Of a stretch of DNA of 64,000 bases, positions 1 through 64,000 are shown in pieces. Made by a program: the position numbers and the translations under genes. The notes below the pieces were generated by a model. That model saw only the letters and a list, made by a program, of their open reading frames with translations. It had not been told where the DNA came from and made no database searches. Numbering within the stretch: the first letter of the stretch is position 1; the number at the start of each line of letters is the position of its first letter. Source of the stretch: Culicoidibacter larvae (GTDB taxonomy: Bacteria; Bacillota_I; Bacilli_A; Culicoidibacterales; Culicoidibacteraceae); the NCBI RefSeq assembly GCF_005771635.1, contig NZ_VBWP01000001.1, positions 124,001 to 188,000 on the forward strand, written 5' to 3'.

Positions 1-230
1 AATATTTAAATCCTTTGATTTCATGTGGAAAAGATAATAAAGCTATATAAAAATTGAATATTTTGCTATTCTATCGTGTATATAAGTAGTCTTAAAACTG
101 TTGCTTATACACATTTTTTTTATATTTTATTTTTTTGTTGAAAACTTTTATACAGTGTTGTATAATTTTATCCACTGACTGTGGAAAAGTTAAAAAAACA
201 TTGATTTTATTCAAAACTTAATGTGGATAA
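1..230. other. oriC: oriC-side DnaA box cluster upstream of dnaA
   Basis: This AT-rich stretch holds several DnaA boxes. TTATACACA at 105-113 fits the consensus, and TGTGGATAA at 222-230 is a perfect inverted TTATCCACA. Near matches are TTATCCACT at 168-176, TGTGGAAAA at 180-188 and TGTGGAAAA at 24-32. Box clusters before dnaA mark Bacillota origins and also serve dnaA autoregulation. The window starts inside the cluster, so more boxes may lie to the left. Confidence 0.85.
138..166 (+). promoter_or_regulatory. dnaA promoter (sigma-A type)
   Basis: TTGAAA at 138-143 and TATAAT at 161-166 are separated by exactly 17 bases. The predicted start near 173 falls inside the DnaA box at 168-176, which would allow DnaA to repress its own gene. 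Inferred from sequence only. Confidence 0.7.
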
Positions 231-300
231 CTTTTTTTGTGCTTTTTTCATGTTTCAGCTATAGTTAAATAACATAATAATATTAGGAGCAACGATATTT

Positions 301-1731
301 ATGGAAATGATTGATTACGCCAAAAAAACTTGGAATATGGCAATTGAATATTTATTATCTAATCAAAAAATTACCCAAACAAGTTATGAAAATTGGCTTA
401 AGGAGGTTACTCCTTTAAGTATGGATTCGCAAACTATTATTATTGCAACAAGAGATGAATTTGTTTTGCAGTGGTTATCTGATAAATATACTAATATTAT
501 TGAAAATGCAATAGAAGAAGTTATTGGTGAAAAATTGAATGTTCAATTTGTACTTGAAAACACTGAACCACAAATTGAAGAACCATCTTTTGTTACTAAC
601 CAAAATCATATACAAAATGATTTTTCAGAAGTTGATAACATAAATACTGCTTACTCTCAAACTCCACAGCAACAATTTACTAGTCAAGTAGCACCAAATT
701 ATGAATTATCCAATTTAAATGAATTTTATACTTTTGATAATTTCATAGTTGGTGATGGTAATCAATTCTCATATAACATTTCTTTATCTGTAGCACAGAA
801 TCCTGGTAAAAAATATAATCCATTATTTTTATATGGAGGATCTGGTCTTGGAAAAACACATTTAATGCAAGCAATTGGTCATTATATTCTTCAGCAAAAC
901 CCAAATACGAAAATAACTTATGTCACTTGCGAAACATTTCTTAATGATTTCATTAACAATATAATCAGGGAAAAAAATAACAATGAATTCCGCCGTAAAT
1001 ATCGCGATGTTGATGTATTACTTGTTGATGATATCCAATTTCTGGCCGGCAAAGAAAAAATTCAAGAAGAATTTTTCCATACATTTAATCATTTATATAG
1101 CCTAAATAAACAAATTGTTATTACTTCTGATGCACCTCCTACTGAGCTTTCAAAGTTAACGGAACGTCTAATTTCCCGCTTTTCTTGGGGAATAATAACC
1201 GACATGCAGCCATTAGACATTGAAACGCGTATTGCGATATTGAATAAAAAGGTTGAGATGTTAAATAGCGATGAATATTTTCCTAGTGACGTTATAGAGT
1301 ATGTTGCTAGTCAATTTGAATTAAATGTTAGAGAACTTGAAGGTGGCCTTAACCGGGTTCTAGCTTATGCATCAATTTACGGAGCTCGTGACATTAATCT
1401 TGATCTTGCAGTTGAAGCATTAAAAGGATTTTCTAAAAAGAGTTCAGAGAAAATGTCAATTTTAAGAATTCAAAAGATTGTTGCTAAATATTTTCAAATC
1501 AGTGTAGAAGATTTGCAATCAAAAACTAGAAAACAACCTTTAACAACTTATCGACAAATTGCTATATATTTATGTAAAGAACTAACTGATAACTCATTAC
1601 AAAAAATTGGACAAAATTTTGGTAAAAGAGATCATACTACAATCATGCATGCCGTTGATAAAATTGAAGAATTGAGAAAAAAAGACAAAGAAATCGATGC
1701 TCTTATTCATGAGCTTAAAAACCAATTGTAG
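301..1731 (+). CDS. dnaA: Chromosomal replication initiator DnaA
   Basis: DnaA binds DnaA boxes as an ATP-bound filament, melts the origin and loads the helicase. The 476-aa protein has the usual order: an N-terminal helicase-interaction domain, a Gln/Asn-rich linker (about 90-140), and an AAA+ domain with Walker A GGSGLGKT (179-186) and Walker B LLVDDIQF (about 240). The C-terminal DNA-binding signature FGKRDHTT is at about 440-447. AGGAG at 285-289 precedes the ATG at 301; the second in-frame ATG at 307 would be too far from it. The position beside the DnaA boxes confirms the assignment. Confidence 0.98.
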   Translation: MEMIDYAKKTWNMAIEYLLSNQKITQTSYENWLKEVTPLSMDSQTIIIATRDEFVLQWLSDKYTNIIENAIEEVIGEKLNVQFVLENTEPQIEEPSFVTNQNHIQNDFSEVDNINTAYSQTPQQQFTSQVAPNYELSNLNEFYTFDNFIVGDGNQFSYNISLSVAQNPGKKYNPLFLYGGSGLGKTHLMQAIGHYILQQNPNTKITYVTCETFLNDFINNIIREKNNNEFRRKYRDVDVLLVDDIQFLAGKEKIQEEFFHTFNHLYSLNKQIVITSDAPPTELSKLTERLISRFSWGIITDMQPLDIETRIAILNKKVEMLNSDEYFPSDVIEYVASQFELNVRELEGGLNRVLAYASIYGARDINLDLAVEALKGFSKKSSEKMSILRIQKIVAKYFQISVEDLQSKTRKQPLTTYRQIAIYLCKELTDNSLQKIGQNFGKRDHTTIMHAVDKIEELRKKDKEIDALIHELKNQL

Positions 1732-1891
1732 ATAAGTCCCGATTTATTAACATCTTATCTTTAAAGATATCCACAAGAATTATAGTTAAAAAATCTAATT
1801 AAATAGGTAAAAAAGCTAACTTTTCAACATATAAACATGCTATACTATAACTACTATACTAAAATAAATAATTTATTTAGGAGGAAGACAG
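1732..1891. other. dnaA-dnaN intergenic AT-rich region with DnaA-box-like site
   Basis: This 160-base gap is strongly AT-rich and has one DnaA-box-like sequence, ATATCCACA (1767-1775). In many Bacillota the unwinding element lies between dnaA and dnaN, so this is a candidate, though only one box is visible. An extended -10 (TGC then TATACT at 1841-1846) is a plausible dnaN promoter; its -35 is poor. Confidence 0.5.
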
Positions 1892-3022
1892 ATGAAGTTT
1901 TCAATTAATCGCTCAATGCTTTTACAGTTACTTAATCACGTAACTAAATCTATTTCCAGTCGTGTTATTACACCAATACTATCAGGAATTAAATTTGAAG
2001 TGACAGCAGACTCAATTACTTTAACCGGATCAAACACAGAAATGTCAATTATCACTAAGTTAAATGAAAACAATAAAGATAAGATTCAAGTTGAACAAAG
2101 TGGTACTTGTGTACTTCCTTCAAAGTATATTACTGAAATAATTAAAAAGATTGATGGCGATACAGTATCATTTGAGTTAATTGATACAAATTTAATGCAA
2201 GTATATACAACATCAAGTGAATTTACTTTAAATACTTTATCAGTTGAAGAATATCCAAATATTTTTCTTATTACTGAAGAAAAAAGTTTTCAATTACAAA
2301 AACAAATTGTTCAAAATTTGATTAAGCAAACTGTTTTTGCAACATCACAATCAGAAAGTCGTCCAATATTAACAGGTGTAAATTTTGTTATTCAAGGAAA
2401 AGACTTAATTATGACTGCTACTGACAGTTATCGTTTAGCTCAGAAAAAGGTGTTACTTGATGTTGAACCTGTTATGAGTAAAAACTTAATAATTCCTGCA
2501 AAAACTTTACAGGAATTAAGTAAAATTCTAGATGAAATTGAAGATAATGTTTTGACTATTTATACTTCACAAAGCAAGATATTGTTTATTACTGAAAGTA
2601 TTTGCCTGCAATCTAACCTGATTGAAGGGAATTATCCGGATACTTCTAAATTAATACCAACTGAGTTTAATACTGTTATAGAAGCTGATTTAAATGAATT
2701 ATTACATGCAATTGATCGGGCTTCATTGCTTTCAAGAGATATCCACAATAATATTGTAAATGCAGATATAAAAACTGATGGAATGGAAATTAAATCAATT
2801 TCTCAAGAAATTGGTCAAGTAAGAGAAAAAATTCAGAGTGCCCAAATAAGTGGTGATGAATTAAAAATCTCATTCAATGCTCGCTATGCATTAGACGCGT
2901 TGAAAGCTATGGAAGTTAATAAAATTACTATAAGTTTAAATGGTGAATTAAAACCATTTATTATTCATTCAAAAGATGATGAAAATCTTATTCAATTGAT
3001 TTTACCTATTCGCACATATTAG
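1892..3022 (+). CDS. dnaN: DNA polymerase III sliding clamp (beta subunit)
   Basis: The beta clamp encircles DNA and tethers the replicative polymerase and repair proteins. The 376-aa length and the MKFSINRSMLLQLL start, with three consecutive clamp folds, are typical. The C-terminal end LIQLILPIRTY is the conserved clamp tail (family: LPIR). AGGAGG lies 6 bases before the ATG. It stands second in the dnaA-dnaN-yaaA-recF order and is followed by its own terminator, so yaaA-recF probably have a separate or read-through promoter. Confidence 0.97.
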   Translation: MKFSINRSMLLQLLNHVTKSISSRVITPILSGIKFEVTADSITLTGSNTEMSIITKLNENNKDKIQVEQSGTCVLPSKYITEIIKKIDGDTVSFELIDTNLMQVYTTSSEFTLNTLSVEEYPNIFLITEEKSFQLQKQIVQNLIKQTVFATSQSESRPILTGVNFVIQGKDLIMTATDSYRLAQKKVLLDVEPVMSKNLIIPAKTLQELSKILDEIEDNVLTIYTSQSKILFITESICLQSNLIEGNYPDTSKLIPTEFNTVIEADLNELLHAIDRASLLSRDIHNNIVNADIKTDGMEIKSISQEIGQVREKIQSAQISGDELKISFNARYALDALKAMEVNKITISLNGELKPFIIHSKDDENLIQLILPIRTY

Positions 3023-3039
3023 TCATTTTTTGCTTATTT

Positions 3040-3069
3040 GAGGAGGTTTTCGGACGCTCCTCTTTTTTT
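3040..3069 (+). terminator. Rho-independent terminator after dnaN
   Basis: GAGGAG (3040-3045) pairs with CTCCTC (3057-3062) across an 11-base loop and is followed by a run of T. The short stem suggests partial read-through into yaaA-recF-gyrB. Confidence 0.7.
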
Positions 3070-3169
3070 GACTATTTAGTGTTAAAAAACCTTTAATTTA
3101 AGCTGAAAAAGGCTGATTTTTTTATAAAAATATGGTAAAATATTATGTAGGAGAAAGTTTGGAGGAAAT

Positions 3170-3382
3170 ATGCAAAAAGTACAAATTGAAACCGAATTTA
3201 TTACGCTCGGTCAATTCTTGAAAGTTACAGGAATTATTGGTACCGGAGGAGCTGCAAAGTTTTTTCTTGAGGAGTATCCGGTATATGTAAATAATGAACT
3301 TGAGAATCGTCGGGGACGAAAATTATATGTTTCAGATCAGTTAAAAGTTGATGATCAGGAATTTATAATAGTTAAAGGATGA
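3170..3382 (+). CDS. yaaA: S4-domain RNA-binding protein YaaA
   Basis: This 70-aa protein is almost wholly an S4 RNA-binding fold. The segment FITLGQFLKVTGIIGTGG, followed by a Lys/Arg-rich turn (NRRGRKLY), matches the S4 pattern. In Bacillus the equivalent gene sits between dnaN and recF, as here; it has been linked to ribosome or rRNA biology, but its exact role is not clear. A strong GGAGG precedes the ATG. Its stop lies 7 bases before the recF start, so the two are likely translationally coupled. Confidence 0.9.
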   Translation: MQKVQIETEFITLGQFLKVTGIIGTGGAAKFFLEEYPVYVNNELENRRGRKLYVSDQLKVDDQEFIIVKG

Positions 3383-3389
3383 ATATGCT

Positions 3390-4484
3390 TTGAGATTACG
3401 TTCCATTGATATTAAAAATTTTCGCAATTATAGCAATCAATCATATACATTTGATAAAAACTTATATGTATTAATTGGTCAAAATGCTCAAGGAAAAACA
3501 AGTTTTATAGAATCTATTTATGTACTCGCGTATGCTAAGTCATACCGAGTACATTCTGATGAGGAACTTATTTCTTTTGGTGCTGATTTTGCAAAAATAA
3601 ATGCAGTTGTCGAAAAAAATCAAGGAACAATGCAATTTGAATATATTTTAGCGCGTAATGGAAAGAAGGTTAAGATTAATCAAGTTGAATGTAAACGACT
3701 TATTGATTTTGTCGGTAATGTTTACGTTGTAAAATTTTCTCCGGAAGATTTATTGTTAATTAAAGGTTCTCCTGGATTAAGACGTAAATTTCTTGATTTA
3801 CAACTATCTCAACTTGATAATCAGTATTTACAATCTTTAGTTATCTATAACAAAATTTTGGCACAGAAAAAGGAAACACTAAAATCAGAGCATGTAGATT
3901 CAATTTATATTGATATTTTAAATGACCAACTTATAGAACAGATGACAATTATTTATCAAAAAAGAATTGAATATATTGATCGACTACAGGTGTTAGTCCA
4001 ACCAATTTTTGATACATTAACAAGTGAAAAAGAAACATTCACTTTTTCTTATGAATCAAATTGTATAAGTTATCCTAGTAATGGTGATTTAATTACTGAA
4101 CTAAAACAAAAGATGGCTGAATACAAAGAACGGGAAATAAGGCAACGCAAAATATTAATTGGTCCACATCGTGACGATCTTATTTTTTTTATTGATGAAA
4201 AGAATCTTCGTTTATATGGATCGCAAGGTCAGCAACGTACAGTTGTTTTGACACTGATATTAGCGCAAATTGAATATATTTATGAACAAGCCAATACATA
4301 TCCAATATTATTATTGGATGATGTATTAAGTGAGCTTGATGACAATCGAAAGGTTCAATTAATAAATAAATTGGACCCAGAGATGCAAACATTCATCACA
4401 ACAACGGAATTACATAAACTTGATGAATACATTACTGCTGATTATCAAATTATAAAAATTGATGACGGCAAAATTATAGAGTAG
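3390..4484 (+). CDS. recF: DNA repair ATPase RecF
   Basis: RecF is an SMC/ABC-type ATPase that, with RecO and RecR, loads RecA at gapped DNA. The 364-aa protein shows MRLRSIDIKNFRNY, Walker A GQNAQGKTS (about 30-38), the ABC signature YGSQGQQRT (about 270-280) and Walker B LLLDDVLSELD (about 307-317). The start is TTG at 3390, because the ATG at 3385 is out of frame; AAAGG just upstream overlaps the end of yaaA. recR, a partner, is at 28.1 kb in this window. Confidence 0.95.
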   Translation: MRLRSIDIKNFRNYSNQSYTFDKNLYVLIGQNAQGKTSFIESIYVLAYAKSYRVHSDEELISFGADFAKINAVVEKNQGTMQFEYILARNGKKVKINQVECKRLIDFVGNVYVVKFSPEDLLLIKGSPGLRRKFLDLQLSQLDNQYLQSLVIYNKILAQKKETLKSEHVDSIYIDILNDQLIEQMTIIYQKRIEYIDRLQVLVQPIFDTLTSEKETFTFSYESNCISYPSNGDLITELKQKMAEYKEREIRQRKILIGPHRDDLIFFIDEKNLRLYGSQGQQRTVVLTLILAQIEYIYEQANTYPILLLDDVLSELDDNRKVQLINKLDPEMQTFITTTELHKLDEYITADYQIIKIDDGKIIE

Positions 4485-6398
<1,914 letters not shown>

Positions 6399-6443
6399 TT
6401 TTAGATAATAAATGACATAATGAAGACACTGAGGTGAAAATGC

Positions 6444-8957
6444 ATGTCAAATGAAGAAAAACAGTTTACTGAACGAATATTAGAAAGAAATATCGCTACC
6501 GAGATGCGTGAGTCGTTTTTGGATTACTCGATGAGTGTTATCGTTTCGCGGGCATTACCTGATGTTCGTGATGGTATGAAGCCTGTTCACCGTCGTATTT
6601 TGTATGCGATGAATGATTTAGGTATGTACGCTGATAAGGCTTATAAAAAGTCTGCCCGTATTGTCGGGGAAGTAATAGGTAAGTATCACCCGCATGGTGA
6701 TTCTGCTGTTTATGGTTCGATGGTACGTATGGCTCAAGAGTTTAGTTATCGTTATATGCTCGTTAATGGTCATGGGAACTTTGGTTCTATCGATGGTGAT
6801 GGCGCAGCTGCGATGCGGTATACCGAAGCAAAAATGAGTAAGATATCAATGGAATTAATGCGTGATATTCAAAAAGATACGATTGATTTTGTTGATAACT
6901 ATGATGGCTCTGAACGTGAACCGGCAGTTTTACCGGCGCGATTTCCTAACTTATTAGTTAATGGTTCAATGGGTATTGCAGTTGGGATGACAACTAATAT
7001 TCCACCACATAACTTAACTGAAGTTATTGATGCGGTATTAATTCTTATGGAGAACGAAGATATTCCAATTGTAGAATTAATGCAATATCTGCCTGGACCG
7101 GATTTTCCAACCGGTGCCACTATTTTAGGGCGCTCTGGAATTAAGCGTGCTTATGAAACTGGTAATGGTTCAATCATGATGCGTTCAAAAGCTGAAATTA
7201 TTGAACATAAAAATGGAAAATCAACAATTTTAGTAAGTGAGATTCCTTATCAAGTAAATAAGGCAAAAATGATTGAACGTATTGCTGAACTTGTTCGTGA
7301 GAAGAAAATTGAAGGTATAACTGATTTACGTGATGAATCAAACCGTGAAGGTATCCGGATTGTTATTGAAACAAGCCGCGATGCCCAAGCAGAGGTTATT
7401 TTAAATAACCTTTATAAGCAGACATCATTGCAAACATCTTTCAGTGTGAATATGCTGGCGTTAGTAAATGGAACGCCAAAAATTTTAAATGTTAAAGAAG
7501 TTTTATTACATTACCTTGATCATCAGAAAGTAGTTATCCGCCGTCGTACTCAGTTTGATTTGAATCGAGCTGAACGTCGTGCTCATATTTTAGAAGGCTT
7601 AAAAATTGCGTTGGATAATATTGATGAAATCATCAAAATCATCCGTGCAGCTAATGATGATTCATCAGCTCAAAATGAGATGATGGAGCGTTTCGGTTTA
7701 ACCGAAATTCAAGCAAAAGCAATTCTAGATATGCGTCTGAAAAGACTTACTGGTTTAGAACGTCAAAAAATTGAAGATGAGTTAAATGAATTATTGTTAC
7801 TGATTGAAGATTTGAAAGATATTTTAGCTAAAGAAGAACGGATTTTGGAAATTATCCGGGTTGAATTAACTGAAATCCGTGATAATTATGGAGATGCTCG
7901 TCGGACTGAAATTTTAGAAGGTGACTTCTTAAATATCGAAGATGAGGATTTAATTCCGCAAGAAGACGTTGTTATTACATTAACAAATAAAGGATATATT
8001 AAACGTGTTGCAACTGATACTTATAAAGCACAAAACCGTGGTGGAAAAGGTATTAAAGCAATGGGAACTACCGAAGAGGATTTTGTAGAACACTTATTAA
8101 CAACTAATACTCATGATTACTTATTATTCTTCACAAATCGTGGTAAGGTATATCGCTTGAAAGGATATAATATTCCTGAATATGGTAGAACTGCCAAAGG
8201 ATTACCAATTGTAAATATTCTTCCAATCGAAAAAGATGAATATATCAATGCAGTTATTCCAATTAAGAACTTTGAAGAAGAGGGTTGCTTAATGTATGTT
8301 ACTCGTCAGGGTGTTGGTAAACGGACTGACTTAAAAGAATTTGAAAATATTCGTGCAAACGGAAAAATTGCTATTAATCTTCGTGAAGATGATGAATTAA
8401 TTTCTGTTCGTCGTACTTATGGAAATGATGAAATTATTGTTGGTGCAAGCAATGGTAAGATGATTCGTTTTGAAGAAACGAGTATTCGTGAGATGGGACG
8501 TACTGCAAGTGGCGTCAGAGTAATGCGTATCGATGCTGGCGAAAGTATCATCGGTATGGAAGTTGCTGAAGACGATCGTGAAGTGCTGGTAGTTACCGAA
8601 AAAGGATATGGAAAACGGACGCCGATTTCTGAATATCGTTTACAATCGCGTGGTGGTAAAGGGGTTAAGACAATTAATATTACTGAGCGAAATGGTAATT
8701 TAGTTGCTCTGAAAGCCGTTAATCCTGAAGATAATGATGATCTTATGATTATTACAACTGAGGGTATTATTATTCGTACACCAATTGATCAAATTTCACA
8801 AACCGGACGGGCAACTCAAGGTGTTCGCTTAATCCGTGTTGCTGATGATAGTCAAGTTTCAACGATAGCTGTTATTCCTAGAGATGATGAAGAGGAAGAA
8901 ATAGTTGAAGTTACCGAAGAAGTGATTGTTGAGACAGTTACTGTTGAAGAAGAATAA
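6444..8957 (+). CDS. gyrA: DNA gyrase subunit A
   Basis: GyrA cuts and rejoins DNA in gyrase. The 837-aa protein has the winged-helix/tower domain with the catalytic Tyr in [10 protein letters not shown] (about 128), then a six-blade C-terminal wrapping domain. The GyrA box reads QNRGGKG (about 530) instead of the usual QRRGGKG. The last 25 residues are very acidic. GAGGTGA sits before the ATG. The quinolone region is [11 protein letters not shown] at 82-92: Ser87 is the common wild-type residue, but Gly91 sits where Asp or Glu is usual (Asp87 of E. coli). See findings. Confidence 0.97.
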
Positions 8958-8989
8958 AAAACGCGAGGCCTGAGTGCCTCGCGTTTTTC
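8956..8989. terminator. Bidirectional terminator between gyrA and nadR
   Basis: ACGCGAGGC (8961-8969) pairs perfectly with GCCTCGCGT (8975-8983). It is flanked by A-rich and T-rich runs, so it can stop both gyrA and the converging nadR transcript. Confidence 0.9.
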
Positions 8990-8990
8990 T

Positions 8991-9018
8991 ATGGCCGGCT
9001 CAGAAGCGGGCCATTTTT
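8991..9018 (+). terminator. Second terminator after gyrA
   Basis: ATGGCC (8991-8996) pairs with GGCCAT (9008-9013), with an inner GC pair and one mismatch, and is followed by TTTTT. It is a tandem back-up terminator for gyrA and touches the nadR stop codon. Confidence 0.5.
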
Positions 9019-10055
9019 TAATCATTAAGAAGTTTCTGAACAATGTCAATTGCTGCCAAATATCTGTCTTCATAGCTTTTATCATCTATGACAGTATATT
9101 CAATATTATATTCATCAAGTAAATCAATCAAGAGATTTTGGAAGTCACGTCTTTTTTGTGGTGTTCCAAGTGAACGCATTCCATCATCTACCCATGGTGT
9201 ATTGTTATCCAATAAAATTACTTTATCAAATTGGAATTCATTGATTAATGTGTCTAAAACCGGATTTTTTCGGCCTTCGTATTGAATACAGAAGGCCTGG
9301 GTTGTTAAAAAGTCAGTATCAAGAAAAGCAATTCGATTAGCATGACGCACAGCATACTCGATAAATTTGTGGTGTTCCAAGGCAATTTTAGGGTAGTCAG
9401 AGTATTGCAATGCTTCTTCAGTACCGCCTAATTCCTGATAAACATAATCTCGGCCATATTCCCAGGCAGAAGTTGTATTGAAAACATGAGCAAGTTTATT
9501 AACTAAAATAGATTTCCCGCTACTTTCGCCACCAAGGATAGCTACTGTACGAACAAAGAACGGTTTCACTTCATTCGGGATATAATCCCAATTACGAAAT
9601 GGGTGTTGTCTGATGTCGGTTGCGCTGATATGGACAAATGAGCGTGTTGCATCAATAATTTTAGTTGGTAATCCAAAGTATTTTTGATAATTTTCAATAT
9701 CATCTAATTCAGAACTAAATACAATATCAGGATTTATATCGAATTCTTTGAATTTCTCTTTAACCCGATCTGACCATCCAGCCCATCCATTAGGATAAAA
9801 TGGAATGCCGCTTTCATCTAAAATATGTGCTTCAATTGTATCTTGTTTTTGAAATGTTTTTGCTACCCAACGCAAACGATCTTGCGGGGTAGGGAAAGCA
9901 CGAAGTTTTGAATCATTGAAAAGGATTTGATCGCGATCGCTGTCAACACCAACAAAAATATAGAGTTTATCTACCAAACTACTAGCCATGTTGATAAAAT
10001 GAATGTGTCCTGTATGAAGTGGAAAAAATTTTCCGAAGATAACGCCTGTTTTCAT
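9018..10055 (-). CDS. nadR: NadR-type nicotinamide-nucleotide adenylyltransferase / ribosylnicotinamide kinase
   Basis: The protein probably makes NAD from nicotinamide riboside in two steps: a C-terminal kinase makes NMN and an N-terminal nucleotidyltransferase adenylates it. Visible motifs are GKFFPLHTGH near the N-terminus, ISATDIR near residue 148, and a P-loop GGESSGKS (about 178) followed by WEYGRDYV. It has no N-terminal helix-turn-helix, so unlike the E. coli protein it should not be a repressor. I chose ATG at 10055 (345 aa): AAAGGAG lies 13 bases upstream, whereas an in-frame TTG at 10067 almost touches it. No pnuC-like transporter gene is adjacent. Confidence 0.88.
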   Translation of the reverse strand: MKTGVIFGKFFPLHTGHIHFINMASSLVDKLYIFVGVDSDRDQILFNDSKLRAFPTPQDRLRWVAKTFQKQDTIEAHILDESGIPFYPNGWAGWSDRVKEKFKEFDINPDIVFSSELDDIENYQKYFGLPTKIIDATRSFVHISATDIRQHPFRNWDYIPNEVKPFFVRTVAILGGESSGKSILVNKLAHVFNTTSAWEYGRDYVYQELGGTEEALQYSDYPKIALEHHKFIEYAVRHANRIAFLDTDFLTTQAFCIQYEGRKNPVLDTLINEFQFDKVILLDNNTPWVDDGMRSLGTPQKRRDFQNLLIDLLDEYNIEYTVIDDKSYEDRYLAAIDIVQKLLND

Positions 10056-10135
10056 AAATATATCCAAACTCCTTTATTCATATTTTAGTGGATTCTATGA
10101 AAAATTACAAATTTATTGATTGTTAGGAAAAATAG

Positions 10136-10166
10136 AAAAGGCTGGGTCCTTGAGACCCAGCCTTTT
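10136..10166 (-). terminator. Terminator after the nagB-like gene
   Basis: A perfect 12-base stem (10136-10147 with 10155-10166; core GGCTGGGT) with a 7-base loop is bordered by A and T runs. It ends the minus-strand GH1/nagB-like unit. Confidence 0.9.
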
Positions 10167-10175
10167 AAACTTTCT

Positions 10176-10862
10176 CTATAATTCACTAGCTGCTTCTTCA
10201 TCCAATACAAATTCTACATTTGGATGAGTGTGTAATATTGTAGCTGGTAAGTCTTCAACTAAATGGTCGACTGCAAGTACTTCTTTCATAACTGGAGCTT
10301 TTTTAGTTCCATTAGCCATTAAGATAATTTTATGGGCACGCATGATAGTACCGATACCAAATGATAATCCATCAATTGCTAATGTTTCATCAACAACAAA
10401 GTGTGCAATGCGGCATGGTGCATCAAATGCACTTCCTGGTTGGTTTAATGCAATATGAGCATCTGTACCAATTCCAAGAAGTAGGAAGTCAACACCACCG
10501 AAGTCAGTGATAAATTTTTCCATTTTATCGCATTCAGCTTGAAGATCATCAGCTTTGCCATCAAAGAATACATTTTGCTTTACTTCAACATGATCAAATA
10601 GTTGTTCATCCATGAAAGTAGCTAAGCTATCTTTATCACTGGCATTTTTACCAACAACTTCATCTAAGCTTACAAAAGTTGCTTGTGAGAAGTCTATCTC
10701 ATTATTTTTATATGCTTTAACCAATAATTCGAAAGTTTTAATTGGTGTTGCACCTGAAGTTAAACATACAAGTGAGTTTGGTTTTTTATTCAATTGTTCT
10801 TTTAATGCATCAACGATATGTTGAGATGCTTGTTCATAAGTCTTATAGATTGATGTTTTCAT
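10176..10862 (-). CDS. Glucosamine-6-phosphate deaminase-like protein (NagB family)
   Basis: This 228-aa protein belongs to the NagB/6-phosphogluconolactonase superfamily. It shows LTSGATPIKTFELL (phosphate loop), SLDEVVG (the general-base Asp region) and GIGTDAHIALNQPGS (the active-site loop). In true NagB that loop reads DGHIxFNE, with a catalytic Glu; here the position is Gln. The reaction (GlcN6P to Fru6P plus ammonia) is therefore likely but not certain; a related isomerase is possible. It lies 28 bases after the GH1 gene and probably shares its transcript, which suggests it handles sugar-6-phosphates released by that enzyme. AGGGG precedes the ATG. Confidence 0.75.
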   Translation of the reverse strand: MKTSIYKTYEQASQHIVDALKEQLNKKPNSLVCLTSGATPIKTFELLVKAYKNNEIDFSQATFVSLDEVVGKNASDKDSLATFMDEQLFDHVEVKQNVFFDGKADDLQAECDKMEKFITDFGGVDFLLLGIGTDAHIALNQPGSAFDAPCRIAHFVVDETLAIDGLSFGIGTIMRAHKIILMANGTKKAPVMKEVLAVDHLVEDLPATILHTHPNVEFVLDEEAASEL

Positions 10863-10890
10863 AGTAATATTACCCCTATTATCATAAATT

Positions 10891-12288
10891 TTATGTTAAG
10901 TCACTGCCGTTTGATGCTATGACTTTTTTGTACCAGTAGAAACTGGCTTTGCGAACACGGCGCAAATCTTTATCATCTTTTTCGTCACGATTTACATATA
11001 TGAAACCATATCGTTTGCTGCATCCTTGATGTGTACTAACCAGGTCAATTGCAGACCATGGTGAGAAGCCAAATAATTCGCAGCCATCTTCAATTGCTAA
11101 ACGGCATTGTTCAATATGTTCACGTAAATAATCAATTCGATATGGATCATTGACAATATCGCCTTCTTCTAATGTATCATAAGCTCCCAGACCATTTTCA
11201 GTAATAATCATTGGTAATTCATAACGATCATACATTTCTCTGATAGTTGTTCGCAAACCCACTGGATCCATTTCCCAGCCAAATTCTGTTTTAGTCAAGT
11301 ACGGATTGTCAAAGCTTTTAAACCATCCAGGAATTGTAAATGCCATTTGCTGGTCGCCTTTATCACCAACCGGCGCATCATAAGGTGCATGTTCAATTGT
11401 TGCGGAGTTATAATAATTAAATGCAATAAAATCCGGATTGGCACCACGAAGAATTTCTTCATCACCGGGTTCAAAGGTTGGTACTAAATCGAACTCTTCT
11501 AAATAGCTCCATGCGATTTTATTATAGTGTCCACGAATTGGAACATCTAAATATAGCCAGTTGCGAATCGCGCTGAAGTTTTGAGCTGCTACAATGTCTT
11601 CGGGTTTTGAAGTAGCAGGGTAGGCGCAGGCAATATTAGGAGCTGGTCCAATTTTAGCTTCCGGAAGCATTTCATGACATAACTTCATAACTAATGACTG
11701 TGCTAGCATCATATGATGATTTTGTTGATACAATTCCTTTTGTGTTGCTCCGGTTCCTAGCAATGATCCATAGAGCACAAGCATATTTTGTTCATTAATA
11801 GTTTGCCAAAATTTTACGCGGTCGCCAAAGTATTCAAATAATGTTTTCGCATATTGAACATAGGCATCAATAATTAATTCGCGATTTGACCAACCACCTT
11901 GTTTTTCTAATTCAAGTGGCAAATCAAAATGATATATTGTCAGTACAGGCTCAATATTGTACTTTATAAGTTCATCGATGAGGTTATTATAAAATTCAAT
12001 TCCTTTTTTGTTGATTGGACCATTTCCATCAGGAAAGATTCTTGGCCAGCTTATGGAGAAACGATATTCGTTAAATCCCATTTCAGCCATAAGTGCAATA
12101 TCTTCTTTATAATGGTGATAGTGGTCACTTGTAACTTTGAAATCACATATCTTATCATGGTAAGGCTTCGGGATATCCTGCACTGATAAGCCTTTGCCAT
12201 CTTCATCATATGCACCTTCTACTTGATACGCACTAGTAGAGGCACCCCAAAAGAAATCTTTAGGAAATCCTTTATTTGTTTTAGTCAT
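10891..12288 (-). CDS. GH1 family 6-phospho-beta-glucosidase
   Basis: A 465-aa cytosolic retaining glycosidase. The acid/base Glu lies in WQTINEQN (about 165) and the nucleophile Glu in IITENGLG (about 364). The segment CSKRYGFIYV, followed by a basic stretch, is the phosphate-binding region of the 6-phospho subfamily, so the substrate is likely a PTS-imported beta-glucoside phosphate. No PTS genes lie nearby. ATG at 12288 is preferred to GTG at 12297, because AAGGAG with 8-base spacing fits the ATG and the GTG overlaps that site. A cre-like site lies upstream. Confidence 0.9.
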   Translation of the reverse strand: MTKTNKGFPKDFFWGASTSAYQVEGAYDEDGKGLSVQDIPKPYHDKICDFKVTSDHYHHYKEDIALMAEMGFNEYRFSISWPRIFPDGNGPINKKGIEFYNNLIDELIKYNIEPVLTIYHFDLPLELEKQGGWSNRELIIDAYVQYAKTLFEYFGDRVKFWQTINEQNMLVLYGSLLGTGATQKELYQQNHHMMLAQSLVMKLCHEMLPEAKIGPAPNIACAYPATSKPEDIVAAQNFSAIRNWLYLDVPIRGHYNKIAWSYLEEFDLVPTFEPGDEEILRGANPDFIAFNYYNSATIEHAPYDAPVGDKGDQQMAFTIPGWFKSFDNPYLTKTEFGWEMDPVGLRTTIREMYDRYELPMIITENGLGAYDTLEEGDIVNDPYRIDYLREHIEQCRLAIEDGCELFGFSPWSAIDLVSTHQGCSKRYGFIYVNRDEKDDKDLRRVRKASFYWYKKVIASNGSDLT

Positions 12289-12338
12289 AATACTCACTCC
12301 TTATTATACCGCTACTTATATTATACCTATGTTTCAAC

Positions 12339-12352
12339 TGTAATTGCTTTCA
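12339..12352 (-). promoter_or_regulatory. Catabolite-response-element-like site upstream of the GH1 gene
   Basis: Read on the minus strand, TGAAAGCAATTACA matches the CcpA cre pattern TGWAANCGNTNWCA at 13 of 14 positions. It lies about 50 bases before the GH1 start, close to TATAAT-like sequences. Carbon-catabolite repression of a beta-glucosidase would be expected. No good -35 was found. Confidence 0.45.
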
Positions 12353-12384
12353 ATATCTGAAAATTTAGTGTAATATCTGAAAAT
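12352..12384. repeat. Two direct repeats, 20 bases apart, in the GH1-dacA divergent region
   Basis: AATATCTGAAAAT occurs at 12352-12364 and again, identical, at 12372-12384. The 20-base spacing places both copies on one face of DNA, as expected for an operator. Confidence 0.7.
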
Positions 12385-12415
12385 GCGAATTATGACCCGG
12401 GAAATAATTTTATTT

Positions 12416-12441
12416 AAAAAGCAAGTCTCTACTTGCTTTTT
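12416..12441. terminator. Terminator-like hairpin between divergent genes
   Basis: AAAAGCAAGT (12417-12426) pairs with ACTTGCTTTT (12431-12440) around CTCT. It has the shape of an intrinsic terminator although the genes on both sides start away from it. Its target transcript is unknown. Confidence 0.6.
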
Positions 12442-12581
12442 AAGGTAATAGTCCAGTGATGATAAGGGAATTTATCCGAAAAGTAATTGTTAAATTGTGA
12501 ATAATTAGATTTGCCTATTTAAAAAAATTAGATTATGAGGTAAAATATATAGGATACATATTGAATATCGAGGTGTAGTAA

Positions 12582-13952
12582 ATGAGAAAAATAGCACACT
12601 CATTAGGTGTTATTTTATTGGTACTTTCAATATTTTGTTTTATGTCCGTTCCGACCCATGCAATTGCTGTGGATCCAAGTGTTACAAATGATCTAAATGA
12701 CATCCTACAAACAGAGGATAACACACCGGTTATTGATGAATCTCAATTTCCATTTATTAATGCAAATGCTGCTTTAATGGTTAATGCTGATACAGGACAA
12801 ATTTTATATTATGATACAATTGATAAACCAATGAATGTTTATAGTGTCTCTAAATTAATGAGCGCTTATATTGTTTTGCAAAAGATTGCTGAGAATGACC
12901 CTAGTTTTACCTGGGATACAAAAATTAAAATTGACGATGACCTGAGTTTGATTTCAACGACTAGTGGGTTTTCAAATGTTCCGTTGCAAGCTGGGGAGTC
13001 ATATACGGTTAAAGATCTTTTAGATGCAAGTTTGATTGTTTCTGCAAATGCTGCTCTTATGGCACTGGCGCGTACAATTTCCGGAGATGAAGCTTCTTTT
13101 GTTAAGTTAATGAATCAGACTGCTGCAGAGATTGGATTGTCGCAATCAAAATTTACAACGTCAACAGGTCTTTCCGGAGGCGACATTAGTCCATTCGGTA
13201 TAGACATTGGTGAGGGTGATAATATCATGACTGCCAGAGATGTTGGGTTACTTTCTATGCATTTGATTAATGAATATCCTGAAGTAATTGATATTACAAA
13301 ACAAAGTGAATTTACTTTTGGTGCATACACTAGTTATCCAGAAGACTTGGTAAGTGCTAACCACATGCTTCCCGGTCTTCCAGATGAATATCAGGGAATG
13401 ACAGGCCTTAAAACCGGTTCTGATATCTATGAGTATACATCTTCATTTGCTGGATATACTGAAAATAATGGTTTGAATATTATTACCGTTATAATTGGAT
13501 GCCGTAATGCTGATGATAGAAATGTAGAAACTGCCAAGATGTTAGATTTTGCTTATAAGACGCTGGATCAATATATAGTTGTTGCACCAGATAGTTCTAT
13601 TAATGGAATTGGCGGTTTTGAGACTCGCCAAGCCTCAAAGGGCGTTGTGAGTGCCGCGGTGAAAGAAAAGTTTGTGTTATTAACTACTAATACTAAGTTT
13701 AATGTTCAAGCAGAGTTTATTCCAACTCATCCGCAGTACAATGATACTTATAATAAGTTTCAAGGAAATATTTTGGCTGGAGAAAAACTGGGTAATATTG
13801 CTGTAAAGGGTGTTAACTTACTTTACTTAAAGGATAGCACTGAAACATATGCATATGTTCCAGTATATGCTACAGAAGATGTTGGAGAAGGCTTTTTCTT
13901 ATTCAACTGGATAGAAGAACTTAAAGATATAATTGTTGGGGTATTTGTTTAG
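12582..13952 (+). CDS. dacA: D-alanyl-D-alanine carboxypeptidase (PBP5/DacA type)
   Basis: This 456-aa exported enzyme trims the terminal D-Ala of peptidoglycan pentapeptides. It has a signal peptide (about 1-28, ending THAIA). The SxxK motif is in VYSVSKLMS (about 90), SxN in IVSANAAL (about 153), and KTG in GLKTGSD (about 276). The C-terminus (FNWIEELKDIIVGVF) forms the amphipathic helix that anchors PBP5-type enzymes on the outer face of the membrane. GAGGTG precedes the ATG. In Bacillus dacA lies in the same origin-proximal area, before serS. Confidence 0.92.
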   Translation: MRKIAHSLGVILLVLSIFCFMSVPTHAIAVDPSVTNDLNDILQTEDNTPVIDESQFPFINANAALMVNADTGQILYYDTIDKPMNVYSVSKLMSAYIVLQKIAENDPSFTWDTKIKIDDDLSLISTTSGFSNVPLQAGESYTVKDLLDASLIVSANAALMALARTISGDEASFVKLMNQTAAEIGLSQSKFTTSTGLSGGDISPFGIDIGEGDNIMTARDVGLLSMHLINEYPEVIDITKQSEFTFGAYTSYPEDLVSANHMLPGLPDEYQGMTGLKTGSDIYEYTSSFAGYTENNGLNIITVIIGCRNADDRNVETAKMLDFAYKTLDQYIVVAPDSSINGIGGFETRQASKGVVSAAVKEKFVLLTTNTKFNVQAEFIPTHPQYNDTYNKFQGNILAGEKLGNIAVKGVNLLYLKDSTETYAYVPVYATEDVGEGFFLFNWIEELKDIIVGVFV

Positions 13953-13974
13953 GAGTTGCTTTGCAACTCCTTTT
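13951..13974 (+). terminator. Terminator after dacA
   Basis: AGGAGTTGC (13951-13959) pairs with GCAACTCCT (13963-13971) around TTT and is followed by T. The stem includes the dacA stop codon. Confidence 0.8.
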
Positions 13975-13975
13975 A

Positions 13976-13991
13976 TGTTTCACGTGAAACA
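13976..13991. promoter_or_regulatory. parS: parS site 1 (ParB/Spo0J binding)
   Basis: TGTTTCACGTGAAACA is a perfect 16-base palindrome identical to the widely conserved bacterial parS consensus. ParB (Spo0J) loads here and spreads to organise and segregate the origin region. It lies 14 kb from dnaA, the usual zone for parS. Confidence 0.93.
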
Positions 13992-14001
13992 TTTATCTGA
14001 C

Positions 14002-14030
14002 TTGACTTTTTATTCTGAAGTTACTATAAT
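14002..14030 (+). promoter_or_regulatory. serS promoter
   Basis: TTGACT (14002-14007) and TATAAT (14025-14030) are spaced by 17 bases. Transcription would start near 14037, giving a leader of about 270 bases that holds the T-box. Confidence 0.8.
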
Positions 14031-14036
14031 AAATAC

Positions 14037-14290
14037 AATCAATGAAATCTAGGATGAGAATTAGTAGTAACTCACTTAATTTGTAGAGAGTCCGTGGCTG
14101 GTGAAAACGGATAGTTAATAGTTATGAATCAGACTCGGAGTGAAGTATTGAAGGGAAACTGTGTAGGTACTTTCGGGAACGCCCGTTATAGCGGAATGAA
14201 GTGACAATGTTTCACGTGAAACATTGTAATTAGGGTGGCACCGCGTAAAGACGTCCCTTTCGTAAGAAAGAGATGTCTTTTTTGATTTTA
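14037..14290 (+). ncRNA. T-box leader of serS (tRNA-Ser sensing)
   Basis: T-box leaders sense uncharged tRNA and allow read-through when charging falls. The apical part of stem I shows TCCGT and ACGGA around a loop with GGCTGGTGA (about 14088-14114). The T-box core AGGGTGGCACCGCG is at 14232-14245. A terminator stem (14247-14283, GACGTCCCTTTC with GAAAGAGATGTC) ends in T. I could not fix the specifier codon; TCA near 14127 is a candidate. A perfect parS sits between stem I and the T-box core. Confidence 0.92.
14208..14223. promoter_or_regulatory. parS: parS site 2, inside the serS T-box leader
   Basis: This is an exact copy of TGTTTCACGTGAAACA, 232 bases after site 1. The palindrome extends to 22 bases (14205-14226, CAA...TTG). 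In the leader RNA it would fold as a hairpin just before the T-box core. Confidence 0.93.
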
Positions 14291-14305
14291 TAGGAGGTTT
14301 TAATT

Positions 14306-15577
14306 ATGATAGACATGAAAATTATGCGAGAGAATCTTGAACTCGTAAAAGAAAATTTAGTGAAGCGACAAATGGATAGTTCTATTGTTAATGAGTTTCC
14401 AGAACTGGATAGTGAGCGTAAAGTTTTATTGCAGGATAATGAAGCATTAAAAAATAAGCGTAATGAAGCATCGAAGTTAATAGGAACATATAAACGCGAG
14501 GGCAAGGATACCACCGAAATATTCGCACAGGTAGACGGTTTGGGTGACACTATTAAAGCAAACGATGAAAGACTAGCAAACATCGAAAATAAGATAACAG
14601 CGATAATGGAGCAATTGCCAAATATATTAGCTCCGGATGTGCCGGTAGGTAAAGATGAAGACGAAAATATTGAGATCAGAAAACATGGTGTGCCAACTGA
14701 ATTTAATTATGAACCTAAAGCCCACTGGGACATAATAAAAGATTTAGATATTATTGATTTAGAAACAGCTGCAAAGTTAACCGGAACACGCTTTGCAGTC
14801 TATAAAGACCGTGGTGCAAAACTTGCACGGGCAATTATGAATTTTATGCTTGATACAAATACAAAGAATGGCTATACGGAAATGGCAACGCCACATATCG
14901 TTAATCGTGAGAGTTTATATGCAAGTGGGCAGCTGCCAAAGTTTGCAGAAGATCTATTTAAATTAGATTATGAGAAAGAATACTATCTTATTCCAACAGC
15001 AGAAGTACCATTAGTAAATACCCAACGAGATAATATTATTAACCAGGAAGCATTGCCAATCAAATATACGGCATATACACAATGCTATCGTTCAGAAGCT
15101 GGAGCTGCCGGACGTGACACAAGGGGTCTTATCCGTCAGCATCAATTCGAAAAAGTTGAACTAGTTGCATTCACAACTCCGGATGTTTCTGCGGAATTGC
15201 TTGAGATACTAACTGGGAACGCAGAACAAATATTACAGTTACTTGGCTTACCGTACCGAGTTATTGAATTATGCAGTGGAGATACTGGTTTTGGATCTGC
15301 TAAAACATACGACATTGAAGTATGGCTACCATCATATAATGCTTATAAAGAGATTTCTTCATGCAGTAATATGGGAGATTTTCAAGCAAGAAGAGCAAAC
15401 ATTAAATATCGTAATCAAGAAACCGGAAAACTTAATTATGTACATACACTAAATGGATCAAGTTTAGCAATTGGCCGGACCATTGCAGCTATCCTTGAAA
15501 ACTATCAGAATGAAGATGGTTCAGTTAATATTCCAGAAGTACTTGTTCCATATTTTGGAGAGACAATAATTAAGTAA
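14306..15577 (+). CDS. serS: Seryl-tRNA synthetase
   Basis: A class II synthetase that charges tRNA-Ser (and tRNA-Sec where present). The 423-aa protein begins with the long N-terminal coiled-coil arm (about 1-105) that holds the tRNA variable arm. Motif 2 reads TRGLIRQHQFEKVE (about 268-281) and motif 3 is in NGSSLAIGRTIAAILEN (about 384-400). AGGAGG precedes the ATG. Expression is controlled by the T-box leader just upstream. A terminator at 15606 separates it from the converging dck. Confidence 0.97.
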   Translation: MIDMKIMRENLELVKENLVKRQMDSSIVNEFPELDSERKVLLQDNEALKNKRNEASKLIGTYKREGKDTTEIFAQVDGLGDTIKANDERLANIENKITAIMEQLPNILAPDVPVGKDEDENIEIRKHGVPTEFNYEPKAHWDIIKDLDIIDLETAAKLTGTRFAVYKDRGAKLARAIMNFMLDTNTKNGYTEMATPHIVNRESLYASGQLPKFAEDLFKLDYEKEYYLIPTAEVPLVNTQRDNIINQEALPIKYTAYTQCYRSEAGAAGRDTRGLIRQHQFEKVELVAFTTPDVSAELLEILTGNAEQILQLLGLPYRVIELCSGDTGFGSAKTYDIEVWLPSYNAYKEISSCSNMGDFQARRANIKYRNQETGKLNYVHTLNGSSLAIGRTIAAILENYQNEDGSVNIPEVLVPYFGETIIK

Positions 15578-15605
15578 GATATTTCAATTGTGAAATAGTG
15601 ATAAA

Positions 15606-15637
15606 TAAAAAAAGATAGCCTTAAGCTATCTTTTTTT
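15606..15637. terminator. Bidirectional terminator between serS and dck
   Basis: AAGATAGC pairs with GCTATCTT around CTTAA, flanked by A7 and T7 runs on the two sides. It can serve both serS and the opposite-strand dck. Confidence 0.9.
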
Positions 15638-16306
15638 CTACTTTACAGTGGTGTGGATAATCTTGCCAATCTTTGTTAGGATGTAGTCCAGGCTTGATTC
15701 ATCATTTAATATATCATAGTCATTCATATTTATTCTGAGAATAGGTGCAGTATTGAAATTATCAATCCAAGTTGAGTAGCGAGAATATAGAGTCTTCCAG
15801 TATTCTACATCGGTGACTATTTCCATTTCACGGCCACGTTCATGGATGCGATCAATAATATCATCAAATTCACCTTCAACGTAAATGATTAAGTCAGGAT
15901 GTGGAAAGAAGGGGGTCATAACCATTGCATTAAATAAAGATGTATATGTGTCATAGTCATCTTCAGACATTTTTCCTTGCTCAAAGTTTAATTTGGCAAA
16001 AATATCAACGTCTTCATATATTGAACGGTCCTGAATGAATCCGCCACCATATTGAAACATACGTTTTTGTTCCTTAAAGCGTTCAGCAAGAAAGAAAATC
16101 TGTAAATGGAATGCCCAAGTTGTAAAGTCGGCATAATACTTATCTAAATATGGATTGTTTTCAACTCTTTCCAAAGATGTCTTAAAACCTAATGCTTCAG
16201 CCAATGCTTTGGTTAGCGTAGACTTACCAACACCTACTGTGCCGGCTATTGAAATAACTGAATGTAACGGGATATTATATTTTTCGCAAATATCTCTATT
16301 AATCAT
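15638..16306 (-). CDS. dck: Deoxyadenosine/deoxycytidine kinase
   Basis: Salvage kinase that phosphorylates deoxynucleosides, mainly dA/dC by comparison with Bacillus. P-loop AGTVGVGKST is near residues 22-31. QDRSIYEDVDIFAK (about 92) carries the DRS motif of the dCK/dAK branch, and RIHERGREME (about 152) gives the Arg-rich lid. The 222-aa length is normal. It lies 13 bases downstream of the dgk gene, so the two form one minus-strand operon, as the equivalent pair does next to serS in Bacillus. Confidence 0.88.
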   Translation of the reverse strand: MINRDICEKYNIPLHSVISIAGTVGVGKSTLTKALAEALGFKTSLERVENNPYLDKYYADFTTWAFHLQIFFLAERFKEQKRMFQYGGGFIQDRSIYEDVDIFAKLNFEQGKMSEDDYDTYTSLFNAMVMTPFFPHPDLIIYVEGEFDDIIDRIHERGREMEIVTDVEYWKTLYSRYSTWIDNFNTAPILRINMNDYDILNDESSLDYILTKIGKIIHTTVK

Positions 16307-16319
16307 AATCTATACTCTC

Positions 16320-16946
16320 CTATAATAATTCTTTTATTTGTTCGATAATTTTTTTAAGGTCATCAGGGCTATTAACAAAGTCAACATGATCGCCATTAAT
16401 GCGTAAAACTGGAATATCTGGATGCTCAAGCTCAAATAGTGTCGCATATGCATCATATTCAATGATAAGCTTCTCAAGATACTCATCTTCAATAAGTTCT
16501 TCAAAATCACGGCTTCTGATATTTATACGGTGCTTTAATGTATCAAGGCTGGCGTTGATAACAATTAAAAGGTTAGGTTGTAAGAGACCATCAATAAGTG
16601 TGTGATAAATTTTTTGAAACTTACTGAATTTATCTGGATGTAAATTCATATCAGCAAATAGCAAGTTTTTAAAAATATGATAATCAGCAACAACAGGTTT
16701 CGCCTTTTCAATATAGTTCTTCTGAATGTCTTCTAACTGTAAATATCTATTTACTAAGAAAAACATCTCGGTTTGAAATCCCCATGTATCTATATTTTCA
16801 TAAAAACTTTCAAGAAATGGATTTTCATATACTATTTCCTTTAGTAATGAATATCCAAGTGCCTCAGAGACAAGCAAAGAAAGTGATGTTTTACCAACAC
16901 CAATTGGACCTTCAATTGCAATGAATGGAGTTTGATGTGTGTTCAT
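16320..16946 (-). CDS. dgk: Deoxyguanosine kinase
   Basis: The second deoxynucleoside kinase, 208 aa. P-loop EGPIGVGKTS is at about 13-22. Where its neighbour has DRS, this one has VVADYHIFKNLLFA (about 86-99), a pattern I associate with Bacillus deoxyguanosine kinase. The lid RINIRSRDFE is near 133-142. GAGGT precedes the ATG. It is the first gene of the dgk-dck operon. Keeping both subunits suggests reliance on deoxynucleoside salvage, possibly as a heterodimer as reported in Lactobacillus. Confidence 0.85.
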   Translation of the reverse strand: MNTHQTPFIAIEGPIGVGKTSLSLLVSEALGYSLLKEIVYENPFLESFYENIDTWGFQTEMFFLVNRYLQLEDIQKNYIEKAKPVVADYHIFKNLLFADMNLHPDKFSKFQKIYHTLIDGLLQPNLLIVINASLDTLKHRINIRSRDFEELIEDEYLEKLIIEYDAYATLFELEHPDIPVLRINGDHVDFVNSPDDLKKIIEQIKELL

Positions 16947-17022
16947 AAATATACCTCATTTTTTCTGGATACTTCTATTATATCTCATATAAAATAAAAT
17001 GATAGAAATAAATGACAGAATA

Positions 17023-17051
17023 TTGATTTTGAAGAGTAAAAAAGGTATAAT
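17023..17051 (+). promoter_or_regulatory. Promoter of the SRP RNA gene
   Basis: TTGATT (17023-17028), a 17-base spacer and TATAAT (17046-17051) predict a start near 17058, exactly at the 5' end of the RNA stem. Confidence 0.8.
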
Positions 17052-17058
17052 AATAAAT

Positions 17059-17147
17059 GCGTCTATACAATGCAAATTTGTGAACTTGGTCAGATCCGGA
17101 AGGAAGCAGCCATAAGCAACCCTTTGCGTGTGTGTGGACGCTTTTTA
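17059..17147 (+). ncRNA. ffs: Signal recognition particle RNA (small bacterial 4.5S type)
   Basis: The hallmark apical segment GGTCAGATCCGGAAGGAAGC (17088-17107) is the Ffh-binding helix 8 with its GGAA tetraloop. The ends GCGTC (17059-17063) and GACGC (17137-17141) pair to close the hairpin, and a T run follows. The short form (about 83 nt, no Alu domain) is notable because Bacillus has a long form. It targets Ffh-bound ribosomes to the membrane. Confidence 0.95.
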
Positions 17148-17181
17148 TTTAAATGAATTAAAAAGGCGGTGTAATACTTTT

Positions 17182-17661
17182 ATGGATTTGGAGAAAAGAG
17201 ATATTGATTTTATGCGTGAAGCAATTCGTTTAGCAAAGAAGGCTGAGTCTCTTGGTGAAGTGCCAATAGGTGCAATCATTGTCCATGACAACAAAGTTAT
17301 TGCCCGAGCATATAATACTAGAGAGAAGTCACAAAATGCACTTGATCATGCCGAAATAAAAGTGATTAAAAAGGCATGTGAGAAGCTGGGTACGTGGCGA
17401 CTAAATGAGTGCACTTTATATGTAACTCTGGAACCATGTCCGATGTGTAGCGGTGCAGTCATACAATCCCGGGTTGGAAGATTAGTATATGGTGCCAGCG
17501 ATCCTAAAGCGGGATGTACCGGCTCGTTAATGAACTTACCGGCAGATACAAGATTTAATCATAATCCGGAAATTGTTACTGATGTGCTGGGAGATGAATG
17601 TGGCGAAATGCTGACAACATTTTTTAGAAAAATACGCGAGAAGAAAAAGAGCTCAAATTAA
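17182..17661 (+). CDS. tadA: tRNA-specific adenosine deaminase TadA
   Basis: Converts A34 to inosine in the anticodon of tRNA-Arg(ACG). The 159-aa protein shows the zinc deaminase motifs HAEIKVI (about 54-60; His ligand and proton-shuttling Glu) and PCPMCSGAV (about 84-92; two Cys ligands). I use ATG at 17182, preceded by AAAGGCGGTG; the in-frame GTG at 17128 lies inside the SRP RNA. tadA next to the SRP RNA and dnaX is the Bacillus order. It converges with phoR, overlapping it by 4 bases. Confidence 0.95.
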   Translation: MDLEKRDIDFMREAIRLAKKAESLGEVPIGAIIVHDNKVIARAYNTREKSQNALDHAEIKVIKKACEKLGTWRLNECTLYVTLEPCPMCSGAVIQSRVGRLVYGASDPKAGCTGSLMNLPADTRFNHNPEIVTDVLGDECGEMLTTFFRKIREKKKSSN

Positions 17662-17674
17662 TTGAGCTCTTTTT
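17644..17674. terminator. Bidirectional terminator shared by tadA and phoR
   Basis: AAAAAGAGCTCAA (17644-17656) pairs with TTGAGCTCTTTTT (17662-17674). The hairpin includes the stop codons of both converging genes. Confidence 0.9.
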
Positions 17675-18908
17675 CTAATATATATTTTTTAGGAATCAAG
17701 ATTGAAACTGTTGTTCCAGAGTCTTTTTTACTCGTAATATCAATTGATCCATCATGTAAACCAATAATCGTTTTTACTATTGTAAGCCCAAGGCCTGTTC
17801 CGGAAGATTGATCTCTGGAGGTGATTGTATAAAATGGATCAAATACTTTTTTGATGTCCTTTGAACTTATTCCAATGCCATTATCGGTTATTTGTATTTG
17901 GTAGTTATTCTTTGATTCGGTAATTGAAAGAGCTATAGTTCCGTTCGGATGAGAGAACTTTATGGCATTGCTTATTATATTAGTAAAGACTTGTTTCATT
18001 CTGAATTGATCAACATAGAATTTTAAGTCATTTGAATTTATAGAAATTGTTAGTTGTTGTTTTGCTATTTCCTGCTCAAATGGCTTTAATGTTTCAGTAA
18101 TAAGGTTGTTAATGCTAACCAATGAATAGTCTAAGTGATAACTATCACTTTCCAGTTTTGATAGGTCAAGTAAATCAGATACTAATATATTCATTTTTTC
18201 TGTTTGCTCAATAATCATATTTTGGAAGTCAATTTTATCATCATCCGGAATGTTATCATGATTGATTAGTATTTCAATTGCTCCTCGAATTGCAGCAATA
18301 GGGGTTTTAAGTTCATGGGAAGCATAGGCGATAAAGTGTCGTTGTGCTCGCTTAGAGTACTCGATTGAGGTGATGTCATTTAAAATAAAAATATTTCCCA
18401 GGAAATAATCTTGGTTATTTTTAATAGGATGTGAGATGAATTGGTAATATTTTTGATTTATTTTAATGCTATGCTCGGTAGAAGTATTTAAGAATTGAGC
18501 ATCATCAATATATTTTACTAATTCATTTGGCAGTATTTGTAAGTAGTCTACAAGATTAGATTCAGTAAATTTAAAGTTTTTCTGAAATGGAATATTGTAA
18601 TAAGATAAGTTGTGATTGTTATCAATGAAAAAAATTGGACTATCAATATTGTTTAACAGGGCTTCTAGTTGAGCCTCTTGATTTTCAATTGTTTTTTCTG
18701 TCTCCGATAATTCAAATTCAAAGCGCTTGCGTTCATATATTTTTTCCGATTGGCGTTCTTTGGATTGATTATAAACTTTATTGATATCAAATCCAATAAC
18801 GATAATTAAAACTAGAAGTCCGAGGAAAGGATAGAAATAAAAAGCAATGAGTGCGAGAATAACGAGTGTGATATTTAATGATAATAATTTGATGAAAGCT
18901 TTAGACAT
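17658..18908 (-). CDS. phoR: Phosphate sensor histidine kinase PhoR
   Basis: A 416-aa membrane kinase. Two close N-terminal membrane helices (about 10-43) with almost no external loop are followed by a coiled coil, a PAS-like region (about 80-180) and HisKA with YASHELKTPIAA (His about 197). The HATPase has the N box (NIISNAIKFS), G1 (DNGIGIS) and G2 (GTGLGLTIVK). The short outside loop fits PhoR kinases that read Pst/PhoU state rather than a ligand. It is 10 bases downstream of the regulator, and the pst-phoU genes diverge from the pair, which supports the name. Confidence 0.85.
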   Translation of the reverse strand: MSKAFIKLLSLNITLVILALIAFYFYPFLGLLVLIIVIGFDINKVYNQSKERQSEKIYERKRFEFELSETEKTIENQEAQLEALLNNIDSPIFFIDNNHNLSYYNIPFQKNFKFTESNLVDYLQILPNELVKYIDDAQFLNTSTEHSIKINQKYYQFISHPIKNNQDYFLGNIFILNDITSIEYSKRAQRHFIAYASHELKTPIAAIRGAIEILINHDNIPDDDKIDFQNMIIEQTEKMNILVSDLLDLSKLESDSYHLDYSLVSINNLITETLKPFEQEIAKQQLTISINSNDLKFYVDQFRMKQVFTNIISNAIKFSHPNGTIALSITESKNNYQIQITDNGIGISSKDIKKVFDPFYTITSRDQSSGTGLGLTIVKTIIGLHDGSIDITSKKDSGTTVSILIPKKYILEKELN

Positions 18909-18918
18909 ATTTCTAACC

Positions 18919-19605
18919 TCACTTTGTTTCTAACATGTAACCAATTCCGCGAATAGTTTTAAACTTAATAGTTTCGTTTTCAAATTTCGAGCGAATTTTG
19001 AACATATGAACATCTATTGTTCTAGTATCACCATCATAGCTATAACCCCATAAGGATTCAAGTAGTTGATCCCGACTGACAACTTTATTTGCATGCTTAA
19101 CTAAATAAAGCAGAAGTTCATATTCACGCAATGTAAGTTCGATTTTTTCGTCACCTAAATATGTTTCGTATTTTTCAGGAATAATAGTAATATCATTTAG
19201 TACTATTTTGTCTAATTGTTTAGATTCAGATAAGTTATGTTGCTTACGCAATCTTGCCTGTATGCGTGCAATGAGTTCGCGATTTGAAAAAGGTTTGGTA
19301 ATATAGTCATCTGCGCCGGCATTTAGTGCTTCAACTTTATCAAATTCATCACTTCTTGCGGTAAGCATTATAATGTGCCCGGTTTGATCATGTTGACGAA
19401 TTATCTTACATAATTCAAGTCCTGAGAGTTCCGGTAGCATCCAGTCAAGTAAATAAATATCAAAAGACTGATGTTTAAGTATCACTGCAGCATCCAATCC
19501 ATCTCCAGATAAAGTAACATTATATCCTTCATGTGTTAAATCATACTTTAAAATTTTTTGGAGATTTGTCTCATCTTCAACAACAAAAATATTTGCCAAT
19601 TTCAT
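18919..19605 (-). CDS. phoP: Phosphate response regulator PhoP (OmpR family)
   Basis: OmpR/PhoB-type regulator of 228-229 aa. The receiver has VVEDE and the phosphoacceptor Asp in YLLDWMLPE (about 53), with TARSDEFD and ITKPFSNREL. The winged helix ends ...DVHMFKIRSKF...TIRGIGYMLE. The start is ATG at 19605 or the adjacent in-frame GTG at 19608; AAGGA fits either. It diverges from the pst operon across a PHO-box-like repeat, so it likely activates pstS under phosphate starvation. Confidence 0.87.
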   Translation of the reverse strand: MKLANIFVVEDETNLQKILKYDLTHEGYNVTLSGDGLDAAVILKHQSFDIYLLDWMLPELSGLELCKIIRQHDQTGHIIMLTARSDEFDKVEALNAGADDYITKPFSNRELIARIQARLRKQHNLSESKQLDKIVLNDITIIPEKYETYLGDEKIELTLREYELLLYLVKHANKVVSRDQLLESLWGYSYDGDTRTIDVHMFKIRSKFENETIKFKTIRGIGYMLETK

Positions 19606-19659
19606 CACCTGCTTTTCCTTATATATACAATAACATACAATGGGGATATTTTATCTACT

Positions 19660-19687
19660 AAAACAATGATTTTACAAAAAATTAACA
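19660..19687 (+). promoter_or_regulatory. PHO-box-like direct repeats and pst promoter
   Basis: AAAACA (19660), TTTACA (19671) and TTAACA (19682) recur every 11 bases, the spacing and sequence reported for Bacillus PhoP boxes (TTAACA). A TAGAAT -10 at 19711-19716 lies downstream with no good -35, as is usual at PhoP-activated promoters. The site could serve both pstS and the divergent phoPR. Confidence 0.7.
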
Positions 19688-19750
19688 TTCGGGAAATCAT
19701 CCATTCATATTAGAATGTTAGACTTAAATCATTCGAAGGAGGAATAAACT

Positions 19751-20578
19751 ATGAAATTGGGAAAAACATTAATCGTGTTAGGAATACTGGGTGCAGTACT
19801 CGCAGGTTGTAGTACGCAAGCAGATAACAGTAATACATCGATAACAATAAACGGCTCAACATCAGTAGCAGAATTATTTGAGACTACAAATGGGCACGAG
19901 GGAATTATTGATGCATATAAAACGGTAGCACCAAATGTAACAATAAAAATGAGTCCAACGGGTTCTTCTGATGGAATTAAAGCTGCGCAATCAGGAAGCA
20001 CAGAAATTGGAATGTCATCAAGACAATTGAAAACAGAAGAGAAGACTGGGCTTACTTCAGTAATGATTGCAGTTGATGCAATTGCTATTGTTGTCAATCC
20101 TGAAAATAGTGTTGATAATCTTACTTCGCAACAATTAACCGATATTTACACTGGAAAGATAACAAACTGGAAAGACGTTGGTGGTAAAGACGCTCCTATT
20201 TCAGTTGTTGCAAGAGAATCTGGTTCAGGTACTCGTGGGGCATTTGAAGAATTGCTAGAAATAAAAGATCAAATGGTTACAAGTGCAAATGAGTTTAATG
20301 GAACTGGTGCAGTTCGCACCGAGGTCTCACAAAACCCTAATGCAATTGGGTACCTTTCGTTAGGAGCTATTGATGATCATTTGAAAGCTATCCACCTAAA
20401 TGATGTAGAAGCAACAGTGGATAATGTTAAAAATGGAAGCTATACATTACAACGGCCATTCTTATTGGTTTATAAAGAAGATGTGGTTACAGATGCAGAT
20501 AAAGCATTTATTGATTGGGTATTGAGTCCCGAAGGACAGCAAATTGTTACAGCTAAGAAATACATTGCTGTAAATTAA
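19751..20578 (+). CDS. pstS: Phosphate-binding lipoprotein PstS (copy 1)
   Basis: Captures phosphate for the Pst ABC importer. It has a lipoprotein signal with lipobox LAGC (Cys about 20), so it is anchored on the outer membrane face. Ligand-loop motifs are NGSTSVAEL (about 34) and ARESGSGTRGAFEE (about 155-168). The length of 275 aa is normal for the short Gram-positive form. It is the first gene of the operon, and a hairpin after it separates it from copy 2. Confidence 0.93.
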   Translation: MKLGKTLIVLGILGAVLAGCSTQADNSNTSITINGSTSVAELFETTNGHEGIIDAYKTVAPNVTIKMSPTGSSDGIKAAQSGSTEIGMSSRQLKTEEKTGLTSVMIAVDAIAIVVNPENSVDNLTSQQLTDIYTGKITNWKDVGGKDAPISVVARESGSGTRGAFEELLEIKDQMVTSANEFNGTGAVRTEVSQNPNAIGYLSLGAIDDHLKAIHLNDVEATVDNVKNGSYTLQRPFLLVYKEDVVTDADKAFIDWVLSPEGQQIVTAKKYIAVN

Positions 20579-20654
20579 TAAAAATAAAAATAGATTTTCC
20601 TTGAGTTTTTGATATAATAAAGTCGTGAAGGATATTATCATATTTTGAATTAAG

Positions 20655-20692
20655 AAATTGGAAAGCGTTGTTTATCAACGCTTCCAATTTTA
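20655..20692 (+). terminator. Attenuating terminator between the two pstS genes
   Basis: AAATTGGAA plus GCGTTG (20655-20670) pairs with CAACGCTTCCAATTT (20676-20690), with one bulged A, and is followed by a short T-rich stretch. Partial termination would make the first PstS more abundant than the membrane parts, a common arrangement for binding proteins. Confidence 0.75.
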
Positions 20693-20726
20693 TTGGCTTT
20701 TCATAAGATAAAAGGAGAATCAAAAA

Positions 20727-21551
20727 ATGAAGTATATAAAGTTTTTAGTAATATTTATTACCACAGGATTATTGTTGACAGGATGTGGTAGTACCAATGC
20801 CAATGCAACATCAATTTCTGTCAATGGTTCATCATCTGTATCTGAGCTTTTTGAATCTCGTGGTGGTGTTGCAGGATTTATTGATGTTTATGAGGAAGAG
20901 AATACTGATATTGCAATTAAACTAAGTGCAAGTGGTTCTTCGGATGGAATTAAAGCCGCAAAAGAAGGTTTAGCAGACATTGGAATGAGCTCGAGAAAAT
21001 TAAAGGCTGAAGAGAAGCCTGGACTTGAACGGGTTGTTATCGCCCTGGATGCTATTGCAGTTGTAGTTAACCCCGGAAATCCTGTTGATAATTTAACTGT
21101 TGAACAACTTTCAGATATTTATACGGGAAAAATAACTAACTGGAGTCAAGTTGGTGGCGAAGATAAGCCTATTGCATTAATTGCGAGGGAGTCTGGTTCT
21201 GGCACACGTGGAGCCTTTGAAGAATTATTGAATATCAAAGATCAAATGTCTGAGACAGCAAACGAGTTTAATGGTACCGGTGGAATCAAAGCAGAGGTTG
21301 TTCAAAACAAGAATGCGATTGGATACATATCATTAGGTGCAGTTGATGATAACTTAAAAGCAATTGAGATTGATGGGATATATCCGTCAACTAAAACAGT
21401 TAAAGATGGAAGTTATGCATTACAACGACCATTTATTCTTGTATATCGTGATGATGTCATTTCAGATGAGGCTAGAAGTTTTATCGATTGGATTTTGAGT
21501 GATGAGGGTCAGCAAATAGTTGAAAACAAAAAATTCATTACTATTAACTAA
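20727..21551 (+). CDS. pstS: Phosphate-binding lipoprotein PstS (copy 2)
   Basis: A tandem paralogue of the preceding gene: 274 aa, lipobox LTGC (Cys about 20), NGSSSVSEL and ARESGSGTRGAFEE motifs. The two proteins align along their whole length with many substitutions, so the duplication is not recent. They may differ in affinity or in phosphonate/arsenate discrimination. AAAGGAG precedes the ATG. It is 21 bases before pstC. Confidence 0.92.
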   Translation: MKYIKFLVIFITTGLLLTGCGSTNANATSISVNGSSSVSELFESRGGVAGFIDVYEEENTDIAIKLSASGSSDGIKAAKEGLADIGMSSRKLKAEEKPGLERVVIALDAIAVVVNPGNPVDNLTVEQLSDIYTGKITNWSQVGGEDKPIALIARESGSGTRGAFEELLNIKDQMSETANEFNGTGGIKAEVVQNKNAIGYISLGAVDDNLKAIEIDGIYPSTKTVKDGSYALQRPFILVYRDDVISDEARSFIDWILSDEGQQIVENKKFITIN

Positions 21552-21572
21552 TAGAAAAGAGGAAAACAGTAC

Positions 21573-22778
21573 ATGAACAAGCGGATAAGAAGTAAGTTTT
21601 TCGAATATTTTTGGCGTAATATATTTTTAATTATGGCCACAGTATCAATTGTTTCTGTAGTTGGTATTGGTCTATTTGTATTTGTAAATGGGTCAACTCC
21701 CTTTTATCAACCTTCGATGGCAAATCCGATAGTTGTGTTTGATGGATTTACTGAATCAAATAAAGTTATATATGACGGAAAACAAATTACTAAAATGAAT
21801 GATCAGATTAATACTGATGATGGAGAGCATACAATACAGTATACAGATGCTGAAGGCAATATTCAGACGGTACAATTTGTTATTGATCCAACTCAAACTG
21901 ATACAAGTAAAGTTGTTGAGTTTTTAGAATACCCAGATGATTCAAAGGTTGATAATAGTGTTAGATATTCAGCTACACTTACATTGGCTGGTTCTACAAC
22001 ACTAAGTCCAAAAGAAATTTCAGTTGTTGCACCAGAACCACCATATTCAATATTGTCTTTCCTTTTTGGCCAAGAGTGGCGGCCTGATAGTATGAAACTT
22101 TACGGAATATTACCAATGATTATATCAAGTATATTGGTAACTATTTGTGCTTTATTGATTGGTGTTCCAATTGGGGTTCTGACAGGTGTCTATTTAGCAG
22201 AATTGGCACCGCCAAGAGTTGCTCGAGTATTAAGACCACTGACTGAGTTACTGGCTGGAATTCCTTCAGTAGTATTTGGTTTTATTGGTTTAATGGTTAT
22301 CGTACCGTTTATACAGAATACATTTCAGATTGCGACCGGAACTTCGGCTCTTGCAGCCTCAATAGTATTAGGGATAATGATTCTCCCGACAGTTATTTCT
22401 ATGACAGAGACTTCTTTACGTGCAGTGCCATCCTTTTATAAGGAAGGTTCACTAGCATTGGGAGCTACACAAATTCAAACGATTTTTAAAGTGCAAATCC
22501 GGGCGGCTAAGTCAGGTATATTGACTGGGATTGTTTTAGGAATTGGACGTGCAATGGGTGAAACGATGGCAGTAATATTGGTTGCAGGGAATTCGCCACA
22601 AATACCAGGATCAATATTAGATAGTGTAAGAACTTTGACGGCGACAATTGCCTTAGAAATGGGATATGCATCAGGTCGTCATAGTGAAATGTTATTTGCT
22701 ATCGGTATTGTGCTGTTTGTCTTCATTTTTATTCTTAACGTTGTAGTCTTAGCTATTAATAAGCGGGAGGCGAAATAA
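21573..22778 (+). CDS. pstC: Phosphate ABC transporter permease PstC with a large extracytoplasmic insert
   Basis: One of the two membrane subunits of the Pst importer. The C-terminal part (about 168-400) is a standard PstC permease, with the EAA-type loop SLALGATQIQTIFKVQIRAA. At 401 aa it is about 100 residues longer than usual. Between the first helix (about 18-40) and the permease core lies a soluble segment (about 45-150) rich in Asp, Thr and Val that looks like a small beta domain. GAGG precedes the ATG. The next gene starts 1 base after its stop. Confidence 0.9.
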   Translation: MNKRIRSKFFEYFWRNIFLIMATVSIVSVVGIGLFVFVNGSTPFYQPSMANPIVVFDGFTESNKVIYDGKQITKMNDQINTDDGEHTIQYTDAEGNIQTVQFVIDPTQTDTSKVVEFLEYPDDSKVDNSVRYSATLTLAGSTTLSPKEISVVAPEPPYSILSFLFGQEWRPDSMKLYGILPMIISSILVTICALLIGVPIGVLTGVYLAELAPPRVARVLRPLTELLAGIPSVVFGFIGLMVIVPFIQNTFQIATGTSALAASIVLGIMILPTVISMTETSLRAVPSFYKEGSLALGATQIQTIFKVQIRAAKSGILTGIVLGIGRAMGETMAVILVAGNSPQIPGSILDSVRTLTATIALEMGYASGRHSEMLFAIGIVLFVFIFILNVVVLAINKREAK

Positions 22779-22779
22779 T

Positions 22780-23595
22780 ATGAATAGTCGCAAAATAAAA
22801 GATACAATAATTAAAGTATTTATATATATTTCAGTTATTATTGCCTGTAGCTCAATAATTGGAATAATTGGTTATTCATTATTCAAAGGGTTGCCGGCAT
22901 TATCCATTGATTTTATTATTGGTGATGATGGGATCCTGCCAATGATTGTATCAACTCTGTATACTGTAGCTATATCACTAGCTGTATCAATTCCAATAGG
23001 GATTATGGCAGCGATATATTTGCAGGAATATGCGAAGCCAGGAAGATTTGTAAATATTATCCGCTTGGCAACACAATCTCTTTCGGGAGTACCATCAATT
23101 GTATTCGGGTTATTCGGTTTGGCATTCTTTGTTCGATTGCTTGGATTTCAAGTTTCGTTATTGTCAGCTGGTCTTACCTTGGCAGTAATGAATCTACCAG
23201 TTATTATTCGTTCAACAGAAGAGGCATTGAAATCTGTGCCAAACAGTTACAGAGAGGGTTCTTTAGGGCTAGGAGCTTCAAAGATTCGAACAATCTGGCG
23301 TGTTGTCTTACCAAGTGCATTGCCTGGAATACTGAGTGCAACAATCCTAGCAATTGGACGTATTGTTGGTGAATCAGCACCAGTGTTGATGACAGCTGGT
23401 TTGTTATCAGATATGCCATCAGGAATATTTGATGGCGGGCAAACGTTAACAGTACACCTCTACTTGTTAGCGCAAGAGGCATTTACTGCTGCAGATTTTG
23501 AAGCAGCATTTGCAACAGCAACAGTATTAATCATTATAGTGTTGATTGTTAATATAACAGCTAGATTGATCGTAAGAGCATTAAAACGTACATAG
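22780..23595 (+). CDS. pstA: Phosphate ABC transporter permease PstA
   Basis: The second Pst membrane subunit, 271 aa with six predicted helices. The EAA loop reads SLGLGASKIRTIWRVVLPSALPG (about 163-185), where PstB docks. It follows pstC by 1 base, so translation is coupled, and the upstream gene ends in a GGAGG-type site that serves as its ribosome-binding site. Confidence 0.94.
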   Translation: MNSRKIKDTIIKVFIYISVIIACSSIIGIIGYSLFKGLPALSIDFIIGDDGILPMIVSTLYTVAISLAVSIPIGIMAAIYLQEYAKPGRFVNIIRLATQSLSGVPSIVFGLFGLAFFVRLLGFQVSLLSAGLTLAVMNLPVIIRSTEEALKSVPNSYREGSLGLGASKIRTIWRVVLPSALPGILSATILAIGRIVGESAPVLMTAGLLSDMPSGIFDGGQTLTVHLYLLAQEAFTAADFEAAFATATVLIIIVLIVNITARLIVRALKRT

Positions 23596-23619
23596 ATAGC
23601 GGAAGGAGCTTATGTTATA

Positions 23620-24381
23620 ATGGATAGTAATATTAAAATGAAAGTAAATAATCTGGATTTGTTTTATGGTGAATTTCAAGCACTTAAAATGATTAATATG
23701 GAGATTAAGGAAAAAGAGATTACAGCTCTTATAGGCCCATCGGGTTGTGGAAAGTCAACATTCTTAAGAACTCTGAATCGTATGAATGATCTTGTGGATG
23801 GTGTCAAAATACAAGGCGAGATACTACTTGATGATAGCGACATTTACGCAAAAAATTTGGATGTCACAGATTTACGTAAACGAGTAGGGATGGTTTTCCA
23901 AAAACCAAACCCATTTCCAATGAGCATTTATGAAAATATTGTTTATGGTCCAAAAGCGCAAGGAATTCGTAATAAAGATGAGCTGAATGCAATTGTTGAA
24001 AAGAGTTTAAAGCGAGCTGCTTTATGGGATGAAGTGAAAGATAAGTTGCATAAGTCTGCGTTAGCTTTATCTGGTGGACAGCAACAACGTTTATGTATCG
24101 CCCGAACTGTAGCAATGAATCCTGAAGTTATCTTAATGGATGAACCAACTAGTGCGTTGGATCCAATTGCGACTGCGAAGATTGAGCAACTAATGGTAGA
24201 ACTAAAAGAACGCTATACTATAGTTATCGTAACCCATTCAATGCAACAAGCATCACGTATTTCTGATACAACAGCATTCTTTTTATTGGGCTCACTAATA
24301 GAAATGAATGACACACAGTCTATATTCTCGTTACCGAAAGATCAACGTACAGAAGATTATATTACAGGACGTTTTGGATAA
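23620..24381 (+). CDS. pstB: Phosphate ABC transporter ATPase PstB
   Basis: Powers Pst import. At 253 aa it shows Walker [10 protein letters not shown] (about 39-47), the Q-loop [13 protein letters not shown] (a PstB-specific sequence), signature [12 protein letters not shown] (about 150) and Walker [14 protein letters not shown] (about 170). GGAAGGAG lies about 12 bases before the ATG; an earlier ATG at 23612 reaches a stop after one codon. The cytoplasmic protein works with pstC/pstA upstream. Confidence 0.96.
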
Positions 24382-24402
24382 AATAATAAAGGAGTGAAAG
24401 TT

Positions 24403-25098
24403 ATGGCGCCAGTAAAAGGAACAAGAGTTCTAGATGAAGAACTTAAAGGAATTAATGAAAAAGTCCAGGAACTTGGGCAAGCAGTTCGCCAAACATATTT
24501 AGATATGAGAAATATCTTGGAGACTAATGATAAGGAAATGGCATTAGCTCTAGTACGAAATGATGAAACGATCAATGAAATGGAAGAAGAAATCAATGAA
24601 GAGACAATTAGAATTATTGCTCTTCAAGCTCCAGTTGCAACAGATTTGCGGGTGTTGATTTCAGCACTGAAAATAGCGGGACAGTTAGAACGTATTGCGG
24701 ATTATGCAGTTAATGTTGCAGATTATGTTTTACTTGTTAGAGACACAACAAGCTTGCCAACAACGCCAGCAATAAATATCATGCTATCATTTATTGTAGA
24801 AATGCTTGAATTGGTTATGCAGGCTTATAGTGAACAAAACCTTAAGTTGGCAAAAGAAGTTGCAGCTATGGATAATAAGCTTGACGAAATGTATGGTGAG
24901 GCGCTTGAATTAATTTTAAAGAAAGCGAACACCGAAGAACTTACTGAATATGATTTGAAAACAACTTTAATTATCAAATACTTGGAAAGAGCCGGGGATC
25001 ATATTACCAATGTGGCTGAATCTATTGCATATTTGGTAAAGGGAAGATCATATGATTTAAATAAAGGAATTGCAAAGAGAAAAACATATAAAATATAG
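24403..25098 (+). CDS. phoU: Phosphate signalling regulator PhoU
   Basis: Couples Pst activity to the PhoR kinase and limits phosphate uptake. The 231-aa protein is two repeats of a three-helix bundle, each with the E/DxxxD metal-binding signature (LERIADYAVNVADY and LERAGDHITNVAES). I chose ATG at 24403 with AAAGGAG 8 bases before it; the in-frame GTG at 24394 overlaps that site. It is the last gene of the operon and is followed by a terminator. Confidence 0.94.
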   Translation: MAPVKGTRVLDEELKGINEKVQELGQAVRQTYLDMRNILETNDKEMALALVRNDETINEMEEEINEETIRIIALQAPVATDLRVLISALKIAGQLERIADYAVNVADYVLLVRDTTSLPTTPAINIMLSFIVEMLELVMQAYSEQNLKLAKEVAAMDNKLDEMYGEALELILKKANTEELTEYDLKTTLIIKYLERAGDHITNVAESIAYLVKGRSYDLNKGIAKRKTYKI

Positions 25099-25128
25099 AG
25101 TGTAAAATTAATTACACTCTTTTTTTTA
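25097..25128 (+). terminator. Terminator of the pst-phoU operon
   Basis: AGAGTGTAA (25097-25105) pairs with TTACACTCT (25112-25120), followed by eight T. Confidence 0.9.
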
Positions 25129-25185
25129 TTATCCTTTTAGGATGAGCAAAAATCTTGTATAATAGATAGGAATGGAGGTTGTGAA

Positions 25186-27765
25186 ATGTATCAAGCATTA
25201 TATCGCGCTTATAGACCTAAAAAGTTTTCTGACGTTGCGGGCCAAAGTCATGTGACGACTTCTTTACGTAATACAATAATCAACAATAAACTTAGTCACG
25301 CTTATTTATTTAATGGTCCCAGAGGTACCGGAAAAACTTCCATGGCTAAATTATTTGCTAAAGCATTAAGCTGTGAACATCCGATTAATGGGGAGCCATG
25401 TTGCGAATGTCCGGCTTGTTTGGCAATTGAACAAACACAAGTACAAGATATTATTGAAATTGATGCTGCAAGTAATAATGGTGTTGATGAAATTAGACAA
25501 CTAAGAGATGCAGTAAAATACGCACCAACACAACTGAAATATAAAGTTTATATTATTGATGAGGTTCATATGCTCTCTATCGGAGCATTTAATGCGCTTT
25601 TAAAGACATTGGAAGAGCCACCAGCACATATCATATTTATTTTGGCAACAACTGAGGTTCATAAAATTCCGGCTACAGTCATATCAAGATGCCAACGATA
25701 TGATTTTCATAGAATTTCAGAAAAAGATATAGCTAAAAGAATCAGCTATGTATCGGAACAGGAAGAAATAAATATTAGTGATGATGCCATTGGTTTGATT
25801 GCTAAATTGGCTGATGGAGCACTCAGAGATGCTTTGGGGTTATTGGATCAAGTCAATGCTTATACAACTGATAAGATTGATGTTGAAGATATATATCAAG
25901 TAGCGGGAATTGTTCCAAAAGAAATGATTGTTAATTGCTTAAAGTACTTAATGACCAATAATAAAGAGCTGCTAACTTATTTCGACTATGTATTTGATCA
26001 TGGTAAAAATATTAATTTATTTCTTCAAGAAATCATAGAGTTCTTGCGGGATATATTAATAGCAAAAATTAATAATGAAGTTATTGAAGGGGCTGAAGAA
26101 ATTATTCCATTGTTGAATAATGAAGTTATTTATCAGCTCATTCAGATACTGAATGATTGTTTGAATGATGTAAAGTATGCACGATTACCTAAAATAACAA
26201 TCCAAGTTGCGTTGTTAAAATGTGCAAATTTGTTTATTAATACAAAATATGATATTGAGGTTAATGCAGCCCCAACGGCTCAAAATGAGTTAGAAGAACA
26301 ATATACAATACCATATTTAAATGACGGAATTATTTCCCAGGAAATAATTGCAGAAGAAAATGAACCAATTATTCATGATTATAACGATAATAATAGTGTT
26401 GTGGAAATAGAACATTCTGAAGTTGATTTTCTAGTTGAAGATGACACTGATAACAATGTTCAAGGAATTTCGGATTTACAAGCGAGTGATTCGGATGAAG
26501 AAACCTTAAGTAATATTGTGAGTGATAAAAGTAACAAGAATGAGGTAAGTGTGGCATCTGATTGGGCTATTGATGATGAACAACAGGATGCTGATGAGTA
26601 TACTGGTGGAAGTCAAGATGATCTGGTTGTAGTAGATGAAGAAGAAAATGAACCTCAGGAATTTTCGCAAACTCTATTTGCAACTAATTCAGAACCAGCA
26701 GTTAGCTCAGAAGAACAATTAGATGATTCGAAAGCTGAACCCGAAAATATACTAACAATGGAACCCATTACTGAGAATCAGGAATTTATTGTGGAAGTTA
26801 ATGATGAAATGCCGACCGAATTAATTAATGATACTGCTGATTCGATGATGGTGGATAATGCTTCTCGTGATTACATAGAACAAGAGAACGATTCAGAAGT
26901 ATTAGTTGCGGATGATGAGCAATTTGAAGTTGAAGATTTATCAATAAACACTTTGCCTACTGAAGAAATTAATGTTGAACTTGAAAATAAAGAAGCAGCC
27001 AATGAAGAACAATCTATTGAGTATTATAGAAGTGAAAATGATATCAAAGATGTTCTGGGTGCAGATACAACGATTGAAGAGGCAATGGAATATCAAGAGG
27101 TTATTGAATCAGTGGAACAAGAGCAAGTTGATATTGTCTTTGATTTTCAAGGAGCACAAGAGCAAAAAGAGACTCGTGGCATGATTCCAAAATATATGGA
27201 AATGATTTATAGCGGCAATGATGAGGATGAAGCTGAGTTCCAAAATTATATTGGTAAACATTTACAAAAGATTATGGCAGAAGTAGCTTTGCAACCTGAA
27301 GTTAGTAAATTGGAACTATTTAAGAGAAAATGGCAAGTGATTGAAAAGGATGCGCTTAATCCAATTAAAAGTATGCTTGCAGATACAGAACCAAAAATTG
27401 CAACAAATTCAGAAGTTGTAGTTTCATCATATAATAAGGCGTTGGTTGGTCAATTGAGATCACGTCCGAGTCAACAACGAGTTTTGGATTCAGTGAAAGA
27501 TATTGTAGGAGAGAACTATAATGTTATTGTTATTGATGAAGCTACATGGATGAAGCAAAGAGAAGTCTTTGCTCAAAAGTGGAAACGTCAGGAAGTAAAT
27601 CAAGAACAAGTTGATGTTTTATCAAAAGAAATTGAATATGTTGAAAATGACTATGATCCGGATTATGTTATTGAGGGGCAGATTTCATTACTAGATGAAT
27701 CAGAAGATAGTATAGTAAGCGATGCTCGTGCACTTTTCGGTGATGATATTGTTGAAGTAAAATAG
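25186..27765 (+). CDS. dnaX: DNA polymerase III subunit tau/gamma with a long acidic linker
   Basis: Clamp-loader ATPase that also ties polymerase to helicase. The N-terminal 350 residues are standard: Walker A GPRGTGKTS (about 45), a Cys zinc module (CEHPIN...CCECPAC, about 64-79), IIDEVHML (about 126) and SRCQRY (about 167). At 859 aa it is far longer than the roughly 560 aa of Bacillus. Residues about 355-665 are a low-complexity stretch dominated by Asp, Glu, Asn, Ser and Val. The last 190 residues resume as a folded tau-like domain. GGAGG precedes the ATG. The next gene is yaaK, as expected. Confidence 0.95.
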   Translation: MYQALYRAYRPKKFSDVAGQSHVTTSLRNTIINNKLSHAYLFNGPRGTGKTSMAKLFAKALSCEHPINGEPCCECPACLAIEQTQVQDIIEIDAASNNGVDEIRQLRDAVKYAPTQLKYKVYIIDEVHMLSIGAFNALLKTLEEPPAHIIFILATTEVHKIPATVISRCQRYDFHRISEKDIAKRISYVSEQEEINISDDAIGLIAKLADGALRDALGLLDQVNAYTTDKIDVEDIYQVAGIVPKEMIVNCLKYLMTNNKELLTYFDYVFDHGKNINLFLQEIIEFLRDILIAKINNEVIEGAEEIIPLLNNEVIYQLIQILNDCLNDVKYARLPKITIQVALLKCANLFINTKYDIEVNAAPTAQNELEEQYTIPYLNDGIISQEIIAEENEPIIHDYNDNNSVVEIEHSEVDFLVEDDTDNNVQGISDLQASDSDEETLSNIVSDKSNKNEVSVASDWAIDDEQQDADEYTGGSQDDLVVVDEEENEPQEFSQTLFATNSEPAVSSEEQLDDSKAEPENILTMEPITENQEFIVEVNDEMPTELINDTADSMMVDNASRDYIEQENDSEVLVADDEQFEVEDLSINTLPTEEINVELENKEAANEEQSIEYYRSENDIKDVLGADTTIEEAMEYQEVIESVEQEQVDIVFDFQGAQEQKETRGMIPKYMEMIYSGNDEDEAEFQNYIGKHLQKIMAEVALQPEVSKLELFKRKWQVIEKDALNPIKSMLADTEPKIATNSEVVVSSYNKALVGQLRSRPSQQRVLDSVKDIVGENYNVIVIDEATWMKQREVFAQKWKRQEVNQEQVDVLSKEIEYVENDYDPDYVIEGQISLLDESEDSIVSDARALFGDDIVEVK

Positions 27766-27779
27766 AAGGAGAATGATTT

Positions 27780-28091
27780 ATGGCTGGATATGGCAAAATG
27801 ATGCAACAAATGGCAAAAATGCAAAGAGATATGGAAAAGAAACAAGCAGAATTGGATGCAACTGAGTTTGTTGGAACTGCTGGCGGAAGTGCGGTAGAGA
27901 TAACCGTGAATGGGAAAAGAGAAGTTCTTAATCTTAGTATTATGGATGAACTTGTTGATGTAGAAGAGAAAGAAGAGTTAATTGATATGCTTAAGATAGC
28001 AATTAATGACGCATTGAATAAAGTTGAAGTTGAGACTGATAAGGCAATGAGCAAGTTTTCAGGCGGAGCAAATATACCTGGATTATTCTAG
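27780..28091 (+). CDS. yaaK: YbaB/EbfC family nucleoid-associated protein
   Basis: A 103-aa DNA-binding protein of the YbaB/EbfC family, which forms tweezer-like dimers. It starts MAGYGKMMQQMAKMQRDMEK, a Met/Lys-rich helix typical of the family, followed by a beta core (SAVEITVNGKREVLNLSI). It lies between dnaX and recR with 14- and 17-base gaps, the conserved arrangement, so the three are co-transcribed. GGAG precedes the ATG. Confidence 0.94.
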   Translation: MAGYGKMMQQMAKMQRDMEKKQAELDATEFVGTAGGSAVEITVNGKREVLNLSIMDELVDVEEKEELIDMLKIAINDALNKVEVETDKAMSKFSGGANIPGLF

Positions 28092-28108
28092 GAGTTAGGT
28101 GAATATAA

Positions 28109-28714
28109 ATGAACTATCCAATACAAATTACAAATCTTATTGAAAGTTTTCAAAAACTCCCTGGAGTTGGTCCGAAGACAGCAGAGCGTTTAGCGCTCTA
28201 TGTCGTTACTAATATGCAAGAAGATGATGCATTACTTATGAGTAAAGCATTGATTGCTGCAAAACGTGAATTAATGTTCTGCGATGTTTGCGGTTATGTT
28301 ACTGATGTTTCACCATGCTCAATTTGCACAGATACAAATAGAGATAGAACGATTTTGTGTGTGGTGGAAGAGTCGCGTGATGTTATGGCAATGGAACGTA
28401 TGGGACAATATCATGGCTTGTACCATGTTTTAGGAGGGGCATTATCTCCAATTGATGGTATTGGTCCTGAAGATTTATTGTTAACTGAACTGATTCAGAG
28501 ACTAAAAGATGAACCGGACATTTCAGAAATAATTATTGCTACAAACCCTAATATGGAAGGCGAGACTACGGCGCAATATATCAGACGTTTATTAGAGACA
28601 ACCGATATTCGATTATCGAGAATTGCCCATGGATTGCCGGTTGGCGGTGACCTTGAGTATGTTGACGAAGCAACTTTGCTAAAGGCCATTGAAGGTCGAC
28701 GTGAAATGAAATAA
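28109..28714 (+). CDS. recR: Recombination mediator RecR
   Basis: Works with RecF and RecO in gap repair. The 201-aa protein has an N-terminal HhH ([14 protein letters not shown]), a four-Cys zinc finger ([16 protein letters not shown], about 56-71), and a TOPRIM domain with VVEES (about 82) and the C-terminal Walker-like patch. TTAGGTG precedes the ATG. The last gene of dnaX-yaaK-recR, followed by a terminator at 28791. The sporulation gene bofA, which follows recR in Bacillus, is absent. Confidence 0.96.
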
Positions 28715-28790
28715 TAAAAAACTGCTAAATTGAAGAATTTTTGCCAATAATTGTGCAATGGAAATTCATTAGTATTTATGAAACTTATTC

Positions 28791-28818
28791 AAACTGACTT
28801 ATACATAGTCAGTTTTTG
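28791..28818 (+). terminator. Terminator after recR
   Basis: AAACTGAC (28791-28798) pairs with GTCAGTTT (28808-28815), with T after it. Confidence 0.8.
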
Positions 28819-28840
28819 TTTCAAATTGTTCCAAGAAATA

Positions 28841-28849
28841 TGTTATAAT
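28841..28849 (+). promoter_or_regulatory. Extended -10 promoter for the tmk operon
   Basis: TGTTATAAT at 28841-28849 is an extended -10 (TGN before TATAAT). A start near 28856 gives a leader of about 26 bases to the chosen tmk ATG. Confidence 0.6.
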
Positions 28850-28881
28850 AACAAATATATATGAGTAATGGCGGTAGAGTA

Positions 28882-29526
28882 ATGCAAGGATTATTTATTA
28901 CATTTGAAGGTGGCGAAGGCAGCGGTAAAACGACAGTTTTACCGCTTGTAGCTGAGCACTTTATAAATCTTGGCTTTGATGTTCTAATAACTAGAGAACC
29001 AGGTGGCACACCAATCGCGGAGGAAATTCGCGAGATAATTTTAGACAGAAAAAATACTGCTATGGATCCACATACGGAAGCATTGTTGTATGCTGCGGCA
29101 AGAGCGCAGCATATACAAGAGAAGATTAAGCCAGCACTTGCTGCTGGAAAGCTTGTTTTGTGTGATCGTTTTGTAGATAGCTCAATTGTATATCAGGCGC
29201 AAGCGCGTAATCTCGATGTGGAGGCGGTTTGGCAATTTAATCAATTTGCTATTGATAATACAATGCCGGATATAACATTGTTTTTTGATATTGAGCCGGA
29301 GCTTGGCTTTGCCAGAATTAATAAGGATAATAGTCGCGAAGTAAATAGACTTGATCTTGAAACGTTAGAGTTTCATGAGCAAGTGTATAAAAATTATCTC
29401 AACCTTGCTGATAAAGACAGTGACCGGATACAAATAGTTGATGCTCGTCTAGATATTCAAAATGTTACGCAGCAGTGTATTGATTTTATTAATGAAAAAA
29501 CAAAACTATTAGGAAAAGAGCGATAA
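28882..29526 (+). CDS. tmk: Thymidylate kinase
   Basis: Phosphorylates dTMP to dTDP. The protein starts MQGLFITFEGGEGSGKTT, with the P-loop at once after the start, then DRFVDSSIVYQ (about 90) and the lid region. I chose ATG at 28882 (214 aa) over the in-frame ATG at 28861: the earlier one has no ribosome-binding site, would leave almost no leader, and adds seven residues not typical of the family. It is the first gene of tmk-holB-ricT-yabB, with 3-, 1- and 14-base gaps. Confidence 0.93.
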   Translation: MQGLFITFEGGEGSGKTTVLPLVAEHFINLGFDVLITREPGGTPIAEEIREIILDRKNTAMDPHTEALLYAAARAQHIQEKIKPALAAGKLVLCDRFVDSSIVYQAQARNLDVEAVWQFNQFAIDNTMPDITLFFDIEPELGFARINKDNSREVNRLDLETLEFHEQVYKNYLNLADKDSDRIQIVDARLDIQNVTQQCIDFINEKTKLLGKER

Positions 29527-29529
29527 TTT

Positions 29530-30504
29530 ATGGATATGTTCGATGAACTCTATAAATATCAGCCAATTGCCACAAAGATTGTGCAAAATGCATATCGTCA
29601 GAAGCGGGTTGCTCATGCATTTGCAATCAGTGGTGCTGAAGAAACGCAGCTTCATTTGTTTGCGAATTGGTTTATGGCGGTTTTTTCTTGTGAAAATAAT
29701 GATGACGGATTTCCATGTGGGGAATGTGTTCATTGTAAGCAAATTTTAAAAGATGAGTATATTGGTACTTATATTATTGAACCGGATGGAGCTACTATAA
29801 AGAAAGAACAAATTGTTGATATGCAAAAGCAATTTACAACATACGGTTTGACACAGGGCGCAAGGTTTTATGTGATTAATCAGGCGCATACAATGACGAT
29901 TTCAGCTGCAAATAGTTTGTTGAAGTTTTTGGAAGAGCCAACAAGTAATGTTTACGCACTTTTGGTTACTAAGAGTCCGGATATGATGCCAATTACAATT
30001 CAGTCACGAGTGCAGCAGTTGCAGCTTAATATCATGGGTCGAGAATTGATTATCAAAAAATTAGTTAATGATGGTCACAGCGAGAGATTAGCAACAATTG
30101 CGTATGAGCTTGGGTATGAAGAATTAAATGAAGAAGCTGCAGCGCAGCTTGCTTCATTGACGGAAGCTGCATTGATATACTTAGGAAATATTGATGTTGC
30201 CCAAATAAATCCGTTGGTGGCGCAGATGGATTTAGAAGCACAAGTGAAAAATAAAAGCCAGGCAGATAACTTTTTCACAATTTTACTTATTTTATTAAAT
30301 GATATTTTAGATGTAAAAAGCGGTAAAAAGGAAACGACTTTATTCGGCATCGATGATATTGAGAAAAAAAACACAATAAAGACAATTGCTGAAAAAATGG
30401 ATACAATAATAACAGCACAGAAATATCTGCATGCCAATGTAAGCAGTAATCTGGCACTAAGTTTAATTTCACTGCGTTGGAATGCGCAGAAGGAGGGCGA
30501 ATAA
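29530..30504 (+). CDS. holB: DNA polymerase III delta' subunit
   Basis: Clamp-loader subunit, 324 aa. It resembles the N-terminal part of DnaX but lacks a working P-loop (ISGAEETQLHLFA replaces GxxGxGKT), as is normal for delta'. It keeps a Cys zinc module (CENNDD...CGECVHC) and NSLLKFLEEPT followed by ITIQSRVQQL. It lies right after tmk, as in Bacillus. One base separates its stop from the next start. Confidence 0.92.
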   Translation: MDMFDELYKYQPIATKIVQNAYRQKRVAHAFAISGAEETQLHLFANWFMAVFSCENNDDGFPCGECVHCKQILKDEYIGTYIIEPDGATIKKEQIVDMQKQFTTYGLTQGARFYVINQAHTMTISAANSLLKFLEEPTSNVYALLVTKSPDMMPITIQSRVQQLQLNIMGRELIIKKLVNDGHSERLATIAYELGYEELNEEAAAQLASLTEAALIYLGNIDVAQINPLVAQMDLEAQVKNKSQADNFFTILLILLNDILDVKSGKKETTLFGIDDIEKKNTIKTIAEKMDTIITAQKYLHANVSSNLALSLISLRWNAQKEGE

Positions 30505-30505
30505 A

Positions 30506-31330
30506 ATGGTAGAGGTTGTCGGTATTCGATTTAAAACAACCGGAAAAGTATACTATTTTGACCCAAATAAATTGTCAATTGAACAAGAGATGCATGTTAT
30601 TGCGGATACTTCGCGAGGATTAGAGTGTGGTCAAGTTGTTCAGTCAATAAAAAAGGTTAATAAGGATGAGGTTGTTTTACCACTGAAAAAAGTGGTAAGA
30701 ATTGCAACCGAAAAGGATCATAAGAAAATTGTTGAAAATCAAAAGGCTGCTGATAAAGCAATCCCGAAATGTACTGAGCTGATTCGTAAGAATAAGCTGG
30801 ATATGCAATTGCTTGATGCTGAGTATACGCATGATCGTGAGCGATTATTGTTTAGTTATACTGCCGGTGAGCGAGTTGATTTTCGTCAATTGCTTAAAGA
30901 TTTGGCAGGAGAATTCAAGACACGGATTGAATTACGCCAAGTTGGGGTTCGTGACAAAGCTAGAATTGTTGGCGGATTAGGCCCATGTGGTTATGCATTA
31001 TGTTGTTCTACATTTTCAGGTGATTTTGACGGGATAAGCATTAAGATGGCTAAAAATCAAAATCTATCGCTAAATCCAATTAAAATTTCTGGATTGTGTG
31101 GTCGTTTATTATGTTGTTTGCAATACGAAAATGAAGTGTATGTTGAGTTAAATAAAATGCTTCCTGATGTTGGTTCTTTTGTTAAGACTGATGAGGGTGA
31201 AGGCAGAATTCAATATATTAATGTATTGAAGCAACTGTTAACAGTTGTTATAAAAAATGATGATACAACGATTATTCGTGAATATCATTTGGATGATGTT
31301 GAAGTATTGAAACATCGTAAAAAGAAATAA
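30506..31330 (+). CDS. ricT: PSP1-domain protein RicT (YaaT)
   Basis: A 274-aa PSP1-domain protein. In Bacillus, RicT joins RicA and RicF in an Fe-S complex that supports RNase Y maturation of mRNAs. The conserved cysteines are visible in GPCGYALCCSTFSG (about 158-171) and SGLCGRLLCCLQYE (about 194-207). I chose ATG at 30506 with AAGGAGG before it; an in-frame start 24 bases earlier lies inside holB. Partners RicA/RicF are not in the window. Confidence 0.92.
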   Translation: MVEVVGIRFKTTGKVYYFDPNKLSIEQEMHVIADTSRGLECGQVVQSIKKVNKDEVVLPLKKVVRIATEKDHKKIVENQKAADKAIPKCTELIRKNKLDMQLLDAEYTHDRERLLFSYTAGERVDFRQLLKDLAGEFKTRIELRQVGVRDKARIVGGLGPCGYALCCSTFSGDFDGISIKMAKNQNLSLNPIKISGLCGRLLCCLQYENEVYVELNKMLPDVGSFVKTDEGEGRIQYINVLKQLLTVVIKNDDTTIIREYHLDDVEVLKHRKKK

Positions 31331-31344
31331 TAAGGAGTTTTTTC

Positions 31345-32091
31345 ATGTTAAAGCAGAATGAAGTGTTAAATGATCTGCTCGGCTTTGAAGGAATGAAGAT
31401 AATTCAGCGTAAGGATATGCTGAATTTTTCTTTAGACAGCGTTTTATTAGCAAACTTTGTGACACTGAATACCGGTATTAAAACTATTTTTGATATTGGA
31501 ACCGGCAATGCGCCGGTTCCGCTCTTTCTCTCCCAAAAAACGAAAGCAAAGATTTATGGGATTGAAATTCAGGAGGAGTCTGTTGATCTTGCCCGGCGCT
31601 CAGTAGCCATTAATCATCTTGAGGAACAAATTGAGATATGTCACTTTGATGTGAATGAGGTGGGTAATTTTTTTCCTCATAGTATTGCTGATGTTGTTGT
31701 GAGTAATCCGCCCTTTTTTAAGTTTTCGGAATCGGCGATTATTAACCAGAATGATGCATTAACAGTTGCTCGCCATGAGGTACGATTGAATTTAGAACAA
31801 CTTGTTAAGCAGGCAGCTTTTTTGCTAAAGAATAATGGCTATTTTGCAATGGTTCATAGGCCAGATCGGCTTATTGAAATTATTGAAGTGTTACAGAAAT
31901 ATCGCTTAGAACCTAAACGGATTCAGTTTATTTATCCAAAAGTTGGTCGCGATGCCCACATGTTGTTAATTGAGGCAAGGTTTAATGGAAATGTCGGGGT
32001 AAAAGTGTTGCCGCCGATTTATGCTCATAATGAAGATGGCAGCTATTCGGATTATGTTGTGAAGTGTTTTGGAAAAGAGATGCAGGAATAG
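31345..32091 (+). CDS. yabB: tRNA1(Val) A37 N6-methyltransferase-like protein (YabB/TrmN6)
   Basis: A 248-aa class I SAM-dependent methyltransferase. Motif I is FDIGTGNAPVPLFL (about 49-62) and the catalytic motif is SNPPFFK (about 116-122), the NPPF signature of N6-adenine methylases. The position after ricT and before rsmI matches Bacillus yabB. The usual yabA gene between ricT and yabB is missing; only 14 bases separate them. AAGGAG precedes the ATG. Confidence 0.88.
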   Translation: MLKQNEVLNDLLGFEGMKIIQRKDMLNFSLDSVLLANFVTLNTGIKTIFDIGTGNAPVPLFLSQKTKAKIYGIEIQEESVDLARRSVAINHLEEQIEICHFDVNEVGNFFPHSIADVVVSNPPFFKFSESAIINQNDALTVARHEVRLNLEQLVKQAAFLLKNNGYFAMVHRPDRLIEIIEVLQKYRLEPKRIQFIYPKVGRDAHMLLIEARFNGNVGVKVLPPIYAHNEDGSYSDYVVKCFGKEMQE

Positions 32092-32137
32092 CCTGAATTT
32101 TGTATAATGGGATTAGGTATAACAGGAGGTAATGATT

Positions 32138-33154
32138 ATGGGACTGTTTGATTCATATAAAGTAAAAAATATGGAATTGAAGAATCGTTTTGTGATGGCG
32201 CCGATGTGTATTGATGCAGCTATTGATGGGTTTGCTAATGCAACTCATTTTGTTCATTATGGTGCGCGGGCGCAAGGCGGTGTTGGCTTGATTATCTTGG
32301 AAGCTACGGCGGTTGCGCAAAATAGTCGGATTACCGAGTATGATTTGGGTATTTGGGATGATAAATTTATTGATGGGTTGAAGCAGATTGTTGATTATGT
32401 GCATTCTTTAGGGGCGAAAATTGGTATTCAATTAGCCCATGCAGGTCGCAAGGCCGAATTGCCAGGTGAGACAATTGTTTCTGCCGGAAGCGTTGCTTTC
32501 AGTGAGCGATACCAAGCACCACATGAGTTGACGATTGAAGAAATTCATCAGATTACTGAACAGTTTGCTCAGGCAGCGTTGCGGGCGAAGAAAGCTGGTT
32601 TTGATGTGATTGAGATTCATGCTGCGCATGGATATTTGATTAATCAATTTTTATCACCATTGACGAATGAGCGGGAAGATGTTTATGGCAGTACTTTGGA
32701 GAATCGTGGTCGGTTTTTAGCTGAGATTGTCCAGGCAGTTCGCCGGGTGTGGACTTATGAGTATCCGCTTTTTGTAAGATTTTCTGCTAAAGAATTTGAT
32801 ATCCAGGGGAATACTGCTAAGGAAATTGCCCATTATACCAATATGATTATTGAGCATATTGATATGACTCATATTTCAAGTGGCGGTGTTATTAATCGTA
32901 AGCCGGATAAGGTATTTCCCGGTTATCAATTGAATGATGCGGTGACGGTTCAGCATTTAACCGGTAAGCCGGCAATTGCTGTAGGCATGTTAGACTCAGC
33001 AGATTTGGCGCTCTATGCTCATGAAGAGTTGGAGATTGAGTTGATTGCCCTTGGCCGCGGTTTATTGTTGAATCCGAATCTGGTTTTTGAACTGGCTGGC
33101 GAAATGGATGCTGATATTGAATATCCTTACCCGTATGGTCGGGCTCGCAAATAA
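32138..33154 (+). CDS. Old yellow enzyme family NADH:flavin oxidoreductase (NamA-like)
   Basis: An FMN-dependent TIM-barrel ene-reductase, 338 aa. Family marks are KNRFVMAPMCID (the second Cys fits the YqjM/NamA class), HAGRKAE (about 109), and the substrate-binding His pair with Tyr in IEIHAAHGYLINQFLSP (about 167-183). I chose ATG at 32138 with AGGAGG 8 bases before it; the ATG at 32132 is too close. TATAAT at 32103-32108 suggests its own promoter. The physiological substrate cannot be told. It is inserted between yabB and rsmI. Confidence 0.9.
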   Translation: MGLFDSYKVKNMELKNRFVMAPMCIDAAIDGFANATHFVHYGARAQGGVGLIILEATAVAQNSRITEYDLGIWDDKFIDGLKQIVDYVHSLGAKIGIQLAHAGRKAELPGETIVSAGSVAFSERYQAPHELTIEEIHQITEQFAQAALRAKKAGFDVIEIHAAHGYLINQFLSPLTNEREDVYGSTLENRGRFLAEIVQAVRRVWTYEYPLFVRFSAKEFDIQGNTAKEIAHYTNMIIEHIDMTHISSGGVINRKPDKVFPGYQLNDAVTVQHLTGKPAIAVGMLDSADLALYAHEELEIELIALGRGLLLNPNLVFELAGEMDADIEYPYPYGRARK

Positions 33155-33165
33155 AGGAGTTATTT

Positions 33166-34014
33166 ATGCAACGACAAAAGAGTTTTGCTACTGAAAGTGC
33201 TACGTTGTACTTGGTAGGTACCCCAATTGGAAATTTAGAAGATATAACGATGCGCGCAGTTCGAACTTTAAAAGAAGTTGATTGGATTGCAGCTGAGGAT
33301 ACGCGTGTGAGCCGTCATTTATGTAATCATTATGATATTGAGACGCCAATTTTTAGTATGCATGAGCATAATGAATTTGACCGTATTGATTATGTTATTG
33401 AGTTGTTAAGTGCAGGCAACTCAGTTGCAGTTATTAGTGATGCCGGATTGCCATGTATTTCTGATCCGGGGGCGCGATTGGTTCATCATGTTACTGAAGC
33501 GGGATTTGCGGTGGTGCCGATTCCTGGTGCTAATGCCGGGTTGTCGGCATTGATGGCGAGTGGACTCGAGGCATTAATGCCCTTTGTGTTTTACGGATTT
33601 TTAGAACATAAGAAGCCAGCTAAGTTAAAGCAGTTACAAGGATTACAACAAGTATCCGAGACGTTGATTTTTTATGAGTCACCGCACCGGATCAAGGCTA
33701 GTCTTGAGTTGATGCTTGAAATTTTTGGTGATCGCCAGATTGTGCTTGCGCGGGAATTGACGAAGAAGTTTGAGGAGTTTATACGAGGAACCCTCAGCGA
33801 AGTAATCAAAGTTGCTGATGATTTAAAGGGTGAGATGGTTATTATTGTCTCTGGGTACGTGGCGGAAACGGTTGATTATTCGATGATTTCTGCTGTTGAT
33901 CATGTTCAGCAATTGGTTGATAGCGGAATGAAGGAGAAAGATGCAATTAAGGCAGCTGCAAAGGAACGCGGTGTTGCTAAAGATGTTGTTTATAAGGAAT
34001 GGCATAATATTTGA
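33166..34014 (+). CDS. rsmI: 16S rRNA 2'-O-ribose C1402 methyltransferase RsmI
   Basis: Methylates C1402 in the ribosomal P site with SAM. The 282-aa protein shows LYLVGTPIGNLEDITMRA at the start, AAEDTRVSRHL (about 44), VISDAGLPCISDPG (about 90) and PIPGANAGLSALMASG (about 118), all family hallmarks of the tetrapyrrole-methylase fold. AAGGAG precedes the ATG. It lies 11 bases after the flavin oxidoreductase gene. Confidence 0.95.
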   Translation: MQRQKSFATESATLYLVGTPIGNLEDITMRAVRTLKEVDWIAAEDTRVSRHLCNHYDIETPIFSMHEHNEFDRIDYVIELLSAGNSVAVISDAGLPCISDPGARLVHHVTEAGFAVVPIPGANAGLSALMASGLEALMPFVFYGFLEHKKPAKLKQLQGLQQVSETLIFYESPHRIKASLELMLEIFGDRQIVLARELTKKFEEFIRGTLSEVIKVADDLKGEMVIIVSGYVAETVDYSMISAVDHVQQLVDSGMKEKDAIKAAAKERGVAKDVVYKEWHNI

Positions 34015-34045
34015 AAAGGATTCCCCGCCGCGGGAGTCCTTTTCT
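34013..34045 (+). terminator. Terminator after rsmI
   Basis: AAAAGGA and TCCC pair with GGGA and TCCTTTT across the GC-rich loop at 34026-34031. The hairpin starts at the stop codon and ends in TTTTCTT. Confidence 0.8.
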
Positions 34046-34131
34046 TAGCTTCTCAAAAAAGAAAAGCATTTGGGTTACCGTTTTCAATTTTCAGCAGTAT
34101 AATGAAAGTATAAAGAAGGAAGGTGATTCCA

Positions 34132-34572
34132 ATGGGCTACGAAGACAGGCGACGCAACCTTTCAAAAATGGCTTACAAAGTGACCCAAGAGAACGCCACT
34201 GAACCACCTTTTGATAATGAGTATTGGAATTCATTTGACGAAGGAATTTATGTAGACGTTGTGTCCGGAAAACCTTTATTTAGTTCGCTAGATAAGTTTG
34301 ACTCTGGTTGTGGATGGCCGGCATTCAGTCATCCTATCAAGGAATCAGAAGTTGAAGAAAAAATGGACTTGAGCCACAATATGGTAAGAGTAGAGGTGCG
34401 TAGTACTGATGCTGACTCACATTTAGGGCACGTGTTTGAGGACGGTCCCGAAGAGTTAGGAGGGTTGAGATATTGTATAAACTCAGCAGCCCTTCGTTTT
34501 ATCCCAAAGGATAAATTAGTCGAAGAGGGATATGGCGACTGGCTAAAATTATTTGAAAATAAAACTGAATAA
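34132..34572 (+). CDS. msrB: Peptide-methionine (R)-S-oxide reductase MsrB
   Basis: Repairs oxidised methionine (R form). The 146-aa protein has [11 protein letters not shown] (about 59-69), [10 protein letters not shown] (about 95-104) and the catalytic Cys in [11 protein letters not shown] (about 110-120). The paired CxxC zinc ligands of the metal-bound subtype are absent. ATG at 34132 follows AAGGAAGGTG; an in-frame GTG at 34123 lies inside that site. It is a single gene with a terminator at 34589. Confidence 0.94.
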
Positions 34573-34588
34573 GATACAGTTAAACCTT

Positions 34589-34630
34589 AAAAGACAGTAT
34601 TTGTGAATGCTACAAATATTGTCTTTTTCC
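34589..34630 (+). terminator. Terminator after msrB
   Basis: A 16-base stem (34589-34604 with 34612-34627, one G-T wobble) with loop GAATGCT ends in T. Its 3' half is repeated at 34787-34804, see the element at 34661. Confidence 0.85.
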
Positions 34631-34660
34631 TTTTCAATGAAAACATTTTTTTGTTAAAGC

Positions 34661-34804
34661 AGAGTATTTGAAAATGCTTGAAATCAAAGGAAGTTTAGTA
34701 AAAATTGGGAGGGAGCGTATCTAAACATACGTGAGTGAGCAATTTTTGCTGATTTTCAAAGATTGCGGGCGTTTATCAATGCTCTGATATTGTCTTTTTC
34801 CTTT
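34661..34804 (+). other. Unexplained structured intergenic element (candidate ncRNA or repeat element)
   Basis: Nested inverted repeats would fold into a long hairpin: TTGAAATCA (34678-34686) with TGATTTTCAA (34749-34758), AAAAATTG with CAATTTTT, and CGTAT with ATACG around CTAAAC. A G-rich arm (GGGAGGGAGCG) faces TGAGTGAG. The element ends with ATATTGTCTTTTTCCTTT, an exact 18-base copy of the msrB terminator end at 34616-34633. No ORF fits. I do not recognise a known RNA family. Confidence 0.55.
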
Positions 34805-34839
34805 GGCTGAACTATACTTATTACAAAGGAGTGGTGTAA

Positions 34840-35034
34840 ATGCCAATTGCAACTATTAAGATTTTAGAAGGACGGACTGAAGAACAGAAGCGAGCATTGG
34901 TGGCTGAGGTTACTGGTGCGATACATCGTACTATCGGTGCACCAGTTGAAAATATTACCGTTATTATTGAAGATATGCCAAAGACAAACTATGCAGTAGC
35001 AGGAATTTTGGCGAGTGATAAGAAACCTTTGTAG
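34840..35034 (+). CDS. 4-oxalocrotonate tautomerase family protein
   Basis: A 64-aa member of the tautomerase superfamily, whose catalytic base is the N-terminal Pro exposed after Met removal (MPIATIKILEGR). The rest follows the beta-alpha-beta fold (EEQKRALVAEVTGAI, ENITVIIEDMPKTNYAVAG). The substrate is unknown; no aromatic-catabolism genes lie nearby. AAGGAG precedes the ATG and the gene stands alone between two terminator-like structures. Confidence 0.9.
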   Translation: MPIATIKILEGRTEEQKRALVAEVTGAIHRTIGAPVENITVIIEDMPKTNYAVAGILASDKKPL

Positions 35035-35040
35035 GAAAGT

Positions 35041-35077
35041 AAAAAAAGTCGAAGCAACATACCTTGCTTCGGCTTTT
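35041..35077. terminator. Bidirectional terminator between tautomerase and DUF1254 genes
   Basis: GTCGAAGCAA pairs with TTGCTTCGGC (one G-T wobble) around CATACC, with an A run before and TTTT after, so it serves both converging genes. Confidence 0.85.
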
Positions 35078-35091
35078 AAATTTTATCTGAA

Positions 35092-36447
35092 TTATTTTAC
35101 GATTTGAAAATCATCAAGTTTCCATGAATTATCAAATGCTGGTTTGGTTGGTCCATAAATGCGGAAATAAACAAACCAATCTTTGCCCGGTACGGTTTGT
35201 ATCCACGGTGCATTATCTACTGTCGGTTTGTCTGGTCCGAAGTAAAGCGTAATATTACCGTCTTTATCCGGAGTAAATGTTTGGCGAAGTGTACCCAGAA
35301 CTGGTATTTGTTCACCGTTTACTAGCTCAGAACGAGTATCAATATCATAGGCGGTTATTGACCAGAATAGTTGAGCGGGAACTGGTGTGGGAACACTTAA
35401 TGTGTAGTTTTTACCACCGTCGAGGAAATTGTTATCGGCATCATTGATTCCCAGCCAGTATAATGATCCGCTGCCTTCTTTGCGGACAAACATTTTTGGT
35501 GTTTCAAGTGTTGCTTGATAGAACCACCGTTCGCGAACACTTAGATTTAAGTATTGATCCATGTAATAACCATTATCGCCGCCAAATGATACCCATTCCC
35601 ATTTTCGGTCATTCCATACAATCCGGTCAGCATCGTCAATCGCAAAGGCGTTAATTGCCATTTGTTCATTGGCTTCAACAGCTGCTTCGGATAAAATTGC
35701 TTTCATTTCATCACTTGGATTGAACGGGATATCTTTTTGGATACCAATATCTGCAAGTAATCCATACATTTGATAATAATCTTTGTCCAGTACATCAGTA
35801 TCGAGCGCGCGTTTTAACTCCAGCCAGTATTGGAATTGGCCATCAACCAGTGAAGGTGATGCCTCAGCGGTTTTGTGTGAGTAATCTTGGAAAGTATTTG
35901 CTTTAGGTTGAGCAGCATCGCTTAATGGATAAAGTTTTGTAGTTTCCATAAGTTTAAATGCTGAGGCAAGATCATTGGTACTCATGACTGCCCGCAAACA
36001 GATGAGAAATCGATATGTTTGTAGTTGCCGAACAATATATCCATCAGGAATGTCACCTGTGTATTCTGGTGGTAAGAATAGATACTTAGCACCTTTACCT
36101 TGTTCTTCACCGACTAATCCAAGGTCAGTAACATATTTAAAGTTAGCGTCATCAATAACGCCCATAAGTGGACCTTTGGGGACTTCAATAACAACTGGTC
36201 CATTTGAAGTATCACCAACCCCCAAACCATATGGGGTATCAGAATTTTGGGTTAATGCATTAATTTTTGGTGTGGTGAGTTGAACTAGGAAGCCTGAGTT
36301 TGCATGAGCACCATATTGTTCTAAGGCATCAAAGTTAGTTAGCATCGACACAGTCGGATAAAAGAATTTATATGCTTCAACTGCTCGATTTTTTAACGCA
36401 GCTCGGCGAATACGAATAATTTCTTGTTTACTAGGTAATGTTTTCAT
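35092..36447 (-). CDS. DUF1254/DUF1214 domain-containing protein
   Basis: A 451-aa protein of unknown function. The N-terminal half matches the DUF1254 pattern (AYKFFYPTVSML, NSDTPYGLG). The C-terminal half matches DUF1214 (LFWSITAYDIDTRSEL, PGKDWFVYFRIYGPTKPAFD). Many relatives are exported, but no signal peptide is visible here, so it is probably cytoplasmic. It stands alone on the minus strand. GAAGG lies before the ATG. The family is, to my knowledge, more common in Proteobacteria and Actinobacteria, so acquisition is possible but not shown. Confidence 0.8.
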   Translation of the reverse strand: MKTLPSKQEIIRIRRAALKNRAVEAYKFFYPTVSMLTNFDALEQYGAHANSGFLVQLTTPKINALTQNSDTPYGLGVGDTSNGPVVIEVPKGPLMGVIDDANFKYVTDLGLVGEEQGKGAKYLFLPPEYTGDIPDGYIVRQLQTYRFLICLRAVMSTNDLASAFKLMETTKLYPLSDAAQPKANTFQDYSHKTAEASPSLVDGQFQYWLELKRALDTDVLDKDYYQMYGLLADIGIQKDIPFNPSDEMKAILSEAAVEANEQMAINAFAIDDADRIVWNDRKWEWVSFGGDNGYYMDQYLNLSVRERWFYQATLETPKMFVRKEGSGSLYWLGINDADNNFLDGGKNYTLSVPTPVPAQLFWSITAYDIDTRSELVNGEQIPVLGTLRQTFTPDKDGNITLYFGPDKPTVDNAPWIQTVPGKDWFVYFRIYGPTKPAFDNSWKLDDFQIVK

Positions 36448-36539
36448 ATTTATTACACCTTCCTTTCTTTAAGTTTAACACGAATTATTATTTCACGATG
36501 TTGCTATGCTTAGTTTTTAACTGGGTGAAAACTTGATGA

Positions 36540-36574
36540 TTTAAGTGGTTTATTCGTGGGATAAACCACTTAAA
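36540..36574. other. Perfect 14-base hairpin between divergent genes
   Basis: TTTAAGTGGTTTAT (36540-36553) pairs with ATAAACCACTTAAA (36561-36574) around a 7-base loop. Genes start away from it on both sides, so it is not an ordinary terminator; it could be an operator or end an unknown transcript. The rest of 36448-36698 shows nothing else clear. Confidence 0.6.
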
Positions 36575-36698
36575 TTAAAGGGAAATTATTAAAACAAAGA
36601 AGAACGGGAATTGAACTATTGAATTTTAATTCCTCTTTCATTTTAAAAATAAATGTGATACAGTAAAAGGGAAATTGATTTGGGGGCAGTGATAAGTA

Positions 36699-37370
36699 GT
36701 GCAAAAGATACTTTTTTTAGACGATGATGAAAAGTTCCAAAATGTAGTCGCCGAGGTATTAAGGCTGGAGCATTATGAGGTTGATTTAGCTTCGAATGCT
36801 GCAGATGGCTTGGATTTGTTTAAGAAAAATACGTATGATTTGATTATTAGTGACATTAAGATGGATGAAATTGATGGCTTGCAATTTTTACAGATTATTC
36901 GCAAGTTGGATGAGCAGGCTAAAGTAATCTTATTAACAGGCTCGCAGGCAGAAGAGGACGAGCTGCGGGGATTGGAATTACATGTTAATGATTTTATCAA
37001 GAAGCCGGTGACAATAAGAATTTTGCTTACGCGGATTGATCGAGTGCTGAATAAGAATAAATTTGCTAGGCAGATACATGTTTTGGAGAGTGCTAGTCAG
37101 TCCATTAAAGTGGATACAAAAGCAAAAAAGGTTTATAAAAATGGTGAATTAGCTGAGCTAACAATGTTGGAGTATGATTTGTTAGTGTATTTTTTGCGTA
37201 ATAAAAATATAGCATTGTCACGACAGCAAATGATTAAGGATGTTTGGCGAATTGCTGATTTTACAATGGAGCCTCGCAGTGTGGATACCCATATTAAGAA
37301 CTTGCGTGCTAAGTTGTCCATTTCCTGTATTTATTCGATTAGGGGTGTAGGCTATGAGTGGTCAGAATAA
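36699..37370 (+). CDS. OmpR-family response regulator (surface module 1)
   Basis: A 223-aa two-domain regulator. The receiver has LFLDDDEKF and the phosphoacceptor in LIISDIKMDEIDG (about 54), LLTGS and FIKKPV. The winged helix ends DTHIKNLRAKLS...SIRGVGYEWS. The start is GTG at 36699, preceded by GGGGG (36682-36686). Its end overlaps the kinase gene by 17 bases. With the downstream kinase, membrane protein and adhesin it forms a likely surface-control module. A candidate binding site (TACACAA repeats) lies before the adhesin promoter. Confidence 0.88.
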   Translation: MQKILFLDDDEKFQNVVAEVLRLEHYEVDLASNAADGLDLFKKNTYDLIISDIKMDEIDGLQFLQIIRKLDEQAKVILLTGSQAEEDELRGLELHVNDFIKKPVTIRILLTRIDRVLNKNKFARQIHVLESASQSIKVDTKAKKVYKNGELAELTMLEYDLLVYFLRNKNIALSRQQMIKDVWRIADFTMEPRSVDTHIKNLRAKLSISCIYSIRGVGYEWSE

Positions 37371-38769
37371 CACGGGAACTTTTTTACAACGCCATTGGCG
37401 TAAACTTTTTTATACCGGTGGCGGAATTTATTTGCTTCTGGTAATTGCCATGGGGACTTTAGTTTTAAATGTTCCAGCAATCTATAATCAAGCAGAAAAA
37501 GAACATGTAACCGGAATTCAAACAGAAGTTCAGTCAATTCTTAATCAGACTACTGGTGAGGAAATGGTTAATCAACTTACAGTAGCAACTAGTAGTGATG
37601 AATTTGACCTAGTGATAAAGCAAGACGGGAAAATTGTATTTAATTCAGTTAATGAAACCAATTTTTCGGAACTGCGTGATAGTGTTAAAGAAGGCTATAC
37701 AAGTTATCATAGTGCTTTTGAATATACAGCAAACAATAATCAGCATTATCAAATATGGATTGCAATTTACCGTTTACCGGCACAAGATTTCTTTGAACTC
37801 TTGATGGCGGTGCTTCTTGCCGGGGTTGCAACTCTTACAGTAATAATGACTTTCTTGGTATTTATGTTGTATCGCCGACTTATTTTACCGATTCGCCAGT
37901 TGCAACAAAATATTTTAAATTTAAGAGAGTACCGGTTTTCAGAATTAGAAGCCAGCAGAAACAGTAGCTATAACGAGTTATCAACTGAACTTACTGAGTT
38001 TAGTGAAGACTTACAAGATAAGATGCATACTTTTGACTCAAATTATACACGCCTTGAGCGTGAGTTGCAGGTTGAACAAGAAAAAACCGTGTATCAACAG
38101 CAACTAGCTACAGCGATTGTGCATGATTTAAAAACACCGATAAATGTTGCTATTATTCAAACTGAACAGTTGCAGCAAAAGTTGCCGCCAGAAGTAAGTG
38201 AAGATACATTATTTGCAGAACTTTTGGATACGGAACATAAACTTATTGGTGCGGTGAATGAAGTGCTTCAGGTTATGAACAAACCGGGAGATAACAAAGA
38301 TGAACTACAACTGATTGATGCAGTTGCCATGAGTAAAACAGTGATGAAACTTTTCAATAAGTTATTTGAGAAGCAACAAATTTTGGCAAGTTTAGATGTT
38401 CCGAGTAAGTTGATGGTTACTTTCAGGCCAATTGAATTGAAGCAAATACTCCATAATATTATTTCTAACGCTTGTCACTATACTGATATGGGCGGAGAGT
38501 TTGAGTTATCACTTGATCAAGAGAATGAACTATTTGTTATTCGAGCATATAATGATAAGGCAGATGTTTCAAATATTGATTTTGCTCATGTATTTGATTT
38601 ATTCTACCAAGTCGGTGAAGATGATGATGGTCATGGCAGCGGCGTTGGGATGTATACAATCCGGAGTATGGTTGAAGCTTATCATGGAACTTGTTCGTTT
38701 GAACCATTTGAAAATGGTGTGTTGCTTACGATAAAATTACCGACAAGCGGAGGTAATGGCGATGCGTAA
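37354..38769 (+). CDS. Membrane sensor histidine kinase (surface module 1)
   Basis: A 471-aa kinase with a first helix (about 20-40), an external domain (about 41-140), a second helix (about 147-172), HAMP-like linker, a coiled coil, HisKA with IVHDLKTPINVA (His about 254) and an HATPase with N box (NIISNACHY) and G2 (GSGVGMYTIRSM). The usual G1 box (DxGxG) is not visible; AYNDKADVSNIDFAH stands in its place, so ATP binding may be unusual. Its 3' end overlaps the next gene by 8 bases. The ligand is unknown. Confidence 0.87.
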   Translation: MSGQNNTGTFLQRHWRKLFYTGGGIYLLLVIAMGTLVLNVPAIYNQAEKEHVTGIQTEVQSILNQTTGEEMVNQLTVATSSDEFDLVIKQDGKIVFNSVNETNFSELRDSVKEGYTSYHSAFEYTANNNQHYQIWIAIYRLPAQDFFELLMAVLLAGVATLTVIMTFLVFMLYRRLILPIRQLQQNILNLREYRFSELEASRNSSYNELSTELTEFSEDLQDKMHTFDSNYTRLERELQVEQEKTVYQQQLATAIVHDLKTPINVAIIQTEQLQQKLPPEVSEDTLFAELLDTEHKLIGAVNEVLQVMNKPGDNKDELQLIDAVAMSKTVMKLFNKLFEKQQILASLDVPSKLMVTFRPIELKQILHNIISNACHYTDMGGEFELSLDQENELFVIRAYNDKADVSNIDFAHVFDLFYQVGEDDDGHGSGVGMYTIRSMVEAYHGTCSFEPFENGVLLTIKLPTSGGNGDA

Positions 38770-39469
38770 GTTGAGAAGAAGTGTTGCGGCCGTATTAATG
38801 TTGCTCTTTTTAGCGGGAGCAACATCAATACCAGCTTTTGCTATAGAACCGAATGTTTATGACTCCAAGGATGAAGCAGCTGCTGCTGAGACTAAGGTCT
38901 TGGAGGAGAGCGGCAGTCGTCCGGGAACATATCCAGTTACAGTTTCTTATCATGAGGATGGGAAAACGATTAGTGCGGTAGCATATGTTACGGTTGAAGG
39001 TAAGTATACGGTTATTGTTGAACCAATTGCAATTGATGCTCAGGCAATTCATTTGCGCGTTGACGAAGTCAGTGTGATGACTAATGAGGCGTGGATTGAA
39101 CGGGCTGATGCGCATGCATGGAATATGCAGACGCTGGCGGAGCTACCGATTGTATCGGTGGATGCAAGTTTGGTTAAGGCTGTTCCCGGACACTATAGTG
39201 TTACATTTGCTACAGTTGAGGGAGTTAGTACAACGGTGCCAGTGCTTGTTAGTCAAGTTGGTGCCAGTGGTGAAAATACGTTGTATGGTGCAAACAATGA
39301 AGCGCTGGGGAGTGGTTTCGGTTGGTTTGAAAGTTTTGGTTTTACAGTACTGAAAGTTTTTATTCTGACCATGTTGTTGTTGCCATTAGTTTTATTATTT
39401 TTCCAATTTTTCCTTTCTTCAAAACTGATGAAGGAATTAGAAGGAATTACTGATCGGGGGGGGAAATAA
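38762..39469 (+). CDS. Membrane-anchored protein with an Ig-like domain shared with the adjacent adhesin
   Basis: A 235-aa type I membrane protein: signal peptide (about 1-26, ending PAFA), two extracellular beta segments (GTYPVTVSYHEDGKT...; GHYSVTFATVEGVSTTVPVLV) and one C-terminal helix (about 193-218) with a short basic tail. The second segment (VDEVSVMTNEAWIERADAHAW...) resembles the domain just before LPVTG in the downstream adhesin. I chose ATG at 38762, 8 bases from GGAGG; the ATG at 38756 is too close. It overlaps the kinase gene and may be an accessory sensor. The ORF ends in a run of eight G. Confidence 0.75.
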   Translation: MRKLRRSVAAVLMLLFLAGATSIPAFAIEPNVYDSKDEAAAAETKVLEESGSRPGTYPVTVSYHEDGKTISAVAYVTVEGKYTVIVEPIAIDAQAIHLRVDEVSVMTNEAWIERADAHAWNMQTLAELPIVSVDASLVKAVPGHYSVTFATVEGVSTTVPVLVSQVGASGENTLYGANNEALGSGFGWFESFGFTVLKVFILTMLLLPLVLLFFQFFLSSKLMKELEGITDRGGK

Positions 39470-39474
39470 AAGAT

Positions 39475-39506
39475 AAAATAATTGAGCCGCAATGCTCAAT
39501 TATTTT
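39475..39506 (+). terminator. Terminator after the two-component/membrane-protein operon
   Basis: A 13-base stem, AAAATAATTGAGC (39475-39487) with GCTCAATTATTTT (39494-39506), separates the regulatory operon from the adhesin gene. Confidence 0.88.
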
Positions 39507-39555
39507 CAATATTCTTGAAAATACAGGTTTTTGATGAATACAGGGGTTTTTCAAC

Positions 39556-39618
39556 TACACAAATGTACACAATCTGACGAGAATTATCGTTGAGTGGTTT
39601 TGGGTGAATTCCTATAAT
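39556..39618 (+). promoter_or_regulatory. Adhesin 1 promoter with upstream regulator-type direct repeats
   Basis: TTGAGT (39590-39595), a 17-base spacer and TATAAT (39613-39618) form a clear promoter. Upstream, TACACAA occurs at 39556-39562 and 39566-39572, 10 bases apart, the periodicity of OmpR-family binding sites. Farther up AATACAGG is repeated at 39520 and 39537. Confidence 0.7.
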
Positions 39619-39665
39619 GGAGTTGAGAGAGTAAACAAAAATTTTGAAAAAGGGGGAGTTTTATT

Positions 39666-42600
39666 ATGAAAACGAATAAAACTTTTAAGCAATTATTAGC
39701 GCTTTTAGGAGCGTTTATACTTGTTTTCAGCGCTATTGATTTGCCGGTTTGGGCAATGAGTGATGAAAACATTTCTTCTGAAAATAGTTCAAAGGAGAAT
39801 GTAACAGAAGATGTTGCAACTTCGGAAAATGTTGAAGCAACAGAATCTGAGATTCTAAATAATACTACTGCACAGAAATCATTATTGCGTGCCGGGGAAA
39901 CTATTGCGTCTTTGGATGGAGTAAGTATGGGTGGCGATAGTGATAGTATTTCGGTAGAAACTTGGACCTCAGGTTTATATTCAAAAACATTAGATATCAA
40001 TGCTACTTTTGATGGTAGTGTATCAACAACTAATCGTCAGATTTCAATTAGTCTGGTGAACGGATTAGCGTTTGATACTATTCCCGGAATGGTTGCCGTT
40101 GATACTAATAAGAATAACTGGAAATTCGATGCCAGTACCTTACCAAAGAATCTTCAGGGAATTATTGTTGGTGCAACTTATACGCCAAGTCCGCAACTCT
40201 ACTGGTGGTCGCCGCGAAGTGGGACATTAGTTTATGAGATTGCTGCCGGAACAACTTCAGTAAATATGTCAGCAGCCATTATCAGTGATATGGTATTCAA
40301 TATGACTGATGTTAGCAGAACGTTGACGGATGCGATAAAAGTTCAAACCTTGGAAAACGGTGTACAAACTGCAGAGAATGTTTTGGAAAGCTATATCTTA
40401 AATGGGACCGCCAATCCTTCATTATATATAAATAGTGGTGGTAATGTTATTCGCTATTTAAAACCTGGGGAAAGCAGCACAATTGATAATAGTTTGACAG
40501 TTCAATTACCAGGATTACCATTACAGAATAATGCGATGTTAACTGAAGAAATTACGTATGTCTTTAGAATGAATAAGAATGCCGGTTTCCAAACCTTTAC
40601 TTTTGCCGGAATTGATGGTGCTGATTGTACGACTACTGTTGATCGTACCAGTGATCCGGTTTATGACATTATCACTTTGACAATGTTACGTCCAAAGAAT
40701 TTTGCCGGAAATAAAATCATATCTAATTATACGGTCCCAGCTGGTGCAGTGAATGGTTCATACAGATTGGAATTCGTCAGTTCAAAAACTAAATTAATTG
40801 GTGCAAGTGATTATGTTAAAACAACTAATTTTGCAAAGGTTTTTGCTGATGCTACAATGCCTTTAGTAGTTGTGGATGATACGGTAGGTCACTTAACGGT
40901 TGATACCGTAAGAGAACCATATTATGCATATAATCCGGTTTTAGATAGTGCAACACTAACGCCGTTAGGGGCATTTGATGTATTTAACCCAACAGCAGAT
41001 GTTGCGGCTGATCAAAAAATGCAGTTAACTTTTGATGATACCAATATTGGTGTCAAAATGGTGCAATTAGTAACTGGTCGTGGCGATGCTGCTACAAATA
41101 TTGTTATTACAACTAATAAAGGGAATACAATTAATATTCCTTCGGTTGCAACAACAGCTAATAATGAAAAAGTGGTTGGTTTTGTAAGAATTAATCTTGC
41201 TGACTATGGTGTTACTGACGCAACTGAATATATATCATCACTTACTTATGATATGGGTGATATTGGCAAAGGTGGCGGTCGTAATAACTCTGGTCATGCA
41301 TCGTTTGTTGGTAGCAGCGACACTTTGAGCGGAAGCTATATTCCACCAGTAGTTTATTACGGAGAAGTTTTGACTATTCCAGCATCAAAGCAGTATAGTG
41401 CTAAAATTGCGGTTACTACAACAGATAAAGAATTCAGTGATGCAGACACAGCTAAAGCAACCAATACAATGACAATTATTGATGCAAAAGCAATGACCTT
41501 TATTACTAAGAGCTCAATTACGAATGATAACCCGGCATTAAGTGGCGGAGATACTCGCAGAGTAACATTTTCTTTCTTGCAATCAGCATACAAATATCTG
41601 AATACTGTATCTTCCGCTAACAAAGGGTTTGAAGTATATATCCGTGAGGATCAATATTTTAGTATCAATAAAGATACGATTAGTGCAAATTGGGAAGGGA
41701 ATACTTACAGTGTCGCTGCCGGAACATTAGTAGCTACGCAGACAGTTGATAATACCGGCGCAAAAGTTTACAAACTTTCATTTCCAGATGTAATTCTCGG
41801 TGCCTATAAATTATCTGGTTCAACATATGACCAATTAAATATTTCATATGATTTAAAAGTGAAGCCTAATGCACCAACAACTAGTTTTGCTACTAAAGAT
41901 TTGATTCAGATTTTACCAACGAACGGTATTGGTGTATCAACTAGTAATGGTGGTAATGCACCTTATAATAATCCTAATATTTTTAATGTTGACAGCAGTG
42001 GCAGTGTTACAAAATATGTAGGAACTCCTGACAATCGCATTGCGCTGCGTTTGCAAGCACAAAAAGATTTTGTAGTGACTACTGCAGCTAATCTAAATGG
42101 CGGGCCATGGGTGAGTTATGATTTTGAAACTGATTCAGAAGTTATTAACTTAAATCCAAGTGGCGAAGCCCGTTATAAGTTGAATGTAGTGAATAATTCC
42201 GGAGAGGCAATTGAAGGCTATACGGCTTTAGTGCCAATTCCTAAATACGGGGAATCGACGGGCTTGCAGCCGACGAATCCCGCGGACTTTAAAAATGATG
42301 AGCATTTGCAGAAAGAAAACTTTGGCTGGACGGCATCGTTATTAGAGCAGATTGATACTTCGGGAAGTAAGTTGAGCTATCAAGTGTTGTATGCAACGAC
42401 TTATGAGACTGAAAAAGATTCGCCAAACTTTGTGGCATGGGATGCAATTACTGATAAGAATGAGATTCGGATGGTAAAAATCGTGACTACGGATTCAATT
42501 GCTGATGGTGTTGATGATGAGATTAGTTTTCCATTGGCGTTGACTGACCCGTTAGCTGATGCACATGCAGGGAATATCAATATTTATTCAGCGCGTATCC

Positions 42601-44966
42601 ACCGTGTTGTTGGTGGAACATCGGGTTATAAACCAAGTGAACCAGTAGCATTGCGTTTAAAAACCGGTGCGGTAAAAGGGATTGTGTTTGATGATACCAA
42701 CCGTAATGGACTTCAAGATGGCAGCGAAACCGGACGTAATGGTATTGCTGTACGTGTTTATGAAAAAGGAACAACGACGCTTATTGATAGTACAACAACA
42801 AAAACAATTAATGGTGTTGATGGTTCATATGAGTTCTTGGGACTGGATAAGGATCAAGAAGTAGATATTATCTTTATTAATCCAAATACAAATGACTCAA
42901 CGCGATTTTCGGCGGTAACTAGTGGTGGTTCTACACCAACTGAAGCGGCTGATCATTTACAGGCAACTACTGCCGGAGTAAAAGCAAGTGCAACAGGTTA
43001 TGATACCATTCATGCCGGAATTATTACCCCAGTGGCTGTTAATTTCAATGCTCAAGGCGGCAGCACTGCGGCAACAACAGTCAATAGATATCCAGGTGAA
43101 ACAATTGTCAGTGAGCCAGATGCAGTAAAAACCGGACATACATTTACTGGTTGGTTTACCGCAGCGACAGGTGGTTCAAAAGTAACGTTCCCATATATAT
43201 CAGGAACAACTGATGTAACTTTACATGCGCAATATACCGCGAATAAATACCTGATTAATTATGATATCGCAACGAATGGTGGCGAAGGAACAGCACCAGC
43301 CAGCGAGAATGTTACGTATGATACAACTGCGACGCAACCAGCTAATCCGGTAAAAACCGGCTATACTTTCAGCGGTTGGTATGATGCCGCAAGTGGTGGA
43401 AGCTTATGGAATTTTGCAACTAATAAAATGCCAGCAAATGATGTCCAACTCTATGCACAATTTACGATTAATAATTATACGTTAACATTGGATAATGAAG
43501 GTGTAACAACGAATCAAACTGTAGAATATAATGCATTAGCAACTGAGCCAACTGAACCAACAAAAACCGGATTTACTTTTGATGGTTGGTTTGATGCCGT
43601 GACTGGTGGTACTGAATGGAACTTTGCGACCGACACAATGCCAGCCGCAAACAAAACATTATATGCTCAATACACACGTAACAACTACACAGTTACCTTC
43701 AATGATCAAGGGACAACCACAACAGACAGCGTTGCTTATGAAGCTTTGATTACAGAACCAACAAGTGTACCAACAAAACCTGGTTATACATTCAGTGGTT
43801 GGTATGATGCGGCAACTGGCGGAACTAAGTGGGACTTTGCCGCTGACACAATGCCAGCTGCAAACAAAACACTTTATGCTCAGTTCACAGCAGATGATCA
43901 AACAATTACCTTTGATGTAAACACTGGTGATGCTAAGACGAGACCAGCTGATGTTGTACAACCGACAGATTCAACATTTGACTTGGATGCAGTAACTGCG
44001 CCAAGCAAACCAGGTTATAGTTTTGTTGGCTGGTTTGATGCTTCTGACACCCAACATAGTGGTACCATTACGATGCCGGTTGGCGGTTTGGACTTAATTG
44101 CTAAGTGGAGTGCTGATGACCAAGTAATCAGCTTTAATAGTAAAGGCGGAAGCGGTATTGCTTCAATTACAGCTAAAACCGATAGCGATGTTGATTTAGA
44201 TACACAAGTCACAACTAGACCTGGATATCAATTTGATGGTTGGTTTGATGCAAGTGACAACCAATACAGCGGAATGGTAACAATGCCAGCAGGTGGGTTA
44301 GCGTTAGAAGCACATTGGACAGCTTTGGATCAAACAATTACCTTTGATGTCAATGGTGGCGATGTAGCGACACAACCAGCAGATTTAGTACAACCAACAG
44401 ATTCTACCGTACATCTTGACGCTGTAAATGAGCCAACTTGGTTTGGCCATAAGTTCCTTGGCTGGCAGACCGCAGATGGCACTGCTTACAGTGGTGATAT
44501 CACGATGCCGGTTGATGGCTTGACACTATACGCTCAATGGCAAGATTTGATTGTTGATGGTGTATGGAAAATTCAAGCTGATGATGTTCGGATTACCGTT
44601 GATCAACTCAAAGAATTTATCAAAAACGGAACGTTAGAAGCAGAGATTTTGAGTCGTTCAAATGCTAAAGCTTGGGATGAAAGCGATGGTCGTGACTTAA
44701 ACCCACTTTATGCTAATATCAATGTGTTAGTCGAAAAATCGGCAGCAGGAACATATCTAGTGACTATTGTTTACTTAGATCCTTCTGGCAACGAACTTTC
44801 ATCAGTACTGGCAACAGATATTACAGTATATGTTGATGAAGTACCTGTTCCTGAGTTAGCACTTCCGGTTACCGGCGGCAATGAGTTACCAATGACAATT
44901 GGTGGTGCGGGATTGATCTTGCTTGCAGGAATAGTTCTTATCAGCAGAAAGAAATCAAGAAAGTAA
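39666..44966 (+). CDS. LPVTG-anchored adhesin-like surface protein with InlB-type repeats (adhesin 1)
   Basis: A 1766-aa cell-wall protein. It has a signal peptide (about 1-31), a Ser/Glu/Asn-rich stretch (32-75), and a long N-terminal region of beta-rich sequence (about 80-1000) with no family I can name. An SdrD B-like domain follows (about 1001-1120; [17 protein letters not shown]), then seven InlB B/Flg_new-type repeats (about 1121-1630; [15 protein letters not shown] pattern) and an Ig-like domain (about 1632-1725). LPVTG at 1733-1737 is followed by a hydrophobic helix and RKKSRK, a sortase signal. The ribosome-binding region is GGGGGAG. Likely host or surface attachment, inferred from architecture only. 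Confidence 0.92.
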
Positions 44967-44997
44967 TAAGATAGTGAGAGCATGATTTGCTCTCCTT

Positions 44998-45050
44998 CTT
45001 AAATAGAGTATACTAGGTCATCCCCCCTGCACTTAGTTACTCTATTTAAG
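44998..45050 (+). ncRNA. Long hairpin with CCCCCC loop in the adhesin 1 3' UTR
   Basis: About 20 bases on each side pair (44998-45018 with 45031-45050; one bulge, two imperfect pairs) around the loop CATCCCCCCTGC (45019-45030). There is no T run at once after it, so it is not a plain terminator. The loop can pair with the AGGGGG of the adhesin 1 ribosome-binding region. A smaller hairpin (GAGAGCA with TGCTCTC, 44976-44993) precedes it. Confidence 0.6.
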
Positions 45051-45067
45051 ACGCTTTTGGGATAAAG

Positions 45068-45108
45068 TTTAGACCCGGGTCCGCTTATGGCGGCACCCGG
45101 GTCTTATT
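45068..45108 (+). terminator. Terminator after adhesin 1 (repeat copy 1)
   Basis: AGACCCGGGT (45071-45080) and inner CCGC pair with GCGG and ACCCGGGTCT (45095-45104), followed by a T-rich stretch. A 37-base copy with one mismatch lies at 46701-46737. Confidence 0.85.
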
Positions 45109-45129
45109 TTCTTATAAAAAATATTGGCA

Positions 45130-45741
45130 CTATTTATTTGAGTAAACTTCAAAAAAAGTTTCAATATGTTTATTTATTTTTTCCTCTATAAATTTGCTCT
45201 GAACATTCACTGAGTCAGTTTTAAAAAAGTTTAGGAAGAGTGGTGAATAAAAGTTTGCTGCCATAATATCGGCATCTATTTTAATTAGCTTTCCGTTTTG
45301 TATTAATGAGGTAAATAGAATGGTTAGATATTTTAGTGGCATATCAATAAATATCTCATTGAAGAGTTCAGCAGCGCTAAACTGAGCGTATTGTTCTATG
45401 AGCAACATTTTTCTAAACTGTACTGCGAGTTCATCATTCAAATAGAAATCGAATAGAGTAATATATTTTTTGGCTAAATTCTGAATATTAATACTGTGCT
45501 CGATTTTATTATTAGTTGCTTTTATTGGAAATACATACTCGTTATTTGCTTCTTTCAGTCGTTTAGAAACTTGACTTAGAATTGTATCAAAGATTTCTTG
45601 TTTGCCCTTGTAATGGTTGTAAATTGAGCTATCCTTTATACCAACAGCGTTGGCAATATCTTTTACCGAAACGCCATTATAGCCATATTCTGAAAACAGA
45701 GCAAGTGATTCTTTCCATATGAGTTCTTTTGTATTTTTGAT
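45130..45741 (-). CDS. TetR-family repressor with a non-standard (ATC) start position
   Basis: The reading frame from 45741 encodes about 203 aa. It opens (I/M)KNTKELIWKESLALFSEYG, then VSVKDIANAVGIKDSSIYNHYKGK, the classic TetR helix-turn-helix, and a ligand-binding helical half. The expected start codon is ATC, six bases after a perfect AAGGAGG. No ATG, GTG or TTG exists in frame before 45441, and starting there would lose the whole DNA-binding domain. It is either a start-codon loss, a rare ATC/ATT start, or a sequencing error. Second gene of the phosphotransferase-tetR operon, whose promoter carries TetR-type operators. Confidence 0.8.
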   Translation of the reverse strand: MKNTKELIWKESLALFSEYGYNGVSVKDIANAVGIKDSSIYNHYKGKQEIFDTILSQVSKRLKEANNEYVFPIKATNNKIEHSINIQNLAKKYITLFDFYLNDELAVQFRKMLLIEQYAQFSAAELFNEIFIDMPLKYLTILFTSLIQNGKLIKIDADIMAANFYSPLFLNFFKTDSVNVQSKFIEEKINKHIETFFEVYSNK

Positions 45742-45782
45742 AATAACCCTCCTTAATTTTTAAAAAAATAAAGATGTAAATT

Positions 45783-46586
45783 TTAAGTGTTTAGTCGTTT
45801 TCTAACTTCTTTTAATAGTCTTTTTGTTTCTGCTTCAGGCAGCCATTTTTGCAGTCTGGAAGCCATAATAATAGGATACCACACTTTAATCTCGTCTATT
45901 GTTCGTCCTGAAAGTAAACAATATTCATTTAAATAAGCACGATTCATTATTCTTTGAGGGATAGAGCTTAAATAGCTAATAAATATAGGTACTCTTGGTA
46001 TAACGGCAAATTCTAGCATAACTGCTGTTCTCGCTACATCAGCTAGAGGATTACCTATACAACAAGTCATCCAATCGATAACTTTCTCGTCATCTCGCTT
46101 ATACATAATGTTGCCTGGATGAAAATCAAAATGGCAAATCTTATACTCGATAGATTGCTGAGTGATTTTTTGGAGAAGTATCTCTTTTTCGGTTTCATTC
46201 AAATATATAGCTTGAGAAATACTAGCAGGCAGAATTGTAGTCATCGCAGGAATTACCTCACCATAATAATCTTTCTGATGGATATTGAAATGTAATCTTG
46301 CCATTTTTCTGCCATATTCTTTAATAAGCCATGGCTTTCTTAATGACAATGTAAGTAACGCTGGGGAGGAGACTCTTTCATATATGATTCCCGGTCGATT
46401 ATCTTCTACAATCATCTCAAATGCTTTAGGTAAGTTTGATATTAATTTAGATAATTCTTGATTGATGGCAAACTCTTTTTCACATGCTTTTGAGTTAAAA
46501 GAAGGCCGAAATAGTTTTAAAACTTGGTTATCTGACCATTCAAAAACTTCTGCGGTATTACCTTCTGCGATCATTTTCTTTTTCAT
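45783..46586 (-). CDS. Aminoglycoside phosphotransferase/choline kinase-like protein
   Basis: A 267-aa protein of the APH/choline-kinase fold. It has the catalytic HFDFHPGNIMY (about 151-161; the Asp and Asn of the Brenner motif) and VIDWMTCCIGNPLADVART (about 169; metal-binding Asp). The N-terminal EGNTAEVFEW acts as the nucleotide loop. The substrate could be an antibiotic, a sugar or choline; resistance must not be assumed. GGAGGTG lies 12 bases before the ATG. It heads the operon with tetR 41 bases downstream, and sits in a cassette bounded by duplicated terminators. Confidence 0.8.
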   Translation of the reverse strand: MKKKMIAEGNTAEVFEWSDNQVLKLFRPSFNSKACEKEFAINQELSKLISNLPKAFEMIVEDNRPGIIYERVSSPALLTLSLRKPWLIKEYGRKMARLHFNIHQKDYYGEVIPAMTTILPASISQAIYLNETEKEILLQKITQQSIEYKICHFDFHPGNIMYKRDDEKVIDWMTCCIGNPLADVARTAVMLEFAVIPRVPIFISYLSSIPQRIMNRAYLNEYCLLSGRTIDEIKVWYPIIMASRLQKWLPEAETKRLLKEVRKRLNT

Positions 46587-46617
46587 AATCCATGAACACC
46601 TCCATTGAAATAAGCTT

Positions 46618-46672
46618 AAACTAGTGTTTACTAGTTTAAGCTTATTTTACTAGTAAACACTAGTTTTGTCAA
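46618..46672 (-). promoter_or_regulatory. Promoter and twin operators of the phosphotransferase-tetR operon
   Basis: On the minus strand TTGACA (46672-46667), a 17-base spacer and TAAAAT (46649-46644) form a strong promoter. The spacer holds ACTAGTGTTTACTAGT, and the inverted version ACTAGTAAACACTAGT lies just downstream (46620-46635), near the transcription start. Perfect 18-base arms (46618-46635 and 46649-46666) face each other. A repressor on these sites would block RNA polymerase. Confidence 0.82.
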
Positions 46673-46700
46673 CTTAACTCGATGATAGGTAGTGATTAAT

Positions 46701-46745
46701 TTTAGACCCGGGTCCGCTTATGGCGGCACCAGGGTCTTCATTTTT
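46701..46745 (+). repeat. Terminator repeat copy 2 (orphan)
   Basis: Positions 46701-46737 repeat 45068-45104 with one substitution (C to A in the right stem) and are followed by TTTTTT. It is oriented for plus-strand transcription, yet the two genes before it are on the minus strand, so it has nothing obvious to terminate here. Confidence 0.85.
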
Positions 46746-46791
46746 TGTAAAAGATGATATACTATAGCTATAATAATGGAGGCGGATAAAT

Positions 46792-47715
46792 ATGGCGTTA
46801 CTAGTTGTAGATATTGGTGGTTCGGCAGTGAAGTATGGTGTGTGGGATAAGGAATCATTACATGCTAAGGATGAGTTTCCGACGCCGCCGTTAAGAGCAG
46901 ATTTTTTTACTAAGATGAAGCAAATATTGGATGAGCTGGGAGAAAAGTATGAAATTGAAGGTTTGGGACTTAGTTGCCCGGGTGAAACCGATGAAAAGAC
47001 CGGGAAGGTGGCTGGTTGGAGTTTTGTGCCGTTTTTGGCTTTTGGTGAGTTTCAGCAGACTTTTTCTGATGCATTAGACGGGTTGCCGGTTACGATGATG
47101 AATGATGCGAATTGTGCCGGGTTAGCCGAAATGCGGTATGGTGTTGGGAGAGGACACGAAAATCCGTTATTCTTGATTATTGGATCGGGAATTGGCTTGG
47201 CATTTGTTCGTGATGGTGAGATTGTCGTTGATACTCAGTCGGAAATTTCGTTGCTGGATAAATTGGTTACTACAGCCTTGCAGTTGTTGCATGGAATTAA
47301 TGTGTCGCCGGTGCAGATGGGAAAAGTTGTTTCAGTGAAAAAATTTCAGCTTCCGGATAGTATTGAAGGTAAGGATGTTTTTGAGTTGGCGAAGCAAGGG
47401 GATAAGGTGGCAAAAGAGCAAGTTGATAAAATGTATCAGTCACTGGCAGAAATTATTATTTACCTGCAGACTATTTTTAAACCGGAGTTTTTTGCAATTG
47501 GCGGTGGATTGAGCAAGAATAAAGATTTGCTGGAAAATTTGCAGCAGGCAATTACTGATTATTTGGCAGATGAGAATCCATTGTTTCTGATGTTTAGAAA
47601 GCAGGTTTTGCAAGAAGATGAAACAATGGCAGCGCCGGAAGTGAAAATTTGTGAGTATAGTAATGATGCTAACTTAATTGGCGCGGCATTGCATTTTTAT
47701 GATGTGCAGCAGTAA
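46792..47715 (+). CDS. ROK-family sugar kinase
   Basis: A 307-aa ROK-family protein: VVDIGGSAVKYGVWD (nucleotide loop 1), GLGLSCPGETDEKTG, the catalytic-type Asp in VTMMNDANCAGLAEMRYG (about 103-120), LIIGSGIGLAFV, and FAIGGGLSKN near the C-terminus. It lacks the CxCGxxGCxE zinc motif of many glucokinases, which fits the BglK-like branch. The sugar is unknown. GGAGG precedes the ATG. It stands alone, with a strong terminator after it. Confidence 0.88.
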   Translation: MALLVVDIGGSAVKYGVWDKESLHAKDEFPTPPLRADFFTKMKQILDELGEKYEIEGLGLSCPGETDEKTGKVAGWSFVPFLAFGEFQQTFSDALDGLPVTMMNDANCAGLAEMRYGVGRGHENPLFLIIGSGIGLAFVRDGEIVVDTQSEISLLDKLVTTALQLLHGINVSPVQMGKVVSVKKFQLPDSIEGKDVFELAKQGDKVAKEQVDKMYQSLAEIIIYLQTIFKPEFFAIGGGLSKNKDLLENLQQAITDYLADENPLFLMFRKQVLQEDETMAAPEVKICEYSNDANLIGAALHFYDVQQ

Positions 47716-47735
47716 AGTTTTTTGTGGAAAATTTT

Positions 47736-47774
47736 AAAACCGGGGCGAGGGACAAGTATCGCCCCGGTTTTTCT
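47736..47774 (+). terminator. Terminator after the ROK kinase
   Basis: AAAACCGGGGCGA (47736-47748) pairs perfectly with TCGCCCCGGTTTT (47760-47772), followed by T. Confidence 0.93.
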
Positions 47775-47784
47775 ATACAATAGT

Positions 47785-47818
47785 GCAAGTTATTGATAGA
47801 ATTTGGCAACTTAATTGA
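47785..47818 (+). promoter_or_regulatory. LytTR-type direct repeats upstream of the small membrane protein gene
   Basis: GCAAGTTATTGA (47785-47796) and GCAACTTAATTGA (47806-47818) start 21 bases apart, the two-turn spacing of LytTR binding sites. A matching pair lies before adhesin 2. Confidence 0.55.
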
Positions 47819-47878
47819 TTTTGCAACATCAGCATTTTGGTTTTTGCTATGCTATTCCTAGACTTAGGAGGGAAAGTT

Positions 47879-48319
47879 ATGCAAAATTATGAATCAATTA
47901 AAGGGTATCGCAGCCTGGTTTTGACGAATGCGATTTTTTGTTTAGTGAATGCTATTCCAGGATTAGGCATGGTGCTTAATTTCTTGATTGGTATTCCATC
48001 ATTAGTGGTGTTGATTATGTCGGTTATTGAGATGTTTAAGGCACCAAAAGCTAACCAAAAACGCGGTGTGCCGATTTTGGCAATGGTAGCTGGTACATTA
48101 GGATTTATCTCAGCATTGATGATGGTGGTTAGTTTAATTCTGGGTAATGGTTCATCAAGTTATTCAGTAAATACCAGTGGCAGCAGCGGTAATCCGCTTA
48201 TCTTGTTTGCTATGTTAATTGGTGTTACGGCATGGATATTATATGTTATTTCTACTATTATGCACTTCATGCTAGTAAGAAAATTAGGTGCTATTTATCG
48301 TAATGAGCAAAGTATCTGA
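47879..48319 (+). CDS. Small multi-pass membrane protein of unknown function
   Basis: A 146-aa protein with about four predicted helices (about 17-55 as two, 66-90, 108-135) and a Ser/Gly-rich loop (about 92-106). I recognise no family. I chose ATG at 47879 with AGGAGGG before it; an in-frame start at 47837 has no ribosome-binding site. It precedes the LytTR/DUF3021 pair and carries LytTR-type repeats upstream, so it is likely a target of that regulator. Confidence 0.75.
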   Translation: MQNYESIKGYRSLVLTNAIFCLVNAIPGLGMVLNFLIGIPSLVVLIMSVIEMFKAPKANQKRGVPILAMVAGTLGFISALMMVVSLILGNGSSSYSVNTSGSSGNPLILFAMLIGVTAWILYVISTIMHFMLVRKLGAIYRNEQSI

Positions 48320-48382
48320 TTTTGGTACACACAAAGTTATGTGATATGATTATGACAATACATAATCTATAGGGGGAAGCTT

Positions 48383-48826
48383 ATGATTGTTCATGTAAAA
48401 GAATTTGAAGCTGTTGATGTTCCGGAAATTACTTTGCGTTGTGCAGTGTTCGATGAACGCTTGCAACGCTTAGTTCATTCAATTGAATTTTTTGAAGTGA
48501 ATGATAAGATGTTAGGCGTTATTGATTCGGAAACCCATATTCTGGAAACAAAATCAATTTATTATTTTGAAAGTGTGGATAACAAACTGTTTATTTATAC
48601 AAAAGATGAGGTCTATCAATCTGATTTGAAGCTATATGAGGTAGAGGCCATGCTACAAATGCAGTCATTTATCCGCATCTCAAAGTCTATGATTGTTAAC
48701 CTGCGGAAAATCCGACGGATCATCCCCGGATTTCACCGCCGCTTCATTGCTGAATTACTGAATGGCGAGAATGTTATTATTTCTCGCCAATATGCACCAA
48801 TACTTAAAGAGAAGTTAGGAATGTGA
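48383..48826 (+). CDS. LytTR-family DNA-binding regulator
   Basis: A 147-aa protein whose C-terminal two-thirds is a LytTR domain (SIYYFESVDNKLFIYTKDEVY..., FIRISKSMIVNLRKIRRIIP, VIISRQYAPILKEKLG). It has no receiver domain, so it is not a standard response regulator. It stands 10 bases before a DUF3021 membrane protein, the layout of LytTR regulatory systems (for example HdrRM and BrsRM of Streptococcus mutans), where the membrane partner holds the activator inactive. Its ribosome-binding region is GGGGGAAG. Confidence 0.9.
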   Translation: MIVHVKEFEAVDVPEITLRCAVFDERLQRLVHSIEFFEVNDKMLGVIDSETHILETKSIYYFESVDNKLFIYTKDEVYQSDLKLYEVEAMLQMQSFIRISKSMIVNLRKIRRIIPGFHRRFIAELLNGENVIISRQYAPILKEKLGM

Positions 48827-48836
48827 GGTTAGTGCT

Positions 48837-49259
48837 ATGAATAATATATTAAAAATGATTGTTCGCAATATGCTGGCGATTTTCTCAGGCAGCATTTTGG
48901 CAATGAGCATGTTTTTTATTGTTTTCAGTCAGGCATTTGTGCCAGTGTATATAATTCTGATTTTGGCTGGATTGAGTTTGTTTCTTGCTGCCAGTCAAGT
49001 GTTGTTGCTATCAATCAATGATAATTACTCGCGACTAGAAATACTAATCAGAAGCGCGATATTTTTATTGGTGGTTGTTATTAGTGTCGGTGGTTTGGCT
49101 TTGCTTTTCAACTGGTTGCACAATGTGTTTGAATTCTTAATTTTGACGGCAATTATTGTTGTTACCTACGTAGTTATTTGGATAGGTATGTATTTGCGTG
49201 ATGTTCATGAGCTTTCAGCGATTAACAAAAAACTTGAAGAGTATAATCGTGATATATAA
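48837..49259 (+). CDS. DUF3021 membrane protein, likely inhibitor partner of the LytTR regulator
   Basis: A 140-aa protein with four predicted helices (about 13-33, 37-58, 70-92, 98-120) and a charged cytoplasmic tail (LRDVHELSAINKKLEEYNRD). The size and pairing with LytTR match the DUF3021 family. By analogy with HdrM/BrsM it should sequester or inhibit the regulator encoded just before. GAGGT precedes the ATG. A strong terminator follows. Confidence 0.82.
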   Translation: MNNILKMIVRNMLAIFSGSILAMSMFFIVFSQAFVPVYIILILAGLSLFLAASQVLLLSINDNYSRLEILIRSAIFLLVVVISVGGLALLFNWLHNVFEFLILTAIIVVTYVVIWIGMYLRDVHELSAINKKLEEYNRDI

Positions 49260-49265
49260 ACTGGA

Positions 49266-49296
49266 ATAAAAGCGTCCCTTCAAGGGACGCTTTTAT
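49266..49296 (+). terminator. Terminator after the LytTR/DUF3021 operon
   Basis: AAAAGCGTCCC pairs with GGGACGCTTTT around TTCAA, followed by T. Confidence 0.92.
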
Positions 49297-49301
49297 TTTT
49301 G

Positions 49302-49335
49302 GCATTTTACCTAAAGCAAGTGGCAACTTACTTGA
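49302..49335 (+). promoter_or_regulatory. LytTR-type direct repeats upstream of adhesin 2
   Basis: GCATTTTAC (49302-49310) and GCAACTTACTTGA (49323-49335) start 21 bases apart. The second unit matches the unit at 47806 at 12 of 13 positions (TGGCAACTTA then TTGA). Confidence 0.55.
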
Positions 49336-49407
49336 CTTTTATTGTTTACAAATGCTTTTTTTAGTATTTTTATTGTGTAGATGAAATATTGAAACGGGGG
49401 CATTATA

Positions 49408-52400
49408 ATGAAAAATGTTTGTAGAAAGTTAGCGCAATTTATGTTGGCGCTTTTAATTATGGTTGGTGCGTATAGTACGCAGATGCGAGTGTCGGCTGCA
49501 AATGAGGCCGTGAATGTAAGTATTGTGCCATCAAGTACAGCAGTGGCGAGTGGTGAGTTGTTCTACTATACGGTGACACTTGGGTTCTCGGGAACAACAG
49601 TTAACTACAGTGATATGGACGTTATTATCGATTTGCCTGAGGGTATTAGCAATATTGTATCGCTACCGAATATTAATGGTGTAAGCGGAACATATGACGT
49701 ACTGAGTCGCAAAGTAGTTTACCATTTTGACACAGTTAACTCCGGCGCGGTTTACGATATTACTATTGGTGTTTCATTTAAGGATTTTTTGACGCCAAAT
49801 AATACTAGTGAGCAAGCTCAAGTAACCGTCCAAGGTACGGCTACTGATTCAGGAAGTGGTGTATCGACGAACATTAACCAGAGCAAGACGGCTGATGCGG
49901 TCGTAGTCGGAGCAACACCTTATCAAGAAATTCGCAAGTCAACAATGAACAATAAGATTATTGTTGGTGAGGTCTTCCCTTACTATATTACATATAAATC
50001 TCATGATAATTCAACAAGTCAGGGTCACTTGAAATGGGAGACAATAACAATTGTTGATACGCTGCCGGCCGGACTTGAGTTTCAGAGTGCGACTTTAGGT
50101 GGGGTTTATGATGCTGGCACTCATAGTGTTAGTTGGCATTTTGTCGGTACTGAGGATTCAAGTGCTTATCCCTACAAAAACATGGTAGTCTTTGTAAAGG
50201 TAACTGATTCTAGCTTGGCAGGAAGCGATATTACCAACAGGGTCAGTGTTTCCAGTGTTGCATTGGGTGAGAGTACACCTCATATTTTAGCTTCAGAAGT
50301 GACGCTTCCAGTTGTTGGTGCCGGGCTTGGTGACCCTTCTACCAAAATTGGTATCAATAAAGTAGCCGATAAAGCGAAATATGGGCTGGATGCTGATATT
50401 AGTTTCAGCATTACCGGTTTATCTAATAATACTGATGTGACTTTAGAGGACTACACAATTATTGATAGAAACTGGAGTCCGGAACTTGCATTGAAGAAAA
50501 TATATTTGAGTGGTGTTCGCGGTATGCTGCCAAGTTCAACTTATTATTTGGATTATACTGTTGATGATCAATCAGTGGCTGATAATATGGTTACTTGGAT
50601 TAATGCTGCCAGCTACACAACAAATGCTGCCGGGGATGATCTAAGCGCAAAGACAATTGCTGTTGCTGATTTAGGGTTGCCGACAGGAACGCAAGTGACC
50701 GGCATCCGGGTGCGTTTGGGGAATGTACCGACTGGGTTTTCATTTGCGGATAACGCAAATGGAAACCAACGAATTCGTTTGACGTATGCTGTTAGTGATG
50801 CAAGTTTTACTGGCGGTGAAGTTGAAAATACAGCGAAGGCAAAGTTTGTTTATAATAATACGGTTATTGATTCTGAGAAAACAGCAACGACTTTAATTGA
50901 GGGGGAGAGTTCGCCAACAATTGGGGTGGAAAAGACAGTTGCGAATCTGGGGCCATTTTTACCAAATGGGTATATTGATTATAAGATAAGTGCGTTTGTT
51001 TCAAGTGGCGGTGGGGTAGGTGCGCAAGATTTTGTGGTCAGTGATTTATTACCGGTGGGAGTGACGTATGTAACTGGTAGTTTGTCGGTAAGCCCGACTG
51101 CAATGGCCCCGGACCGTATTGAGATTATTGATGATTATAATGGCAGTGGGCGGCAACTGATTCGGATGATATATAGTGACGAGGTAGATATGGGAACAGC
51201 TATATATTATAATTTTAGAACTTTGGTAGCTAATGAAGCGGGATATGGCACAATAACTAATACAGCCTATGCCAGTGCATCAAATTTAACTGACCCGAGT
51301 GTTTTAAATTATAACTATCAAACTGATGTTAATGATGTCAATGGGAATGGTTCAGTTGATGACTATGTAGTATATGCCGATGTTCAGAGTACTATTGAAG
51401 TCGCTACAAAAATCACTTCTGAAAAACTTGTTCGTGGTGAATTAGATAAAGATCCGAGCAATCCTAATGCTGGCTTTAGTAAATATCCAGGTGTTGCTAC
51501 CACCACACCTGGTGGACAGATTGAATATCAGTTAAAAGTTACTAATGATTCAAATATTGCGGTTAAAGATGTTGTGGTTATGGATATTTTACCTAAACGC
51601 GGTGATATTGGTGTTGTTGATCATAGCGCGCGCTTATCTGAATGGAGCCCATACTTAAGTGATGAACTGGAAGCTCCAAGCAATACAACAATTTATTATA
51701 CGACGGCCGAGAATCCATCGAGATCGGAGCTTGTTGGTGTTAGTGATCCGGTTGGAGCAGAAGATCCTATGTGGTCTGAGACACCACCTGCAGATTTAAC
51801 TCAGATTACAGCACTGCTATTTAAAATTGATGTACAAATGGAGCCGGGTGAAAGCCGAGTATTTGAATGGAAGATGCGAGCACCGATTGGCGCACCAACA
51901 AGCGGAGAAGTTGCCTGGAATTCATTTGCTTTTAGTGCTACAAACACGGTAACCGGTAATTCTATTTCGGCTACTGAGCCAAATAAAGTAGGCACGAAGA
52001 TTCAACCTAATCCAAAATCGTCGTTGGGTGATTTTGTTTGGCTGGATGTCAATAATAATGGTATTCAAGATGTTGGTGAATCAGGGGTGAATGGTGTACG
52101 GGTTCATTTATTAGATATTAGTGATAATATTTTGGATACAACATTAACCGGGGATAATTTTGATGGTGCTCCGGGTTACTATGGTTTTGTTAATCTTGAT
52201 GCGGGAACTTATAAGGTGGAATTTGTCTTGCCAGATGGATATGTGTTTACAGTGCCGGCAGCTGGTGGGGATTCAGCTTTAGATTCGGATGTTATTCTTG
52301 ATGGAAAGACTAATATGATTGTGCTTGGCATTGGTGAAGATAATCAAGACATTGATGCTGGATTAATAGTAAAGCTTCCGGAGGAACCAAAAGAAGAGAC

Positions 52401-52548
52401 GACAGATAATAATACTAGTGATAATAATCAGACTGAGCCAAATACGGAGTTGCCCGTTACTGGAGCAAATCAGTATGAATTTGCGATTGTTGGCGGTAGT
52501 TTTATACTAGGCGGTATCACCATTGCTTTGATGAAACGCAGAAAATAG
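49408..52548 (+). CDS. LPVTG-anchored surface protein with DUF11-type and SdrD B-like domains (adhesin 2)
   Basis: A 1046-aa cell-wall protein. It has a signal peptide (about 1-31) and about five beta domains of the DUF11 kind (about 34-865), recognisable by the DxLPxGLxFxS pattern (VDTLPAGLEFQSATL, SDLLPVGVTYVTGSL, MDILPKRGDIGVVD). An SdrD B-like domain is at about 871-985 (LGDFVWLDVNNNGIQDVGE). A Glu/Asp/Asn/Thr-rich wall spacer leads to LPVTG at 1015-1019, a helix and KRRK. The ribosome-binding region is GGGGG (49396-49400). Domains of this kind often carry isopeptide bonds; not checked here. Probably controlled by the LytTR gene upstream. Confidence 0.92.
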   Translation: MKNVCRKLAQFMLALLIMVGAYSTQMRVSAANEAVNVSIVPSSTAVASGELFYYTVTLGFSGTTVNYSDMDVIIDLPEGISNIVSLPNINGVSGTYDVLSRKVVYHFDTVNSGAVYDITIGVSFKDFLTPNNTSEQAQVTVQGTATDSGSGVSTNINQSKTADAVVVGATPYQEIRKSTMNNKIIVGEVFPYYITYKSHDNSTSQGHLKWETITIVDTLPAGLEFQSATLGGVYDAGTHSVSWHFVGTEDSSAYPYKNMVVFVKVTDSSLAGSDITNRVSVSSVALGESTPHILASEVTLPVVGAGLGDPSTKIGINKVADKAKYGLDADISFSITGLSNNTDVTLEDYTIIDRNWSPELALKKIYLSGVRGMLPSSTYYLDYTVDDQSVADNMVTWINAASYTTNAAGDDLSAKTIAVADLGLPTGTQVTGIRVRLGNVPTGFSFADNANGNQRIRLTYAVSDASFTGGEVENTAKAKFVYNNTVIDSEKTATTLIEGESSPTIGVEKTVANLGPFLPNGYIDYKISAFVSSGGGVGAQDFVVSDLLPVGVTYVTGSLSVSPTAMAPDRIEIIDDYNGSGRQLIRMIYSDEVDMGTAIYYNFRTLVANEAGYGTITNTAYASASNLTDPSVLNYNYQTDVNDVNGNGSVDDYVVYADVQSTIEVATKITSEKLVRGELDKDPSNPNAGFSKYPGVATTTPGGQIEYQLKVTNDSNIAVKDVVVMDILPKRGDIGVVDHSARLSEWSPYLSDELEAPSNTTIYYTTAENPSRSELVGVSDPVGAEDPMWSETPPADLTQITALLFKIDVQMEPGESRVFEWKMRAPIGAPTSGEVAWNSFAFSATNTVTGNSISATEPNKVGTKIQPNPKSSLGDFVWLDVNNNGIQDVGESGVNGVRVHLLDISDNILDTTLTGDNFDGAPGYYGFVNLDAGTYKVEFVLPDGYVFTVPAAGGDSALDSDVILDGKTNMIVLGIGEDNQDIDAGLIVKLPEEPKEETTDNNTSDNNQTEPNTELPVTGANQYEFAIVGGSFILGGITIALMKRRK

Positions 52549-52568
52549 AAGGAGTCTTCACTCCTTCT
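52547..52568 (+). terminator. Hairpin at the adhesin 2 stop codon
   Basis: AGAAGGAGT (52547-52555) pairs perfectly with ACTCCTTCT (52560-52568) around CTTC. There is no T run, so termination is doubtful; it may protect the 3' end or precede the next hairpin. Confidence 0.6.
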
Positions 52569-52570
52569 AT

Positions 52571-52609
52571 GGACTCATGTGTAACGCCCCCCACATTATA
52601 CATGACTCC
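52571..52609 (+). ncRNA. Hairpin with CCCCCC loop in the adhesin 2 3' UTR
   Basis: GGACTCATGTGTAA (52571-52584) pairs with TTATACATGACTCC (52596-52609), 12 of 14 positions, around CGCCCCCCACA. As after adhesin 1, the loop shows exactly six C and no T run follows. GCCCCC can pair with GGGGGC of the adhesin 2 ribosome-binding region. Confidence 0.6.
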
Positions 52610-52714
52610 GTAAAAGGAGTTGAAGCAATCAATGAAGTAAGTCTTAAAATATAGCCAATAAAATCAAAGTAATTTTTATATTGAGCTTTCGCTATAAAGC
52701 ACGCTACAATTTAC

Positions 52715-52744
52715 TTGTCAAAGGTATAGTTTTTATAGTATAAT
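52715..52744 (+). promoter_or_regulatory. secG promoter
   Basis: TTGTCA (52715-52720), an 18-base spacer and TATAAT (52739-52744) precede secG by about 30 bases. Confidence 0.65.
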
Positions 52745-52775
52745 AGTTTAGATAACGAGTAAGGAGCGGTGCTTA

Positions 52776-53006
52776 ATGGATATTTGGGTAATATTATCAG
52801 TCGTGATTTCGGTTGTAGCGATTATTTTGATTGGTGCACAGGGATCAAAGTCTGAAGATGCTTCTACCGCAATTATGGGTGGAGCGCAAGATACCAAATT
52901 ATTTGCTGAGACAAAAGAGCGAGGAATAGATTTATTCTTAACACGAGCAACAGCGGTAACAACCGGATTGTTCTTTGTATTTATTCTTTTATCTTGGTAC
53001 TTATAA
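52776..53006 (+). CDS. secG: Preprotein translocase subunit SecG
   Basis: A 76-aa SecG: two membrane helices (about 4-20 and 56-75) joined by a Gly/Ser/Ala-rich cytoplasmic loop (GAQGSKSEDASTAIMGGAQD). It assists SecYEA protein export. AAGGAG precedes the ATG. secG-rnr-smpB is a conserved Bacillota cluster, which supports the call for this short protein. A weak hairpin with seven T (about 53015-53047) lies before rnr and may act as an attenuator. Confidence 0.9.
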   Translation: MDIWVILSVVISVVAIILIGAQGSKSEDASTAIMGGAQDTKLFAETKERGIDLFLTRATAVTTGLFFVFILLSWYL

Positions 53007-53071
53007 AAGAAGAAGCAACCCTGCATTTTTACTGTGGGGTTTTTTTATTTGTCTAAAAGGAGGATTGAAAA

Positions 53072-55372
53072 ATGAACGACTGGCAAGAAAAAATATTAGC
53101 ATTTATGCAAGCTAAAGAATACGTGCCAATGGAACGTATTGATATGGCTGAGGAGATGGAAATTGTCGCTGGCGATGATTATAAGCAGTTTCTGCAGGCT
53201 CTGGTGAGTTTAGAAGATAAGCACATAATCTATCGTTCGAAGCGCGATAGATATGTGCTCGCGGAGAATATGCAGATTTATGCAGGAACTTTTATAGCAC
53301 ATGAAAAGGGGATGGGTTTTGTTCGTCCTGATAATAAAGAGATTGAGTCTGATTTTTTCATTCCGCCGAATGAGATTAACGGGGCTTTTCATGGCGATCA
53401 TGTTTTAATTCAAGTTTATCGCCAAGGGAATGAAGATAAACGTGCAGAGGCAAAGGTTATTGATATTTTAGAGCGTTCAAAGCAGCCGATTGTTGGTGAG
53501 TTGGAGCTTTTTGATAAAGATTACTTTTGGCTGGTTCCGGATGAAAAGCGGATGCTGGCGAAGATTTTAGTGCGTCGGAAGTCTAAGCTTTCGATTATGG
53601 ATGGTCACAAGGTTGTGGTTGTACCGAAAGAGTATCGTGATAATGGTATTGTTATTGCAGAGGTACAGACAATTTTGGGGCATAAGAATGACCCAGGCGT
53701 TGATATTTTATCAATTATTTACAAACATGGTATTCCGGTTGACTTTGAGCAGGCGGTTTTGGATGAGGCGGCGGCAGTCAGTGAGACGCTTGCGCCGGAA
53801 GATTATATTGGGCGCCGTGATTTGCGTAACAATACGATTATTACTATTGATGGCGAAGATGCTAAAGATTTAGATGATGCTGTTGAGGTTGAACGTTTGG
53901 ATAATGGTAATTATCGATTAGGTGTGCATATTGCGGATGTCAGCCATTATGTGCAACCACAAACAGCTTTATCAAGATCAGCTTATGATCGTGGTACCAG
54001 TGTTTACTTGGTGGACCGGGTTGTGCCGATGTTACCACACCGACTTTCTAATGGTATTTGTTCGTTGAACCCTCACGTTGATCGTTTGACATTGTCATGT
54101 GATATGGAAATTGATGACTCAGGAAAAGTCGTTAATTATGATATTTATGCTAGTGTTATTCAGACGACTGAGCGGATGACATATACTAATGTTAATAAGA
54201 TAATTGCCGGTGACGATGAGTTAGTTCGCGATCGGTATAAGGTTTTATTACCGATGATTGAGAATATGCATCAATTGGCTCAGATTTTACAGAAAAAAAG
54301 AACTAATCGCGGGGCGATTGAGTTTGATATACCTGAGTCAAAAATCAGTGTGGATAAGGATGGCAAACCATTAGCGATTGGTTTGCGTGAGCGAGGTATA
54401 AGCGAGCGAATTATTGAGCAGTTTATGCTTGAAGCGAATGAAACGATAGCAACCCATTTTTATTGGTTGCAGCTACCGTTTATTTATCGAGTGCATGAGG
54501 AGCCAAATCCTAAGAAGTTAGATGTATTCCGTAAGTTGGCTAGTAATCTAGGATATCGTTTGCATGTTGGTAATGAGGAAGTACATCCAAAGGCGTTGCA
54601 AGAAATTCTGCATAAGGCAGAACACACTCCGGAGGAGGGTGTTATTTCGTCACTGTTGTTGCGTTCAATGCAGAAGGCGCGGTACGCGCCGGAGTGTTTA
54701 GGGCACTATGGTTTAGCTGCTCAGTATTATACTCATTTTACATCTCCGATTCGCCGCTATCCTGACTTGATTGTGCATCGGCTTATTCATCAGTTCTTGC
54801 TTGAGCAACGAACTGATGTTCAAGAGCTTGAGCGATGGCAACGGGATCTTCCTGAGATTGCTGCTAATACGTCTTACGCGGAGCGCCGGGCAATTGATTG
54901 TGAGCGCGATGTTGATGCGATGAAGAAGGCCGAGTTTATGATGGACTATATTGGTGAGGAGTTCGACGGTATTATTTCATCAGTGACTTCGTTTGGTATG
55001 TTTATCGAGTTACCGAATACGGTTGAGGGGCTTGTTCACGTGGTTGATTTGACGGATGATCATTATGAATATGTGCCTGAGCAGTTGTTGCTTCGTGGTT
55101 TGCGGACGAAGAAGCAGTTTAAGATTGGTGATGCAGTGCGGATAATTGTAACTGCTGCAGATAAGGATACGGCAACCGTTGATTTTGCGGTTGTCGGGAT
55201 GAAGGCCAACCGGCCGAAGAAACGTGTGGCTCCAAGTCCTGATGGCAAGCGTAAGACGCCGTTTAAGGAGCAGGAGCGCTTTAATGGTGTGAAGAAAAAG
55301 CGTGAGAGCAAGCGTGGCACGAAAGCAAGGGAGGGGAGCCGGCATGGCGGGAAAAATCATCGCAAAAAATAA
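53072..55372 (+). CDS. rnr: Ribonuclease R
   Basis: A 3'-5' exoribonuclease of the RNB family, 766 aa. N-terminal winged-helix and cold-shock domains (about 1-200; [15 protein letters not shown]) are followed by the RNB core with [17 protein letters not shown] (catalytic Asp cluster, about 265-281) and [21 protein letters not shown]-terminal S1 domain ([17 protein letters not shown]) leads to a Lys/Arg-rich tail. It works with tmRNA-SmpB to degrade faulty mRNAs, which fits the neighbours. AGGAGG precedes the ATG. It overlaps smpB by 29 bases. Confidence 0.96.
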
Positions 55373-55799
55373 GAAAGCGTACCATGATTACTTTATTGAA
55401 GATACTTTTGAGTGCGGTATTGTATTGGTCGGCACTGAAATTAAGGCTGTACGTGCCGGGCATGTACAGCTTAAGGATAGTTTTGCACGCGTCAAAAATG
55501 GGGAAGTGTATATCCATAATATGCACATAAGTCCTTATGAACATGGGAATATTTTCAATCATGAGGCGACAAGGGTACGTAAATTGTTGTTGCATAGACG
55601 TGAAATTCTTAAGATTAACCAAGCAATTACACAAGATGGGTACACTTTAGTTCCACTTCAATTGCATTTCAAAAATGGCTTTGCTAAAATAGTAGTAGGG
55701 ATTGGTAAGGGTAAGAAGAACTATGATAAGCGGGAAAGCTTGAAACAAAAGGATATGCAGCGAGATATTGCTCGTGCGTTTAAAGATAATCAACGATAG
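55344..55799 (+). CDS. smpB: tmRNA-binding protein SmpB
   Basis: Delivers tmRNA to stalled ribosomes. The 151-aa protein begins [18 protein letters not shown], has [18 protein letters not shown] (about 24-41), INEAEVYIH-type RNA-binding strands, and the basic tail [21 protein letters not shown] chose ATG at 55344, preceded by GGGAGGGGAG; the in-frame start at 55302 lies inside rnr. Here ssrA, its RNA partner, is 2.3 kb downstream. Confidence 0.96.
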
Positions 55800-55816
55800 A
55801 AATAAGTACACATTAT

Positions 55817-55886
55817 TTCACACACATATATCAAATTCATGCAATATTTGACAAGTATACTAAAAGTGTAAATAATTGTGTGAAAA
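55817..55886 (+). promoter_or_regulatory. cssRS promoter flanked by inverted TTTCACA-type repeats
   Basis: TTGACA (55849-55854), 17 bases and AATAAT (55872-55877) form a promoter about 145 bases before cssR. TTTCACACA (55817-55825) and TGTGTGAAA (55878-55886) face each other around it. Similar TTTTCACA repeats have been described at Bacillus CssR-controlled htrA/htrB promoters (from memory, unverified). The leader also holds the palindrome AGCATCGATGCT. Confidence 0.6.
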
Positions 55887-56021
55887 TGAGAAAAGCGTTT
55901 AGACAAATTACGGTTATTTTTAGCATCGATGCTGTATTTTCCATATACATCTCAGAATGACTTACTATAAATTGCTTGTTTTTACATTTGAAAACCAAAT
56001 TTATGTTATGGAGGCATTTAC

Positions 56022-56684
56022 ATGATGAAATATAAAATTAATATTGTTGAAGATGAGAAAGATTTGCAAGCTGTTGCAAAATCATACCTTGAAAGAGAAG
56101 GTTATGAGGTTACTACTTTTGATGATGGTAATCAGGCAATGGAAGCAATCGGAACTGGACCACACCTTTGGATTTTAGACATAATGTTACCTGGTATGGA
56201 TGGGTTTGAACTGTTAAAGTATATTAAAGAAAAAAATAGTCATACGCCGGTTATTTTTGTTTCAGCTCGTAATCAAGACTTTGATCGTATTTTAGGTCTT
56301 GAAATGGGTAGTGATGATTACCTAACTAAACCATATTCACCAAGAGAATTGGTAATTCGTACAAAACGCATTTTGGAACGGGTATATGGTAACACTGACA
56401 GTGAAAACTTACAGTATCAGACATATAAAATTGATATTACACGCCGTAGTGTAACAGAAAAGAATAATGAGATTGATTTAACTGCCAAAGAATTTGACTT
56501 ACTTGAATTTTTCATAACTCATAAAGGACAGGCATTATCACGTGAACAGATTATTCATGCTGTTTGGGATAATACTTATTTTGGAAGTGACCGGGTTGTC
56601 GATGACTTACTTCGTCGCTTACGTAAAAAAATGCCTGCACTTGATATTGAAACAATTTATGGATTCGGATATCGTTTGAAATAA
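56022..56684 (+). CDS. cssR: Secretion-stress response regulator, CssR-like
   Basis: A 220-aa OmpR-family regulator. The receiver has INIVEDEKD and Asp in HLWILDIMLPGMDG (about 52), VSARNQDFDRILGLEMGSDDY and the winged helix RVVDDLLRRLRKKMP...TIYGFGYRLK. The HLWILDIMLP and RVVDDL...KMP...ETIYGFGYR strings closely match Bacillus CssR as I recall it. CssRS senses misfolded secreted proteins and induces HtrA proteases. GGAGG precedes the ATG. The next gene starts at its stop (TAATG). Confidence 0.83.
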   Translation: MMKYKINIVEDEKDLQAVAKSYLEREGYEVTTFDDGNQAMEAIGTGPHLWILDIMLPGMDGFELLKYIKEKNSHTPVIFVSARNQDFDRILGLEMGSDDYLTKPYSPRELVIRTKRILERVYGNTDSENLQYQTYKIDITRRSVTEKNNEIDLTAKEFDLLEFFITHKGQALSREQIIHAVWDNTYFGSDRVVDDLLRRLRKKMPALDIETIYGFGYRLK

Positions 56685-58006
56685 TGATTCGTAAATCGGG
56701 CTTAAAGTTATCAAGACAAATTATTCTTATATTTGTTATTTGGATGGTAACGGTAATTTTAATTATTACCGGATTAGTTCAGAGAACTATTATTACAATT
56801 TCTGAAGAAAATGCCTTTGTTTATCTTGAGCAACAAGAGACAAAGTATCATTATACCGGAGAAGATAATTATGTTAAGAGCGAAGATGCTTCCTCTTATT
56901 TTAACCTGCCCGGACAAATTCACGAGGGTGATGGAACTGCCAGTCTATTTGACCCAGATCATCAAATAAATACTGATGATATCAACGGCTTCCAAAATGA
57001 ATTACTTGCGTATAGTAAGGATAAAGAGGAAGGTGTATTTGATTTTGACGGAGATGTGTACTATTTTTACCGTATCGACGATAAAGATGGAATCTGGGTT
57101 TCGTTTATCAATCAATTAGATATTATTAGGGTAAGTAATGACGCAATCATTCAATTATTGATTCCGATTTTAATTATTTCGGGTGTTGGTCTTATTGGTG
57201 CTGTATTCTGGGTTCGTTACATTGTTCGACCGCTTCGCGAGATGGAAGAACAGGTACAGAAAATTTCACGACGCGACTGGAATCAACAATTAATTATTCC
57301 GCGAAGTGATGAAGTTGGTCAATTGGCTGAGTCAATTGATAATATGCGTCAGCAACTTATTGAACAAGATCAAATGCAGCAACGAATGTTGCAACATATT
57401 TCGCATGATTTAAAAACACCTATTTCTATTATTAGTGCTTGTGCTGAAAGTATTCAGGATGGTGTCTATCCATATGGAACCCTTGAAGAAACTGCTAATG
57501 TTATTTTAAAGCAGTCAAACCGATTAAATCGTAAGGTAAAAGATTTGTTATATGTTACTCAGCTGGAATATTTACTTTCACAAGATGCTCGCGAATATCA
57601 ATCTGTTGATATTCAGGCGATATTGGAAGATGTAACTTTCCAGATGAAGTATCGCTTTCCTCAGTTTGAATGGGAAATTGAGCTGAAGCCTTTGGCTTTC
57701 TTCGGTGATGAAGAAAGCTGGAGAATAGTTTTTGAAAACATTCTTGAAAATGAAGTTCGTTATGCCAATACTAAGTTAATTGTGCGGACTGATGAAGATA
57801 GTGTATATTTAGCAAATGATGGTGAGCCTATTGCTGAGGATGTGATTAGTAATATTTATAATCCTTATGTTAAGGATGAAAAGGGTCACTATGGTTTAGG
57901 GATGACTATTGTTAGCCGGACGTTACAGCTTTTCAATTACAATATTACGATTACTAATGGCGACATGGTTGAGTTTGTAATTAGAAAGCAAGAAGAGAAA
58001 GAATAG
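56684..58006 (+). CDS. cssS: Secretion-stress sensor kinase, CssS-like
   Basis: A 440-aa membrane kinase. A first helix (about 10-30), an external domain (about 31-155), a second helix (about 158-180) and HAMP (VRPLREMEEQVQKISRRDW) lead to HisKA LQHISHDLKTPIS (His about 241) and an HATPase with NILENEVRYANTK (N box) and GHYGLGMTIVSR (G2). The ISHDLKTP...QDGVYPYGTLEET and RYANTKL strings resemble CssS. Placed with secG and three secreted LPVTG proteins in the same window, a role in export quality control is sensible but inferred. Confidence 0.82.
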   Translation: MIRKSGLKLSRQIILIFVIWMVTVILIITGLVQRTIITISEENAFVYLEQQETKYHYTGEDNYVKSEDASSYFNLPGQIHEGDGTASLFDPDHQINTDDINGFQNELLAYSKDKEEGVFDFDGDVYYFYRIDDKDGIWVSFINQLDIIRVSNDAIIQLLIPILIISGVGLIGAVFWVRYIVRPLREMEEQVQKISRRDWNQQLIIPRSDEVGQLAESIDNMRQQLIEQDQMQQRMLQHISHDLKTPISIISACAESIQDGVYPYGTLEETANVILKQSNRLNRKVKDLLYVTQLEYLLSQDAREYQSVDIQAILEDVTFQMKYRFPQFEWEIELKPLAFFGDEESWRIVFENILENEVRYANTKLIVRTDEDSVYLANDGEPIAEDVISNIYNPYVKDEKGHYGLGMTIVSRTLQLFNYNITITNGDMVEFVIRKQEEKE

Positions 58007-58093
58007 AATGATGTTAGTGGTACTTGATAAATAGCTTGAAAAGCTATACAATAATAGCAGGAGTTCATTAGAATTTCCTGTTATTTTTTGTCT

Positions 58094-58446
58094 GGGGATG
58101 TTTTTGGATTCGACAGGCACATTTGCGGCATAGACTGCAGGCCGAAGGCGCTCGTTACGCGCATGCTTTAAATTAAGCGGAAACAAAAATTTAAACTTAG
58201 CTGCTGCCTAAGGGCACAGCACTCTAGCTTAGTATTGTCCATGTATTAAGTCAAGGGTTCATTTTTAAAGTGGAATACGATTGATGACTGTGGCCCGTGG
58301 TTGTTAATAAGAGATTTAAGGGCTCGCATGTCCCGTCTTTGTCAGCTGGGGTTCGGTGCATGTTAAATCTTGACAACTGACTAAGCTTGTAGACGTTTAT
58401 GTGACGGTGTGTTTGGACAGGGGTTCGATTCCCCTCATCTCCACCA
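58094..58446 (+). ncRNA. ssrA: Transfer-messenger RNA (tmRNA)
   Basis: About 353 nt. The 5' end GGGGATG pairs with CATCTCC at the 3' end, and ACCA is encoded. The hallmark TTTTTGGATTCGACAGGC follows the 5' end, and the T-arm GGACAGGGGTTCGATTCCCC is near the 3' end. The tag frame starts with GGA at 58179 and stops with TAA at 58209-58211, giving GNKNLNLAAA after the alanine carried by tmRNA. The tag ends LAAA rather than the frequent ALAA. It rescues stalled ribosomes with SmpB. Confidence 0.97.
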
Positions 58447-58468
58447 TTAGAGATAATTGAAAATAAAG

Positions 58469-58505
58469 CAGATACAGTAAATTACTATGTCTGTTTTTTT
58501 TGTTT
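58469..58505 (+). terminator. Terminator after ssrA
   Basis: CAGATACAGTAA and TTACTATGTCTG pair imperfectly (one mismatch, one wobble) and are followed by eight T. Confidence 0.7.
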
Positions 58506-58521
58506 TTAGATATATAACTTC

Positions 58522-58550
58522 TTGATTATATAACCAAATGGTTATATAAT
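58522..58550 (+). promoter_or_regulatory. arsR operon promoter with palindromic operator
   Basis: TTGATT (58522-58527), 17 bases, TATAAT (58545-58550). A perfect palindrome with 12-base arms ATTATATAACCA and TGGTTATATAAT around AA (58525-58550) covers the spacer and the -10. A dimeric ArsR bound here would directly block the promoter. Confidence 0.85.
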
Positions 58551-58568
58551 GTGTTGAGGAGTGGTAGT

Positions 58569-58865
58569 ATGGGTTCATATATTGATATTGAGGAAGTATG
58601 TAAATTGTTAGCAGATAGCACGCGATTAGAAATAATTAATATGTTATCTGATAAAGAGGTATGTATCTGCAACTTAGTTGATCGTTTTAATATTTCACAA
58701 CCAGCAATAAGTAAACATATAAAAAAATTAAAAGATGCCGGTATGCTTTTAGAACGAAAACAAGCACAGTGGAACTACTATATGCTCAATAAGGACTATA
58801 AATATTTTGACTTAGTTCAATATATTATTAAGATGTGTCCAAAAGATGGGTTGATTCAAGTATGA
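58569..58865 (+). CDS. arsR: ArsR-family metalloregulatory repressor
   Basis: A 98-aa winged-helix repressor: LLADSTRLEIINML, then EVCICNLVDRFNISQPAISKHIKKL, which is the DNA-recognition helix with a CxC pair (about 33 and 35) in the ELCVCDL position that binds As(III)/Sb(III) in classic ArsR. A third Cys is near 89 (KMCPKDG). I chose ATG at 58569 with GAGGAG before it; a TTG at 58551 lies upstream of the ribosome-binding site. Its stop overlaps the next start (ATGA), so they are co-translated. It likely represses its own operon through the palindrome upstream. Confidence 0.9.
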   Translation: MGSYIDIEEVCKLLADSTRLEIINMLSDKEVCICNLVDRFNISQPAISKHIKKLKDAGMLLERKQAQWNYYMLNKDYKYFDLVQYIIKMCPKDGLIQV

Positions 58866-61135
58866 AAAAATCTGAATTAATTTTTGATGGTAGATTTGGT
58901 ATTGAGAAAGAAAATTTACGGGTTAATTACTTTGGCGAATTATCATTAGAAAAACATCCAGAGGTATTTGGTAGTCGGAATCAGTATATTACTACTGATT
59001 TTTCTGAGAGTCAGATTGAAATGATAACTCCAGTTTGTAATACAGTCGATGAGGCATATGATTTTTTAGAAAACATAAATAATATAGTTATGCTACATTT
59101 AGAAAATGAATTACTGTGGCCAGGAAGTAATCCGCCAATTCTTCCAGACGAAGATGTTATTCCATTAGCAGTGTATGATGATATAGAAAAAGAGCAATAT
59201 AGAAAATATTTAGCACTTAAGTATGGAAAAAAGCGTGCTATTTTATCTGGAATTCATTTCAACTTTTCGTTTTCTGACGAGTTGTTACGGATTTTATATG
59301 AGGAATCAGATAAAATTAAAACATATGAAGATTTTAAAGACCAATTATATTTAAAAGTAACAAAATACTTTATGAAAAATAGATGGTTGTTCATCTATCT
59401 TTTTGGTGCAAGTCCGGTTTTCCATGAAAGCTATATGAAGCAGTGTGTGGAATTAAGCACTGAAAAGAAGAATGGTGGATGTACAAGTAAGGGAATGCAG
59501 TCCTTGAGGAATAGTGTTTGTGGGTATCGTAATTCTGATTTTTTTTTCTTAGATTATCGTTCTTATTATAAATATAAACAATCTGTTTCTAGACTAGTGG
59601 ATGAAGAGAAAATAAAACAGGATTCAGAGTTATATACTGCGATTCGGATTAAGCCATTAAATAATCACATTGAGTATTTGGAGTTTAGATTTTTAGATAT
59701 TAATCCTTTGTTTGCAACAGGGATTAATCAAGATGACTTAAAATTAATTCATATGTTTGCAATATATTTTGCACAACTCGAAGATTTTGATTATGACGAG
59801 GAGCAGCAAGTGACTGCCGGAATTAATCAAGATATTAGTGCTCAAAGTCTTCCAGATGCAAGTCTTATAGCTAATAGTGAGACAACAGAAAATATTTATT
59901 CATTAGGATTAGCATTATTAAATAACCTTAATAGTTATATAGAATTGGAAACAATAAATAAGTATAGTGACGATAGAGTTATTCAAAAATCAATTGAAAG
60001 ACTTAAAACTATTGAAAAAACATACTCATCTATTCTAAAAAGTAGTATAGATGAGAAGGATTATATCAGCTTTCATCTTAGTCAGGCAAAGTATTTTTTA
60101 GAGCAGGCCCGTGATTATTCATTTGCTTTAGCCGGGTTCGCTGATATGGAATTATCAACTCAATTACTTATTCAGTCGGCCATAAAGACCGGTTTAACAA
60201 TTGATGTGCTTGATAGGGAACAAAATTTTATTAGGTTAGTCAACCCGCAAGACCATCATGCAGAGTATATAAAAGAAGCCACTAAAACAAGTTTGGACAA
60301 ATATAGTCAGGTTCTGGTTATGGAAAATAAGTTAATAACTAAGCTAGTATTAGCCGAACATGGAATTAATGTTCCTACTGGTTTTAGTATTGCAGAAAAG
60401 AAAACGGCTATAAAGTTATTTAAACAAGGTGATCTACCAAAAGAATTGGTTGTGAAACCCAATACAACAAATTTTGGGAAAGGTATTACTATTTTTCCAT
60501 ATGAGTATTCAGAGAAGGAATTGATAGAGGCGCTTGATTTTGCATTTTCAGAAGATAATATGGTGTTATTGGAGCGATTTCAGTCGGGAAAAGAATATCG
60601 GATACTAATAATAGGTGATGAAGTGGCGGCGGTTATACATCGTCGAGCTGCAAATGTTGTTGGTGATGGTATGCATACAATAGAACATTTAGTTGAGAGA
60701 AAGAATGAGAGTGTATTACGGGGGAAAGGATATAGAACTCCATTAGAATATCTTCAACTCGGAAAGTCAGAAATCGATTTTTTGGCATATCAGCAATTGA
60801 CTATTGATTCCAGACCAGCGAAGGGGCAGCGAATTTATCTTAGAGAAAATTCTAATATTAGCACTGGTGGAGATAGTATTGACTTTACTGATAACATACA
60901 TGCTTCATATAAAGATGCTGCGTTACAAGCAGCAAAAGCATTGGATGTGCAGATTTGTGGTGTGGATATATTAATTGAGGACATTAGCAAACCGGCTACT
61001 CCAAATAATTATTCAATTATTGAGGTAAATTTTAATCCAGCAATTCATATTCATTGTTATCCATATCGCGGTACTAAACGAAATATTGGTGATAAAGTAA
61101 TTAAATTGCTATTTGATAATAAGGAGAAGTTTTGA
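58862..61135 (+). CDS. gshF: Bifunctional glutathione synthase GshF (GshAB)
   Basis: A 757-aa fusion that makes glutathione from Glu, Cys and Gly. The N-terminal glutamate-cysteine ligase part (about 1-460) begins FDGRFGIEKENLRV and has GIHFNFSFSDELL and YLEFRFLDINPLF. The C-terminal ATP-grasp part (about 480-757) shows VVKPNTTNFGKGITIF, LLERFQSGKEYRILIIGDEV and IIEVNFNPAIHIHCYP. ATG at 58862 overlaps the arsR stop. Placing gshF inside an arsR operon points to glutathione used in arsenic handling. In other Bacillota gshF is, as far as I know, usually a stand-alone gene. Confidence 0.93.
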   Translation: MKKSELIFDGRFGIEKENLRVNYFGELSLEKHPEVFGSRNQYITTDFSESQIEMITPVCNTVDEAYDFLENINNIVMLHLENELLWPGSNPPILPDEDVIPLAVYDDIEKEQYRKYLALKYGKKRAILSGIHFNFSFSDELLRILYEESDKIKTYEDFKDQLYLKVTKYFMKNRWLFIYLFGASPVFHESYMKQCVELSTEKKNGGCTSKGMQSLRNSVCGYRNSDFFFLDYRSYYKYKQSVSRLVDEEKIKQDSELYTAIRIKPLNNHIEYLEFRFLDINPLFATGINQDDLKLIHMFAIYFAQLEDFDYDEEQQVTAGINQDISAQSLPDASLIANSETTENIYSLGLALLNNLNSYIELETINKYSDDRVIQKSIERLKTIEKTYSSILKSSIDEKDYISFHLSQAKYFLEQARDYSFALAGFADMELSTQLLIQSAIKTGLTIDVLDREQNFIRLVNPQDHHAEYIKEATKTSLDKYSQVLVMENKLITKLVLAEHGINVPTGFSIAEKKTAIKLFKQGDLPKELVVKPNTTNFGKGITIFPYEYSEKELIEALDFAFSEDNMVLLERFQSGKEYRILIIGDEVAAVIHRRAANVVGDGMHTIEHLVERKNESVLRGKGYRTPLEYLQLGKSEIDFLAYQQLTIDSRPAKGQRIYLRENSNISTGGDSIDFTDNIHASYKDAALQAAKALDVQICGVDILIEDISKPATPNNYSIIEVNFNPAIHIHCYPYRGTKRNIGDKVIKLLFDNKEKF

Positions 61136-61136
61136 T

Positions 61137-61544
61137 ATGTTGAAAATTGCATTTGTATGTATTCATAATTCGTGTCGTTCACAAATGGCTGAAGCATGGG
61201 GAGGAAAACTGTTGCATGGGATTGCGGAGGTTTACTCAGCTGGAACTGAGGAATATTCAGAAGTGAAGCCACTTGCGCAGGAAGTAATGCAGGAAGTCGG
61301 AATTGATACCTCGAAACAGTTCCCTAAACTCTTGAAAGATATTCCAAGTGAACTTGATGTGGTTATAACAATGGGCTGCGGGGTAGAATGCCCAAATATT
61401 CCAACGCGTTATCGTGAAGACTGGGGACTTGAAGACCCAAGCGGCGGTTCGATCGAAGATTTTAGAAGAACAAGAGATTTAATTGAGGGTAAAGTGTTGG
61501 AGTTGAAGAGCAGGATATTGGATGGCGTGTTTAAGCAAGGATAA
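61137..61544 (+). CDS. arsC: Arsenate reductase ArsC (low-molecular-weight phosphatase type)
   Basis: A 135-aa protein that reduces arsenate to arsenite. It has the P-loop CIHNSCRSQMAEAW (about 9-22; Cys nucleophile, CX5R), AGTEEY, and a second pair of cysteines in TMGCGVECPNIP (about 80-91), spaced CxxxC, with the DPSGGS Asp loop (about 106). The extra cysteines mark a thiol-cascade reductase and not a protein phosphatase. ATG at 61137 follows AAGGAG at the end of gshF; the in-frame start at 61113 lies inside gshF. One base separates the two genes. Confidence 0.92.
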   Translation: MLKIAFVCIHNSCRSQMAEAWGGKLLHGIAEVYSAGTEEYSEVKPLAQEVMQEVGIDTSKQFPKLLKDIPSELDVVITMGCGVECPNIPTRYREDWGLEDPSGGSIEDFRRTRDLIEGKVLELKSRILDGVFKQG

Positions 61545-61568
61545 AGTTATTTTTGATTGGAGATATAT

Positions 61569-62912
61569 ATGAACAAAATTGATATGACAACAGGAAATGA
61601 AAGAGATATTTTAATAAAATTATCATTGCCGATTATTGCTTCGAATTTTATTCAGACAGCATTTGGGATGATCAATATGATATGGATTGGTCGGGCCGGC
61701 AGTGATGCAGTCAGTGCGATTGGTACGGCGAGTTTTTTCATTAACTTGGCTACCGCGCTGTCTACTTTGATTATTATCGGTACCGGGATTCGTATTGCCC
61801 AGTCACTAGGAGCCGGTAAAGAGGCGGAGGCAGAAGTTTATCTAAAGAATAGCTTAATATTATCAGTATTCATTTCAATTGTTTTTTCGGCAATAGTTGG
61901 ATTACTATCCCGGCAGCTAATTGGCTTTTTTGAAATGAATAACCCCTACATAGAACAAATGGCAGTGGATTATTTACTCTATTCACTAATTGGGATGCCG
62001 TTCTTATTTTTAACTACAACGTTGACAACGGTATTGACGAGCTATGGCAATACTAAGCTGACTTTTCAGGCGAATACGGCAGGATTTGTTGCAAACATTG
62101 TGCTTGATCCACTGCTGATTTTTGGTTTTGGTATAATTCCCGGATTTGGTGTTATTGGTGCGGCTTGGGCAACAACTTTGTCACGAATATTAACTTTGGC
62201 AATCATGGTTATATTTGGCAATAAATATATAGTTGCCAGCCTTAAACAAAAAATCGATTTTAAGAAGATGTTTGAGGTGTGTAGAATCAGTGTTCCGGTC
62301 ACTGTGCAACGAGTTATATTTATTTTTATTTCAATATATATGGCAAAAATCATTGTACAGTTTGGTACTGAAGCGATTGCTGTACAGAAAATTGGCATTC
62401 AAATTGAGTCAATTTCTTATATGACCATTGGTGGAATTCAAGGCGCAATTGCTGCCTTTGTCGGCCAAAATTATGGCGCCAAACATATGGGTAGGATAAA
62501 CTCAGGATTTAACTCAGCCCTAAAACTGGTAACGGTTTTTGGCATTATTATTTCACTGCTGTTTATTTTGTTCCCAAAACCATTATTTAGCATATTTATT
62601 GACGAACCGGATGTTATTGAGATGGGGGTCGGTTATATGCAGGCTCTAGGCTTCTCGCAACTATTTATGTGTATTGAGCTATTATCGGTAGGTGCATTTA
62701 ATGGTATGGGAAAAACCTATGCGCCGCCCATTGTTTCAATTATATTCTCAGCAGCACGAATTCCATTAGCAATCTTGCTATCTGGATTTATTGGACTTGA
62801 AGGTATTTGGATTAGTATCAGCGTTACAAGTATTGTTAAAGGTATTTTACTAACTGCATGGTTTAAAATCATATCGAAGCGAGAAATGCGGGCAGCAAAA
62901 GCCATAGCATGA
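61569..62912 (+). CDS. MATE family efflux transporter
   Basis: A 447-aa, 12-helix exporter of the MATE/NorM-DinF superfamily, with two homologous halves (LPIIASNFIQTAFGMINMIWIGR; ISVPVTVQRVIFIFISIYMAKI) and the GxxNxxLDPLLIFGFG-type motif (ANIVLDPLLIFGFG). ATG at 61569 follows GGAG by 6 bases; the TTG at 61557 is too early. It is the last gene of the arsR-gshF-arsC operon, in the place where ArsB or Acr3 would stand. The substrate is unknown; arsenite-glutathione is a guess from context. Confidence 0.88.
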   Translation: MNKIDMTTGNERDILIKLSLPIIASNFIQTAFGMINMIWIGRAGSDAVSAIGTASFFINLATALSTLIIIGTGIRIAQSLGAGKEAEAEVYLKNSLILSVFISIVFSAIVGLLSRQLIGFFEMNNPYIEQMAVDYLLYSLIGMPFLFLTTTLTTVLTSYGNTKLTFQANTAGFVANIVLDPLLIFGFGIIPGFGVIGAAWATTLSRILTLAIMVIFGNKYIVASLKQKIDFKKMFEVCRISVPVTVQRVIFIFISIYMAKIIVQFGTEAIAVQKIGIQIESISYMTIGGIQGAIAAFVGQNYGAKHMGRINSGFNSALKLVTVFGIIISLLFILFPKPLFSIFIDEPDVIEMGVGYMQALGFSQLFMCIELLSVGAFNGMGKTYAPPIVSIIFSAARIPLAILLSGFIGLEGIWISISVTSIVKGILLTAWFKIISKREMRAAKAIA

Positions 62913-62950
62913 TAGAAAAAGTTTATGAGGAAAACTCAAATAATTATTAT

Positions 62951-62983
62951 AAAAGGGTTCAGCCGTAGTTGAACCCTTTTTGG
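62951..62983 (+). terminator. Terminator of the ars-type operon
   Basis: AAAAGGGTTCA (62951-62961) pairs with TGAACCCTTTT (62970-62980), followed by T. Confidence 0.92.
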
Positions 62984-63067
62984 TTTTACATTAAGTCTAT
63001 GATTCTTGATTTGAAACTAAAAGTATGATAGTCTTTAGGGCGTAGAATTTTATTAGGGGGCAATAAA

Positions 63068-64000
63068 ATGAAATTTATTAAAGGGCTGATTGCTTTGTTG
63101 GTTTTTACAGCGGCAAATGCAATTACTTTTAGCAATTCTTTATCAGTACAGGCAGCAGCAGATTATTATTATCAGGTAGATGTGAACTACTCACCAATGT
63201 CGTTTACTCAAGTAAATCCAGATGTACCATTACCAGAAGAGCTGCAAAATGTACCAATCAGTTATTCGCTAGCATTAGGAAAATCATTTTTTATATATGG
63301 TACAGATACAATTAATACAAAAATGAATACATTTACATACAATAACAATATTAATGGGGCTTCTAATAATTCGATGAAGTATTCATGGTCCAATTTTATT
63401 GATACATCAACGCAGCCGGCAACTGTTAATTACCTTGGATTCCGATTGGTTATTGAGTATAATACGGTTGCTAATAAAACAATAACGGTTATGTATGATA
63501 TTAAGTTTATTAATGCCGAACTTACGGTTAATTATCAGAATACAAACGGAGGAACGGTAACCTCTGCCCAAACTATTCGCGGTTCAGTTGGCGACTCATA
63601 CTCAGTTCAACCGGCAGATATAAGCGGGTATGATTTTGTACGTGCTGAAGGTGATCCGCAAAGCGGATTCCTGGGCACTGCTGCTCAGGTAGTTACTTTT
63701 ATATATGAAGCAACTCCGCTACCATTATTAAGCAATGTCCACGTGAACTATATTGATGAGGCAGGAAATAATATTATACCAATAAAATCATTCCAAGGTG
63801 AAGTTGGCACCGACTTTAACATTCAACCTGAAGCTATTGCCGGTTGGGAATTGGTAAACACGATTGGTAATCCAATCGGGCAATTCACAGCAGCTGATTT
63901 GCAGCTGAGCTTTGTTTATAAAAAAGTAGATACTGCTGATATAGTAAGCAACACATCAACAAATAATGATATCACATTACCGGTTACCGGAGAAGATAAC
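63068..64000 (+). CDS. LPVTG-anchored surface protein with two MucBP-like domains (partial at the window edge)
   Basis: The frame is open from ATG 63068 to the window end (311 codons). It has a signal peptide (about 1-34, ending VQAAA) and a unique beta-rich region (about 35-148). Two MucBP-like domains follow (about 150-216 and 223-286; ELTVNYQNTNGGTV and VHVNYIDEAGNNI), then a Ser/Thr/Asn spacer and LPVTG at 304-308. Only the membrane helix and basic tail are cut off, so the whole protein is about 335 aa. The ribosome-binding region is GGGGG (63056-63060). MucBP domains suggest mucin or glycan binding, by family analogy. Confidence 0.9.
   Translation, partial: MKFIKGLIALLVFTAANAITFSNSLSVQAAADYYYQVDVNYSPMSFTQVNPDVPLPEELQNVPISYSLALGKSFFIYGTDTINTKMNTFTYNNNINGASNNSMKYSWSNFIDTSTQPATVNYLGFRLVIEYNTVANKTITVMYDIKFINAELTVNYQNTNGGTVTSAQTIRGSVGDSYSVQPADISGYDFVRAEGDPQSGFLGTAAQVVTFIYEATPLPLLSNVHVNYIDEAGNNIIPIKSFQGEVGTDFNIQPEAIAGWELVNTIGNPIGQFTAADLQLSFVYKKVDTADIVSNTSTNNDITLPVTGEDN

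Follow-up and report, generated by a model that had tools for sequence, protein, structure and literature searches.

Stem III of the T-box riboswitches belongs to the domain by which charging is sensed, and it is variable in both its stem and its loop but bracketed by 5'-RRRxG on one side and AA-3' on the other (PMC7583486). Chromosomal parS sites belong to the ParABS systems, and some of them adjoin genes that ParB could affect, as at comCDE in Streptococcus pneumoniae and at promoters in Pseudomonas aeruginosa (PMC7022226). The latter have been described as DNA sites only, whereas the parS considered here, which likewise adjoins a gene that ParB could affect, is also part of a regulatory RNA, the leader of serS. 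The parS site and the T-box are both of known kinds, and it is likely that their union on one helix has not been described before, as far as the open-access literature that was searched is concerned: no description of a parS within a riboswitch was found there, and subscription papers were mostly outside the search.

The window, by which we mean the whole analysed stretch of 64,000 nucleotides from Culicoidibacter larvae (contig NZ_VBWP01000001.1, positions 124,001 to 188,000), contains the features collected in Table 1. The leader of serS is a T-box riboswitch of the transcriptional, serS type. It matches the RF00230 model over its full length (1-219) with 137.1 bits and an E value of 2.1e-30, the gathering cut-off being 93, the core fulfils the T-box core sequence AGGGTGGNACCGCG, and the gene downstream encodes, as is required of a T-box, an enzyme that charges tRNA. 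Competition between terminator and antiterminator is supported by the fold of positions 14232-14285 together with the antiterminator pairs in the Rfam alignment. In stem I of the window, UCA is found by inspection after GAA; among the relatives, a simple and too strict search pattern recovered a serine codon only in part of them. A response of this leader to tRNA-Ser is inferred. Minimum-energy folding of the leader in its entirety does not set it apart from shuffled sequences (z 0.04), although the stem III hairpin itself is present in the fold. The promoter-like site upstream should be read against a mean of 1.2 such matches in shuffles of the region. On the minus strand, a program-made open reading frame (14230-14583) covers a part of the leader. 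The locus has the RRRxG-stem III-AA arrangement in common with known T-boxes, and it departs from them in one respect, namely that stem III, ordinarily free in sequence, is here fixed as a parS palindrome. Elsewhere in the window, two adjacent and similar genes (19751-20578 and 20727-21551), which from their sequence we take to encode phosphate-binding proteins of the PstS type, precede a permease gene.

The preliminary description had claimed a perfect parS site inside the serS T-box leader, extended to a palindrome of 22 bases (14205-14226) that occupies the place of stem III. The exact site, TGTTTCACGTGAAACA, is present with zero mismatches over 16 bp, and the palindrome holds with a slightly greater perfect length of 24 nt. 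It lies within the Rfam match, its 3' end is 4 nt ahead of the T-box core, and in the Rfam alignment it falls on the columns of stem III, the helix that precedes the core. Folded as RNA, its free energy is -11.3 kcal/mol, which was equalled by none of 200 shuffles. AAGTG and AA abut the palindrome on either side, and because this purine bracket touches both its ends, the palindrome is identified as stem III, an assignment that is shown by the Rfam columns, the bracket and the comparative evidence below. On the same comparative evidence the earlier claims of a genuine parS and of its stem III position were upheld. It had also been stated that the idea would fall if relatives carried both the palindrome and a normal stem III, and this is not the case: in 57 distinct leaders with parS, the parS replaces stem III.

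Table 1. Features of the serS region and the origin side of the window, in window coordinates
Feature	Positions	Strand	Basis
dnaA	301..1731	+	ORF
First exact parS, just past the terminator-like hairpin (13951-13971) that follows dacA, and upstream of the serS promoter	13976..13991		sequence match
serS promoter-like site TTGACT-17-TATAAT, between both parS sites	14002..14030	+	consensus match 11/12
T-box leader of serS	14042..14261	+	RF00230 covariance-model match
AAGTG on the 5' side of stem III, fitting the purine motif RRRxG	14199..14203	+	sequence; motif from PMC7583486
Perfect palindrome of 24 nt, T-box stem III as RNA (10 bp, ACGU loop)	14204..14227	+	sequence, Rfam, folding
Exact 16-bp parS embedded in stem III	14208..14223		sequence match
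AA adjoining stem III on its 3' side, which completes the conserved bracket	14228..14229	+	sequence, bracket test
T-box core AGGGTGGCACCGCG, 5' strand of antiterminator	14232..14245	+	sequence, Rfam
Terminator hairpin with a T run behind it, in competition with the antiterminator	14247..14280	+	folding
serS, seryl-tRNA synthetase, 423 aa	14306..15577	+	ORF; PF00587, PF02403

The 16-bp sequence is the parS consensus. In the genome (2.50 Mb in 33 contigs, completeness 98.95%) it occurs exactly twice without mismatch, and no copy has a single mismatch; the other exact copy is situated 232 bp upstream of that in stem III, so that the two flank the promoter-like site of serS. Shuffled versions of the window contain on average 0.47 matches even when up to three mismatches are allowed, and it follows that the two exact copies are not due to chance. 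A palindrome arisen by chance can also be ruled out by the exactness of the site, by the restriction to two copies in the genome and by the wide occurrence in relatives. The open reading frame that we take to be dnaA, from its sequence and from the ensuing order dnaN, recF, gyrB and gyrA, starts at window position 301, and both parS sites are therefore about 14 kb from the origin region. In its exact 16 bp, its distance from dnaA, the nearness of ParA and ParB and the small number of copies per genome, the site is like any chromosomal parS. It differs from the ordinary ones in that it lies within a structured leader RNA and is flanked by additional pairs consistent with an RNA helix.

ParA and a ParB of the parS type are both encoded in the genome, by genes that adjoin each other about 25 kb from the stem III parS. 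The nearest solved structure to this ParB (the L005 protein) is Spo0J (6sdk, E 6.4e-67). An R and a G are absolutely conserved in ParB (PMC7383237), and the L005 protein has both (GKSR, MGHAK), while in the L006 protein next to it the residues are Q, K and R, which is the Noc pattern; in both proteins the positions were mapped by motif. Among the NCBIfam models, that for Noc gives the L005 protein its best E value, although below the cut-off of that model, and only the general ParB model is matched above its cut-off. The residue motifs make it probable that the L005 protein is the parS-binding ParB rather than a Noc, with the best NCBIfam E value pointing the other way and with no binding data to decide. 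The gene of the Noc-type protein lies next to parA and parB on the minus strand (L006 1-1815, G000:C1 about 114083-115897). Its product has a very long acidic C-terminal extension, in an open frame of more than 600 aa that runs past the end of the locus.

Consider now a single sequence that must satisfy two constraints at the same time. As double-stranded DNA, its inner 16 bp would be a parS close to the origin, where ParB would load and start the segregation of the chromosome. As RNA, the same bases and a few flanking pairs would form stem III, a part of the discriminator that senses the charging of tRNA-Ser. Stem III accepts nearly any helix sequence, and a parS could then be hosted without loss of the riboswitch, as would have happened in this lineage. 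We regard this dual use as very likely, with the reservations that binding of ParB in the cell is inferred, that simultaneous selection on both functions is likewise inferred, and that there are neither binding nor expression data. A further caveat is that any palindromic DNA site will fold as a hairpin in RNA, whether or not the hairpin has a function.

When both constraints operate, they can be told apart by where the sequence varies. Within the 16 bp there is almost no variation, and immediately outside them the bases vary yet remain paired. Since the core was selected for its likeness to parS, only the flanking pairs count as evidence here. Rows with identical stem segments were removed ahead of the covariation counts, which reduced 61 leaders to 57 distinct ones. 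In these, 97.1% of the cells of a nine-pair helix are paired, there are 47 cells with double changes as compared with 16.5 after shuffling, and the covariation score is 0.266 as compared with 0.081; the signal is lost when the partner is displaced by one to three columns. At flank positions 1-6 the paired fraction is 0.757, the shuffled value being 0.520 (sd 0.021). RNA-type covariation outside the 16 bp is thereby shown. The spacing between the upstream conserved box and parS increases along with the spacing between parS and the T-box core (rho 0.71), and such matched side lengths are what would be expected if, as is likely, parS caps a helix whose length varies; linker length is only weakly correlated with how many flank bases are paired (rho 0.27). 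Of the 57 leaders, 33 satisfy a strict RRRxG-arm-AA bracket with arms of matching length, to be compared with a mean of 4.5 and a maximum of 13 when right arms are shuffled (1000 shuffles). The remaining 24 fail this test, several of them having a bulge or an unequal arm.

The shuffles take no account of kinship, and the flank test was accordingly repeated on a SerS tree by means of independent pairs. Changes of the partner base in the pairing way numbered 6.4, 2.0, 6.9 and 5.0 at flank positions 1, 2, 3 and 4, and changes the other way 0.0, 0.0, 1.0 and 0.1, so that the totals over the four pairs are about 20 and about one, respectively. The tests of individual positions are small; taken singly, only position 1 comes near p 0.03, and positions 5-7 give no clear signal. 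In the same regions, the 76 parS copies that do not belong to a T-box have a mean flank pairing of 2.17, to be compared with 4.26 for the T-box copies, and most of the helix extension therefore belongs to the latter. The copies outside T-boxes are nevertheless somewhat symmetric in their flanks (Watson-Crick 0.67 at position 1), and because of this, a part of the flank pairing is not specific to RNA.

The arrangement is shown to be conserved in many relatives. A survey was designed without regard to parS: SerS was searched for in 196 genomes of one order, which we take to be Erysipelotrichales (the order of Bulleidia extructa, which has the site). Above the cut-off there were 182 matches, and the analysed set consists not of all of these but of the 150 serS places ranked best by similarity to the SerS of the window, two of which are from one genome. 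When cores with at most two mismatches are counted as parS, 58 of the 150 regions possess a T-box whose stem III is parS and 60 possess one whose stem III is different, for the most part an ordinary hairpin in the place of parS; in the other 32, no T-box was found by the search pattern. Some plain leaders with AAGGTGG cores (L163 and similar) have apparently little or no stem III. The parS core is exact in 47 of the 58, has one mismatch in seven and a symmetric pair change, TGTTCCACGTGGAACA, in four. Five of the seven single changes are in the RNA loop, to which no weight is given, two of the rows being sisters. The symmetric change, found in four of L242, L265, L270, L287 and L238, keeps the dyad symmetry as well as the RNA pairing; the change in the core of L238 falls in the RNA loop.

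One SerS clade has parS as stem III in all of its 33 rows, with the core exact in 30 and changed once in three, and with variation in the neighbouring pairs. On the whole SerS tree the parS-stem label requires 10 changes, at least five of which are on well-supported branches, and gain cannot be distinguished from loss. The feature also occurs beside two types of SerS that are only about 35% identical. In the window's own order it is present in three of four genomes, the fourth, only 78% complete, having an ordinary stem III hairpin. A sample of 395 genomes from the window's class contains 14 with parS ahead of a full T-box core, all of them preceding serS and distributed over five family codes, and a reversed control gave none. 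The collection at large was scanned for parS followed by AGGGTGG within 25 bases, which gave at least 117 stretches, from which no rate can be taken. AGGGTGG being short, many of these raw matches are chance occurrences in GC-rich genomes. There remain 64 rows with a T-box-like core, the window among them, and in 55 of these serS is directly behind, at 69-108 bases. Among the nine without a serS match, one (L105) is a serS T-box cut by the end of the locus and four (L052, L054, L063 and L099) end too soon to be judged; L055, L060, L121 and L125 look like chance. The locus cut by its end belongs to Natribacillus halophilus (L105 7725-7740, Bacillaceae), which is of another order and in whose serS T-box stem III is a parS, an isolated case as the only one of 199 genomes in its order with the pattern. 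The collection scan, the class sample and the order survey together rule out that the arrangement is an oddity of one genome.

The sites outside the leader are also informative. Twelve genomes with the feature have 23 consensus parS sites, one or two per genome, and 154 T-box matches, some weak T-box matches being unlisted. Inside listed matches are 12 of the 23 sites, one per genome, and the T-box is in each case the serS leader. In G344, a single contig of 2.36 Mb, the T-box site is the sole consensus parS. G002 and G003 have two sites each, separated by 250 and 233 bp respectively, and in both genomes the serS T-box contains the downstream copy. A second parS (at most one mismatch) is found 3' of serS in 76 of the 150 survey regions (L145-L294), so that serS is often flanked by parS, and regions in which the leader lacks a parS stem III often retain the site 3' of serS. 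That plain leaders have another stem III and their regions often keep parS 3' of the gene argues, in our judgement with good probability and in the absence of binding data, for a role of the 16 bp as DNA.

Two simpler readings would each do without one of the constraints. According to the first, the site is DNA only: parS happens to fall in the leader, and the hairpin that it forms as RNA has no part in the riboswitch. This reading is favoured by the hairpin coming free with any palindrome, by the parS copies elsewhere near serS, such as those 3' of the gene in about half of the surveyed regions (76/150), and by the AAGGTGG-core leaders of the L163 kind that seem to do with little or no stem III. 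Against it are the helix extension, the covariation and the matched side lengths past the 16 bp, the position of parS exactly where plain relatives have stem III, and the fact that in the 12 genomes the serS T-box alone among the listed T-boxes holds a parS; we consider it very unlikely. According to the second, the sequence is RNA only, kept for the riboswitch and merely resembling parS. It is true that the sequence lies within an RNA element and that related leaders share it by descent. However, 60 of 118 serS T-boxes have other letters in stem III, from which follows that this sequence is not demanded by the RNA; the 16 bp are identical to the parS consensus, and further copies lie outside RNA elements in the same genomes; the clade of 33 SerS rows keeps its core nearly unchanged while the neighbouring pairs vary; and removal of the T-box site would leave G344 without any consensus parS. 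There is accordingly very little room for this reading either.

A third possibility is not opposed to dual use but adds to it. ParB at two parS sites that flank the promoter could lower the transcription of serS, or transcription could lower the loading of ParB, and the supply of serine-tRNA would then be tied to segregation. In favour are the promoter-like site between the two parS sites of the window, the two-parS layout shared by G002 and G003, and the effects of ParB on nearby promoters that have been reported in other species (PMC7022226). Against it, the second parS is in most of the survey 3' of serS and not beside the promoter; in the species that have been reviewed, ParB mostly has small effects on genes in the vicinity of parS (PMC7022226); and parS, because it precedes the terminator, would be transcribed whether the switch is on or off. 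In the absence of ParB or expression data, we hold such regulation to be unlikely. The suggestion in the preliminary description that ParB bound in the leader could block transcription of serS is neither supported nor refuted, the binding itself being inferred.

Dual use, without this addition, provides a natural case, found across related families, of one short sequence with two unrelated duties, as a centromere-like DNA site and as a riboswitch helix. The duties leave separable marks, a fixed core and covarying flanks, by which overlapping selection becomes measurable, and stem III of the T-box is seen to be able to host an imposed sequence. If ParB loads as inferred, its loading is placed inside the transcribed leader of an essential gene, where the conflict between transcription and the loading of ParB and SMC could be studied at a native site. 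Should the bolder reading be true after all, with ParB clamps acting on serS or transcription of the leader limiting the loading, then tRNA-Ser supply and segregation would sense each other, which at present seems improbable.

Several other parS copies near serS (the upstream copies of L128 and L129, and those in L213, L214, L228 and L247) form hairpins with extra flanking pairs. Most of them carry a T run and resemble intrinsic terminators, and in the upstream copy of L128 the arms reach 17 pairs beyond parS. It is conceivable that parS serves as an RNA hairpin more widely. In L147 and L148, serS has no T-box, and a parS is placed directly ahead of its ribosome-binding site.

Follow-up and report, generated by a model that had tools for sequence, protein, structure and literature searches.

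C-rich hairpin loops and G-run Shine-Dalgarno sequences on the surface-adhesin genes of Culicoidibacter larvae suggest a trans-acting RNA pairing network

C-rich RNA motifs that pair with Shine-Dalgarno regions

C-rich loops that block ribosome-binding sites have so far been known one at a time. In the Staphylococcus aureus biofilm gene icaR, a UCCCCUG motif in the 3' UTR pairs with the Shine-Dalgarno region; the system comprises one mRNA and its own leader, and its authors leave open whether pairing occurs in cis or in trans (PMC3868564). Autoregulation of the icaR type also involves cleavage of the duplex by RNase III and lowered translation. The LhrC RNAs of Listeria monocytogenes are multicopy, Hfq-independent sRNAs tied to a two-component system, whose CU-rich UCCC motifs bind a G-rich site ahead of the start codon of lapB, the mRNA of a cell-wall-anchored adhesin (PMC4132741). 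In Helicobacter pylori, a single sRNA, RepG, uses a C/U-rich hairpin loop to pair with one long, length-variable homopolymeric G-run in the tlpB 5' UTR and thereby controls the tlpB-hp0102 operon (PMC8295292). The Firmicutes sRNAs RNAIII, RsaE, SprD and FsrA likewise block Shine-Dalgarno sequences with C-rich (UCCC) motifs (as cited in PMC4132741).

Here, we analyzed a 64,000-nucleotide stretch of the Culicoidibacter larvae genome (contig NZ_VBWP01000001.1, positions 124,001 to 188,000; hereafter the window) together with the genome around it. C-loops and special G-run Shine-Dalgarno sequences are both spread over one gene class, and an operon module (response regulator, kinase, exported protein, giant adhesin and C-loop hairpin) is repeated at up to 13 places, such that sequence alone suffices to delineate the regulon. 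As in icaR, a C-rich 3' UTR motif faces a Shine-Dalgarno sequence, but here about 12 3' UTRs, together with RNAs that may stand alone, are set against about 50 G-run leaders without cis preference; an icaR-like arrangement would favor the Shine-Dalgarno of the same mRNA over others, and complementarity without cognate preference was found instead. Several paralogous copies with C-rich loops exist here as for LhrC, although the LhrC genes stand alone, each with its own promoter and terminator, whereas most copies here lie within adhesin 3' UTRs and carry runs of C5–C8, and target G-runs also precede the linked response regulators. No Rfam family reached threshold at the C-loop hairpins of the window and the nine loci scanned, and pairing with adhesin Shine-Dalgarno sequences, described for LhrC, is here predicted from complementarity and calculated energies. 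The RepG arrangement of a homopolymeric 5' UTR G-run facing a C-rich hairpin loop also recurs, but as short G5–G8 runs at the Shine-Dalgarno position of dozens of genes. The targets of RNAIII, RsaE, SprD and FsrA are ordinary G-rich Shine-Dalgarno sequences, whereas those here carry a distinct G-run that is absent from most genes of the genome. The system would thus act like icaR, LhrC and RepG, with homology to none of them established.

Loops and leaders in the window

The first-pass annotation had listed five GGGGG leaders in the window, a long hairpin with C6 in its loop and no T run after each of the two complete adhesin genes, and a scarcity of C6 elsewhere. All five leaders are present, approximately 6–12 nt from a start codon (Table 1); both C6 runs occupy apical loops, and neither hairpin is followed by a T run. 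No further C6 occurs on the + strand, and the − strand holds a C8 at 39456–39463. The predicted folds are highly stable, at −23.8 kcal/mol (z = −7.2) for hairpin 1 and −31.2 kcal/mol (z = −9.5) for hairpin 2, with equally stable shuffles in 0/200 cases for each. C5 runs in the window are rarer than chance (19 versus 32 in shuffles), and its remaining G5/C5 runs (15911, 33468, 36219, 50901, 60720 and 62624) are not leaders. The third LPXTG gene (start 63068) encodes MucBP domains and extends past the window end.

As their stems lack an immediate T run, a role as simple intrinsic terminator was ruled out for the two window C-loop hairpins. The short hairpin that follows the adhesin 2 stop codon shares sequence with the outer stem of C-loop hairpin 2, and the two could be alternative folds.

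Table 1 Features of the adhesin loci in the window
Feature	Coordinates	Strand	Basis or remark
OmpR-type response regulator, heads adhesin module	36699..37370	+	Pfam PF00072 and PF00486; 12 close paralogues in genome
G5 in leader of response regulator (start 36699)	36682..36686	+	G5–G7 at this position in 13/13 paralogues
Sensor histidine kinase, overlaps response-regulator gene, without G5 leader	37354..38769	+	PF02518, PF00512
Third module gene, 237 aa, apparent signal peptide	38756..39469	+	Sequence
G8 run in last codons of third module gene, ahead of adhesin 1	39456..39463	+	C8 on − strand
G5 in Shine-Dalgarno zone of adhesin 1	39652..39656	+	Sequence
Adhesin 1, 1766 aa, LPVTG anchor	39666..44966	+	pAdhesive_6 and Listeria-Bacteroides repeats
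Short hairpin immediately 3' of adhesin 1 stop codon	44976..44994	+	Fold
C-loop hairpin 1, 3' UTR of adhesin 1	44997..45051	+	C6 at 45022–45027
Terminator-like GC-rich hairpin with T-rich tail, 3' of C-loop hairpin 1	45071..45110	+	Hairpin itself at 45071–45104
G5 in leader of LytTR gene	48372..48376	+	Sequence
LytTR DNA-binding regulator, upstream of adhesin 2	48383..48826	+	PF04397
DUF3021 protein gene, adjoins LytTR regulator	48837..49259	+	PF11457
G5 in Shine-Dalgarno zone of adhesin 2	49396..49400	+	Sequence
Adhesin 2, 1046 aa, LPVTG anchor	49408..52548	+	SdrD_B and DUF11 domains
Short hairpin 3' of adhesin 2 stop codon	52549..52566	+	Sequence, fold
C-loop hairpin 2, 3' UTR of adhesin 2	52556..52625	+	C6 at 52587–52592
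G5 in Shine-Dalgarno zone of third LPXTG gene	63056..63060	+	Sequence

Genome-wide distribution of G-run leaders and C-loop hairpins

The survey covered the 2.5 Mb genome with its approximately 60 surface-adhesion (LPXTG) genes. Leaders with G5 or longer were found in 28/56 LPXTG genes and 4/372 other genes. The 372-gene control is a 400-kb sample that avoided regions examined earlier and contains zero LPXTG genes, so that its C6 count was set aside and a conservative set of 696 genes, enriched for C6 regions, is the safer comparison; it gave 29/55 versus 23/696 (p = 3e-23). The rate in non-LPXTG genes is thus 1–3% across the two control sets, and half of the LPXTG genes do not have a G5 leader. 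Hairpins with C5 or longer loops within 200 nt 3' of the gene showed the same bias, at 12/60 LPXTG genes versus 0/372 others and 11/55 versus 2/696 with the conservative control (p = 8e-12), with 80% of LPXTG genes lacking a C-loop. The first-pass annotation had named a random scatter over the genome as the outcome that would speak against its proposal; both elements are instead enriched at genes for surface proteins and at the regulators linked to them.

Among response regulators, all 13 module paralogues carry a G5–G7 leader, compared with 1/17 of the others (p = 1e-7). Across the 13 module-regulator leaders, identity is 100% in the five G columns and 0.19–0.59 in the flanking columns, indicating that the G-run was kept while the remainder of the leader drifted. 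Within module operons, G5 leaders precede 23/24 regulator and adhesin genes versus 1/25 kinase and third genes, and the G-run is common to unrelated families (response regulators, LPXTG proteins, Rgg-like HTH and LytTR proteins). Its length differs between genes of this single genome from G5 to G8, and in some leaders it is predicted to be partly paired (unpaired probability 0.21–0.54).

The C-loop is present in 6/7 complete modules, and the loop runs are strictly oriented (12 C and 0 G on the sense strand). Five hairpins share a homologous stem in which both partners differ in 7/16 pairs and 96% of cells are paired, a pattern of covariation. Fifteen hairpins aligned with MAFFT proved too divergent to be modeled together, and the covariance model was therefore built from these five with alignable stems; it scores 56.9 bits in sense and 29.3 bits in antisense, as expected from G–U pairs in an RNA. 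Good scores were returned at only the same five places, so the family size is underestimated, and several C-loop stems do not align to the five-member stem. The majority of C-loop hairpins lie ahead of a distinct terminator or lack a T tract, and a T tract follows some family members (L121, L153, C3:280082 and C8:73005), immediately so in L121, L153 and C3:280082. About five C-run RNAs look to be stand-alone. These candidates lack a coding region of their own, and three of the five (C1:282567, C3:280082 and C10:53300) have promoter-like sites (10/12) 54–66 nt upstream, together with an end that resembles a terminator.

In three further genomes of the order, with 4–6 anchor matches each, no C5 3' UTR loop was found and the model gave no match. 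A single C5 run in these relatives, 231 nt downstream of a stop codon, was left out of the count.

Pairing in trans and competing explanations

The predicted loop–leader duplexes span −11 to −20 kcal/mol, compared with −8.6 to −11.2 kcal/mol for the same leaders with the anti-Shine-Dalgarno, making it plausible from the modeled energies that C-loop pairing with a G-rich Shine-Dalgarno is feasible and at least equal to the anti-Shine-Dalgarno duplex. The first-pass annotation had fitted loop 1 to adhesin 1 and loop 2 to adhesin 2, and a cis circuit of the icaR kind would have each C-loop bind the Shine-Dalgarno on the mRNA that carries it and autoregulate that gene only. Adhesins 1 and 2 do hold both elements, with matching letters, on one mRNA, and the GCCCCC loop of adhesin 2 is near-best with its own GGGGGC leader (−15.1 kcal/mol); however, the six own loop–leader pairs are energetically no better than permuted pairs (permutation 0.23), and G5 leaders show no excess among LPXTG genes with a C-loop (5/11 versus 23/45 without). 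Moreover, five LPXTG genes (L118, L121, L122, L133 and L153) carry a C-loop without a G5 leader, and the stand-alone candidates have no coding sequence on which to act in cis. We consider exclusive autoregulation decidedly unlikely. Of the 3' UTR-to-leader circuit that had been proposed, the enrichment on surface genes and regulators therefore stands while specificity for the own leader falls away, and the data speak more for a network shared in trans than for a cis circuit; trans pairing is the best reading because the fit of loop to own leader is not specific.

We thus propose, with a probability of roughly 0.6, that a family of regulatory hairpins uses the C-loops as pairing heads and that the G-run Shine-Dalgarno sequences of adhesin and regulator genes are their targets, mainly in trans, with ribosomes being blocked. 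The C5–C8 heads would reside mostly in 3' UTRs of the large mRNAs for LPXTG adhesins, with a few hairpins probably acting as stand-alone small RNAs, and would target the G5–G8 runs of adhesins, of the response regulators at the start of the adhesin operons and of a small number of further linked regulators. Pairing with little partner specificity would hinder ribosome entry, so that the output of many surface proteins and regulators would be capped or cross-coupled, with negative feedback and cross-talk among paralogous modules, and the network would operate without Hfq. We infer that the hairpins are transcribed and processed, that loop and leader pair physically, that repression is the sign of the effect and that this is their biological role; with a single copy per mRNA, a 3' UTR makes a weak regulator in trans unless it is stable or undergoes processing. 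A more tentative extension, which we hold possible but would not assume, is cross-silencing: each expressed adhesin 3' UTR, with the few stand-alone relatives, would act on the G-run Shine-Dalgarno sequences of all modules, activating response regulators included, and competition between messages would set total or alternative surface-protein expression.

The two motifs might instead be ordinary and unconnected, with G5 a strong Shine-Dalgarno variant in a gene class that has expanded, and with the hairpins acting as 3'-end stabilizers or terminators whose loop was kept by recent duplication. The gene family has clearly grown by duplication, T tracts follow the few hairpins named above, and GGGGG pairs with the anti-Shine-Dalgarno about as well as common Shine-Dalgarno sequences do; G5 is acceptable in its own right, and its use could have another reason. 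This explanation is nevertheless unlikely, given that the G-run is shared by unrelated families yet missing from the kinases and third genes within these operons, that leaders have diverged everywhere but in the G-run, that several C-loop stems cannot be aligned with the shared stem and that most hairpins precede a distinct terminator or lack a T tract. An RNA-binding protein that reads the C-loops, the G-runs or both, coupling 3' and 5' ends or blocking ribosomes, would be consistent with a loop kept over differing stems, as in a protein-binding hairpin, and would need no partner specificity, matching the pairing data; yet it would then be coincidence that the two enriched motifs are exact complements, and the gene for Hfq, the sole candidate looked for, was not found, which leaves a protein reader improbable. 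Least probable is a role at the DNA level, whether as G/C tracts for phase-variation slippage or as inverted repeats serving adhesin-locus recombination or as operators for the linked regulators. The range of G-run lengths would fit such a role, as would the repetitive adhesin genes, within which contigs break, but the strict loop orientation and the sense preference of the covariance model indicate RNA, and tracts of 5–6 are short for efficient slippage.

Together, the sequence data suggest that adhesin messages may hold each other back by RNA base pairing. If the pairing is real, this genome provides a natural system in which to ask whether mRNA 3' UTRs brake paralogous surface proteins jointly in trans and how bacteria without Hfq organize RNA networks, and a test case for how a large adhesin family is held in check.

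The product of the third module gene gave no match in Pfam and NCBIfam searches. The G8 run in its last codons, overlooked in the first-pass annotation, is a possible further pairing site.

Enrichment of C-loops and G-runs at LPXTG genes

The two C6 loops 3′ of the complete LPVTG adhesin genes of the window, and the five GGGGG leaders in the Shine-Dalgarno (SD) zones of adhesins and regulators, are all present at the positions claimed by the first-pass annotation, and neither hairpin is followed by a T tract, as was also stated. The observation itself is confirmed and is stronger than its author could know. When every C6+ and G6+ run was located in the genome (2.5 Mb, 33 contigs), 67 distinct runs were obtained, and most of the clear cases fall into two groups. 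The first comprises G6+ runs placed 4–13 nt before a start codon (n = 25 by a mechanical rule, a few being questionable on account of their position within other genes); among the genes behind them are response regulators (ILFVDDD type), Rgg-like HTH regulators, and exported proteins of the LPXTG or other kinds. The second comprises C6+ runs within the loops of long hairpins, mostly 40–160 nt 3′ of LPXTG stop codons. G6–G8 runs at four loci (L068, L071, L072 and L021) may belong to the initial codons of a family of proteins starting like MNIE..GGK; that of L072 may be out of frame.

The genome-wide search proposed in the annotation revealed enrichment of both features at LPXTG genes (~60 in the genome). 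G5+ leaders precede 28 of the 56 with a visible start, and a C5+ hairpin loop lies ≤200 nt 3′ of 12/60, a lower bound because several contigs (C7, C10, C16, C20) end inside repetitive adhesin genes. The corresponding counts were 4/372 and 0/372 in a sample of 400 kb taken from outside the other regions examined, and 23/696 and 2/696 in a second control set biased towards C6 regions (Fisher p ~1e-23 for leaders and ~1e-11 for loops, LPXTG versus control genes). Among these 23 'other' genes are several that the automatic labels failed to recognize as surface proteins, response regulators, Rgg-like regulators or the LytTR gene. Two LPXTG matches ~6.9 kb apart (C13:28091 and C13:34948) share scores and frame lengths, which suggests a recent duplication.

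The hairpin family

Five C-loop hairpins share an alignable stem, with the 5′ arm near ATAGAGCAATAA and the 3′ arm near TTGTTGCTCTAT. Within it, 96% of cells pair and 7/16 pairs show changes on both sides, and nearly all of this is lost in slid controls. The percentage paired is favored by construction because the structure was drawn from the same five sequences; the two-sided changes are the stronger part of the evidence. The covariance model gave the sense strand a much higher score than the antisense, and no Rfam family matched at the hairpins of the window or at the nine loci scanned. As the hairpins of adhesin 2 and of six further loci (L118, L122, L133, L121, L153, L054) have other stems with the same C5–C6 apex, loop and position define the family to a greater extent than the stem does; LPXTG 3′ UTR loops carry C in 12 cases and G in none.

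Hairpins, G8 run and ordinary RNAs in the window
Feature	Position	Fold (kcal/mol)	z	Remark
C-loop hairpin 1	44997-45051	-23.8	-7.2	
C-loop hairpin 2	52556-52625	-31.2	-9.5	
Terminator-like hairpin	45071-45104			separate, 3′ of hairpin 1
Second terminator-like copy	46694-46755			87% identical to 45061-45122 (after adhesin 1), ~1.6 kb further downstream
G8 run	39456-39463			last codons of third module gene, ~200 nt upstream of adhesin 1
T-box leader	14042-14261			
Small SRP RNA	17054-17149			
tmRNA	58094-58446			

The G8 run, overlooked by the annotation, is a possible further pairing or slippage site.

The regulator-adhesin module

A genome search identified 12 paralogues of the window regulator (46–60% identity). 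Where the contig allows, each regulator stands first in an operon, followed by a kinase, an exported protein of ~240 aa and a giant adhesin. G5–G7 leaders precede 13/13 module regulators versus 1/17 other response regulators (p 1.2e-7), and when the 13 leaders are aligned at the run, five G columns are invariant while the flanks are 0.19–0.59 identical. The adhesin leader carries G5 in 10/11 visible modules (for the C1:432k and C20 adhesins, the G5 precedes a start that departs slightly from the automatic call), as does 1/25 of the kinase and third-gene leaders. Among seven modules complete to the adhesin stop, six have a C-loop hairpin (window, C2, C7:19k, C10:33k, C7:116k, C3); others are cut off by contig ends. 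The C10:49k module has no adhesin downstream and a stand-alone C7 RNA candidate ~1.5 kb past its third gene. At L340 (3049-8258, minus strand; C2:269.7-275k), the module adhesin is divided between two frames of 727 and 974 codons by a frameshift that may reflect decay, switching or an error in the sequence.

To judge from three other genomes of the order, the system appears confined to the Culicoidibacter larvae lineage: LPXTG genes are few in those genomes, a C-loop accompanies none of them, and the covariance model has no match there. The RNase R encoded in the C. larvae genome shares no more than 48% identity with that of named relatives. A literature search limited to open-access papers returned the precedents cited below, but neither a G-run SD regulon nor a family of C-loops in LPXTG 3′ UTRs was described in them.

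Proposed pairing and function

Predicted duplexes between C-loops and G-run leaders (-11 to -20 kcal/mol, versus -8.6 to -11.2 when the leader pairs with the anti-SD) make competition with ribosomes plausible. The annotation had matched each loop to its own leader, a proposal not borne out, as cognate pairs were no better than swapped pairs (0.23). C-loops were also not enriched on mRNAs carrying G5 leaders, and the lack of both an own-pair advantage and cis enrichment favors a shared trans network; the idea of cross-coupling is supported by the distribution of C-loops and G-runs. No Hfq gene was found in the genome by a search that detects Hfq in control genomes. We infer the function of the system, and repression of adhesins and regulators by the C-loops is assumed by analogy with the precedents icaR (PMC3868564), LhrC-lapB (PMC4132741) and RepG-tlpB (PMC8295292); the icaR authors left cis or trans pairing open (PMC3868564).

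Stand-alone RNA candidates, with no match in Rfam, are predicted from sequence. Those at C1:282567, C3:280082 and C10:53300 each combine a terminator-like end with a 10/12 promoter-like site that stops 54–66 nt upstream of the C-run; the case is weaker for the predictions at C8:73005 and C2:295253.
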